64,000 nt of DNA, taken from Paramacrobiotus metropolitanus. Lineage: Eukaryota > Tardigrada > Eutardigrada > Parachela > Macrobiotidae. The stretch spans positions 124,001 to 188,000 of the forward strand of contig NW_026570240.1 of assembly GCF_019649055.1 (NCBI RefSeq), in the 5' to 3' direction. The notes beneath the pieces were generated by a model, which searched no databases, had not been told where the DNA came from, and saw only the letters and a list, made by a program, of their open reading frames with translations. Of this stretch, positions 1 through 64,000 are shown piece after piece. Positions within the stretch are counted from its first letter, which is position 1, and every line of letters begins with the position of its first letter. Position numbers and translations under genes: made by a program.

Positions 1-3000
1 AAGGTGCCACAATCGCTACCGGAACAAACCGATCAGATGTGGACAATTCTCCATGCAAGCTGTCAGATGAGATTCCCTTTTTATCATAAATCTATAAAAC
101 AGCATTCAATACTGCAACGAAAGTGCGGTCCTACTAAATAATTGGAATTTGCAGTTACAACAAGCAGGCTCTTACAGTCAACAACATATCCACAATTCTG
201 TTCACCGATTCCAAAGCGAACTTATGAGATGCAGGATTCGGAATTTTGTTCACTGGCCCGATTACACCAAAAACACGAAACCACAAAGCACAGGCTGAAT
301 CTGGAGACCAACCTTGCAGCTGGCCTCCTGCCATCACGCTTACCCACGAGCACGACGAGGCTGTAGAAATTAACATCATATGCAGTTTCATGCCAGAGAC
401 ATAAATTAAATATGAAGAACACTGTGCCCATCATACCCGCTCGTTTACGATCAAATTCTAATGGATAAAATAAAGGGGAATTCAAGCTTTCGCGTAAAGA
501 ATCTGGAGTAGAATCCGACCGCGATGGATCAAGGAAGTTGTCCGAATTGCTCGCCGTACCATCATTATCTTCGCTCCCAGAGATGTGGCGCAGTCGTCTG
601 GATAAGGCCTCTGCAAAAGCCAATAGCGGTTAAAATAAATCAGACCAGAACTCTGGCGTCTGCTGCCAAGAAAACAAAAACAATCAAATGTTTTTCAAAC
701 AAATCCACACCGATAAAACAATTTCGCCATGTCAACGCCAACCGCTTTTAGCTCTCGAGTCTCAACTAAGCTTTACTGAAATATTTTTAGTAACATTTTG
801 ACATCTGGTCCCACCTTCTACGTGCTTTAAAGTTCCCTCTTTATCTTTGGGGCTAGAACCATACTCATCAGGCTCCATACTTCCCGATTTCATACTCCCC
901 GACTCGTGGTCGTTTCGTCCATTAAAATGCAAAGAAATTCCTTCGGTGTCACTGGAAGAAGCGTTCGAGCGGCACCGAGGTGGTTCAGCTACTAGCGTTC
1001 CATCATCACTCTGTTGGTTGCTCGAGGAAAACGAGTGCCCACTCTGATTACTATGGTCGTTGACACTGTCATATTTAACATTGAAAACTTGCTCCGCAAA
1101 CAGCTTTGTGATGAGAACCAACGTTTTCTAGAACAAATTTAATGTTTATAATTAACTACAGATACTTCAAGTACATATTATGAGGTTTACTCACCTCCCA
1201 TCGCACAATGAGCTCCTCCCAGGCCGTGAGAGTAGACAAGACTTCAGTTAGATCATCCCACAAACGAGAGGCAATATATGCACTAAGGGTACCTTTGACC
1301 CAAGCCACAAGCAGGGTCTACACAAAACAGGAAGCTCTCAGTCAAGAACGAAATGAAGTTAAGAACAAAGCAAGAACGAAATTTTTTACTACGTTAAAAT
1401 GCTCATACAATACTCTTTAGTTATTACTAACCTGAAACAAACTAACCGACAGTCTCCCACACAATGTAGACAAACGATCTTTTGGTGGATCAACCGGCAT
1501 GCAGATCTGGGTAACTTTAATCAGTGTATTCAGAACACATTCCCAAGTCGATAAGGACATGGGCAATCTCAAAATGGCACATCGGTACAAAAAAATAATA
1601 CGTTCGCAGATCTTTTCCTGTGGTAAAAAATTATATGCAGCGCACGGCAAAACGTATAACAATTGAAAAAAATCATTACCTGTTCCTCCAGCAGCCTGGA
1701 TCTTTCTATGGGGTTATAGTCACTCGCTAAAAGATTTATTTTGAATGGATGCACCGAACTGGCACAAAACAGTTTCAGAGTAGACTGATCAGCAGCAAAC
1801 TGAGTGTATCCCTACAAAAACAGTTAAGCATGAATAAGCGCAAGACCAATCCAACAAACCAAAATCACTTTAATGCAACTCAACCGATTTATTTACCAAA
1901 CCATCATGACAGTAAATCGTGTAATTTTTATGCATATAACACTCATCACAAAGTTTCCCTAACCAGGCTGTTTACACTTACAAAGTTCATCAACAATTAA
2001 ATTACACTAACTACCTGTTGGTGGTTAACGGAATCTACGGCATCTGTAATGTGGGAATTTTTTGTCGATTCAACAGCCTATAAAAAATTGTATTGAAGGT
2101 ATGTGTATTAGCATTAACAATGGAAAGTCAGTCGTACCATTATCCAGCTTTCGTATACTGCTACCACTCTTTTGATGACCCCGTGTTCCGTAAGAGGGAA
2201 TTTCAGTGCCTGCGTAAATGCCAAACTCAGCGTCACAGCTGCAACGCACGAAATAGCCGCTGTACCATTACACCTACAGTTTCAAATAATTCATGGACAA
2301 GCTGAATATTGGATGGACTAGCGAGAAGGGTCTGCCGAACCATCAAATAAACATTGGAAGTATACACCGGTTTCGAGCGTCCTTCAGATGTGCCCGGCAC
2401 GTTGACTTCAAAGTGTAATAAATTCTGAAATGCTGCCGAAAAGGATCCACTGGACTCACGAGTTTTTGTCACCACTAAACCCGAGTCGACGCTATCAGAA
2501 CCCACGCTGTTATCTCGTGTCCTGCAAAAACAAATAAAAAGCTGTATTTCACCGGTAAAGCAGTACTGACAAAACGAACTCCCACCAACCTTTTCTTTGA
2601 CTCACTGGCGTTATCGGTTTTCAAACTATCCGGAGTTTGGAGAAATGTCATGAGCCATTTCATAGTGGCAATTTGCAGGGACAATGTAACAGAATCCACA
2701 TTTATCGACGTGGAACACTCTATTGATGCCGGATAAAATCCTATAATTCGATAACATAAAACATTCGATAAAATAAAACACATTGGAACTAATCAATTAA
2801 TATAACTCCCACATCGTAAGAATAAGTGTAACTACCATACGTACCTTTAACTGGAGTTATGCAAGCTCGCGATTCAGGAAAAATGCGAGATAAATATCCC
2901 GCTTTGAACTTATCGAACAGAAACGTAAAAGAGGCTTGATACTGGTCGATATCATCCCAAGATATTCGATACACCTAGTAATTCAAAATAAGCTTGGATG

Positions 3001-4441
3001 TGATCAGGATGTGAAAAATCTTTTTTTAGTGCGAACGGCGAGTCGAATCTAACATAAAATTATCTCATAGGCATTAGAGATCATAACTTCCTATTTTCAG
3101 ACCTAATGTTATCACCTGTGAGACAAGTAAATCCAGAAGCGTTTCATACATTAAACGTGTCAAGTTGTCCGGAGGCTTTTCGCCAGCAGGCGGGAGCAGA
3201 AGGGGAGGCGCGTTCTCAAATATGTCTAAAAATGCATTTTTAATGAACTCAGTCCGCCTAATGTTTGCCAGTGATTAACGCCTTTCGCGTTACCGTTCTC
3301 CTCGTTCTGGACTCGTTCCATCCCAGGTACATGTCCATGCATGCCGGGAACGAGAACCATAAAGAGATGGTGCAATTCTTCGGGACAGGATTCCCGAAGG
3401 ATTTGGTAGTACAACAGGAATGGCCTCATGGCTTCCCGCCGTAACTGCAAAATTCGGGATCACCGGTGTCAGCCTCATTAATTATTAATAATAAACAGTT
3501 TATGTCCGAAATACGGCATAAAGAATCCCCACCCGTAAGGCGCTGCTGGGATGGAGGCATCGCTTCAGTACGGTAGCTAAAAATCATCTTATAAACAATA
3601 ACAAACCGCACAATATCACAATCTGCGCCTACTTATCACATTAGCTTGAGAAGGGTCCGTTCGGATAAATTCGGGCAGCAAAAGCAGTATTTTCTGCAAA
3701 CAAAGGAAAAGAAGAATTTTTTAATTTAGTTTAGAATTTTTTAATTTAGTTTAAATCAGGAAAAAAATCAGCCTACCTCTAATGCGTACAAAACAGTCTC
3801 CACATCTTCTTTACTTATTTTTTGTCCTGAAAACCAAGGATAATCGTCACAGTTTGCACGGGTTGCAATATTATGCAGTACTGGGTGTCTTTTCAAGTCC
3901 AGTAATAGTGCAACCACTGCAATGCGACACAAATATTGTGGTTAACGAATGTCGTTGTACCTCTCTGCTTTAATGCCAAATCCAAGGCGTGGAAATATTC
4001 GACGAAAAGGCCGAAAACTTCTTCCGTGTCTTCTCCTAACGTGCGCTTGCTTTCCTTGGCATTGCCGTGATCTGTGTGGAGTACACAGAGTTACTGGCAG
4101 CAAAACAACAGTTCCTAGCGCCAGATCTACTGTAGAAGACTGGAAGTCGGAAGATCTATTCCACTACCATCGACAAAATCAACAACCAATAAAATTTTTA
4201 CCATACGCAAAAATAGAAAAATTCAGAAACCTCTGCATACTGTTTTTGTAATCCCAGGATCGTACTCAACTTCGCAAATGTCTGATTCCGCAAAATGACA
4301 GTAAAAAATATAACACCATAATTAATGAATGAAATTACCGAGGATGATCCGAAGATGTTTCATACGCGTCTTCAGGTCCTTCTTCGTGTCGGATAATTTG
4401 GAAGATGACTTCTGCAAATCCGATCCTCGTGGTTTGAACAT
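1..4441 (-). CDS. RALGAPA: Ral GTPase-activating protein subunit alpha, N-terminal part (runs off left edge)
   Basis: This is the catalytic-subunit family of the RalGAP complex, which inactivates RalA/RalB. About 790 N-terminal residues lie here; the C-terminal GAP domain would be beyond the left edge. The start at 4441 opens MFKPRGSD, then the family block DTKKDLKTRMKHLRI. Other conserved blocks are LRREAMRPFLL, TFLFDKFKAGYLSRIFPE, MKWLMTFL, ICERIIFLYR and LVAWVKGTLSAYIASRLWDD. Coding exons, read 5' to 3': 4441-4339, 4281-4231 (tentative), 4035-3961, 3826-3777, 3693-3633, 3576-3533, 3444-3294, 3225-3116, 2974-2845, 2740-2590, 2521-2278, 2209-2138, 2077-2015, 1811-1680, 1617-1432, 1317-1195, 1127-815, 610-437, 252-206, 91-1. 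All phases join. Exons from 1127 onward are Ser-rich linker, supported by phase and splice sites more than by homology. The start is preceded by a splice acceptor at 4522. It is transcribed divergently from PKA-RI. Confidence 0.9.
3714..3753. repeat. Perfect 20-bp tandem duplication in a RALGAPA intron
   Basis: Two head-to-tail copies of the unit gaattttttaatttagttta occupy 3714-3733 and 3734-3753. They lie in the intron between exons 3777 and 3693. AT-rich, no coding content. Confidence 0.85.
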
Positions 4442-6936
4442 AGCTGCATGTTGTAATCCAAGCAAGTCACGAACTCGACGAACCAGCTGGCTCGCGTTTT
4501 TCTCGCTCTTTTTCAAGTCGTCTGCAATAGCAGCGACACATTAGTCACATTTCGCAGTGCACGCAAACCAGTCGTAACTATCCTACGCTTTTCAAAAAAT
4601 CAGGAATACGTACTGGACGTCATGCCCGCATTCTCATATTTACAGATAGAAAGGACTTGCCATCCATACAAACACACAACATACCCACTTAGTCGACTTA
4701 GAAGCTACGATAAAGCCCACACACTCGCCACCACATGACAAGTTACCGTCCAGATGATTCATGAAAAGCCGTAACTTTATCAATTGCGGGTTCCACTGTT
4801 GATGTCTTACCTGTGCAAACTTATCGCCAAACGTCCAACCAATATCAACAAAAGAATTGCCACAACATTTAACGATTGACTGCTTTTGTTCACAAATCAA
4901 CACAATTGCATATCTAGCAAATGCTGCATTGAAGCAATGCATAAAGTTTGGCCCATATGATAAGCGACTGGCAGCAGCGTTCGCTTATGAACTTATGCAC
5001 ATCCAGCCGGCGTGGAGAGTTGAGGCTATACATTTTGGAAAACTACTGTGCAACAAGGAGTACAACTGCAAGTTACACAGTACCGTATTGCTGCTTCCGT
5101 AATACGAACCACGAAGTATTGTATTTAAGTATTAATGGTTAAAGAAGAAGAAAACTCTGCCTAAAAATACTGAGCTTATTTGAAATTGAATACGGATTTG
5201 CTATTAGTGGCTGGTACGTACTAAAACTCAGAAGCACCGAGAAGAAATTCTGTACCGTAGCGCCAGTGCTCTTGAAGGTGAGCTTGACATGCATTCTGCA
5301 TGGTCAAGAAAGCTTCCTTAGGTTTCGAAACGTTTGTTAACGAGCTTCCACTGGTTTCAAACAGTTACCGTATACCGTTGTTGGTTAGGTTTCAAATGGG
5401 CTTCAGTCCAAAACCCCATCCAAAAACCTACACTCCACAGGAATACCTCTCAACTCCCAACTCTATCCTTAATCATGTTGACCTTTACAGTTGCAAGCAA
5501 CCGTACGTATCGACTAACAAAAATCCTTCCTCTGCTTAAATTACACAAAATAATTGTATTATTGGTCATTAAATTTACAGCTTCAGCAGTGCATGCCTGC
5601 TATGCATAACTCTATGGATATACATATATGGTTACATCTCATAATTTGTAAAACGGATTAGGATTTTTGTAAAGCGTTTGTAAAGTGTGATATTTAAATG
5701 AGTTTGCACCCTTTGACAAAAAATAAATAAGCATTTCGGTACATTTACAGATTTACTTATGGGCTAGTTATAATCCGAACCAGTTAGAAAACGAGAAATG
5801 GCAACTAAAGTTAATTCCTGCAAATGTACTTCTATCAGGGCTAACCTTTGCTGTTAATAAAGTTCAGCAGTGTACGAGTACCATCGCCAACAAGTTGTTA
5901 TTGTTGTTACTGGTCGTCTGAATCTTCTGATAGTTATTACTATGTTCTGATGTTTGTGTAATCGCATAAACATCACTGAGATGCTGCGCTCAGTGCTCAC
6001 TGTCAGTAGTACTCGAATTATATACTTCTGTGCTGGCTAACTGCATGGGACTGAGGAGAGCAAAGATATATATCGATATATTATACATGTCCCAAAAAAG
6101 GGAAGATGGATCGGAGACAACCATGTAAGCTACAAATATGTACGATACGTAAACGGCGATCCCGAAATCCAGGAACATGTACATGTTCAAGTTAGGGTGC
6201 TAGTTTATCGACCGGTGATTACCCACTTTCAGTTGACACAACATATTTTGGAGCACTTGTCGGCTATATAGAAATTATATAACAGAGCACATATTTCTTT
6301 CCGTACGACCCTTTTTAAGGTTTGGGTTAAATTCATAACTTATTTTGAACTTGTGTCACGGATCAACAAAAGCAAAGTAGTCCATATTATACCGTGAAAG
6401 TTACGCACGACATCACCGCTGCAGGTAAGCCTTTCTAAACTACTTACCGTTAGGTTGTAGCAAAGCTGACGACTAACGAAAAAATTATGTGAGTTATCCA
6501 AAACACGGAATCCTTGGCTACTCTCCGCTGTGCATGCTAAGCAGTATAATTCTATACAATTCAGGTATATCGATATTTTTGCTGTTTGAAACTTGTGCAC
6601 GCTCAGTCCCGTATTTTATTCTGCATTGTTTGAGAACATGTGCTAGATTTATTAATTATTTTGAAGTTAGCTAAGCATAATGCTACCGGTGTTTCAAGTT
6701 TAAATACCACACAGACAGTGGTTTATATTTGTATATTTACATGAGATACGTCGCAAATACATTAGCAACAAAATAATGCAAGCTTTGCGCGATCGTGCGT
6801 ACATTATTACATTATGTTACACATCAGTGGCATAGACTACGATGGGTTTCCTTGCAGGATATCCTTCTCCTCCAGTCCAGAAAGCCGTGGTTTCGCTGAA
6901 TCTATCACTCCCATTTCAGCAGCTATCACATCAGAA
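4442..6936. other. Divergent intergenic/leader region between RALGAPA and PKA-RI
   Basis: This 2.5 kb stretch separates two divergent starts and should contain both promoters and leader exons. The only signals I can support are splice-acceptor-like sites just upstream of each start (ending at 4522 on the minus strand and at 6919 on the plus strand). Open frames around 5300-5610 and 5990-6190 show no recognisable family or splice logic. I see no RNA gene. Confidence 0.5.
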
Positions 6937-9900
6937 ATGGCACAAACAGAGATTTATCGTACCTACATCCATCAGAACCATATACAGCAGATTTTAAAGG
7001 TAACTGCAAATTAGTATCAGATAGTTAACGAGGACGCGTGTTTTGTACTTGAGATAGCTAAGCGGGAATAGTTTCTGCCCTTAATTGCCTGCCCTCTTGC
7101 AATTAGAGGATTATCAGCTGCCTGTCTTTAAAAAATTAAATTTGCTTTCTAATTTTGATTAAAAATTATGAACCGCAGGTTATTAGTACGATATTAGTTC
7201 GGCAAGCAACAACGATTAAGAACGATACCGCATCCAACAATTAAAATACCAAATCAAATATTAAGATTTTTAATATCGCAATTCTTCCCATGCAATTTAA
7301 TTAACACTGTGGTAAATTTTTCAAGTGTAGCAGAATGCGGCGGTGACTGAAAAGTATATCCATAGCACAGCGTTAAGTACGAGTTTTGAAAGTTTTCAAG
7401 AAGTACAGTATCCTATTGTATTGTGGAGAATAGACTGTATTGTACCCGTACCGTTTTACAATGTACAGTACGTACGGTAATACATATCTCCCGAGGTGCA
7501 GACGATCTGTTGTCGCCTTAATGTAGCATAAGAATTTTCAAATATTACAAAAGCCAGAGCGCTAAAATACCGAGGAAAACCTATCTTACCGGCCCCGATC
7601 GTGCAGTGTTGAATGTTCCGAAAGCTCGAAGTGCTTAATGGGCTATATATACGCTTTTAACGGTAAGTTTTAATTCAGTGTGACAGGACTCTGTTTTGTT
7701 ATCAAGATAGTTATTATTGTCCTGCAGGCTGCATGCAATTTAATAAGTTTGCAAATATTGCGCCGGTGTCGGAGATTGGACGGCAAGGAAAACTCGAATA
7801 TGACGTTATAAGAGCTTATTGATACGCGCAGTTGAACCGCCCCGCCGCGTACATATGCGACCGGCAGCCCTTACCAGCACTTGCAGCCGGTTTTGGCAGA
7901 TATGTATGCGTGTACATTGCACAATTACAACATTCAATCGGTTGCTTGTTGAAAATCCGAGCTTTAAGAATAGCATCTACGCGTAGCAAATTTAACTTGA
8001 CGACCATTAAGTTCTAGAGTTGTCGGCGATGAAATACTCGTACACACTGATGAGAAACTTTAACCTAGCTATGGGCGCAACACACTACATAAACTTGCTG
8101 TATTATTGCTCAGTTTGCTAGTGCGATGTTGTTTTCCATTTTTACCGCAGCGTGCAGCTAATGCTGTCCCTTTTCTGCCTTCACCAATTTATGTGACTTT
8201 TCGCATGCGGTAAATATCGTAGCAGCACGTTTGTCCTTATATATTGCAGGACTGCATAGTGCAGCTGTGCAAGAAGAAGCCGGATAATCCTTGTCTCTTT
8301 TTATCGGAATTTTTGCGAAGCTACAGTGTTGAGCATCTCTCCTCACGAGAAAAACCAATCGGCAGCATGTCAGCGGAGGATACCAGCGCTGGACCTAATG
8401 ATGAAGTGCAGGAGGAAGAAGACGATCAGATGGGCTCCGCGATTGCGGCACGGCCGAGAAGGCAAGCGCAGCTCCGGTTTTGATAAGATTAATGCCACTG
8501 ACTATCAATGTGGAATTTTAATTCTGGTCTGCTTTCTCCATTTTCCACAGACAAGCAATCAGTGCCGAGCCAATTAACGATAACGAAGCTCAAAACTACG
8601 TTAAAAAGGTTATCCCGAAAGATGCTCATACGATGGGACGCTTAACCAAAGCCGCATCCAAAAACTTTTTATTCATACATCTGGAAGAAGATGAACGAAG
8701 GTAAACAACCTCATTCTCGCAGTTACACATACTTCTCGAAAACCTGCAGTGTGCTGAAAATGATAATACACGGGATTTAACATTGGGAATAAAAGAAATC
8801 CCTTTTGGGCTGTTGGATGTATGTATCTCGGCGTTTGTATTCGCCGAGCCGAACCGGCCCAGCGCTATTCAGTGGCGTTTGTCTCGCACGATCGCTGTTT
8901 CCGGTCTCTTGTGCAAGATATGTTTATCTTTCGTGTACATCTATGTTTCCAACAGGGATATTTTTGATGCGATGTTTCCGGTGCAGTATAATCAGGGTGA
9001 TATGATTATCAAGCAGGGAGATGAAGGGGACAATTTTTATGTGATTGAATCCGGAGAAGTGGATATCATAGGTATGTTTAAGGGCGTTTTCGCACGCGCG
9101 CTTCTGATTAACCCGCAATTGGCCGGGTTTATTTTTGGTCAACTGCCAGGTTCATTAATTTGTTGCCAGTGCAGGTTTGATTATGCTTTGCAGGGGTTAA
9201 ACATACTTACAGCTAGTTTATTATCCATTTGGCTCAACTAGCACTATGCATTCTGTGATTGTTTCCATTTTAGAGTGACAGCCTAAACTTAACGTACATA
9301 CATAATACATAATCACATTTATTCTGACGGAATGCGCAATTCTGATTTATGTGCCACTTGATCACCGTCACTGTTCCTCGGGCAGCTTTAGAAAACCAAA
9401 TCTGATATTTCTGTCTCCTTATATATCCAAAAATGAGACTGAACTGTAAAGTGTAAAGTACTCTAAATTTACAAAAAGAGCTTAGTATCTTACAAGTAGT
9501 TGCGCTTGCAGGTGTTTACGATTAGTACCACTTATAGTACCACGATCTGTATACCTGTACCGTGGGAAAATAATGTTGCATCCATACTAAACAAATTAAT
9601 CAACTGTAAGATCTTAAACGAACGGAAGTTTCTGGACTTTTTTTGCTTCATTCATGAGATGTTGCTTTGAGGACATTGAGTCTATTGCATGTTGCTTGGC
9701 ACACAATTCCATGGTTCAGAACGCAGGAGCTGAATGTGACTGTGCTTTCATTTTGCCGGTTTTCGTTTTATGTGGCATTGAACGCTTTTCTCTGCACGGA
9801 GCTGTAATGCAGATGATAATTTAACAGCCGCGCCACGTATACTTTTCAAGACCAAAACAGTATGGCCCCGTACGTACGCATTGTCCAAAGCCCCAGAATC

Positions 9901-11802
9901 TGTGCCATCCCGTTCAGTTAAGCACGAATCCCCTTTGCAATCTGTATTGCCATTTTCGTTTCTCTTTTGTCGTAATAAAAATTTGTCTAACATCGGTTTA
10001 AGATCAATGATGTAATTATGAGGTGAACGATTTTTACCGATCATCCAAGAGTAATTAATGTTCAGATTCTTGCTGAAAATTTCAAATTACATACCGGCAT
10101 TATTCTTTTAATTTCGGTGTAGGATCGCGTTGTGTGTAAGGTAACATGCACACATAGTACAATGTATCTGTTAGCGAAATGGATTGAAAAGAGTTGAAAA
10201 AGTAACTTTGCGTTCGAGAAAACTTCGAAAACCTCTACTGCTGCGATTATCGATCGAAAAATACTATAAACGAAACCATAATCGTATCGGTTACACATAG
10301 TTGGCGATAACGCGTAACTAGCCGCATTTGGCTAGATATATAGACGAGATAACGGCCGGACGGTCTTTTATCAGAGTAGCGCGTAAAGATAAATTTTTAA
10401 TACTTGCGATCGCGAGTACCTTTTGTGGTTACGTCTACAAAGTGCAAGACAAACAAAATCTGAACTCACAAACCACAGTTACCGTTTTAACAAAGTCAAA
10501 AAATTACCATAATTTCGGATTGCAAGCTTCTACCAGCGATAATAAATAAGGATTTCAAGTTCTCATTTGTATAGGATTATGATATCCTGTAATAGATGGT
10601 AGATACAGAGTAGACCTAGACATGTCAGAATTGTATAGAATACTGGATTGAATGCTAATGCTGCAAAAGTATCTTTAATACAACAGAAATATTTACTAAT
10701 GCTGCAGTTTGATTCCGGATAAATTTCGTATGGACAATATTTATTTCCTTTCATGAACTGCGAAATTTCGTTATCCTGGTCAGCAATTTTGTGCGCACGC
10801 AACTTTAAATTGCTCTTTTTTACAGTGAATGGGAAACTTGTAAATACCATTGGAGAAGGAGGAAGTTTTGGTGAGTGTGTGTCCCTTTGCATTATTTTCC
10901 TTTGTTGAACACGCAAAATCCACGCAGGCGAACTTGCCCTGATTTATGGAACTCCCCGGGCTGCCAGTATTGTGGCTCGCTCAGAACATGTCCGTCTGTT
11001 CGGCTTGGATCGCGATACATACCGAAAGATTCTCATGGGTAACACGATGCGGAAACGCAAGATGTATGAGGACTTTCTGAGTCGGGTTCCGATCCTAAAA
11101 AATTTGGATAAGTGGTGAGTGCAACCGTAGGCTCTGTAATCTGTATAGGACGTATACATATGCGTAGTCACTCAGCGCATCCATCGCGTTAAATATCCAG
11201 CTCGACGCATAACATGTCCGTTGCCTGTTGCCGCGATTACGCAGTCGCTCACCATTCCAACCGTCTTGCGGTGTTTTCAGGGAACTTCTGACTGTAGCCG
11301 ACGCCTTGGAAGTCTTGCCAAAATATAACGATGGTGACATCGTAATCCGCCAAGGCCAAAAAGGTTCGTTACAGTATCTATCCGTCTCTAGTATGCGATC
11401 AATATGTGTAATGCGCTCTCCGCAGCCGGTACAGATGAATTGCGCTAATTGACTGCAAGTGGGCGGTTGGCGCGCGTGCTGGTGATTAATTCTAACTGGA
11501 CGTTTTCTTCCATTTTAGGCGATGATTTTTTTATCATTATCGAAGGAAATGCCGTAGTTCTGCAGCATCCCGAGGGTAAAGAGAACGAAGAGGTGGTCGT
11601 GGGCAAACTGGGTCCGGCCGACTATTTCGGCGAGATTGCTCTGCTGTACGATAAACCGCGCGCGGCCACTGTCCGCGCCGACGGCATCCTCAAGTGCGTT
11701 AAATTGGATCGGCCCAGATTTGAACGATTACTCGGACCGGTGTCGGAGATTCTGAAGCGGAACGTACAACAGTACCATAGTTTAATTGAGTTGGGGGTTT
11801 AG
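6937..11802 (+). CDS. PRKAR1: cAMP-dependent protein kinase type I regulatory subunit
   Basis: The protein binds and inhibits the PKA catalytic subunit and releases it when cAMP binds. Eight coding exons give 379 aa, close to the 381 aa of human RI-alpha: 6937-6999, 8250-8461, 8551-8700, 8956-9071, 10826-10870, 10928-11114, 11281-11363, 11519-11802. Residues 1-60 form the dimerisation/docking domain (HIQQILK, CIVQLC). The inhibitory pseudosubstrate is R91-R92-Q-A-I; Ala at the phospho-position makes it type I. Cassette A carries [14 protein letters not shown] and cassette B carries [15 protein letters not shown], both intact phosphate-binding motifs. The conserved end is NVQQYHSL. Intron 2 (8462-8550) has a GC donor; only this junction rebuilds RRQAISAEP exactly. 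An in-frame ATG further up (6814) exists, but 6937 fits the family and follows an acceptor at 6919. Introns 1 and 4 are long. Confidence 0.96.
7000..8249 (+). other. Long intron 1 of the PKA-RI gene
   Basis: 1,250 bp between AAG|gtaactg and attgcag|GACTGC. No nested gene is recognisable; the overlapping opposite-strand frames at 7816-8017 look like chance. Confidence 0.7.
9072..10825 (+). other. Long intron 4 of the PKA-RI gene, with an unexplained antisense ORF
   Basis: 1,754 bp intron. A 98-codon ATG-initiated frame lies on the minus strand at 10044-9748. It is rich in charged residues, matches no family I know, and has no obvious partner exons. I treat it as unproven. Confidence 0.6.
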
Positions 11803-14044
11803 TCGCGGTGGGAATGGAATGGATTGTACCGGAGTCGCCTTGCCGGATTCGTTTATAATTAGCTGGGGTGTTTTGGTGCGATAGCTATCATTATGTATCC
11901 AGATTCTTTAATTCCATCACACTGATCATCCGGATTGCACATATACGTTGACGTCGACCATATTGGCGCGAGACAGTGCGGAAAACAGGAGTCGTTAATC
12001 CTGAAGCAAATAATTCACTTACTGCGAGGAAGTGCGACTTGTTTGTACATTTACTGACAGTGCACGGAAACAAATGTGAATGTGCGGCAGGAGGCTACAA
12101 TGGTGTTTGGGTTTATTTAATTCATTTGTTGTTGTTGTTGCATGACATTTAACTTGTGCTTGAGTTGGCTCCGTGTCGTGCTGCAGATGTGACAAGTTTG
12201 TGGACACAATTTTATCAGAGAAACTTTTTTGGTTTTCGGGTATAATTGCTCTTAAATTCTAGATTGAAGTGCATTTAAGCAGATACAAACTGGCAGGAGA
12301 CTGACAAGTTGTTAATTTTGATAATGGCAATAATTTTCGCATTTATTCTTTCAGTTGGGCACACGAAAGAAGCTAAACAATTGCATGCGCTATTTACCTT
12401 GAAACACTGTTCTATACTATAACTACTCACAATTTGCCATATAATATTGACGGCGCTATGACCTTTAGAATAAGTAAAAAAAATCTTACGCACACATATA
12501 CTTACACGTGCAGTGTATGTTTTGTCCATAATACTGTTTTCGGCCATTAAGCGTTTGTCGCTCGAAAATGAATAATAAATAATTATGAAATTTCAAATAT
12601 CTGCGAATTGCGATCTATATGTATGGGAAACAATGGTATTTGTTCGGGCGCGATAATATAGTCGTGCGCGCTCCGGGTCTTCCGTATTCTATCTGTAGTC
12701 TCATTCATGATAAACAAAGTGTGAACATAAAACACCAGGACCACGAATTGTACAACTTTAGGCAATAAAAGAATAAATCTTGTAAATGTTTATTGTTTAT
12801 ACGCCTCTAGCAGAAGAAAACAAAGGGGTGGGGTACGGCGTTAGCATAGAACAAAACAAACTGGAAGACAAGTCTTGCTCCGTCCAGTTCGAAATCCGAC
12901 CCTACGCTGATCGCAGTACGAGGACCACATTATACTCACCATCAGATACAGTACTTACTTTCGAAGACTCTTCCTGTTTTAAAAAGCACCGGCTGTGGAC
13001 AAGTACCCATGCACACCACACATGAAAAGTTGGACGCGTACTCTCGCAGCTGCAATGCATGTGCAGTGCTCACAATCAGTAGTATTATAGTGTTGTCGGC
13101 GGTGCCCTTTATAATGGCTTTATTATACAGCAGTAAAAAAAACAACTGCAAAGTGCAACCACCGATCCGCACACTTGCAGAAGACACAGACTTCTATATA
13201 ACACCTCCTTTTGTACAGTACTTATTTAGGTAATGTAAGTATATTATGATTGTAATAATTTAATATCGAGAATTTCTGCGGGGATTAAGCCTTTTGGAAG
13301 CCTTAATGGCTCATCAAAACAAAATTGTATAAGGGGCGTTATGAAGGGCTGGACCAACCGTAAACGTCATCGTACAAAGTCACTGCACACTTGCAAACTG
13401 CACAGTACTACTTCTATGTTTAATAAGTGCGGTGCTACCGTCATAATCCTATCGGTCATTCATAAGTTTCAACCTGCACAAATATATATCTTCTGTTTGG
13501 ATCTAGAAGTCATGACCGGAGATGAGTTTTGCCTGGGGGCCGTGGTTTGAGGAAAGATCACTGATAATACCCTTGAACTTCTAGCCCGAATCTGATTCGC
13601 TGGACTTCCACGCCATTGTTTCTCCTGCGTAAATGACCAGGCTGCTCTGCTGACTGGGTTTCTCAGATCCACATCATACCACAGTCCACTATATACCGTA
13701 AGCCGAGATTCGTGGTACATTGGCATTTGAAAACGTCAACAATGCATTGACTCTTTGTAGTCGACGAGTTACCGTGTAATTGTCAAATTGTAGTTTGAGT
13801 TGTAATTTAGTAAAATATTCTCCACACGAGGATGCGTGTCTCAGAAAACAAATCTCGCATATACCGTTTTCCGAGCGATTCTGAAATTAAGGTGCCTCTT
13901 TCGTAACATTATTTTAGAATCTTATCTGGCAATGACCAGCATATTCCAGTTAGCTAATGTTGTTCACAGCGCGAACTGTTTGTTTTTCTCTGTTTATAGA
14001 AGACCAAAAATCCTGCGGAAGTTGTCAGCCTAATCCCACTGAAA
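11803..14044. other. PKA-RI 3' region and MFSD11 5' region
   Basis: No coding gene is recognisable. A double poly(A)-signal-like string (aataaaagaataaat) at 12763-12777 could end the PKA-RI transcript. A polypyrimidine-AG acceptor ends at 13999, 45 nt before the MFSD11 start, implying a leader exon or trans-splice site. Short ORFs at 12786-13233 and 13469-13726 have no support. Confidence 0.5.
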
Positions 14045-16922
14045 ATGTCTGATTCTCCTTCCGTCCACGATCCCCTCGTCACTCCGCCGTCATCCCGTAC
14101 AGTTACCGTTGTGAGAAATGATGACCCGGAAATCGTTGTGGCACAACCCGTGATTACATGGTGGCGCGATGCGAAATTCCAGAATATTTTGTTGCTGGGC
14201 TTTTCATTTATGGCCTTATTCAGCGCATTTCAAACATGCGGATTGATTCAGGTTTGCAACTACATAGCATAGGAGTACGTATTACGTACTTTTGGTTGTG
14301 AATTTGCGGTTCTAGTTTGAAGTGGTTTGCTCACGATTTAATTGAGAGAGCTACCGTCAAAAAGATGAATAAGCAGTTTATAAACATCTTAGCACGTTAC
14401 TTTCGGATTTTTTGCAACTTTGTTTACTAAATTAACAGTACTTATTTGAATAGACCATTGTTCTGCAAAGTTTCTTCGGACCAGATGCCTCGACTTTGGG
14501 TTACAACAGCCTGGGTGTTTTATACGGTGAGTTGAGAAATTTCTACACGGTATTGTGGATGATTTATAAGAACAAGGGTTGCAGTTTAACTGCTGTATTT
14601 TAGCTGCGTTCGGAATTGCGAACTGGTTCTCTCCGTTTATTGTAAGATATTTGTGTGAAATGGCCATCCATGTGTTAGAAATGCTGATTTTATAATTAGT
14701 TTACATCATATTTCTGTCGAAAAGGTATCCCTGATTGGGCCAAAATGGGGGATGGTTGCAGGAGGAGGTAAAAATGGATTGTCATTTTTCCTTTTAAGTT
14801 ATTGTATCCGAAAATTAGACTTCTGTTTTTACAGCTTGCTATACCCTGTTTATTGCTGTTTTTCTGCATCCTTTTTACGGGACTTTATATGCTGGATCGG
14901 TTCTTGTGGGCATCGGAGCGGCTGTGTTGTGGACAGCACAAGGCGTTTTCTTAACTATAAATTCCGACAAGACCACCATGGCCAGGTAATATTTTCATAC
15001 TTTTTTCTGTGTGCGATGATCTCTGCTTAACCGTGTTATAATTGAAGAAAACTTTCTTCAGAAATTCGGGATTATTTTGGGCGCTATTTCAGTCAAGGTA
15101 TGTCTCTCACTCATCCTTAAAATAATACGATATTTTTGTGGTCATATATGCTGTGTTTTGCAGTTTTGTTTGGGGAAATCTCTTCTTTTTCTTTTATTTG
15201 GGTGGAGCGGCCACGATCGAAGATCATAGCCGATTTGTGGTTTATATTGTGCTTCTGATATTGTCGGCTGTGGGCCTTTTAGTTATGTTCGCATTCCGAC
15301 ATCCGGTCAAAGCTGTGGTTGTTACCTCGGATGAGGTTGTTGCTGAGCCGCGGTATGTTATTGCTCCAATGAATAATATTATTACTTACCTACAATAAAA
15401 TGTGGGTGATTTGCTTACAATAATCTGGCCCTGTATGTTGCAGGCGTTCGAGGAATCCGTTGACCGCAATAGGTATTCGGAAAATTTCCACGAGAACCGT
15501 TATCTGACCGATTAGTTATTTAATTATCGTTGTGTACTATCTTATCACAGCTGCCGCATTCCGAATGTTGAAAGGACGAGACATGCTGTTGTTGTCCATC
15601 ACCTTTGCATATACAGGTCTATGAACGCTTTAACACATAGTTTATTGGAAAATAATGATAAATTGCTTAATTAGCTGTGTTTTATTCCACAGATTTTATC
15701 TTGTTGAACAATTTAAAAGCGCTTTTACATGAAGGAAGATCAGCTCATGTTGCGTAACATCAATTGTTTTGCAGGTTTTGAGCAGACGTTTTATTCGGGT
15801 GTTTATGGCACGTCGTTAGGGTAAGCTGTGACCACGAAAGCTAATATTCCTTTCTTTTTCTTTGATTTTAACTTTCTGTTTGATATTTACTTTTCGAAAA
15901 TATTCTCTGTAATAGGCTGGAGCCATCCACTTACAGAAAATGCTAGCTCGGGCACACTGATTTAAAGCTAAAAAATTACTTTATGTTTAGATACACTAAG
16001 CAGTTCGGGGACATACGCAAGAGTATTGTTGGATTGTCCGGTGTTTTTATTGGTGTGGGCCAGATAACGGGTATACGAGCATCGGAAAGTGTTCCAGTTT
16101 GCAGAGAATATGTGCTTTGATTACGGACCTGACTGCAGGTGGTTTGCTTTTTGGTATTCTCGGAAAGAAAACGATTCGCCATGGTCGGGATCCTATCGTT
16201 CTGTTCGGTTTTATGGTCCATATCATTACATTTTTCTTGATTTTCCTCAACATTCCTTTTGACGCACCGCTGCGGGATTCACAGTTCGCAGCGTTTATCC
16301 AGCCGAAGTATGTCTCACGTGTTATGTATTTCTCTTGTTATGAAAAGTGGTGTGCTTTGTCAACGCTCCTGTTTTTCAGCATTTATCTTGGCGTGTTTTG
16401 CTGTTTCCTGCTGGGATTAGGTAAATAATTACCGAATAACAGATGACAGTTTACCGAGTAACAGATATTCTTCCAGTACCTGCCCAGTGCACACCTTGTG
16501 GATTTAATCTTATTCTTTTTACACTACATAAATTTTGTTATACACTACATATATTTTACACTACATAAATTTTGTTGGTTTATGCTTTCAGGAGACGCGT
16601 CTTTCAATACCCAAGTATATTCCTTGCTGGGCAGCGTATTTCGGGCCGACAGCGCCAGTGCATTTGCGTTATTTAAATTTGTCCAAGTGAGTGCGGCAGT
16701 TCAGTTTTTCGCAACTTCAGTTATTAAATTCGGTACCGATACAATTGCCGCATTATTGTTTTGTAGTCGATATGCGCAGCCGGAGCATTCTATTACTCAT
16801 CGGCATTGTTCCTCCAGTATCAGCTGCTAATCCTCTTAGTGATGGGCACCCTGGGAACGTTTTGCTTTTGCTTTGTGGAATGGCGTCATGCAGCCGACGA
16901 TGATTTGGAAACTAAGGAGTGA
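14045..16922 (+). CDS. MFSD11: UNC93-like major facilitator MFSD11
   Basis: Multi-pass membrane protein of the UNC-93/MFS superfamily; the family's transport substrate is not established. Fifteen coding exons give 472 aa (human about 449): 14045-14251, 14454-14526, 14604-14641, 14725-14767, 14835-14985, 15062-15097, 15164-15352, 15444-15472, 15551-15616, 15775-15820, 15991-16070, 16139-16307, 16380-16420, 16592-16686, 16767-16922. Diagnostic strings include FSAFQTCG in the first membrane helix, AAVLWTAQG, TINSD, FWALFQSS, LLLSITFAYTG, FYSGVYGT, VGLSGVFIG, FCCFLLGLGDASFNTQ, FALFKFVQ and SICAAGAF. The layout suits 12 membrane helices. A Ser/Pro/Thr-rich N-terminal stretch of about 40 residues precedes helix 1 and is longer than in human. 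Very small exons (29-46 bp) are typical of this gene. It is convergent with the SCAF gene 535 bp away. Confidence 0.95.
16521..16576. repeat. Short tandem repeat in MFSD11 intron 13
   Basis: Two good copies of acactacataaattttgtt (16521-16539 and 16558-16576) flank a degenerate third copy at 16542-16557. The array sits just upstream of the acceptor at 16591. Confidence 0.8.
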
Positions 16923-17457
16923 CCATTTGTACACGGCTTTTTATGTCTGCATTCCAAATCGAGTGCCTTACCGTGCTGGTAAACACTGCTCTTTCCGGTG
17001 ACTCCGTTAATATGCTCAACAGTAAAATGATTTGATTTTTTTACTTATTTATTGAAACGTTGGCTTTTCGGTTAGGTTGAACGTTGCTTTTATACGTTTG
17101 AGCGTTTCATGCCATTACTGTCGCATGTTTATACAGTTTAAATACAGAACTGCAACATGATTGTCAATTAAAAGATTGAACAAGCGATGGACTGCATGCA
17201 TTTATTTAAAACGACGATCAGAGAACAAAATGAAATTACCTTTGGTGTGAGCGAAAACAGAAGATGTAACAATTATGGTGTCATCCTCAACAGCAGAATA
17301 ATAAATACAAGCAAAAAACAAATTTGGGTGCAAACAAAATTATTATCTCATAGCAATTGTACGTAATCAACGCGCAACAAACAAACGCTGACTACAACCC
17401 ATTCTAACTGCAAAGTTCACGCTGGGCAATAACGTATATGCGCAATGGGTGGTGCAT
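16923..17457. other. Convergent 3' region between MFSD11 and SCAF-like genes
   Basis: 535 bp between two stop codons, presumably shared by the two 3' UTRs. AT-rich with TTTATT/AATAAA-like strings on both strands near 17040 and 17213, but no clear single poly(A) site. No gene seen. Confidence 0.5.
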
Positions 17458-20400
17458 TCATCTTGGATTAAAGCCTCTTTGACCATGAAAAGGTCTGGAT
17501 GTATTGAATCGTCCGCCACCTTGATTGGAAAAATTCCTGTCGCCACGCTGATCTCTTTCAAATCGCGGCCCATCAAATCGCTTATTATTGAAGCTATTAT
17601 TCGGCTGGCGAAACTGCTGTCGATTGTTCCACGGCTTCTCCGGAGAGCTGTCAGTGCGGCGGAAGGGCGGTTTGAAATGATGCTGCTGATTATCATCGCC
17701 ATTCTGATCACTGGGCCCTTTTCCAAAGAGATTGCCTGGGTTTCCCGCATTGGGATTACCCATTCGTGTTATCATTGCCAATCGCGCCGCAATATCGGGC
17801 GGCGGAGCGAGCAGCGGCGGTCGGAAATTAGGAGGTGGCCGCTGAAATCCCGGTCCCGTGGGCGCCGGAGGGAACATTCCAGCAGGAGGCGGTGCCCCCA
17901 TCACAGACGGAGGCGGGGCTCCGAGGAACGGTGCCAGGGGAGCAATTGGTGCGTTCTGGTCGGCAATTTTCATAGGTTCATTCGTATTCTGCAGTGTGAC
18001 TTTAGGCGGAGCTGGATCTGACCACGAAGTCGGCAGAGATGCTCCGTTTAGCGCGGAGATGGCAGCGGGTAGCACATTCACAAGAGAGGAGATTGAGTTA
18101 CTCAGAGATGGAATCGCCAACACAGGTTGTGGTGGAGGAACACTGATGTTATGAGTGAAAGGGCCAGGATTCGGCCCTTTCTGACCCGACGACAGAAGAA
18201 GGGGGTTTATGCCTGGAACACTTCCGGGGAGTCTGGGTCCTGGTGCAACTGCTCCAGGAGGCAATCCCGGCACTGTAGGAAGCGGGGGGAGCAGCAGAGC
18301 GTTACCAACCTGAAGTTGTGTGTTGGTTTGGTTCGCAAAAGCTATAATAATAACGCGATATTGATTAAAATCGCCATTAATACAGTATGTTTAACAACAG
18401 TACTGCAGGCACACTAAAATCACAGATTCATAAAAATACAGGATGAAAAAACCAGCGGATTATTTCCGACAATTATCAAGGTACACAAGCGAAGAAATTT
18501 TGTCCTTAACTGCGGAAGAAATAAAAGAAAGTACGAAAATCGACGGGATGTAAGTATCAAAATGCTACTACGTAGCACGATTCCTCGTGACAGTACGTAG
18601 CCCAGTGTACTGGAACCTTTATCAAATCCAAACCAATACTTTCAAATTGCCACTAGTGTACATATTAGTACCTGTCCAAGGATTAATCTTTGGATCAAAT
18701 CCTATTGTGGCAGAAGTCTGCCATCCAGATACACTGGACACAACTGGCAAAGGAAGGACAGGTAAAGGAGCAGCCGGAAGGGAAATATCAGCCAGGTTTG
18801 TCTCGATCATCCGCAGTTTCCTTGTCGAAAGAATCGAGATTTCAAAGCACTGGGGACTGACTCGTCAACCAATTCCGAACCTTCCACCAACCCTTTAGCA
18901 TTTAATGGCAACTTGTCAACAGGAATTCTGCAAATTCCGGTAAATGAATCCCAGTCCCATGACTTGTAGCCGTCCTTAATGCCCTTTCCAGGGCTCCACG
19001 ACACCTTCACTTTCTCCCCAAATGATTTCCATAAATCACGAGTTGAAGCACGGGCTGCTTCAGCTTCTGAACGCTTTGCGTATGAGACGTCTAACCAATA
19101 CAAAACGGTGTTGCATCGACGAAAATAAAAAAAAAACCAATGCACCCGAAAATATGCTACCGTAAGTAAACCATGGCTGATAAGCCAGTACTTACATGCA
19201 CATCCTCGTGACGGTATTAAGTCGAAAGTTTTAATTTCTCCGCATCGGGTAAGGTCCCTTTTCAGATCCATTTCCACCACCCCTTTCGTTAAATGGCCAA
19301 TCCAAATTGTACAACTTTTTAGGATAATCGTTGTACTCTCGGGTATACTGGATACTGGCGCCGTGGCATTCTCAGGTGGCAACGACACAGGGACGGAAGC
19401 TGCAACGGAGACAACGTTCGGCATCATCAAGCCACTTCCTTCCAAGCCCGCCGATACGGGCACCGCCACACCAGGTTCCTCACTGCCGCCTCGCTGCTTG
19501 CGCAATCCCATCATAATTTTGTCCACAGAGAATTCGGGCTTTCCGTTCTTCCCCATCACAAAATAGTCCTCATCGTCGCTCTCCTTTTTCACTGTTCGCT
19601 TGCCACCGCGCTCCGATGTCTGGCCTTCTTCGTCGTCACTGTAATCGAAATCCAGCAGGCGTTTGTCAAAGCGGACTTTCTCACCGGAACGACCGGATGG
19701 CGATACATCTCTTTCCTTCGTTTTCTCCTTTACGGGACTCTCCTTCTCCACCAGCTCTTTCTCCGGAGACGAAGAAATATTCGACACATTCACTTCAGTA
19801 TTCTCGTCGTTTTTCTCCGTTTTAACGGCTCCGCTTTCTTCAAATGACTCAACAGCCTGGATGTTGGCGACAATAGGCGCAATTATGTCATCGTCAAAGA
19901 AGCCGTTCTCTTTCCACAATTTGAAGCAGCGGAACACTTTCAGTCGGTCTTCGTCAGCGCATTTGGCTGCATTAGCGTATGTTGCCTCGAGATTTTTGGC
20001 GAAGCGTTTGCCGAAAACATCTGCAGCAACGAGAATTGAGAAAAATTAATAACTCTGGCCAAAAAGTACAATGTGCAACTTTAGTACCTCGTTCCTTTCC
20101 ATAATGTCGTTGTGAAAGACGCACAATCGAATCAATCACGTACACTCCTAATGCACAAAGCGAATTTTAAACATAAAGTTTCTAATATAGATATACTGAG
20201 GTAATTAGGGTAGAGCCTAAATTTTCGCTTATAGTACGATATGCAGATACTTCAAAAGCTATCATGCAAATGTACAGATATGTATACACGAAACAGCTGG
20301 CGAAACTTCACATTAACGGACTACTGAATAGCAATTTACAGTTTCCCGGCAAACATTTTACGGTACATACCTGGAAGTTTATGCTTGGGTGAACTACAAT

Positions 20401-20670
20401 GCAAAGTTAAAAACGTTGTGAAACTGGAGTCAATCAGTGACAGTTTTGGCTCTACTCTTCAAAGCACTACAACCGACAACGTATCTCAAAAACGTACCTT
20501 TTGCGAATGAATGTTTCAATATGCATGACGACGTGCTTGTAATATTTCTGAGCCTTGATGGCCAAATCCGTAATCGTATAGATTTTGGAACGGGACACTG
20601 GAGTTTTGGCATCGTACAATGATTTAAAAGTCAGTTCGAACTCATACAAATTAGGATCGCTGGCAGCCAT
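17458..20670 (-). CDS. SCAF4/8-like: SR-related CTD-associated factor, SCAF4/SCAF8-like
   Basis: This nuclear protein family binds the phosphorylated C-terminal repeat of RNA polymerase II and helps suppress premature polyadenylation. Exons 5' to 3': 20670-20498, 20393-20371 (a 23-bp microexon), 20147-20088, 20020-19196, 19090 to about 18860, about 18790-18640, 18309-17458. The first four exons encode a CTD-interacting domain (KYYKHVVMHIETFIRK, VYVIDSIVRLSQRHYG, FRCFKLWKENGFFDD). A long acidic/Ser region follows. Then an RRM starts at CTIWIGHL and continues through IPSRGCAYVSYAKRSEAE across the intron 19195-19091. The C-terminus is Pro/Gly-rich and ends in an Arg/Asn/Gly-rich RNA-binding-type tail. 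The junction near 18800-18870 is unresolved: frames on both sides look coding but I cannot fix the intron. A splice acceptor directly abuts the ATG at 20670. Confidence 0.88.
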
Positions 20671-23543
20671 CTACGAAAAACATCGTCAAACAGTCTCCAA
20701 CTTACGCACAAAGTAATGTACGATCTTGTAAACATTACCTCGTTCAACAAGCTGAAAAACAGCAACCTCATCCAACAGATACCAGATACAAACAACTGGC
20801 CTGGTAATGAACACGCATTTGCCGCGTCCCTTCTGCTACCACCAGCCTAAGAAACCAACTGTTTCGTCGCACAGTGCAGCTGCACTGCCAGGATAGTCAA
20901 TACAGATAAGAAGTAACCACCAACAAAATTCTCCAGGGAAAACACAACCAAGTAACATTGACAACAGATGATGGCAAGCACTAACCAAGACGGATTGGAT
21001 GTCTTACTATGCGTGTGAACAGATATGCAGCCATAAACTTATAAACACTGGAAAACTAAGAAACACACACTTTGCATTTCGTCGCGAAAAACTTGTCTTG
21101 GGTTCTTCACCAAGCGAACGCAACGAAGAAAGTAAAAGAAGGACCCAATTCCTCTTCTGAACGGTAGGAGTAACTAAAACGGATAAGAAATAATATGGTT
21201 TCACAAACCACTTTTTAAATTGCGTGAAATTTTACGTAAAATTAATTACGAACAGTAAAGTATTTGCTGGTGAGTGATTCAAGATTGAAGATATGCAGTG
21301 AAGGGGACACAAACGTCTCGTCGAGAGTCGGGATGCATGCTCCGAAGCCAGATTAGTCCGTTCGAAAGTAACTGCCCTACGTACCTGAATGTATAGTCAC
21401 CTTTACGAGTGCATTTGGCTGTGTTTACCAAAATTAACATGATAATGTATGTTATTCCAGTTTTTTTTGTTTCTGTCGAGCCAAAAAACCCATAATAATA
21501 AACCTTCTTAAACTTCAAAGGCAAAATACTCAATGAAGTAACAAAGAAAAGCAAAAATCGAAATTATCCACTTGGAACACAGGAACATGTCCGTTCATAC
21601 TTATACGTATTTTCATGGATTCGTGACCTTGTCCACAAAAATGAACGAGCTAACTAAAAATATTCCTAACGGTATTCCTAACGGTATACGTATTAGTCTG
21701 GATTTTGTGTTGTAATACTGTAATTAGGAAACTTTTGAGCACTTTTGTTGCATGGTGGGTTGTCGGTGTATTCCGCCATTCCGCCCAAAGATTACGAGTA
21801 CTGCAATACTTGTACTCTTTGGGCGGAATGGCGGAAGCTAGCAGCTAGCTGCTCTACCATATTCCATACTAAATTACCACCATAATACCATTAATTTATT
21901 TTTGCTGAATATCTCATAAAAAAGTCGAAGCGCCAGGACAACCTTTAATAGCATAGCAAGTTAAATTTCCTGTGCCGGAAGACGGCTGTTGGGAACGTCG
22001 AATTATGGCAATACATGGTCAGTGCAGTAGTGTGACCAAACCGGCAACTGGTTGGCGTTTAAATATCGGAACGTGTGTAATGTACATGTGGTAGTACGGC
22101 CTTGGTAAAATACATACTTACAATTGAACAGCAGCCTGCCAGCATAAGCTGCTGTAGTCCTGAAGGGTATTCCCAATTTGATCATAATGCAGAAACAACT
22201 ACTTGAAGTCAATGAAGTGAAAAGTCTACGGTTTATCGGTCTGACATTGTACCGTGGTATGTTTGGGAATCGGCAGCCAACAGTCCAGCACAGGACTACC
22301 GAATATGGATCTTTAGCTGTACAGCAGCGCAGTAGCTGCATGATGGCGCCGGCAGACGACAGTCGATAACGCCATTATAACGGGATTGACTTGTGCCTGT
22401 TGTATACACACACTAGGCAGTAGGCATGCAGGTTTCTAGCGTAAGTACTTTTCCCTGCCTGAAATATCGATGCCGGGATGGGCATGTATCCTTCCTCGAC
22501 GACGACGACGTCGTGGATGGAGGGAGCATATTGTGTGCTATTACGTACACTTCTGAGCACATCTATGGCCAGTGCATTGTGCCTCGCAGAATACGTATCA
22601 ACTCTTTTCATTCTACGCAGATGAATACAATTCATACTTACAGCAGAATGCTGGTCCAACACACACACATGCCATCAGTACTTGTGTGGCTGTTATGAAT
22701 AATTCCATGCCGCTGCACTCCCGGCATTGATCAGTGGGACGCGCGGGGAAACGAGAGGGAAACGCGATCGGATATATGTCGCTGGTGGCGCTGGCGCACT
22801 GCAGCAAGCACAAGGCACAGGCAGCTCCTTTCCCTTCCCATCTACAGCAGCTAGCAGCTCGGTTCTAGGTATATTGAATCTAGAACGGAGTTTCTTTTGC
22901 TCGTCCCTATCCATCAACGCAACACTATTTGAAGCGGTTGTTGGCTGTGGATCTCTAGTCGCGGGGATCAGCTACTCTTCCGAGCGCCGCACTATAATGC
23001 AATACCCAAAATCACATCCTGTGATGCGCACATAGTCGTTTGACAATACCGCATGCACAGCGCACTGAACACTCCAGATCAGGGTTTTCCTGTCTACTTG
23101 ATTCTCTTGTTCATCCTTGGGAATCTTTACCAATTTGCATGTAATCACGCTAATTTAGCTACCGGTACGGAACGGTCGCTAACGACCAGATAATCGACCA
23201 GATAATTGTATATACTGCATCGTTGTTCGCATTGTGCCAGTTTATGTGTATGATCGGGCATGTTTTGTTTTCTGCACATCCTCCCGGAATTATTATAACC
23301 CTCTGTCCCATAATTACCTCAATGTTTTATTGGTGGCATCAGCTGTGTCGCTAAGTTGTGATTAACCATATCCCCGTCTTGCTCGCTATGGGAAACCTAT
23401 GAAGGGAAGGAATGGTAGTGCAATATCTGCGATATCTGCTAGCGCTGCCTGACCCGTTAACGTTGCTGCGTTGTTTGCCATCTTTTTCCGCGTACTGCCC
23501 TTGTCGTCGCTGATTCACAAGTTTGCTCAGAACAGCATGCCCC
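20671..23543. other. Divergent region between SCAF-like and globin genes
   Basis: 2.9 kb with no gene I can support. It contains the hairpin at 21771-21836, a locally GC-rich stretch near 22500-23000 with open frames on both strands (probably compositional), and the globin leader acceptor at 23530. Both promoters should lie here. Confidence 0.5.
21771..21836. repeat. Perfect 20-bp inverted repeat (hairpin)
   Basis: Left arm ttccgccattccgcccaaag (21771-21790) is the exact reverse complement of the right arm at 21817-21836, with a 26-nt loop. A second small palindrome made of agctagc units follows at 21837-21850. It could be a tiny foldback element or a structured RNA; I see no target duplication. 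Confidence 0.8.
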
Positions 23544-26500
23544 ATGGGATCCAAACCATCTAAATCTGCGTCGAAATCGAAGGATAAGAAGGATTCGAAG
23601 TCGGGCGGAGGCGCCAACAGCCAGTTACCTGCTCCAGCTGCCGTCCCTGCACTTGATCCCCGGTTTCCGCTTTCAGCCAGGTACAAATTATCACCGTGAC
23701 TGTTCGCATTGTGCACTGCAACCTGAGTACAGTAGTGACATGCTTTAGGTTAGGGAGCGTGGTTTCAGACTACAGCTATATCATCAACATATTAAATACA
23801 GTAGTTTAATTATGGAAAAGGTGATTACTGTACTGAAGAAACAGGCATGTACTTAAGTACAAAATTGATATCGGCATAGCCTATATTTAGTATTACTATC
23901 GCAAATGAGTGAAATTACATATGAATTACACATCTGCACGTAGAATTGTTCCATTAAGTACACGGGAGGCTTTTGCAAGAAAAAACAAAAGCTCAAGAAA
24001 AATCGTAGTGTCATTTTATCTATAAATTTTGTAATGCTTACTTCTTCCAGACATGATTGTTTGTTACAGTTCGAAAGTGCCTGCCCTATTCTAGACTGAG
24101 GGCTCACTATATTAAACTACGTACAATCACTTTACAGTTAGGTGGATTAATATTATGCATATTCAGTTATGTAGGGATCTATAGACTGTGGACAATAAAC
24201 CAACAATTATAGCAGATTGCGTATGTGTGGTCACTACATGGTTTCGCTCTGTCGGCAAACCACATTACGCAAATCACAGGATCCGGTAGATTGAAACTTT
24301 AATTTTTCCACTCTATTAAGTATATGGCAGATCTTTTCGCTAAAGCAGCATAAATCTTTCCCCGCGCAGCAGCTATAATTTTGCAAAACCGTTAAAAGAA
24401 AATCATTAACTGTATTCTGATACATGCATATAATTATCTGATAATTAAATTATTGATTTTCTGTGCGACTGTAGGCTCCATTTACCGTCAAGTCGAAATC
24501 AGTACAAGAGAAGCATTTACGTATTATTACGGATACAGACAGTTAAATTACTAGCCAACGGCCGATATTAGTTATTCGGGCAGACAAATTCAGCGTCATC
24601 CACGTAGGGGATTTTCTGAGTTGAATTTTTTTCGACCCTTAATGTTTCTTCTAAAGGAGATCTACCTGAATGAAATGTATATTGCGATCGATACCATCGT
24701 TACCAAATATTTCTCCCCACAACTTCTGAGTTTCCGATTTACATAAAATTAAGTTTTGGTATCGCTGATATTATAACTACATGGTGACCTGAAAAGTGAT
24801 TCGACAAACTAACCGACAACATAATCTGCCTATAAGACAAGCAAATTAGCTGTTATCCTGTTGGTTCAACGATTGGGGAAGCTTGCGGCTGCCTTCCTAA
24901 ACTGAGTGTGTATCCAACTATCCAATTTCTTGCTTTCGAATATGGGTAGGTTTGTTTTATAGAAATCTGATTTAAAAATAATTGTAACACGGGTTTATCA
25001 CTGCGTAATAGCGTACGTAAAGTTCACCACTGAAGAAAAAACATTGCTTAAACCAGGTGTGACTTGTGGATCATATCACAGCACAAAAAATTTTGATTCG
25101 TTGTTTGCACACGCTTTATGGCAGCCTGACCAACACCAAATTTGGTCTCTGTTGAGAAAAGGAATAACAACGCTTCCGGCCCGGTAAATAATTTTAAATA
25201 AAAGTAAGCATTGTGAGGGTTAAGATCAGCAGTGTTACAGCGTACAAGCAGCAGTGGTAAATAAATTTAAGCTTTGAATGTACCCGGAAAACAGTGCTGT
25301 GTAAAGCATAGAGTGTACGGAACGACGCCATGCACAGTTCAACCATTATATTACTACCCGTAGTAGTAGTAGCAGAAAAGGCGCGCTCTCGGAAACATGT
25401 GGTTTTCATTTGGATAAAGGGCAACCACGCTTTTTGCAGAATTTTCTTTGCAATTGGATAATAATTTTCTTCGTCTTAAAGGGCTAAGTTGTCGCACTTC
25501 AAAATGTGAACAAAATCGTTAGAAAGCACGAACTATTTTTCCAGATCGCTATTGTTGATCAGGTCTCCGTAAGCTGCAGTGGGTGTGTTGTCCGTAACAT
25601 CGATTCCGCATTCGTTAACGACTTCCAGGTTTTGAAAACTTCACAAAAGCAGTTCTTCATTAACACTGCATATAAAATTATGCGTTAAAGAATAGACACA
25701 ATATCACCGAAGGTCTTTGAGGGCACTGGAGGCATGTTGCACAGAAAATTTATGTACATGTACTGTAGATACTCGTATGACATGCACGTGCACATTAAAA
25801 ATCTGTAACGATATGTATTAATCATAAGTAAATCTTAGCGGCTTAGGTTTACTGTAAAAGCCAGCCAGTATATCCCAAGACCCTCAACAGCAATCTCTGT
25901 GACAAAATCAGCTCACATTTACAGGGAAGAAAAAACGTAATTGAGGCTCAGCTGCCGTGGATTTTGCATAAAAGACTAAGTGCAATCTGCCCTTACCACC
26001 ACTGTATAGCAACATGCTATCTAGGAGCAATATTTTATATGTTTGATCTTCGTGATGTACTTTTGACAGAAAAGAAGATGGAACGTTTACGCTTGATTTA
26101 AGAACTAATGACGAGACTGATTTGACGTGCGATAAAACTATTTACGCATTGATCATGAGCTAACATTTCACGATCAAGACCACATCTTTGTAGCTGTTTT
26201 ATGTTTAATTAGGGCTAATAAAACACAATGTATGCAGAACATATATGACGCGCAAGTTGTGTATTTAATGTTGGGAATGTCATTCCGCTAAAGTATTGCA
26301 CGAGCTTTCCACGTTCGTTGTTCATTTTCGCGAGATCGATACAGCGCGGCTTCTGTATTGTTATTATTAAGTACTGTAATATCTATATTGCTAACACCTT
26401 TCAGCACAGCTACTTTGCACATGCATACAACTAAAGCTAATATCACCGTACGCATGCATATGTACTTGTAATTCTTTTGAATCCGCAACATTTATCAAAC

Positions 26501-27824
26501 GGATTATATTCGAAACCGTAATTCACTACTTTTGTTTTTCGAGGTTTCGTCGCTGTTGCTTACACCGCTATTTTCTTGGGTATTTTATCGGTACTTACAA
26601 TTATCACGTACGCTAAAGAATTTGATGCACCATTGTCAGTATCAAGCAACAAACTGATAACACCAAAAATATAAAGATAAATTTTTAAAGGAATCCAATA
26701 TTTCTTATGTTAAACGTACTACTATAAAACCTGGAAATATTTTCAGAGACAAGTTTAGCTTGGTCAAAAGCTGGAAGAACGTGAACCGCAATTTGGACAC
26801 AACGGGGAAGGAAATGATGATAAAGTAGGTTCCGAATACTCTGACAGCTGGATTAGTGGCAAAGTTAAAATATCTAATATCGCTCTTTTAGCCATATCCG
26901 CAGCCCTCCGTTAAGGCTGACATTTGTTTTGTATTAGCGTAAATATTGTAATACTTTACTGACTAAAGTTAATCCATTTAGTTCTGTTCTGTGCGTCACT
27001 ACCTTATGCTTAATGTGTCGGTAATACGGAGTGTACAGGAACGCGTTTATAAAAACACTTACACTGTGATTTTTCAGACTTATTGCGGACAACGATGACC
27101 TTAAGCAATACTTTCCCAAATTTAAGGACAAAACAGGAGATCAACTTCGTTCGAGCGAGGATGTAAGAACGCAAGTTAACTATTTGTACTTTGTTTTATG
27201 CTTTTCACTTGTATGATTCACATAATTTAATACTGATTAAATGCTATCCGGAAACAGTGCATGCTGGATGCATAATTATTATAGTGTAATACCATTTTAG
27301 TAAATGGAACATACGACTAAATTACCAAGGTCTTGCTAAGAAAAAAACATAAGAAATCATAAGAAAAACAGAAAAGGAAAAACATGCGTAGAAAAACAGC
27401 ATTTCAGAAATCATCGCGAATAAGTTTTAAGTGATGTTCTCTGAAGTAATGGCATATGTGACCGCGCAGTTCTTTGCAGTTTGAGACGCTGGCTGTACAG
27501 CACATGACACCTTACGATCAAGCTATTTTGGATGTGGTAGGCTTTGTATAATTGATTTACTGCTCATGCAGCATCTGCCGCACATAAATTCTAACTTCGT
27601 TGTAGGATAATGTTGACGCTTTAATATCAAACCTTCAAGCCGTCGGGAAAGGGCACAAGCAACTGGCGAATTTTCAAGAAGAATATTTTACTCGGATTGA
27701 AAAGTGTCTTCTTTTCGCCTTACAGCAGACACTGGGTGATGCATTTACCGATAATATGGATAGAATTTACAAGCAGTGGCTAAGCTGGACTACTACGCAG
27801 ATTCAAGGCGGATTTCGCTCATGA
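23544..27824 (+). CDS. Globin with N-myristoylation/polybasic N-terminus (neuroglobin/globin X type)
   Basis: Heme protein, probably membrane-anchored. Five coding exons give 191 aa: 23544-23680, 26747-26824, 27078-27162, 27480-27536, 27606-27824. Exon 1 encodes MGSKPSKS, a textbook N-myristoylation signal (Gly2, Ser6), then a Lys/Ser cluster like that of Src. The globin fold follows: Trp55 (KSWK, helix A), Phe84 at CD1 (QYFPKF), helix E from Phe101, and proximal His136 (F8) in VGKGH. Aligned residue for residue to human neuroglobin, E7 is Leu104, E10 is Gln107 and E11 is His108, so the usual distal His at E7 is absent. The acceptor at 23530 lies 13 nt before the ATG. Intron 1 is about 3 kb. 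An out-of-frame ATG sits at 23537. No conventional signal peptide. Confidence 0.92.
23681..26746 (+). other. 3-kb first intron of the globin gene
   Basis: AT-rich, no recognisable nested gene on either strand. A long intron after a leader-type first exon is a common place for regulatory sequence, but no specific element is identifiable by eye. Confidence 0.6.
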
Positions 27825-29609
27825 TTTAAAATGGATTACAAGTCAAACTTTCCCGAAGTACAGTGGCCAAGGGTGCGAAAGTTATTTCATGTTTTTGTTA
27901 AGTAGAGGGCGGATTACAAAGTTTCCGCCACTGCGCATTTTGCGTTAATGTTCAGTTCCCGCCCGTGCACGTGGTGCGAATGTCGGTATGCATAACTTAA
28001 AAAATGCCGTTAATATTTTTGGAATTTTCTGAGTTGCTGTTGATCTCTTAGTTTTTATGTCAAGCTGTCTTAACTGTTGCACCGGTCCCAGTTACCGCGA
28101 AAATGCTCTTGTGGGGACTTTACGTATCTGTTAAAGTTGGTACAGCTGTAATATTAAGTCTTTGAGTGATGTGATAAACAAATGAGCGTTGCCGTACACC
28201 TGCCTCATCTACCCACATTGTCGAATAAATTAATTACATAATCAAGTTGCTGATAATTATGTATAATTATGTATTAATTAATCAAGTTGCTGTGGACTAT
28301 CTGTGGACCTGTGGTGATCAGCCCATGTGGACAGCTAATAATTACCAATTCCACCGCTAACCGCACCGGTTGATAAAAAGACTAAGTTTATTAACTAATT
28401 ATTATTAACTAATTATTAATTATTTACTTTAGATGCACAGATTAGTCAGAATTTAATTGCATGCAGTTGAATCTCTGGGAAGTTGTTGGAAGTTAATGTG
28501 AACTCTAGCTACCAAAGCAATTAAGACTTTGAGCTACCTGTATCTGCAATTCGAATATATAATATCATGTAGCCTATATGTGTATAATTTGCACGAATAA
28601 AGTATGAGTACAAGTTAATCGCAAGTTTTCAAAAAAAAACCCGGTGTGGTGTTAGCACCTTAAGTTTCACGATAATTTCTAAATTCATGGGACCTGTCTG
28701 AATTCCGATTGCGAACACTGGAACGAAAGATTGGTTGCAGATGCTATGCCCTCGACAATGCTAAAGGTCACGGAATCCAGGAACTTGAATTGCCCAAGTT
28801 CATTGTCACAGTTCATACTGCAGATCTGATGTTTTATCGCGGTCTTACTTACTTGTCAATAAATATTAGTTTAAAAAGTTTAAAGCTTTGAAAACCAAGA
28901 GATAAATCTGGTGGTAAATAAAAACAAACTTTATTAGCCTTAAAATCGCGGTGATAAGGTAAGAACTAAGAAGCACTAGATATTATACGTATCCGTCCGG
29001 AGTCGCTTTGACCGTTATAAGCGGGAAGTTCGAAAAACGTGTACTTAATTTGTAAACTTTGTAAACAGTTCAGCTTCAACGCTAAACATTTTGTCTGCCA
29101 TTCCACTATATGATGCATCATGCGTGGCTACAGTGTATTGTTTATACTCGTATCTATATACGGTTTAATGCTATGAGCTCACATAAATATTTCGAACATA
29201 AAATAAATGTGGCGGTCAAGAAGACGGACGGGCTTGAGCGTGTAGTATACAAATCTCATAATTAATCGTCGTTTGTTACTATGTATAAACTATAAAGTAA
29301 GTAAAATTTACTAATGCAGATACAAGGTTATGAAGTTTCGCCTTTGTTTTGTAAAGTTTTGTTTTGTGCTGGTTTCAGTACCACGTAACCGTCACAACAG
29401 TGCGGCTGAACGGTTTTCACGGAATACGCACTTGTACGGTGTTGTAACTTGTAATCAATATCAAAGTACTGTACTGTGATCGTGAAGAGCAGAAAGAATT
29501 TGAGTTACTCTAAACAGTTTGTTTATTACTCTAAGTAAAGTTTCAATCAACTTTGGATTGTTATAATCGTAAAATTTGTTTATGATCTCTTTGTCTGTAA
29601 GTGAAGGAT
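27825..29609. other. Globin 3' region and NELF-B 5' region
   Basis: 1.8 kb without a supported gene. A good AATAAA poly(A) signal (cacgaataaagtatg) at about 28593-28607 and another AATAAA at 28202 could end the globin transcript. A direct repeat of aatcaagttgctg occurs near 28241 and 28280. The last bases (tctgtaag, ending at 29600) resemble an acceptor 9 nt before the NELF-B start. Confidence 0.5.
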
Positions 29610-31984
29610 ATGCCCTCCAAAGGTAGGAAAGGCGGTCGCAGTCGAGCCAAGGGAAAAGCTAAACCATCACCCAAATCCTCACCGAAGCCATCGAGGAAAC
29701 CTATTGCAAAGTCTCCGAAATCTCCCAAGTCGCCGAAGGCGCGGTCCACTGGAAGGAAGAAAGCAGATAAAGCTGCTCCGACGAAGAAGGCATCGCCAGC
29801 CAGAAGTGAACATGAGCCGCCCGCGAGGACTGCGTCCCCTCCGTCGCCCGATACAATCAAGGTAGCCTACGTGCTTTTCCATTTTCGGAATTTTGGTTTT
29901 TATTGTAATGTTTTTGTGATCGCTTCGTACCAGTCAGACATGAAACTCATCGTGCGCGGATTATAGAATACAGTCAATAGTCTGGAAGAAGTTTTCGGGC
30001 GTCGCGGCCCGAAATTCCTGCACAAAGCCTTGACAACGTGTCAGGATCCGCAGGAAATGCTGCAACAGTTCCGCGACGAAGAAGGCGTGCTGGTGCCCAC
30101 GCTGAAGCCCGCCGTGCAGTTGTTGGACCTCCTGGACGTTAGTCGTCTGCATTTCCATACGCGTTCCGCGGAGCAGCTGCGGCAGGAGCTGATCGAGCGC
30201 ATCAGTTCCGTAGCGAAGGATGCCAAAAAAGACACGAATAAAAAGCGACTGGATGAGTTGCTGGACAAATGTTTCGCTGGATTGAATCTCCCCCTGGTGC
30301 GACCTGTCGTACTGCACCTCCTCCGCAATCTGGAGACCGTCGATGCCAAGTATAAAAAGGAAATTATGAACAATAAAGAACTGTATGATGTGTGCGCGAT
30401 TCCGTTGCGAAGACAGTTTTGGATGGAGCGGAAGGATTTGTTTGAGTCCGAAGCGCTGCCGCTGGTGGAGGGATACGTTAGTAACCGCGTGCAGAGCATG
30501 TTCGAGGTTAATAACAATAACAGCCTCTACACTATCGCAGGTAAGATTTGGCTGCAGTTTTTAGTGGGGAAGTGGTGTTCCTGGTACCTCAGTATCCGAA
30601 TATCAGTGACAACAATAAGTTTTTTGTGCGTCGTTTTCGTCTTTTTTTAAATTTATTTTCTGCGTGCACGTTACCATCCTTAACTTTCCTTGACGGTGAG
30701 CTCCCTGTGTACAGTTGGTAATTATTCCTTACTGGTGCGCTGAAGAATTATTTTTCCAGGTAATATTCGGCGGCAAGATACAAACCTCGTGCGACTAGTG
30801 GAAATTGTGGGTGATCAGACTGCACTGTACAAATCCGTCAACGATCTCATAAGAAAACGATATTCCGAATCACTGAGTCCGCACTACGGCACGCTTCGAC
30901 TCGATTTTCTGATTATTATGCATGACCGCCAACCGCAGATGATCGCCTCTGCCGACAGTTTGGCTTATAAATTCGCATTTTGCATCGACGCGGGAGTTCG
31001 GGCGCGACACCTGGACGTCAAGCGCAGCAAGGATATTGTCGGCGTGGTCGACACTTTAAAGAAGAAGAATCCCCTTTTGTGCGACTTGGCTATGATGCTA
31101 AGTGATCCACAGATCGTCTATTTCAACGCCACCAGTGCTGTGCGCATGGTTCAGGCTGTGGTCAACCAGGAAGTGCTGCCGAGAGATAACAACATGTTGC
31201 TCTTTTTCCTTAGGCTTCTGGGTATCGGCATCCTTGCCGGTGATTTTGTTACCGATAAAGTAAACAAGGAGCCGAAGCTTCCCATAGATATTGCCTGTGA
31301 ATTTGTGCCTCGGCTGTGTAGTGTGATGGTCTCTTTGGCTGCCAAGAAGCTGAATAGTGAAAAGGTGAAGCTGGCTAAGGTCGGTGTGGATGTGTTGGTG
31401 CCCATGCTGGAGAAGGATCCTGTTAGCGTGTGGCTGATTATACAGTGGATAGCGTATCTGTTGCGGCAGAATGACTGGGACACAGTCATCGGTTTGATCC
31501 GCTTGTTTCCTCGGTTTGTCGGGCAGATGGCCACCAAAGAGGACCATATTATGCACAACATGGTCTCCGTTATGTCGGTGACCTATGCCTCTCAGGAACA
31601 GCGTTGGCCGACAAGTTTTGCCGACTGTGTCTTCTATGAATACTTCCAGCTTCGCACGGCGGGACCACGGGAAGTCAAACACGCGCTACGGTTGCTGTAT
31701 TCCGTGTACGCCAAACTGGAGCCGCAGTATCGGGATGAACTGTTATCGTATGCAGATGCACACGTGAGTTTTGATCTTCGATTGCGTTTTTATTTTTGTT
31801 TTGGTTTGGCAAAATAAACCGTTTTGCTTGGTAGATGGACGCTGACGATGTGAAATCGCTGTACACCGTAGTCAAGGCGCGTATTGCTACGTCGGTGCCT
31901 GTGTCTTCATTTCGAGCCGAACATCCATCCACACCGTATGCCTCCCTAGAATTTGCATTTCCAGCAATGACGCCTAGGCAATAG
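29610..31984 (+). CDS. NELFB: Negative elongation factor B (COBRA1)
   Basis: NELF-B is the scaffold subunit of the NELF complex, which with DSIF holds RNA polymerase II in promoter-proximal pausing. Four exons give 659 aa: 29610-29861, 29967-30540, 30760-31763, 31835-31984. Human NELF-B is about 580 aa. Conserved blocks start in exon 2: LTTCQDPQEMLQQF, LLDLLDVSRLHFH, LRQELIERIS, KKRLDELLDKCF, KELYDVCAIPLRRQFW, VNQEVLPRDN, LLFFLRLLGIG and KHALRLLYSVYAKLEP. The whole of exon 1 (84 codons) is a Lys/Ser/Pro/Arg-rich segment with SPK repeats, resembling a histone H1 tail; it has no counterpart in human NELF-B as I recall it. An alternative would be translation from a Met within exon 2, but I see no good internal start near the conserved beginning. 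It is convergent with DUSP10. Confidence 0.93.
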
Positions 31985-34241
31985 AAGTGCACCATTTTGT
32001 GTATATGGAAGAGTTTACCGTAATACGCGGAATTCAACTGTGATTTTATCTTTTAACGATTTTTTATTGGTGCAATGTGACCAGAATTGTAAACCTACCC
32101 GCACTGAAACTTTTATTCCTACGGCTTGGAAGATTAAGAACAAAGAAGGAACATTTCTGGCATTCAAAATTTATTTACTTTGAGTTCCTCACGTTTTAAT
32201 TTTAAGTATTTCATATTTTTATCAATTATTTTGTCGTCACCTCTCCGGCTACCCTAGTCTTGATCTGTCCAGCCGGCATTCACTAGGCTGTTGAGATGGA
32301 AGAGTGGATTCACTCATAATATGATAATACTAATTGTAAACTCGTTTACTACCGTAATGTCCCTGCCTCTTGATTTGTAAGCACGAATGCACGGTACCAA
32401 AAAGGCAAAAACATCCGAATTAAGAGTGAGTGTGCGAACAATGAAGTCAATAAATTTTGTTTTTTTTTAATTTTTACACTGGCTTTAATCGGAATGCATA
32501 ATCTTTAAATCTGATGCGTGAAAATGGAATTTATAAACTTTTGCCTAACTGGTAAGCCTACCTGTATTTACTGTGTTAGAGTATCTTGTGAGATTGAAAA
32601 TAACTACCCTATATAGCTAGCGTGAAAAAACTACCCTAGCGTTAAATGGTGCAATTACGCTGTTCCCTTGCTTAACCCGAGTGAGTTGAATTCAGCTTCG
32701 CGTAGTGCTCGAAGCGCGTATAATACCATGAGGACGCTAGGTGTTTTTTATCGCTTCTATAAAACTATTCGTATTGGGCGTTTGCATTGGTAAGGTCAAA
32801 GGAAATCGTACTTTATGGCAGTACCCACTGCCAAATTTGGTTGTGAATCTTTGTGATTGACCGATCGGTAAACTTTCTTGATCAATACTGTAGAATCTGT
32901 ACTGTACTATATTCTGTATGTAGATATTCACAGTCATCGCATTTCAGCAGATGACCACAACTTGAACTACTCATATTATTAGCAGAGGCGCGTACACAGT
33001 GACTCATCATTGTCCGAATTTTGTGAACAGCTCCTGCTGCTCCAGACTGGAGTCATTCGAATGACCAATGGTGAGTCATCCAATTTGACCGTTTATCCGT
33101 CCAGATGCCGTCCTGACCGGAAACCGAGCGGTCAGTCAGTAGAATGAGTCATGATCCGTTTGCTACTTTTAGTAGAATGGCGAAATTTGTTGGCATGTGC
33201 CATCGGTCATCGCGGTTAACATCACCTTTATTATCGAAGGTAAACTTATAAACAACTAATACAAGTATACTTTTGTGTTGCGACTGACTGGAATAATAGT
33301 CCTACCTTGTAAATTTATTTGAATATATTGCACATACGGAGGTACAATATTTCATATTCTATTCTATCTCGGACCTGTAAAGCCTGTTACTGTCTAATGA
33401 AAAAACAAATGTATGAGCTTACAGTAAATGCTGGTTGCAAATTACATTCAGTGATTATGAAAAAGAAATTAACATTTGACCAATATGCCGTTTTTTTAGA
33501 ATACGGAGGCTTCAATTGTACACATCTGCATTCACAAATTACAACAAAAACTCAGGCTGATTTATTTCGCGGTCAGGAGTAAGCTGGTTCGCTGCAGACC
33601 GGTTTCTAGTGCAAAATTTATACCAAATCTCTGAACGGAAGCGGATAATGAAAATATGCACTGATGAATAAATTCCAACATCTCAATGTGATGTTATAGT
33701 ACCTGCACTTTTTTAGTGCCGATAACATCAACTCCGTAGTCCGTAAATAATATACCGACCAGGCTTACCAATTTGCCTCAAACTGGCAAATATAAAACGG
33801 AATTCTGCTCATAGACAATTCATTCGCAACATCTTTAATACGAATAAGTAAAACTGCTTTGTATAGTAGTAGTACATCTATAACGATATCTAAATGCGTA
33901 TTACAATCGTCCTTTCGGACAGATCAAAATTCACGCCCATTCAAATCAATTACTACATAAAGACATGAAACAGGCGCAGCATCCGTATAACCGATAGTCG
34001 TAAGCGCTTGCGGGACAGCACAAGCATCAAGTAGTGAGATCAGAACGGGAGATCAAAAGAACTGCATAAACCACAATAAACGCTGAATTATGGCTTACAC
34101 GCCGGGAATTATAGTGTAAAAGGCAGCGTAACGGACACAGTTTAACAGAGCAAATTACATTTGCCAAGGACCAACTCTGAGAGATTGTTGAATGTTCCAC
34201 ATTCACTGGACGGATAATGTCAAGCTCCATGCGACTATCCT
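31985..34241. other. NELF-B/DUSP10 convergent 3' region
   Basis: 2.3 kb between stop codons. A poly(A)-like gtcaataaattttg followed by a T-run lies at 32448-32468. No convincing gene. The 87-codon frame at 33319-33582 has no family resemblance or splice partners. Confidence 0.5.
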
Positions 34242-37200
34242 TCACAGGCTGGTTTCTATGCTGAAAATCTTTTGCTGCTTTCCTTGACTTCCGCTTGGAC
34301 TGGGTAAAACCATGTCCGACGATGATCCACTGATTCCCTTTGACTTTTTCAGATCTTTTTCGTACTGCATTAACTGTCCCATAAAGTTGAAATTTGGCGA
34401 TATCACAGATCTTTTGGTTTTAACCAAGTTGTAGGCTTCGTTCATGGAGATGCCTAAATGATGCATCACGTAAGCGACAACAATGGTTGCCGATCGTGAC
34501 ACACCGGCCTGACAATGAATCAGTATGGAGCTGTTGGATTTGCGGGCTTCTTCTGCAAAACAGAGAGCTGTGTGCCGTTTGCTACTCTAGGTTCCGTTGA
34601 ATGAAAAGCGTTAAAACATATCGCAACAAACACTAGAAACTAATGATATTTTATCAGGTCCCTAAACACTTTATAGTTAGTGGCTAGTCTAATATTCGAG
34701 ATAGTACTTGCACTACCTAGCATCTCAAACCCATATTTATACATAAAGTACATTTCAAATACATAAAGTACATTTCAAATTTCAAATACATAAAGTACAT
34801 TTCAAATTTCAAATACATAAAGTACATTTCAATTACATAAAGTACATTTATACATAAAGTACATTTCAAATTTCGATTGAACTTTCGGTCAGTTTCAGAA
34901 TATTATTATGGGTACTTAAGTCTACCTATGAAGTCGAATGCTTCGTTGAAGTGCTGCAGCAAATTCTGTTGTCCACTGTCACAAGCAGAAACTCTTTTGT
35001 AGCGAATGCCGCTTTCTTCGAAATGGCACGGTGCATGCGACGTGACGTTGAGGATATGTTTGATATTCCATGCCGATAAAAGTTGCATATTCATTGCATC
35101 GTTCTCATTTCCCAGGAACAAAAAGGGTAAAATCTGCGAAGCTTCCACTTTCTCCAGTTCCACGCTGTCTTGAGGGGATTTGGTGGGGCTTGTCAGTGAA
35201 CCACAGAACCGATTGGCAGTTGCCGTTTTCATTGTCAAATTTTCACATAAATCCGGAAACTGATGGCAGAAGTCCGCAAAACCACCTATACGATAACATA
35301 GCGAGCTGTATATTGCGATAATCGATCACTCCACGTATAGCTACACTCTGTACTCGCTAAAGAGCAGAATTCGCCATGCATGTACAGTACATACCGATAC
35401 AATTAATAAATACTGCGAGCATTTAAAAAAATTTTCAGATAATGTACAGCACGAAAAATGTGCAACCGTTCAAAACCTCAATAAACCGGTCTGCTAATTA
35501 ACCACAAGAATCGAGTGCAAATAAGGAAGAGAAGCAAAGCAACGACCGCGGAAAAGGAAGCAAGGATTCCACGGCCTCACGGTAAACACATTAGGATATC
35601 AAAAGCTTTTACTACGATCGAAGTACATACAAGTATAACGTGTATTAATTACGTTGTGCTAGTAAACGTAAAACCCATTCACCATGCGGCGCGCCGCAGA
35701 CTGTCAGAAGTTATTAACGTCTAGTTGCATCTAGTTTACCATCTTTGTCGTATCTCACGAGCGATGACATATTATGGGATTTTAGCACTTGCATAGCATT
35801 CTCATGCACAAGTTATGCTTTATTTAGGTTCGTATCTCTGAGTCATGATTAACCAAAATATCACGCCCAGCTACACACATCTAAATATAAATTGTACGAA
35901 ATATGTTTTGTTTGCATACATGTCTCGGAAGCTGAGCATGGACACAGAATTATGTAGCATACATATATGTACAGAACCATATATAGTATTATATACAATA
36001 AACGATTTCGAAATCCGGTTTATCCCTGCATTTAGATAATTGCTGCTTTTGGGAAGCACTCCATAAAACTATCACCCATTAGTAACATATCTAAAAGTAA
36101 CTAGTTGAATTACCGGTATAATTAGCACAACATCCGCCTGCAGAGGAAGAGCAATTTACATGCTGTTGGAAAAGTCTCTGGGGACTGAACGCAGATAAAC
36201 TCAGTAATTTAAGCCGTTTATCCCGAATTAATACGGTGATACACATAGAACTGGCTACACAGGTATGGCCACATATTCTGCAGATCATGTGGCACAGATC
36301 TGGTACTATGCCAGCAAGTTCAATGAATATAATCGCGCTACGGCAATTTTGGCAATCACAAAAGGGCATAAACAGCGCAAAATACAATGAACTGAATGAG
36401 TCATCTAAACAAGCAACCCATATTGACGAAATGTCGTGGCAATACATATTTGTACACGCATTTATCTGCGCAAGACGCATTAAAGGTCAAATAAAGTCGA
36501 TCATAAATAACCAAATCAATAAAACACTAAAAAACTTCTTCACGTTATGCAGAATACAGATGTTCCTAGAAAAAGCATTAGATATACATATGTAAAAAAA
36601 TTACTGAAACCATTTACAATTTCCTGTTTTTTGACACATTGTGCAGAGCAAACAACTGCTTAATGCTGCGGCTTACCTATTAGCACAGCCGGGTCTTTAC
36701 CATCGCTTTTCAAGGAGCTTAAAAGAAGGTGGATCGGATTAAATGAGGGCAAGCTAGTCCAATCCATAGTATTATCATCGTAGACCACGATCTCTCGTAG
36801 AAAACGTTTTCTATACTTGGCTTTGGCATTGGCATCCTTCGTTGCAATAATATCACAAAGTTTGCTATTTTGGAGTCGTCGACGCAACACCCGATCACCG
36901 ATGTTCACATTCACCGCACCGCAAATATGATTCATCCGATACTTGAATTCCGGTCGGCAGTCGATTATTAAGTAAGGTTTCTTCGTTTGCATCTGTATGC
37001 GCTTGGCCAGTTCCTCAGGTAGCAGTGCCTTGGGGCCGGTTGGCACGCGACTCGGACTGGCCACAACACTGTTGGCCGAACCGAGCAGCGACGGCGTGGA
37101 CTCATTGGTCGGTGTACCGGCCACTGGGCCCTGCAGCGTTAAACTCTGCAGGATTTCCAGATGGGTCGACGGACTGGCCGGTGTGTTGGCGGCCGACAGA

Positions 37201-37382
37201 CTGGGTGTGCGTGTTTTGATGCAGAAGGAGGGAGTGGACACGAGGGTGGGCGTTGAAGCTGCCGAATGCGACCATGGCGGATTGCCCGGTGTATCTAGGC
37301 TGAGCTTCAAGCCCATACGTAAACGCCGTTCGTGGAACATCACCGTGCTGGGATAGTCCGGGTAGCTTTCCGTAAACAGCAT
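34242..37382 (-). CDS. DUSP10: Dual-specificity MAP kinase phosphatase, DUSP10/MKP-5 type
   Basis: The enzyme dephosphorylates Thr and Tyr of stress MAP kinases (JNK/p38 class for MKP-5). Three exons give 458 aa (human 482): 37382-36677, 35285-34926, 34552-34242. Exon 1 has a Ser/Thr/Pro-rich N-terminus, then a rhodanese/CH2 domain ([16 protein letters not shown]) with the kinase-interaction motif RRRLQ and EIVVYDDNT. Exon 2 carries the MKP-5 linker (DLCENL) and [13 protein letters not shown], the start of the catalytic domain. Exon 3 carries the active site HCQAGVSRS with nucleophile Cys369, and [14 protein letters not shown]. The rhodanese sequence, especially [10 protein letters not shown], matches DUSP10 better than other MKPs. 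An acceptor ends 28 nt before the ATG, and two upstream ATGs lie within 12 nt (see findings). Intron 1 is 1.4 kb. Confidence 0.94.
34741..34877. repeat. Minisatellite in DUSP10 intron 2
   Basis: Five to six irregular copies of a 20-27 bp unit built from acataaagtacatttcaaat, with variable ttcaaat insertions, lie between the catalytic exons. AT-rich, no coding content. Confidence 0.9.
35286..36676 (-). other. Intron 1 of DUSP10
   Basis: 1,391 bp between the rhodanese and phosphatase-domain exons. ORFs of about 120 codons on both strands at 36091-36595 overlap each other and show no recognisable domain; I consider them chance. Confidence 0.6.
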
Positions 37383-38805
37383 ACTTCATACCATACTGCT
37401 AGCGTGCCTCCTCTGCAAAGAATGACCCAACATGAGGATAACAAATGGCGGTTGTGAGAGGTGATGTTTTTATGTGCAATTTGTCACAAATAGGTGAGAC
37501 GGTGTGAGCCGACTGATTAACGGCACGGCTGGACTATTCCCACTTGCACAGTGGAAACACAGCAAGATGCCGATTGATCTACGCATCGGCAGCTGCAGCG
37601 CACGGTACATACAATCAATGAATAAATCAATTATAAACGGAACTCCCATGCATCATACGTCAGCAGAACGAGGTTCGTCCCGAGACCAGCTCTTGAAAAA
37701 CTTCCTGTGGCTGGCGATTAGTGAGCTTGTTATTAGCCGCCCTGTGCATGCTGGCGGAATGTAGCAATCATAATGACCAGAACGATCAAAAGATTTTGCT
37801 CCAGGTCCAATACAGACAACTGGTAGAGGTAACACGTGAAACAATTCGATACAGCGTTTTACCACGACGCACTTATTTACAAAATGAGCAGCTTAGTTAA
37901 GATCTCAGTTGGTCGACATCGTGGCGGTTCGCACAGAGGACATTCAGGTGATGAATAATCGCTTTAAAAGTCGCCATGTAAGCATTACTCACTTATTACC
38001 CGCATGATACGTATAGCAAGATATCTCCGAAGTACATTTTAGCAGAAATGAATATCTATACAACATTAGGAATTGTACTTGTGGTTCACTGCAGTAGTGG
38101 CTGCTGATGCCTAAAAGCTGAAAGCGCCTGTTCTAATCGCGTATGCGTAGCCGGTATAGTATACATATTCATGACAGCACTCGTACCTAATGTAACAAAA
38201 TTTTACAAACCAAAAATACTGAAGTAAAATATGTGAGTAATATCTATATTAGTAAAAAGTAAGAGATCACGTTATGTTAAAAAAAACTGTGCAATCCTTA
38301 TCATTTGGTTCCTTTCCGGAACAGCTGCTAAGTCCTTATCTGCATAAAGAAATCAGCAGCAACAGTACGAAGGAAATCTATAATTCTATGATTGTATCGC
38401 TGCATCGCACAGTGTATATAGAATGTATCATTATTGTCCGTAGCGTACTGTCAACTGCGTAATTATCATGTACTTCGGTACTCCTAAAAAGGAAAAAAAC
38501 CCCTCAGATTCTCGTAGTTAAGGCGTTATAAATTAGGTCGAGCATAAAGTCCAACAGTAACGTTGATTTCCTTGTACTAAGAAAATTAAGAACATACAAC
38601 GAAATCAGAATGGCTGACCGGGTCGCAGACATACATTAACCGGACATTTTGCTGGTCAAAGACAGTTACTGTACCATTTCTTGAGAAGACATCGTAATCC
38701 ACACCGCGAACGTAATTTCGAGCAGCTACGTTCACGATGTTTTTTGCAACAAAGCTGGGGATCCTAAGTACCGTTGGCCAACACTGAACGCTTCCTGATG
38801 TTCTC

Positions 38806-39195
38806 CTACTCTAGAGAAAGGAGTCTCATACCACAATCCTTTTTGACGGCATAGAAAATAACAGCTAAAGTTTTCCTTTGCAAGGATACAGATATTTTTG
38901 AGAAATGCTGAAGCTGCTGTTGAAATTCTGGAATGCACGAAATGGGTAAACTGAAATCGTGGTTGGGGAATGTTGCAACTGGCAGCTGCGCGTAATCCTC
39001 ATAGAAACAAGCCAACACATACGCTGGATAAAACGGGAGCGGTCGATCAGTGGGTACAGAGTGAAAAAGCAAATGTGCCGATCGGCGATCGGCATCCTTG
39101 CCATGGAAGAAAGGATGTGGATAGGATATATTTAGGCTGGGAGGCGCAGGCATAAACTGCGGTATCGTCCAGAGATCTAACACCATAATATACAA
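38806..39195 (-). other. Unexplained 129-codon open frame
   Basis: ATG-initiated frame on the minus strand, unusually long for this AT-rich spacer. The product is rich in Phe, Pro and His, with no signal peptide, membrane segment or motif I recognise. It may be a single-exon gene, a decayed exon or chance. Listed so it can be tested. Confidence 0.2.
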
Positions 39196-40469
39196 GCTTG
39201 TGTACTGTACTTAACTGTACTCGTATAGCCGGCTATGACATCCATATTAAATTTATCACTGTATTTGATATTATGAGCATATTGTTACTAACTTTATTAT
39301 CAAAATGTGTCTTAATTTCCGTTAAAAGTATCAACACTGTAAAGATTTCTAAAAACTTTATAAAATACAGCTGGTTATGGTTTAGGTCATGGCGCGCGTA
39401 TGCTTTGGAATAACCTTTGCATTCATTTTTATTCCTTACCGTTAGTAGTTATTGATAATACTTTCCAGCTCTGTTTCACGATTTAAGAAACAGTAAAACA
39501 AAATATTGCAAATACATTCGATTCGTAATAATTCCATAATATTCGTTTCTCCATAATATTCCATAATATTCAATATTATACATATATCGAAATGTTGAAA
39601 CTGTCAATTATATGGTTAATTCAACTGAATTGTGTGTATATCTCCTCTCCGTTATAAACTGCGCGGCGCTCCTAATTTTTTTTTAATTTTTGCGGACCAT
39701 GAGTTACGTATCCGCTGCTTTTCATACTATGCTCACTATTGTGTAACGATTTACCAAAATTTATACCAGTAGTAAATTTACTTGCGACTGGAACGGCAAA
39801 GCTGTAGGATGAGTCATCCTGGAATTTGGACCGTGCGTTCTGCAGTGCCTATATCGATCCTGGCTCGGCTTTCCTACACCCATAATCACTGCTGCTGTTC
39901 TGGACGTCATGTACGATTGCATATCGAACTATGTTTCCATGTACGCAGAACTAATAGCGCATCGGTGAGCTGCTTTAGATTTAGCATGTACCAGTTCGTT
40001 TGCTTCTTCCAAATCTTTTGTCCTCAAATGTCGGTAGTTGTGCGTTAACGTTGTGTTATTGTTCACTATCTATGAACTAAAATTTGCTTTACGGGATCAT
40101 TCCTCCTATTCCCGTTCATGCTCAAAGATTCTTTCTCTAGATTAACAGAACATAATTCCCCAAAGAAGGCACGACATGCGAAATAGCACAGAATTTAGAT
40201 ATGGTGACATATACAACACGTAGCACAAATATACAGTAATAATTGAATCAGTTCTGCTCAAACATGCATAGATCTAGAACTACCGGTAAATATGTGTAGC
40301 AAAATTTAGTACAGTGCATTTAATTAGTTTCCGATGACGAATTTTTCGAAGTTTTTAAATCATCAAAAAATGGAAAGATAGCCGGTTGCACAGCGACATC
40401 GATAAACAAAGGCGGTCGAATAACCGAAAAATTTCGTCTAATTCGCCGCCGGTGGTGCTGTACCAATTA

Positions 40470-40880
40470 TAGTAGATGCTGCATTTCCTCGCTAAATTCC
40501 GACGCTGATCCGTTAACGCAAAATGCTTTTACTTCGCCAGTTTTCTGCTGTATCGTCTTCCCTAGTACGTTCGCCATCCGGGTGGACTCATGGTCAAGTC
40601 CAAATGTTCCATAGGTCTCGAAGCCCAGCAGCGAGAACCAATAGTCATGGGAGCCGAGCGGGACAAGACCAAGAAATATCGCAACATCACCAATGATTAT
40701 TGGTTCTCGCCGCTGGGCTTCGAGACCCACTGGAACAGTCAGACCTGGGTCTACCCGGATGGTAAACGTGCTAGGGAAGTCGCTCCTGCAGGAAACTGAC
40801 GAAGTACGAGCAACTGGATCAGCATCGAAATCTAAAGTAGCGAGGAAACGCAGCAAATCAAGTACTACTTGCTATAAAGG
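40470..40880. mobile_element. Palindromic relic of a reverse-transcriptase-type element (3' tail)
   Basis: Two roughly 190-bp arms in inverted orientation (about 40470-40655 and 40685-40880) meet around a short centre near 40670. Both arms, read outward, encode versions of DYWFSPLGFETHGT, then NVLGK, Q(E/K)T(D/G)E and SAS. The rightward arm is preceded by ERDKTKKYRNIT. This resembles the short C-terminal region after the reverse transcriptase in many invertebrate non-LTR-type ORFs (RDK.KKY..., ET.GTWGP..., GK...TGE). That assignment is by memory of the pattern. Stops and frame breaks show it is dead. No RT catalytic core is present. Confidence 0.5.
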
Positions 40881-41271
40881 CCGTAATAAGTACAGTAATT
40901 GATTGCGAGCCAGTTTGCGGCTGTGATTCCCTAGTGGTCTGCACTGTGGTCAGTTTTTTCAGCGCTTAATTAGGAGTATTTTTACATGTTAAGGAGACAT
41001 AGTATTTTCACATAGCCAGAAACGCTGTGTTTATGCTGCTTTAGTGCATGGTCCAGGAACTACGAGTCTACGCGTGATAATATATGATATTATAGGAAGT
41101 GCAGCACCAGAGTATCTAATTCGAGAATGATGTTATGTATGTAGATCAGATGTTATTAAAATCTGAAACCCTAATATCACATTTCATTTTATATACCACG
41201 AAAAATGCATGATACAATTTATACTTGTTATTCGTTGACCTTAGTAGAAGCAGTAATGCTCGGAAAAGGTA

Positions 41272-41404
41272 CTGTAGCCGCCCGCACAAGTTGCTCCACT
41301 GGCAGATCCGGCCGTTGCCTTTATTCACACAGCTGAACAGCGAGCAATGTGGGTGTAACACTGTATACCTCACTCTGTGGGGCAACTTGTGCGGGCGGCT
41401 ACAG
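41272..41404. mobile_element. Miniature inverted-repeat element with TA flanks
   Basis: Perfect 24-bp inverted repeats at 41271-41294 and 41382-41405 (core ctgtagccgcccgcacaag) enclose about 87 bp. Both ends are flanked by TA (gg-TA-ctg at left, cag-TA-gtt at right), as expected of a TA-targeting (Tc1/mariner-like) miniature element. The interior has no coding capacity. The GC-rich arms stand out from the AT-rich surroundings. Confidence 0.7.
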
Positions 41405-41610
41405 TAGTTTTATTTTACGCTTCTTCGTAAAACACAATTAGTGGGGAGACACTGAGTTTGACCTTTTATATATAGATAGCAGTATTTAAATTCGGTTTTA
41501 TTTGTCATGAAACGACGGCAATATACAAAAATTATGCTCCCACAAATAAAAATTTTTGAACATTTGTGGAGCTGGGTACTCGCACAACTTGCACAACGCA
41601 TATATCTACG

Positions 41611-44600
41611 TCAGCTTTCAGACGTTGATGGCTCGGTGGTGCTAAATTCCTGCCGAAGACCATTGGTAGGCAATCTTTTCTTAAGGCTGTCTGTGGCCTC
41701 TGGTTGCGGCTTTCCGGCAATGAATTTGTATTTAACCATGGCTTTGCGGAATTTTACCATACCGGCGGAATTGTGCGGCTGCTGTTTTTGATTGTTTTTC
41801 ACTAGAATCGTAATATTCCCATCCAGTGTTTCCATGACCATTGTAGTCGATCCCCCAAACTCATCCCGTACCATACTGGAGCTGTCACTGCGATCGGACA
41901 GTGACGACGACACATCCAGGCGATTGCGCTTTAGTAGTGGCAACAATGCACGAAGATTTTGAATACGTTCATGAGCCGGCGTGGGAATGCGATCTCTTTC
42001 CCGTTCCGCTTTCATGAATCGCTCTACCGTAATTTCGTCATCGACATAGAATTCCGGAAGGGACATTAGCAGTTCTTCGCTTATCTTGATGCGCGGCACA
42101 ACGGGAATTTGCACTTGAATTTCCAGTTTATCCATATCGGTGTCCAGTTCGACAAGATCTCGTTTATAAACGCGGTTTTGAATTTCCGCCCGCGTGAAGC
42201 GTTCTCGGGGGTCTTCGACGGCCAGACGCCTGGTGTTGCATTCCACCTTTAGTCCACTGCTCGACAGCACGGGATCGTCTCCGCTGTTTTTCAAAACGAC
42301 CATAATCTGAAATTAACAGAATTTAGGTGCTAAAACAGGCAAAATTGATTATTTTCTCGCAATGTTGTTTAGTAATATTGCTCTTTAGTAATATTGTTTA
42401 ATAATGATGTTCTCGAGAAATTGAAGAAATGAAATATCTATATTTGGTTGCAGTTACTTTTTTATTATGATTTAATTCAGCATAGTATGGATATAGAGTG
42501 AAAATATCGGCAGTTTGCTCGTAGTTACATATACGTTAATTATAACTGAAAGTTCAACCAACTTCTACACTATTCTGAATTTGAATTCTATAGCCCAATA
42601 TATTGTACACCAGTGATCACAGTTAATTATAATATTATTTGCCGTGATTTTCCGGGTGGTATATAAAACGTGGCCAAGCACATACATGGTTGTTCTGGCT
42701 AAAACATATTAAATCACGCACCTTGGGTAGAAAAAGGAAGCACAGAGTGCCTGACGTGGTGGCAATTGTTAGTCCGGAAACCAGGATAAATCTTAAAGTG
42801 TGCTGCTCAACAATGATCTGAGTCAAGGCAAAGGCAATGATTGAGCAAATTACCACATTATAAATGCTTAATCCCACAGCTTGAGAATCGTTCAGGGCGG
42901 GAATCTGTAACAATATTCGTATCATTTTAATTGCGCAAGCAAAAATTGCTGATCGCCTCAACATCTTAGCACAATCACGATGTTCTTAACATCTTAACAC
43001 AAGCATACATCAATTCAGGTATTAACTGCAATAAGTAATGTAAATGCTAAACTCGTGAACAACGCACGATACCTTGACATGTCGTGTCTCAAAGGTTAAG
43101 AAAATGCCGGCAAGAAGCATAAGGCCTTTGGAAATGTAAATCGCTGGCAACCACAGCGTCGTCATGTATTCACTTGAGCAAACTTCCAATTTCCGCCGCA
43201 AAACCACATCCGGATTGTTGGCGAGGGTCTGCTCACCTATGTGCATAAGCTCCACTTGGATAGGATCGGAAACAAACCATATAAAGAGAAAAATGCAGTC
43301 GATGGTGAACAGGCATCCAACTCCACAAAGCAGCTGATTGTCACGTAGGAGCTGTGAAAAACAGTTGCAACTGTGCTCAATATTGGTGCGCACAGTACAT
43401 AGGTACGGGTAGAAGTAAGTAGGTAATATGCAAGTCTAGCCGGTTAGTTCGTGACTGATGTGATTTATCCAAAGTATTAAGCATTATTATTATATTATAG
43501 TTATTACGATTAATATTAATAGTACCCTAACAATACCAAATATCTAAAACCATACCAATATTTTAAGATGGTAGAAAATGAAACACGTTACAAAATACTG
43601 GTAAAGCCGTGCAACGTCGACTTAGAACAAATTTCGCCTGCGGATTGTAACACGCTTTATTTTTATATAAATTCTATAAAAGTCTGACAGGTACGTACGT
43701 TCGTACCGTTCGTTCTTACGTTCATATCTGCATACCTTGCTTTTGATCACTCCTCCAGATGCTTTCCGAAAAATTTGATGAACGCGAAACGTTTTCAAGA
43801 ACAAGGAACCGAAAGCCACTGAGAAGCCCGTTGAAAATAAAAAAATTCGAACCTATCAAATAGAAGTTTTATAAATTTATTAAATTCAACTCGAACGTAT
43901 AAGTTGAAATGTTCTGAAAATGACATTCTTTTGGTTTATCATTGTTATTTAGCAACCTTTTGAGTCGCATCAAAAATATGAGTTCCTTCTTTGCAGACTA
44001 TGACACCAGCCATTAGGTATGTAATTAAGATTGCAAAACCATTACCACCTGCAAATGCTAACGCAGATTATGACTTTAATTAAATTAGTACAGGTATGCG
44101 TGAGCACAAATAAATAAAACTAACAATATCTTATTCAGTCAAATGCACTTATGACTTGCGACACTGCGGTCCATCTTTTATGCATAAGTGCAATAATCAT
44201 CTACCTGACAAATTGACTTCATAATGGAACTTTCACCCGTGACACCATAATCGATTCCAAGGGATATTACCGAAGCATAAACCAAACAGCAACCAAGAGC
44301 CGTGGTGTTGTTTAGTTTCGGGGAAGAGAGCTTGATAAACCTGAAAACGTATGAATACAAAGTACTATTTCAACATGCGCTACAGAGCCAATATGCATAC
44401 AAAACGCGCAATTTATATGCAGAATGTGGTAATAACGTCATGGATGCCATGTGCAAATGTGTACTCACTTTTGAGAATGAAACAAAATATTAAAGCATAA
44501 AAAAGATAATGCCAGCAATATTCCCAACAAAGCAATGGAACCGATGATGTAAAGAACTTCTCGGGTCACGGTTTCGATTACCGGCAACACAACGCGTCTG

Positions 44601-47600
44601 TCTGCCGGAACACGGGCACCGGATGCTGCAAATGGAATCAAAGATCACCACAGCTGCTAATTTTTTCGACCAATTCCTTCTCCTCTCCAGGAGCAGTTTG
44701 AACAACTGCTGTGCAGAAAAATGCATGCATTAACTGCAGATGCGTTTATAAATAATGTTATTACAATACGTAAACCGAGTGCAACGCATATATGTATATA
44801 TATACTTATATATACTTATATATGTATACTTATATAGTATATAAGTATACATGAACAATCGGACGCCATGAAACAGCGAAATCAGATGTGGATTATAAGC
44901 GCAGAAAGAGCTTTGTTGCACCGTATGAACAGCAATACTAATCCGAATCTTTGGTCAGGTTCTTACTGTAATGCAGCTGCTGTGTATACATATCTGAGTA
45001 TTTCTTACCAATCCAAGAAATTTGCTCGCAAATACTGCAGTTGAAATGAAGAAAATTATCCTCTGGGTTAAAAAATGCGATAGTTTTCATTTCGCCAACT
45101 CGGTGCTGCCGGAATACTGACACGCCCACTCGATCAGACCCATAGAAACGAATTGGTCCGGAAATACCATCAAAATCCAAGCGCGATAATGTATCCTTAA
45201 AAATCTCCGTCATTTCTCGATTTTTATAACTAAAATTCTCCAGTCTCAATCCTTTACGATCAAGTGTACTTCGCGATTCTTGTATCATAAAAGCAAAGGT
45301 CCAGACTGCATCGAACGCCAGTGCCTGCGGCGAATAAGAGGCTCCCGCTTTCTGGAGATCGTTCTGCACCACGGTGAACTGATCGTACCGCTAGATGGAA
45401 AAAGAGCTTGATTTAATTATCCGATAATTTATTGACTGAGATTAAACGCGAATTCCTTGGTTGCGTACAATGCCAGCTGAAGAAGTCCGGTTATTCATGA
45501 GAGAATCGCTTGTGGTGACTGTGATGTAACCTGCATAGGGATATTGAAAGTGTGACCTTTTACTGCATTGGTTACTCAAACTGGGAACAAACAACACGTA
45601 CCTTCGATAGCGGTTTCCATTTGCTCTACAGTGCAAGTGGTGCTGTTGTCGCGAAGTCGCCACCAAAAACGTGGATACGAACCAGGAATAAACCATACAT
45701 ATCGTTCTCCGTAAAGTCCTAAATGGTATGCTTCGCAAAACATCCTTTTCGCAAAATCCAACGAGAATGCACCAAATATTATGCGCACATCTTTTTCCTG
45801 TAAATTACTTACTTGAGTATGGCGTACATTTTTATCGTTACGGTGCAAGGATTGCATGTATGTGTTTAAACCGCTCAACTGCTTACAAAAAATTGCAGTA
45901 TAAGCGTTAATTTCCGCTTTGTGCTCTCTACACCGATAATGCTCTAACTAGACGGAGCAAAAATAGTCAAACATTATTCAAAACGAAATTTTCACAACGA
46001 ATAATTTTTGTCTCTGGCATATTTTGAATTAATTGACACTGAGTATGTGCTTGTGATTGTATTTGCGCCAACTACCTTAAAAATCCTCAGCTGTTCTTGT
46101 ATTTTGTTGATGCCGATGCTTCCGGTGGCGCGGAACGTGATGTTGTATCCGGCTAACGTTCTCACAATTTCATTCATGGCCAGGGCGTACGCTTCCTGAT
46201 TTTCATTGATTGCCGCCGCGAAGCGCCATCCGAAATGATGGAGAAAGGCTCTTCGGGCTTCGTTATGGGATTGATCAGGTGCCACCGTACGGAAAAAATA
46301 ACGAAAATGCTTACGATCACTGAGTGCCGGTGAAGTAGCACCAGCGGAGATCTGTCAAGCATAAAAAATCAATTTATGTGTGTACACGGCGTGCGGTCGT
46401 GTGTTTTAGCGGTTAATTGACTGATGAGAACTAACCTGCAGCTGAGCAAAATAAGGCGTTGCACGGGCCAGTGGAATAGCGACTTCATCATGGGACGGTC
46501 CCAGGAGGAAATGAATTTTTGGTCCAAAGAAAAGCGCTCGGTAGTATGCGTTGATGCCGTGACCGACACTGCACTACACAACAAAGCGGGATACACCTCA
46601 TCATCATTCCCAGTTGTTTAAAATGCTCAATTACTACAGAGACACCGCTAACAACTTCCTATGTACTACTAACAGTTCTTATGTAAATGCTCTTCTGTAA
46701 CTTCGTGTAACCGTAATCATGCAATATAATATTCCCACACGAAGTGCAAGATAATACTATGCAGACATTAGTAACCATCACGTTTTTCTAAGTTATTAGT
46801 TTAGGCTGACGCCAGCCCCCACAATTTCTGAAATGATAAAATCGATATTCCTTCTGCAGTCGTCGGTTTTATTAATTACGTAAATAACAAAAAAAGATTT
46901 TTTAAAAAAATTACCCGTTCTTGAGAAATCGTGAGCTGAAAATCGATAACATTAACGTTGAAAACGTAAAATAAAGGGACTGAATCAAGCACGCCATAAA
47001 ACGAAGTTATAGGTACGTACTGTTTGTTGGTAATCGTAATCAAAACACACTAATCATTTCAAAATTCTTCAGTTGGCAATCTTGGCATGGACTAGCGACA
47101 CCTTCTTATAAGGTGTCGCTAGCGAATATAGCAAGTGAAAATTTTGTCTAGGTGAGATTTCTGGTGACAGCAAATAGCCCTTTCAAAGAATCTACATATT
47201 GTAATTTCCGACCACACATTTCAAGGGTACAGATATTAGCTATACACTGAGTTATATTACACCTATAAGGCTATAACACAATCATCCATCCAACTACAAT
47301 ACATTAATAGTGAAACGAAAGAATAATTTTTAAAAATGCAAACAACCAAGTCAAGGAGTCTTCTAGGTTTGATTGCCAATGCGACCTTTCTCCGAACACT
47401 GTATAATGAGTATAACGACATAGTACTAAACACAAACTCACGCTCTTCAAATCAATAAACGTTTTTTGGTCAATCAAAAAGTTTTGTTAATCTCGATTGA
47501 TGGATTTAAACGCTCGTTTGAATGCGATCAATTGCTAATTATCGTGCAGCACTCGTATACTGGTATACGGTAATGGTATACGAGGAAAAGCGTAAAGTAA

Positions 47601-49467
47601 AATATTGTAGCTATTAATATTACATAAACAAGTGTTTACGTATACAATCGTAGTCACTTGTTTGTTTATGCCGTATAATTACACCGGCATCGTAATTACG
47701 CGGTGCTTAACACGTGCACGTACTAGTAACAGATTCCCGAAATCCACAGTTTCTTAACTTTACCGATTATGCAGTGTAATTAATACAGCCCCTCAATTTA
47801 TTTGAAGTGCCGCAGTGAATGCAATAAAATGCTTGTTGTTACTAAATCGCTTACATTATTGAATTTTTATTTAGTTTGTTGTTATCTTAAGTAGATCCAA
47901 ACAGCTAGTTGATTGTAATCCATGAAAAGGTGTCACATTTCGAAGGTCTGGGATCTTATAACAACGCATGCCGCGTGGAGAAGCTGCAAGTTAAAGCAGC
48001 CGTTCAAAATCACGATTCTCTTCGCAGCGGAAAACAACATTTCCTCATTTTCTGGAGCTAACAAAAGTTACGGTTTTAAATAATATTATCAGTTTTGTCC
48101 TTTTAACATAGCGCGAAGTAGTTTTGGCTAATAATTCTCAAAGTTCTAGTTTTAAAGCTCTACAGTTTTTATTGCAGTAAAACGAATATCTGAATATAGC
48201 ACGACGTAAATTAACGAAAACGACCTTCCAGTGATATGTTGCCAACAGCGGTAAATAGAAATTTCAGACACGTAGCAAAACGAATTTGCCTAACATCCGA
48301 TTACTAAATCGATTCACATAAATGAATTTCAACCAAAACAAGTTCACGTCATGTTTTATGGTTCCGCATTATTGCTGCTATTCTGATCACATACAATATG
48401 TTCGCAAAAATGACAAGAATAGTAGAGGAAGCTGTTTTGCGCTAAGGCCGAGCTGCTTGGAATTTATCAACAGTGACCTTCACATTCCTCGAGATCGAAT
48501 GGCTAACTAAGAAATTTGGTATTCCGCCAGAATAATCGTTGCACTGGTGTGTATCACTACTGTCGGCTACTTCATTTAAACCATACCACATCAGTTTAAA
48601 AGCTTATAAATTCATACCCTTGATTTTTCTTCTGGATTACCAATTCTCTTGAATAAGTGGAATAATGCCATTGCTGTCATATAATTTCAACATATCGCCG
48701 ATAAGCGGCATGATGATTGTGTACAAAACAGCGCAAACCTGGGTCCAACAAGAAACAGTTATTAACTCACGATTCATTATAACGCCATGTTAAAATTTGC
48801 AGGAGATTGTGCTTTCTTAAAACTGGAAATCACTTCCTGTTCCGACACAAAAACGTGATTTCTAAATTTTTTATTTCGGAACTTGTTTCACAAGCCGTCG
48901 CCATGCTATTACGTGGTTACAGCCACAAGGTGGCCGTAGGTGTTTTATGCAGATTCCTGAGCTGCTAGCTTGAATAATTTAATTCGCTGCATATTACTTC
49001 GGCGACCACGTGGGTTGAACACCCAGACAGCAGCAACCGCTCATGATGTCGACGTTTTGATGGACCATAAGCCCATTGTCACTTATAATTCAATTTGGCT
49101 TCATTAATGTGTTACCGATCGGATGTACGCAAGTTACCATTGTATCGTTAAAAATCAACTGCAGCCGGTATCCAGGAATGATGCGCTGGCTGTTAATCAT
49201 TTTAACAGCTAACTGCGCACCGAAAAGTTCCAGACGACCATTTTCCGCTAGATCGCAAGATGATAGTTCAAACAACCCGAGAATATTTATCATATTGGAG
49301 CCACGCAGTATAGGTGGGTGTTTGCGGTAATCCGCGGGTAAGGCCGAGGTTACTGGTCCGCTATTAATTCCCCGCGACACTTGATTATGACTGTCTGCCT
49401 TAGACGGAGATAAGGCAAAGATTAGAAGAATTATAAATGTCCTATAGTTCCAAACGCTCCATAACAT
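41611..49467 (-). CDS. Metabotropic GABA-B receptor-like class C GPCR
   Basis: Class C G-protein-coupled receptor at the cell surface. Twelve exons give 990 aa: 49467-49138, 46573-46436, 46351-46076, 45797-45602, 45530-45448, 45390-45009, 44625-44469, 44340-44205, 43852-43736, 43351-43073, 42904-42722, 42306-41611. Exon 1 has a signal peptide (hydrophobic FIILLIFALS) and ILGLFELSSCDLAENG. Venus-flytrap exons carry SAGATSPALSDRKHF, RYFFRTV, KDVRIIFGAF, YVWFIPG, STTCTVEQMETAIEG and ALAFDAVW. Membrane exons carry SPKLNNTTALGC, AFGSLFLKTFRVHQIF, TTLWLPAIYISKGLMLLAGIF and PALNDSQAVGLSIYNVV, all GABA-B signatures. It is closest by eye to GABBR1, but most GABA-contact residues differ, so the subtype is open. 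There is no Sushi domain. The 230-residue cytoplasmic tail lacks an obvious coiled coil. An upstream in-frame ATG (49563) exists; 49467 is chosen for the signal peptide. Confidence 0.92.
43935..44063 (-). other. Acceptor-preceded small open frame inside a GABA-B-like receptor intron
   Basis: Within the 352-bp intron 44204-43853, a sequence following a good acceptor (catttgcag) reads AGGNGFAILITYLMAG then a short hydrophilic tail and a stop, about 40 codons in all. It lacks its own ATG near the start and matches nothing I know. It might be a cassette or decoy exon, or chance. Confidence 0.25.
44771..44852. repeat. TATA/CTTATATA microsatellite in an intron
   Basis: Imperfect tatatacttatata/tatgtata repeats, partly self-complementary, in the GABA-B-like receptor intron between exons 45009 and 44625. 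Confidence 0.85.
46574..49137 (-). other. 2.6-kb first intron of the GABA-B-like receptor gene
   Basis: No nested gene recognised. It contains the 13-bp perfect hairpin at 47092-47122. AT-rich; a 62-codon plus-strand frame at 48322 is unsupported. Confidence 0.6.
47092..47122. repeat. 13-bp perfect hairpin
   Basis: Arms ctagcgacacctt (47092-47104) and aaggtgtcgctag (47110-47122) surround a 5-nt loop. Likely a mini-foldback or RNA hairpin in the receptor's first intron. Confidence 0.8.
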
Positions 49468-52400
49468 CCACGGGTAACCGGCACTGTCCAGACGGTGGTC
49501 AAAGGCGTCCCAACTGGGAAACTGTGGGATACCGGTCAAGGACGGTATCATCGCACACCACATGAATACATAAAGCAGTAATTAGTTGACTCAATGATAA
49601 CATCCGTACCAGTGGCCGCGTCGACCGCCTAATACTGTAACGTCCAAGCCAAAAAAAGCGCTCCTTTAATACGAGTGATCTCTGGAGATTGCAAATCTAG
49701 CGGAATACGCCAAGATAAGGGATTGATGGCATCGTCCACACAAGTCCATGTGGACTAAAGTCATCAGGCAGGGCTCCCGTTCCCTCACTGTCAAAAGCAC
49801 TTTTTCACGTCAGAATCGCCAACGGAGCCACTATCAAGGCTGTTTAGCTAATAATTTTCCGTTTCCGCCAGTAAAGCCAACGGCACTGTGCTCACATGCT
49901 GCTCCCTATATATCAATCCAAAGCACACACGGCGATTGCCAAACCACTATGGGAAATCTATTGCCCACCGCATATAACCCGCCTTTAACGCATCAATAGA
50001 AGGCTAAACTTCCCCATCGAATTTTTTTGAATGATGAGGGTGACCAAGCGAATAGTGGGCTTACGCATACACTGTACAGTGTACACTGGGAAGTCGTACC
50101 GTACACTGCGGCGTTCCGGCATTCGACCGTACTGCAGCTGCTTATGTATGCTGTGCTAATTCGCTTTTTGGATGAGTGAGGAAGATTTTCTCCCGGATGT
50201 CGGCTTAAGAAACGCAATGGAAACCTACATATGCATACTTTCGGGTGCGCTGTACGATCCTTGATCAGAGCGGTTCTATTCTTAGCGATTGTTAGACGGC
50301 CGGCGGAAGGGGGAAAAGAATGATGCACAGTTGCACTATATTGTTCAGTTTGACCCAATCGAACGCGCACTGGCCTACTGCAAACAACCAGTGTGCGCGT
50401 TACATATCAGCCGCGCTGCGCGCGCATAACTACCTTTGTCGAGATATTTCATGGCGACTGATGGCAAGGCAAGCGCCATTGATTATTGTTTTTTATTTAT
50501 TGGATTACGAGTTCCCACAATGGTCTACATGAGAAAGGGGAAGCGCCGACCAACCGGAACATTGACGAACGGATAACGGATATACAGCCACTACGCGGCT
50601 ACGGCGTTGACACAGTACAAGAGCGGCCACAATGGTCCAACAGCTACAGTTCGCTGAAGCTGCTGCATCATAATCGACGCTAGCGTCGCACGAACACTTT
50701 GGGTTTTGTTTGAAAATCAGCTCCATTACGTTATCTAGCATTTCTCCCTGGCAGCCAACCCACGGTTGTAACAGCAAAACGGATTTTGAATTGCAAGTCG
50801 CGACAGACACTGTGCTTTTGCTAACGTTTTGCTCAGAAAAACCTAATTTTTCTCTTCATAATCGTATTCGTACCGTAAATAGCAATTGACACTTGACCGT
50901 ACAGACTTACTTACAATATTAACGAAAGATGCCATTCACGTGCTGATAGATTCGACAGAACACGTGTCTAAAACCAGTTTACAGTTAGTTGGTTTGGAGT
51001 GCTAATTGTTGATGCTTCCTTTTTGTAAATTTAACATGAAAACACTCTTGAATTACCAATTCACTTGAGGAGGGCGTTTTCCATTTCCGCACAAGGAGCA
51101 CTTGGTGGGAACATACATCCTTATGGTCAGCAATCATAGGCAGTAGTACAATTCGTACTCGTAGTTTACGCGCAATATGAATTAAGTATGTACGTACAGC
51201 TAGCTACACTTGTAATTTCAGATTACCGGCAAGGCAGCTAAAATGCCGATCGCATGCGCATTACGATATAGATACAGTAATCAAAACTACTTCTATTCCT
51301 AAATCAGACGGCAACGTTAACGGCACGAAACCGAAAAAAACACATTGGTACTCGTAGTTTACAAACAAATTACGATAGTGAAATAATACTAAAACTGAAG
51401 CCATACGGCAATATATATTAATATGCTAGCACTAAAACATTTTGCAACAACGCAAAGCTTACTGGGTACATTGATGATACAAATACCTACGTACAGATTT
51501 CATCAATATCACGATGTGGTGGTTTAAAGTACTCGTACCTATCGCTGATCCTGAGGTAGTTAATTAGTTATGTTATGTAATAATTATTATTTAGTTTAAA
51601 GCGTGAGATAAAAGCAATCACAAGTAAAAGGCATGTGCACAACAATCCACGAAAAACTATGCGAAAGCACAAAAGCAACAGACAACTTGATGTATTAGAG
51701 AAAATGAAACAGATGACGGAGTAAGGAAAATAGATACTGAAATTTAAATTAAGCGATCGTCTGTGAGTTCCAGTTTGATAATTATCCAATGCCAGCATTT
51801 TACTGGTTCATCGTTGAGTCCTTAACCGCTGTTAAATTTTGCAGGAAATGAATTAAATTAAAAACTATTTTATAGACTCGCTGATTCGTATAATATAATA
51901 CTGTTAACTGTATAATTATATCGGTATTACGAAAGTATACCGCTTACTTTTGTTTAGCTACTTTATAGGATATTATTTTACGATAAGATGTCAAACTGAA
52001 GGGTCGTGCCCAGCTTGTAAATGTCACAAATTGTTACATAGTACATACCCGTAGAAAGGTATTCTGACGTAGAAATACAGATACGATACCTTTCTGCTTT
52101 GTTCTGCTTTGTTGCATGCTCGACCAGTTTCAGGTATTGTTTACGATGTCTACGCAGGATAACATTATTTTTTATAAACAAGTTGGTAAGAATTAAAACC
52201 ACAAAATAAATAATCCTGTTGCACCATTTGCTGCAAGTTGCACCATCTGTATGTTGTCCAGAACCGTCCGGTCATTTGCACCCTATAGAGTCTACAATTA
52301 CAGTATACTCGTACAATAGACGTTCGTAGGCTCAAATTATCCCCAAAAGTACAGTATCTATTGGTTATTCAGACATGCACTAGTATTAGCCACTGATGAT

Positions 52401-54495
52401 GCCTTTAAAAAAGCCTTAATTAGATCGCTTATTAAATTTTCAGCATTGTTCTAAAAATTATAAAGTTAGACGAAATAAACTAATCTCTCCTACACGCAGT
52501 AAGTTAAAGTAACCTGCCTCAATAATATGGGCATGCACCGCATAGTTTTGCACAACTGCAGCCAACATTTTTTCCGTGGATCCATCTTCCAGAGTCAACA
52601 TTTGCAGCTTCTGCTATGTTTTCTGATTTGCCATACTTCGCTTTCTAACGTAAACAAAAATCTTTCTTTGACCCCTTAAATATACATCATATAAGCCGCA
52701 TGTGCGACCATTCTGCACGTTTGTGAAATCGATTAGTTGCTAACAATGCGCTCAAAAGCATGACATGCAGTATGATCGGCGTTAAAGTCGCAAATGGCTC
52801 ATTTAATAAGTATGTGAATATAGAATATACTATTCAACTAAAACAATAGGCCCAGGCTTAGCAGTATCTTAAATCGAAGTACAAAATCTTTTATCTGCTA
52901 AAATCCCGCTCTTGCTTTTGTATGAGCGAAAAATCAGGCGTTCGCAAGACCACAATAATTATAATATTTAACCACTCGTAGAGTACGTTGCCGTTTATTC
53001 CATAGATATCTATGTATATATCTATGTGCCCTGCTGACCAGCGTACGTATATAATAATGAATTAATAGTTCATATAACACAATGATCCCCTTCTCGTTTA
53101 TTACTCAGCGTTCACCCTGTACGTGTTTACATCAAACGCAGAAAATTATTAAATTAACTAATTGTAAATTTACTAATGATCGTATTTCGTTGTGTACAGT
53201 ATTGTCAGTTAACCTTTAATATTAAAGCGAATATGGGCTTCCGGCAGTTCCGACGGCGTTTGACCTTTAAGCTGGTCTTTAACTATCTCTGTATGATATT
53301 TCCTTCTTGAAGCCTCGGTGGTCAACAATTTTACATCTTTCAGTTTTACAGTACAAATGTACAAATATACGTAATTGCCTTTTAGAACTAAAAAAACACC
53401 CATCTTGAGGACATCTTTTGGATGAAGAAGACATGAACGTTTTTTTTCGGATCGAACCAAAAATCCGTTTGTGTATGATGAATTCCTTATAAATAACGAA
53501 AACAAATTCATATGGCTGCATGAACTCACTAACCGCATATCTCAGCTCTCCCTCCGATTTTTCTGTTTTTTCTAATTTTGCAGGAGCATAAGGACTGATA
53601 CGAAATTACGAATATAATTATTATCTTACTGTTAGCCTGTTATAGTCTGTTGCTGATGTTAGGGGGAGACAGTGGATGGCCAGTAACAACACATGTGACA
53701 CATGCAATTACAATACACAGGTGACAACGACAACGTTCGGGGTGTTTGTTGATTTTTAGAAACCCAGATTCACCGCAAGGGTCGTCAACGCAAGGGTTAC
53801 ATTACCGGGTGGCCGAACGCAATGGGCCTCTCCGTTTTCGGTTTATTTCTCATCAACCACTTATCGCATCGCGAACTGTTAGTTCATACATACTCATTCC
53901 AGAGATAATTTTATTGACTACTCAAAATAACAAAACTTGTTTTAGGAAAATAAACCGTGCTTGCTAAAAATAATGCCAACAGAAATTGTGCCACAGGTGC
54001 TGTTTAGCAAACAGCCACATTTTAGATTACAGCTTGCTATAACGAGTAAGCAGAATGGCCATCGCGAACATAGGTTTTTATTTGTTAGCATATACAGTTT
54101 TGAGCTCGCCACTGTATTCCTTGATTTCTCCGAAAGCACCAGATTGAGTGAGCAAACTCTTCGCACTCTCTACCCTAAGTGCGCGGCTGTGCGCGGCTGT
54201 GCGCCATTTAAATAATGTCTTTGTCCAAACCAAGCTTCCCGCTTCCGTCTTCTGATCCCCATCTGTTGTACGGAAGTCGACCATTCAGAAAATGGTTGGC
54301 AAAGGGCAGTCATAAGATTCTGCTTAGCCGTACAAAAATATAGTTTTGTGGTCGCTTACGGTTGGCATTTATGGAAAGCATTCCTGTTATGAAACTTCAG
54401 GGATTTACTAAAATTTTCGCGATTTTCGTACAGGTTGCACCGTTGCAGTGTGCGGAAAAGGCAGACGTCACAGTCGTCACTGGCATCCGTGACTC
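49468..54495. other. Gene-poor region upstream of the GABA-B-like receptor
   Basis: 5 kb without a recognisable coding exon, RNA gene or element. The left end should carry the receptor's leader exon and promoter (acceptor-like tttcccag about 50 nt before the start). Frames of 65-125 codons near 49993-50810 and 53209-53538 show no family or splice structure. A short duplication of gcgcggctgt lies at 54181-54200. Confidence 0.5.
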
Positions 54496-54504
54496 ATGGT
54501 TTGG

Positions 54505-54652
54505 ACGCGTGTCTGTGCTCTGATCCAATCCTGCTGGAGGGTTGGGATCTGAGTTATTCACCTAATTCGGTTCATTCTGTGCACTTAACGTCTCGTGCTC
54601 AGTACAGCAATTACAATTCCACTCTCGCATGAAATCCATTGGAAATTGTAGC
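54505..54652 (+). repeat. Left terminal inverted repeat of the transposon
   Basis: Starts ACGCGTGTCTGTGCTCTGAT and pairs with 57569-57424 read in reverse complement. High identity for 72 bp, then patchy (shared atccattggaa near the inner end). Confidence 0.85.
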
Positions 54653-55136
54653 TGTGCCGCGTCTATGTTAGTGATGCAACAAGGTAAAATCAAAGTTTTT
54701 TATTTCGGATCTCAACAAATAATATCATCGCCGACTGCTTAATCAAATTTTTGAATTATAATTGTAAATGCGCATTTTCAGATTAGTTCTTATTTAAGTG
54801 TGAGGAACCTTCATGTGTACAGCGAAACTTATACACTGATCCACAAATTTGCATACACTGTTGCACTACTTCATATAAATGTTTATTGAATGTTTATTTT
54901 ACCATTACTGTGCTATAATATTTCACGAGTAAACAATTTATACAAGGCAACCATTATATTTATACATTAACGCACAGTATTTATAAAAGTTATGCTACGC
55001 AATCAAAATTTATCCCTGACGGTTCTTTTCCAAACCAATTAAACGGACATTGCAAATCGCGCCCGCACAAAATAAAAGTCAGAAATTCCAAAATGAGCTT
55101 GAAAACCCAAATCTAACTTACAACCTCCAGTCAAGT

Positions 55137-56904
55137 AAAACTTTTGACGATACTAATGTGTGCTCTCGGGTTAAGACTTTGATCTGGACTAACAAGATTA
55201 CTAAGGTTTATACTCGGTTATAAACTAAAACAGCACTCTGGTTAAGACTCTGGTTAAAAAATACGGTCAACAGACGAATCAACTGTTTTGTTCGGCTTTA
55301 GCTTAACCCCTTCGACAAACTGACTCGATCTTTTTCTGCAAATCTTCTTCGAACTATAACTCAAATAAACTTTCGCATTGAAAATGTCTTCATTTCTTTT
55401 TTTATCTTCGTTTTTTTTAATTAAGAATACTGAAATCAACCTTTTCGTTGAAAATGCTTTTAGTAACATCTACGCAGGGAAGGCGCATGATATACGTACA
55501 TTTCGGAATAAGAACATAAGGGCATAAACTCTTCCGCATATACCAATTTTAGCATAGCACAATTTGGCTTAAAAAACAATTTTAACAAAGCTTGAAAAGT
55601 TAAAAAACATACTGGATTAAAAAAAAAACTAAAGCCAGCCAAAAAAGCTAATAATCTTATGAACACCACGAAAATATATTCAGAAAACACAAGAAAAGCT
55701 AACAAAAACAAGTAAAATATAAAAAAACTTAGGAAAACATTCTAATGAGATTATAGATTAGAGCGTAAACAAAAAAGACAGTAGCATGCCGAATGTCTGT
55801 GTAGCGATTCAGCAAAATGTTTTTGTACCAAATTTTTCTCATGCCAAAGCGTCCGCAAAAATTGTTTTTCATAAGCATTTTGCAAAAAATAATTATGTGT
55901 AGCGAAACAGTTACGATTCCTGAATTATTGAATGATATTTGGTGTACAAATAAAGATGTTCGTGTTAGCTTTAACGAGAGTGTTAACCCGAGTACTAATG
56001 CTAGTTTTGATCAACGTATAAACTTGAGTGGTGATACTAGTTCAAAGCATGGTCTTAACCCGAGTGCTCATAGTAGTGTTGGCAAAAGTTTCAGACCAAC
56101 GGAATAATTGCATATAATACCTATAATGCGTTCTAAAACAATTTTGCAACAATTTCCATTACATTTGAAACGCTCTGCTACTCGGCAGTGGAAGTATATA
56201 GTAGCGTAGCGCTAGCCTCTTTTATTTCCAACATCAGCTAAAAACAAAAAAATATATTTTTTTCGAAGTATTTAACCAGAAAAATGGTATGCTAAGATAA
56301 CTTTTATTTTCTGCTTTTTTTTCTTAATAATCTTTCTCAATTGAAATATAACTGTTTGGTCAACGCATATTTAGTGTTTCAAGACAACAGATTTAGCAAA
56401 CGTGCAGGATGAAAAATTGTTGTGAAAAATGACGCAAAATTAAATGTGCAAACAATTCAAAACTCAGGCTTTAAATCCTCGTCATTAGTAATGTCGTATA
56501 TTTTTTGCAATTACGTCATTTCGTCATTTTCAGTTTCTAGTATTCCTTTGGTTTGCCAAAAAACAGATATTACAAAATAAAATGTATAATACCATTAAAT
56601 TTTCTTTGAATTTTTAAATTTGAAGTTCTGTTATAGTGCCTAACTTCTGTTATAGTGTATTTCTGGCTGAATAAACTTCACTGGTGAACATAATAATAAA
56701 TTCAATTAGGTTTAAAACATTTTGTGGACGGAGGAATTTTTGAGTTTTTGGGAGAAATAACCAGAGTTCGCAAACACTAAGCTATCTGAGGTTTGAAAAC
56801 CTGAGTATAAATATTAGTTTTATCAGAGTATTATCAGAATTACTGATCTTAGTTTTAAGCGTAGTCTTAACCCGAGTGTTCATCTTAGTTCTGTCAAAAG
56901 TTTC
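55137..56904. repeat. Dispersed about 40-bp repeat units inside the transposon
   Basis: A unit of the form gtcttaacccgag...ttagt...gtcaaaagttt occurs inverted at 55137-55176 and direct at 56052-56091 and 56864-56904. Shorter degenerate copies (gtcttaaccagagtgct and similar) lie between. The units are spaced irregularly and include both orientations. Confidence 0.7.
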
Positions 56905-57023
56905 TGCTGACAAAAAATATGTTTTTAACAGTGTTTTATGCTTAAAATTTTAGCTATTTGCAAACGTGTCCTGGCAAGCCGAAGCATATTACAAATGGAA
57001 TGAGGTGTGCTTTATCATCTTGA

Positions 57024-57147
57024 TTTCACTACCGCTGTTGTAGGACTGGGGAGCATCATAATGAGCCTTTCCAGCAATATGTCCAACAATATTTCACTAC
57101 CGCTGTTGTAGGACAGTGAGCCTTTCAGCAAATGTCCAACAATACTT
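57024..57147. repeat. Imperfect tandem duplication inside the transposon
   Basis: Two copies of tttcactaccgctgttgtag, each followed by gagcctttc.agcaa.atgtccaacaata, at about 57024-57091 and 57092-57147. The second copy carries small deletions. Confidence 0.85.
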
Positions 57148-57423
57148 AAGTTTTCAGCAAAGAAATACGAAACCTTGTGGCTCAAGATCCACAAGCTACT
57201 GTTTCCATGTCGCTGAATTTTCATAAGGAACTTGTTTTACGATATTGCTGCAGGTGCCAGTATTTCATATTATATTTTAGTTTTCCCGTGGTAAATTGGA
57301 ACCTTTCGGATATCAGTGGATGTAAACATAAATTTTATGAAAAAGAACATTGTGATAACTTGATGACTTTTTTTAAACATTGATTACCTGATTGCGAAAA
57401 CCGAATGCAACACACCAAGAAAC

Positions 57424-57569
57424 CACAAATTCCAATGGATGTCGAGACGTGTACAGCTGTAAACACTGCTACTGAGCGCGAGACGCAAAGTGCGTAAAAT
57501 GAACCGAATTAAGTGAATAACTCAGATCCCAACCCTCCAGCAGGATTGGATCAGAGCACAGGCACGCGT
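57424..57569 (-). repeat. Right terminal inverted repeat of the transposon
   Basis: Reverse complement begins ACGCGTGCCTGTGCTCTGAT, matching the left end with two mismatches in 72 bp. Confidence 0.85.
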
Positions 57570-57578
57570 ATGGTTTGG

Positions 57579-57921
57579 GCCTGTTGCGTCATCTTGTTGA
57601 TAAGTTACCAAAGCGTTTTTGGCAAACCGTACGCTTCTAACCGCGCACATGAGACTTGTTGCGTATTCGTGCTGTAGCTGAGCTTTTCTACTGTGTGCGT
57701 AGGGCAGTAAAGAGACGATCTTACACATCGGAAATCGGCGGACCGGCATGCCATGTTGAATGCTTTTCGTCATCTGCGAGTCCGCATGGGCACTCTAAAA
57801 CCCCGTGCTTCACCATCTCAGTCGAGCAGTATATAAACGGAATCGATGCGAAAGTTTGTTTGTCCTGGGCCGCTGCATCAGCCTACCAGGTCCACATTTC
57901 TGGAACAAAAGCGTTTCCGGG
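57579..57921. other. Short region between transposon and TFIIA start
   Basis: 343 bp of higher GC than its surroundings, presumably containing the TFIIA promoter and 5' leader. No TATA box or other element is clear. The 89-codon frame at 57656-57925 ends over the proposed start and is probably spurious. Confidence 0.45.
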
Positions 57922-60900
57922 ATGAGTTTACATATAGTGGTAAGTTAGCTTATTAGGTTGTAATGAAGAATCAAATTGTGTAGAGCTGAAACATTTTGAA
58001 AAGGCTTTTCACGTAGGTCGAATGCAATATTTGTTTCGTCGCTGCAAAGTTAATAATGACGTTGACTATAGTTGTTCGCTGTACTGAGAATGACTTGTGG
58101 CATCCTGAGCACTGGGAAGTGCAAACGGTGCTCGTTTATACCTTTATCTTGTGATCAAACAGACAATCTCATTTTTTACTAAACTCAGTTAGGTTTAATT
58201 TTACTGTTCAAAATTTAAACTGTTGGTGCTGTTTTTACCTGCTGCTCTTTTGCTCTTTAATTTTACTGTTTCTTTTACTGTTTGATTTCTGTTTTTACTG
58301 TCTTATTTTTTACTGAACTTAGTTTAGTTTAATTTTACAGTTTTTCACTGTTTACACTTGACGTTTAATGGAATGGGTTTACTTTTAGAATTTTTGGTTG
58401 TTTTCTCAGTATGTTTGGGGCTGTTCACATAGCATAAAGTCATAAGACTGACAAAGTTGATCGATTGTTATTTGGGAAGATATGGATAGTACTTGCAAAG
58501 TTTCAGTCTGTAATGGAAAAGACAAGAAATTCACCAGTGTTGATGACTGTATTGTTAAATTTTAATTACTTTATTACAGCCGTAGTGTTTAAGACTCGTT
58601 CCGTCCAGCCGCACTCCAGCGTTCTTGCAGTGTAATGGATGTTGAAATTTGAATGCGGTATTATTCTTGGCACGCCGTATTTTCATTATAGTTTATGTTT
58701 GCAACTTTGAATGAATGTTTGAATAATTTTGTTGCATACTGCGTTATCAGAGTGCAATCACAAACAAACACAAATTAAAATTTGTTTAAGCTACAGATTC
58801 AGTACTCTCCTGATTTGGTTTTAGCGACGAAAAGATTCTTTAAAAATGTAATTTAGCATGAGTGTGGATGACTGTGTATTATGGAGATGCATCGGTAATA
58901 ATAATAAGCAGTACTACAATAATTCTTGTAATCGTGCATAAAATGAAGGAATGCTCCCAATTAGTGCGAGACGAGACCGTACCGCTGATCGTATTGTTTT
59001 ATTTATATGAGTGATATAACTGATTTATGCATGTGGATATCTGTACGAGTGCTTCGGCTGATTCATGCGCATTGACAGTAGAGTTATGTTTGTCTGGTTA
59101 CCTGCGTCTTAACAGTGCGCGTTTTCAGAGAAAATTTTACCAAGATGTTGTGGAACAGCTCTTTGAAGAGAGTCGGATTTTCTGGGAAGAAGAGGGTCTG
59201 GACGAATCCTCCATGACGGATCTCAAGCAGGCAGGTCACAAGTGCTTACACTTTTTTGAAGAGTTTTCTGTATACACTAATCTGTATAGTATGACACTGT
59301 GACAATTGCCAGATTTGGGAAGCTAAACTTATGGAGAATGGCATGGACATCAATGCTGATAGCACCGCAGCGGATATCGAATACGCAACAACAAAGACTT
59401 CCGGTCGAGGCAGTCGGGCAAAAAACCAAACCAGCGTGCAAAGCACGGCGGCAGCTGGTCACTCTGCATTATCGAAATCAATTGCGCATCAACAGCAGCA
59501 GTCTGCACAGCCCGCGCAAGCGCAGCAGCAGCCACAGGGCCCTCAACAGCCAGCCGTGCAACAGCAGCAGCAGCAACCCCCGGCTCAGCTGACGCAGTCT
59601 CAACCGGCGCAACCCTCTCAATTTCAACACCATCCCACCCAGCCCGTGAATTCCCAGGGGCCGCCGCCACAACCGCAGCCGCGTACCATTAATGTCCAGA
59701 CCATTCAGAATTCCCAACTGAACCTGACCCCGACGGCACAAATGGTCAGTGCCAAAACGGGTCACAATATGGCAGCTGCTGGCCAACAGGCCGCTTTCAA
59801 TCTCCTCACGACGTCCTACTCAGGCCCCGTGGTGCATCTTTCCTCTTCGACAGTTCCTACTAATGTTGCTGCACTTTCCAATGCAATTCGCCAGCAGCAG
59901 CAACAGCAGCAGCAGCAGAACCTCAATCCTACATTTCTCACTGTCAACGGTACAGCCGCACAATTACTGTTTGCCAATCCACACGCTCAGTATCGATCAG
60001 GTGAGTGACTCGGAGAGATTATTTTTTCGCTGGTACTATCCTTTTTAAATTGTCGCAGAAGATTCAAAATTTTTGTGGGAGGGTTGTGTAACAGCGCAGC
60101 AGCAACAAAACAACACGTTGCTTGTTGGCTGTTGCATAAGGTGTTACTGTAAAAACATTTTGTTTACAGTGCAGTTAGGACTAATGCATTGAAAAAATGC
60201 GCTAGCAGTCAGTGATGTGTGCAAGTGGCAACTGGCGAGAGAGTGAGAAGCCTGTTCAGGTTTTCTACTGTGATGAAAAGTCATTGTCAGTGTCTGACTG
60301 ATGGTTAAGTAACGTAACATCCGCTTATTTTGACTGTAAACGGACATTTTATGCAAGATGTTAGGGCTGCTGTAATTGTTAAATCGGAGCCGGTAGAAAG
60401 AAGCTTTGGTTAAATACTTCAGCATGAGGAGAAACTAGTTTGTCGTCCTGATTACCGAAGTGAAAGAAAAGACATCTTAGCCGGAGGCTACATTTCGTTT
60501 TCTCTGGGTCAGTAAAATTTTTGTTGTGACCAATGGCTTGGCGTATTGTTGGCCGTCTGGTTGTGGGACATTAATTATCAGTATTAGATTGAGCTAGCGT
60601 TTTCTAAATTTACGCTCCTAGAGTCCGGAGCAAGAATTCAAAGGTTTTTTCATGTTGGAACACTATGTTGTGCAAAACCTGTTAATTATCATCAGTTGAA
60701 CAGAACTTAAAAAAAGCCGTACACTGGTGCTGTCCAAAAACATCACGTACAAGTACAAGTTATTCTGATATAATGTATTGTGTAAACATTATATGTACTG
60801 TGGTCTAGTATATTAAGTCAACTTATTAACTAACTGAGATAACTGACGAGGTAATAGGCAGCTTTTTCTATTTTTGTATTGCACAACTTACGTTTCCACT

Positions 60901-62339
60901 TGCATGAAAAATATGAAAACAGTAGTTACTTGCTCATGACTACGGGTGCAGTCATGAGCAATCACCAACTCAAAGTACTGTTTTCATACTTTTTTATATG
61001 TGTTATGTGTTTGAAACATTGATTCCGCAGCTAATGCTATTAATTAATTTTTGTAGTTTCACAACCCGGTCAGCAGCCGCAGAATCAGATACTTGCATCC
61101 GATGACCAGCGTCTGCAGAGCGTAATACAGCAGCATTCACACAGCAACATTGTGCAACGTGGCCATCAGCCTGCTTCCGCTGCCGTTCAGAACCAGATCA
61201 ATGTTCATTCCATCCAGCAAAAGGTTCGCCAAGCGGGAATGGCTTCCTTCGGTCAGCAACAGTTTACGCTCAACCAGAATCAGGCTAATGGTAAATTAAG
61301 CTTAGTTAGCAATTGTAGAGCGTATCACCATGTTAATATTATCTTGTTTAATTTTATTTGTAGCAGCAACGGTATTTAGTCTCGCAAATCAGGGCTACCA
61401 ATCTGCCGGACTTGGTCAGCATTCGGTCATCCATGTGGTGGACAGCTCCGGAAATCAGCAGCCTATGAATGTGATAAGTGCGGTTCCCAACAGTGCTATC
61501 AATAATAAATCGGCCGCTGCTGTCGCCGCTGCCGCAGTAGGCGCCAGAAAGCCAGGACAGCCCTTGTCCATACAGTTAGATGGTATGGACGATGATGATG
61601 ATTTTGAGGATCTGAGCGATGATGAACCCAGTCCTCCCAAGTCTAATCGCTCCGTTAAACGATTGAAAACATCTAGGGGAGCCTCTCAGAGGCTGGAAGA
61701 GGTCAGTTTAAACGGCAGTTATGTATTTAAAAGGCTCTGGGATACATGTGTACTGGGGTTCGGCTCGCCTCCGTCGCCGGTCAGAACTCTTTATTGTCCA
61801 AATGCGTAGATGTATGCCTAAAACATATGAATTACTTATTAGGAAGTTTGTTATAAAAGTGATAAATATGTTCGGTTATTCAGCCCGACCTTGATTCTGA
61901 AGATGATGATGATAACGATCCAACAAATGGAGGAGATGCCGTAGATAATGTTGTCGTGTGCCAGTATGAAAAAGTGAGTATTGTATACACCGATAAATTC
62001 TAAAATGCTTTGGCTTTCAGTTGGTGAAAGAAATTGTGTATTTAGAATTTATGGTAATTACCGTCTTTCCGGAATTTATGATCTCCGCATGGACTATGTA
62101 AGTGAAATAATTTAACATGTTGTTACTTTTAGGTGAGCAGAACTCGAAATAAATGGAAACTGCACTTGAAAAGCGGAATGTGCAGCCTAAATGGTAAAAC
62201 TTTTGAAAATGTGCAGCTTCGCGTATTATTGCGTGCTGCGATTTTTTTCTGTAAAACTTACTTTTTCTGATTTTTTTTTGCTTTTATTGCAGGGAGGGAG
62301 TACATTTTTCACAAGGCTGTCGGCGATGCTGAATTTTAA
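57922..62339 (+). CDS. GTF2A1: Transcription initiation factor TFIIA alpha/beta (large subunit)
   Basis: TFIIA stabilises TBP on promoter DNA; the precursor is normally cleaved into alpha and beta. Eight exons give 525 aa: 57922-57939, 59129-59230, 59313-60000, 61057-61290, 61364-61701, 61884-61973, 62133-62193, 62293-62339. The N-terminal helical domain reads RKFYQDVVEQLFEE...EEEGLDESSMTDLKQ|IWEAKLMENG. The middle is a Gln/Pro/Ala-rich linker with (CAG)n polyQ, then an acidic run DDDDDFEDLSDDE. The C-terminal beta-barrel domain is VVVCQYEKVSRTRNKWKLHLK...SLNGREYIFHKAVGDAEF, ending like human. Exon 1 (six codons) is inferred from phase, donor and position, at about 0.6. The intron 59231-59312 uses a GC donor. 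Introns 1 and 3 each exceed 1 kb. Confidence 0.94.
57940..59128 (+). other. Intron 1 of the TFIIA large-subunit gene
   Basis: 1.2 kb. Between about 58180 and 58345 it holds degenerate repeats of tttttactgtt and actNaNttagtttaattttac. No nested gene seen. Confidence 0.6.
60001..61056 (+). other. Intron 3 of the TFIIA large-subunit gene
   Basis: 1.06 kb, containing the foldback sequence at 60912-60990. The 93-codon antisense frame at 60144-60425 is unsupported. Confidence 0.6.
60912..60990. repeat. Two-part foldback sequence in TFIIA intron 3
   Basis: Outer arms tatgaaaacagta and tactgttttcata, and inner arms ttgctcatgact and agtcatgagcaa, are perfectly complementary around an 8-nt loop (acgggtgc). 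The spacers between arms are unequal. It resembles a mini-foldback element or an imperfect RNA hairpin. Confidence 0.8.
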
Positions 62340-62978
62340 CGGCCATATGAACAGCCTTTCCTTTTCTTTACCGAGATGTAATAATGGCTTCTGCAAGATG
62401 TGGAGGATCTGTTAGACTGTTACCGAGGGGAGTTCGACTGAATGCTGCGTAGCTGGCTGGCTGTTGTCTGCAAATGGGTCTCGGTGTTCCGCAACTTGCA
62501 TGCTTTTAGTCGTACAATTTAGCAGAGTTATCATTCAAATGGAAATGTAGTTTAAATGAAATGTATGCTGAAGACACTTGTGCTAGCGAGATTGGCGATT
62601 TGTTTCTTTAACTTGTCTGTGAATTCAAATGTCAGGGAAACGGTGGACTTAAGTTTTATTTCAAAAGTTGGATTATTTTATTTTTTGTACAGCAAAGGAA
62701 ATTTTTAGTTCTCAAATTTGGTGTTTTTATCTGTTGATTTGAACCTTTTTTAGAAGCGCAGAACGATAAAGTTATGGTTTAGATGTGCATTTCGTAATCA
62801 GGAGCGTAATTAAAGAAGCATAAGTACAGTACAGTAATACCTAAAGGTGGAATCAATCGACTACGGGTAGCCTAACTTGTAAGCCGAAATTCGTGAAAGC
62901 GACCGATAACCAACACGATTACGGAATCACATCCCGTACATGGTACATCAAAATCTACGTAAAACCAATACGTTATTA
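62340..62978. other. Convergent 3' region after TFIIA
   Basis: 639 bp between stop codons, probably 3' UTR of both genes. ATTAAA occurs near 62810 on the plus strand. No gene seen. Confidence 0.5.
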
Positions 62979-64000
62979 TTAATCCGTTTCGAATTTAACA
63001 AGTTTTGGCGGTACTGCGGTTCCTTCAGCATTTACCATAGGTGCTTCTCGAAACAAACGCAAAATGCACAGATTTAGTACAGAGAAAAATCGTTTCCACA
63101 TTGAACCCAGACGAGCATCTCGACTTTTAAATTCGTTAAGTTCTTCTACTCCACTAATAAAAACATTTAGAAATGCAGTAACGATATCTACAGTCCACGC
63201 TGCAGACTTCCATGGAGCAAGCAACTACAAAACAGTGGAAATAACAAGTCACATCTAGAGCAAGTATTAATAAATGAAAATTTTACAAATACATGCACAA
63301 CGCTCACCTTTTCCGCTATCTCGACAAAAAGCATTCGGAACTGCTTTCCATGGTGAATATTCAGCGCAATTAAGACCATCGTTCTTGCAGAATCCTAGAA
63401 ATTTACTAAAAGCTGCAACTGACCGCAAGTCCGTAACCGTTAACCAATATCCAGTATGATACACATTACAGCCAAATAGACGCATAAGTTACGAAAATAT
63501 AGATATGACTATTGATCCATATTCGGATTGCTCCTGTGCATTGTTAACCGTAACTTTCAAACAACAAACAAATGTAAGTAAACAAAACGTACTCTGTACA
63601 AGTCGTGACTCGAAGATGCCAGTGATCCTGATGGAACGTTCCTTGTAATCGCTCTGCAAAAGATGTTATCGCAAATTAATGCAGCAAATAAAAGCAAACA
63701 CAGCAAATAACTTGAATACTTTGCTGGACGGTACTGGACGTTATAACGATTCAAACAAAGTCTGGAACATTTTGGATCATCTGAGACTGCTCAGCATTAA
63801 TGATTCAGCTTCGAACAACTAAACACCTTCAGTTTGTAATTACCTTTTAAAGCTTTCCATAGTCTCACGCTCAAGAAGAAATTTAAATTCTTTTAATGAA
63901 TACATGAAATCTTTATCGATCCTCAAATCCGTACTTTCTGCAAATAAACAAAACCGTTTCCCGTTAGCCACGTCACTAATATCAACTGACAAATGCATTC
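62979..64000 (-). CDS. Unrecognised protein, C-terminal part (runs off right edge)
   Basis: Four exons join in phase to one frame of about 161 codons: 63937-63844, 63653-63593, 63394-63308, 63224-62979. More exons should lie beyond 64000. The product starts (in the window) STDLRIDKDFMYSLKEFKF, continues AITRNVPSGSLASSSHDLYR, then an amphipathic helical stretch (MVLIALNIHHGKQFRMLFVE, WTVDIVTAFLNVFISGVEEL) and a basic segment ending KLVKFETD. It looks alpha-helical, like the end of a HEAT/ARM-type or large scaffold protein, but I do not recognise the family and assign no function. Donors are GT with good consensus (gtgagc, gtacgt, gtaatt), and acceptors are tgcag or ctag type. Convergent with TFIIA. 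Confidence 0.7.

Follow-up and report, generated by a model that had tools for sequence, protein, structure and literature searches.

A non-autonomous, probably Mutator-like DNA transposon with exact 9-bp target-site duplications and internal 36-bp arrays in a probable animal genome

The window, as we call the whole 64,000-nucleotide stretch of DNA analysed here, holds several genes that, judged from their sequences, read as animal. From left to right, we recognised a cNMP-binding protein (8705–9238), a CID protein (ORF 18807–20045), NELF-B/COBRA1 (ORFs 29967–30650 and 30744–31817) and a rhodanese-domain protein (ORF 36660–37385), which we take to be Cdc25-like. These are followed by a class-C receptor, presumably GABA-B-like, with a 7tm_3 piece at 43025–43435 and an ANF-receptor piece at 45995–46354. 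Rfam gives no match at gathering thresholds across the window. Repeats are scattered along the same stretch: a tandem array with periods of 20, 27 and 47 bp (34739–34874), a 30-bp inverted repeat of 96.7% identity that is possibly a small hairpin element (41270–41299 and 41377–41406) and a direct repeat pair of 85.7% identity (58167–58342) within a TTTTACTGT-rich stretch. A long imperfect palindrome (40477–40855), with arms at 40477–40651 and 40690–40855 set 38 bp apart, is probably a small foldback or hairpin element separate from the transposon described below; an unsystematic look revealed no target duplication around it, and the minus-strand ORF that covers it (40467–40871) is without a Pfam match.

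To the right of the transposon lies a gene for TFIIA alpha/beta (59102–62336), four separate ORF pieces of which match the profile in order. Profile positions 2–32 match 59102–59230, and positions 349–382, 382–402 and 400–415 fall within 61866–62336. Each piece scores below the Pfam whole-protein cut-off, and the four are convincing together because they are collinear over the whole profile. Two ORFs between the pieces (59295–60008 and 61306–61809) have no Pfam match. As a guess from the letters, a TATATAAA motif at 57830 could be the promoter of this TFIIA-like gene, and an ATG-to-GTAAGT stretch at 57922 is an equally conjectural candidate for a first exon.

Upstream of this TFIIA-like gene, at about 1.5 kb from its first recognised exon, the window contains a real and exactly bounded transposable element of 3065 bp (54505–57569; 34.1% G+C), delimited by a scan for terminal inverted repeats (TIRs) and target-site duplications (TSDs). 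Two identical copies of the nine bases ATGGTTTGG, at 54496–54504 and 57570–57578, flank it directly. The element opens with ACGCGTG and closes with CACGCGT; the left TIR (54505–54649, plus strand) begins with the palindrome ACGCGT, and the right TIR (57425–57569, minus strand) is its inverted match. Compared position by position, the left end and the inverted right end agree at 70 of the outer 72 positions (97%), with mismatches at positions 8 and 58 and the next at 73, and agreement past position 72 drops to 57 of 71 aligned positions (to position 147), giving 84% over the whole of about 145 bp. The contrast between outer and inner parts has a Fisher p of 0.0013, which is optimistic, the break point having been chosen from the preliminary description and the data. 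The exact ends, the 9-bp TSD and the 70 matches in 72 beginning at ACGCGTG had all been claimed in that description, and all hold.

A chance inverted repeat, with no transposon behind it, is a reading to which we give negligible weight. We scored every pair of exact 9-mers lying 80–6000 bp apart in the window (n = 2657) by the inverted matches among the 20 positions just inside the pair; the element's pair reaches 19 of 20, the runner-up 13, and none of the other 2656 exceeds that value. Blastn of the two ends returns the same inverted match over 147 columns (84.4%, E 2e-38), and together these results refute the chance reading. When the control is relaxed to 4-mer duplications (1,746,762 pairs), the palindrome at 40.6 kb equals the score of 19 of 20. 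The right TSD copy also forms the first nine bases (ATG GTT TGG) of a 35-codon ORF (57570–57677) with a hydrophobic, signal-peptide-like start. Since 16 of the 590 ORFs that begin with ATG and reach 30 aa or more on the two strands of the window, this one included, are equally hydrophobic, insertion into a start codon is not favoured.

A precise direct duplication beside inverted ends is the integration product of a DDE transposase, here with a 9-bp stagger. Nine is the natural length of the TSD because an 8-bp reading would leave the ends of the element asymmetric. By itself, a 9-bp TSD is not unique to Mutator-like elements (MULEs), and hAT, P or Merlin might instead be the superfamily to which this non-autonomous element belongs. 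The first two normally make 8-bp TSDs, the very reading that would spoil the symmetry of the ends. Merlin elements, in the portion of their description available, have TSDs of 8 or 9 bp and TIRs of 24–462 bp, ranges into which our element falls, but they conserve a terminal 5′-GG where this element has 5′-AC. We consider membership of any of these superfamilies very unlikely.

Within the left TIR, an imperfect dyad (54518–54553) pairs 11 of 14 positions between arms at TIR positions 14–27 and 36–49 across a loop of 8, a score reached by 4 of 300 dinucleotide shuffles. The dyad is also present in the right TIR, which is not independent of the left, and it is possibly a candidate recognition motif. 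The preliminary description had taken the high identity of the ends and the undecayed duplication as signs of a recent insertion. The two TIRs of one element, in contrast to LTRs, need not be identical at insertion, and identity here falls from the outer to the inner part, so TIR identity does not date the event and the argument for recency is weak. It is more likely that the similarity of the outer parts reflects selection for recognition by a transposase than that it reflects age. The intact TSD amounts to 18 bases without visible difference and no more. A recent insertion is possible.

The interior of the element carries three arrays, each of three 36-bp units. Array A (55141–55248, minus strand) lies 636 bp from the left end, array B (55981–56088, plus strand) occupies the middle, and array C (56793–56900, plus strand), inverted relative to A, lies 669 bp from the right end. 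All nine units are recovered by nhmmer with E values of 2e-7 to 0.0062, which are inflated because the profile was made from the same nine units; blastn between arrays, independent of that profile, aligns them at 72–74% over 108–122 columns (E about 1e-12 to 1e-11). Both comparisons substantiate the internal repeat units first noted in the preliminary description. In the rest of the window, we found no convincing further unit (best nhmmer E 0.53, against 3.7 in a reversed-window control). A perfect 13-mer, CTTAACCCGAGTG, at 32671–32683 matches the internal repeat motif and was set aside, as the similarity does not extend. The five strongest lags per array include 12 bp in A and C, 24 bp in B and C and 47–48 bp in all three, and the 36-bp unit may have been derived from a 12-bp repeat.

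Arrays A and C resemble each other in inverted orientation (score 47; maximum of 100 shuffles, 36). Between the TIRs and these arrays no inverted similarity is seen (score 20, reached by 89 of 100 shuffles), which rules out ends and arrays as a single long decayed TIR. Nor do the arrays behave as a coding repeat: the ORF at 55805–56107, in which residues recur, is without a Pfam match, and the presence of the unit in both orientations makes a coding role unlikely. These symmetric arrays are the only unusual trait of the element, and repeats of a similar type are known from related elements. It is conceivable that the element is the first known member of a so far undescribed family of animal transposons, and that the inverted three-unit blocks some 640–670 bp from the ends would serve in it, alongside the TIRs, as a second, far-internal site for transposase binding or silencing, an idea that we hold to be highly improbable.

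Of the stop-to-stop ORFs that lie wholly inside the element, 16 reach 50 aa or more; all were scanned against Pfam (E up to 1), and none matches a transposase domain. The preliminary description had likewise recognised no transposase. The best match among them is to ATG19 (E 0.0057) and three others have E values of 0.079 to 0.6, all four below their respective cut-offs. Five ORFs cross an element end; the two of these that were scanned, and one ORF in the right flank, have no Pfam match. The longest ORF of the element has 100 aa against a shuffle mean of 96, with 37 of 100 dinucleotide shuffles as long or longer. We take the element to be non-autonomous on both grounds, the lack of a Pfam transposase in the internal ORFs and a longest ORF at the shuffle level. 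At 3065 bp, it has the size of an autonomous animal MULE (Muta1, 3198 bp, in the excerpt available of PMC5225508), as would suit a formerly autonomous copy that has decayed, or an element that has captured part of a host gene, as opposed to a derivative without any coding past. However, the internal ORFs retain no Pfam trace of a transposase, a scan that would reveal host sequence only where Pfam knows it, and the G+C content of the core is 32.7%, compared with 34.1% for the element and 40.6% for the window. Such an origin appears quite unlikely.

The anatomy of the element, that is, its TSD and TIR lengths, terminal palindrome and short repeats, fits the animal Mutator-like elements Muta1, Phantom, Rehavkus, Tm1 and Tetris, as far as the available parts of their descriptions allow comparison. 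MULEs make TSDs of 8–11 bp and commonly have long TIRs, 14–500 bp in one survey (PMC6446971, consulted in part); our element has an exact 9-bp TSD and a TIR of 72 bp at 97% or about 145 bp at 84%. Most arthropod MULEs, in the portion of the literature at hand, conserve G/C bases within the first three TIR positions, a tendency rather than a rule, and the terminus ACG, with A as its first base, runs counter to it. One close likeness, by description, is to Muta1 of Aedes aegypti and its derivatives. The available text on Muta1 (PMC5225508) gives a length of 3198 bp, a 145-bp TIR that opens with a 10-bp imperfect palindrome and contains nine 12-bp subterminal repeats, a TSD of 8–9 bp without apparent sequence preference, and more than 300 putative nonautonomous derivatives. 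Our element shares the length of about 3.1 kb, the TIR of about 145 bp with a palindrome at its start, the TSD length and, with the derivatives, the lack of a transposase. Unlike Muta1, it has no tandem repeat that we could find in its TIR, and its 36-bp units lie more than 600 bp inside the ends.

Other Mutator-related elements share some of these traits, here again as partially available accounts describe them. Tm1 of Meloidogyne, a Mutator/Foldback element (PMC3169594), has mostly 9-bp TSDs, composite ends and short repeated motifs, as our element does, and some Tm1 groups are non-coding. Its outer ends are asymmetric (CGGTTAA and CCTACCC), whereas ours are symmetric (ACGCGTG), and its repeats, of about 14 bp, lie within the TIR. 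Tetris/DAIBAM, a foldback element of Drosophila virilis (PMC4079207), makes TSDs of 8–10 bp, has no conserved ORF and carries tandem repeats in inverted arrangement, a likeness that extends to its partner transposase, which has not been found; by contrast, its TIRs reach 1,735 bp and hold repeats of about 220 bp, against a TIR of about 145 bp here. Foldback elements have long, internally repetitive TIRs, and we found no tandem repeat in the TIR of our element.

Rehavkus, used as an outgroup to MULEs (PMC6446971), has 9-bp TSDs and TIRs of 26–400 bp, the 3′ one preceded by a mini-satellite, according to the part of the source available. The TSD of 9 bp, the TIR of 72–145 bp and the internal 36-bp arrays would all agree with placing our element in the Rehavkus group instead of among the Phantom/Muta-type MULEs. 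Against this, the arrays are three in number, lie on both sides as well as in the middle, in inverted and direct orientation, and are short and degenerate; the Pfam-scanned internal ORFs contain no PHD-finger transposase such as Rehavkus has; and a mini-satellite is equally present in Phantom elements of aphids (PMC6446971). A place within Rehavkus seems unlikely to us. The arrays are probably what is left of subterminal or minisatellite repeats like those of many animal MULEs.

We infer, with a probability of roughly 0.75, that the element belongs to the Mutator superfamily, as a non-autonomous DNA transposon of the cut-and-paste type in an animal genome. The preliminary description had left the choice between a non-autonomous Mutator-like element and another with a 9-bp TSD. 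Its first option stands as the best reading, probably Mutator-like on TSD and TIR anatomy, and the label that best suits a single copy without a recognisable transposase is "Mutator-like, sensu lato", the superfamily being assigned from structure. As no transposase is recognised in this copy, the enzyme would have to come from elsewhere. A transposase supplied by an autonomous relative would bind the ends and excise the element, which would then be joined to staggered cuts 9 bp apart, the duplication of ATGGTTTGG arising by gap repair. In each TIR, the outermost 72 bp or so would be the part kept alike for recognition.

Searches in other collections returned no relatives. Exact matches to two TIR 19-mers are absent from viral_contigs (0 and 0); the first 19-mer matches two stretches of genome_contigs, both labelled as bacterial MAGs, a number close to chance, about 1.9 matches being expected in 257 billion bases on both strands. 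The element with its flanks (54400–57700) has no match among 50,697 phage records in a distant blastn search. In the literature as far as its full text could be searched, which is a weak test for so short a sequence, we found neither a description of this element nor ACGCGTG in combination with "terminal inverted repeat".

MULEs are prone to insert in or near genes, according to the accessible part of PMC6446971, and the site upstream of the TFIIA-like gene fits this propensity. The element is otherwise an ordinary one, a further example of a kind already described from many animal genomes; what it adds is an insertion upstream of a basal transcription factor gene and an exactly bounded founder sequence from which the family and its transposase may be traced in the host.
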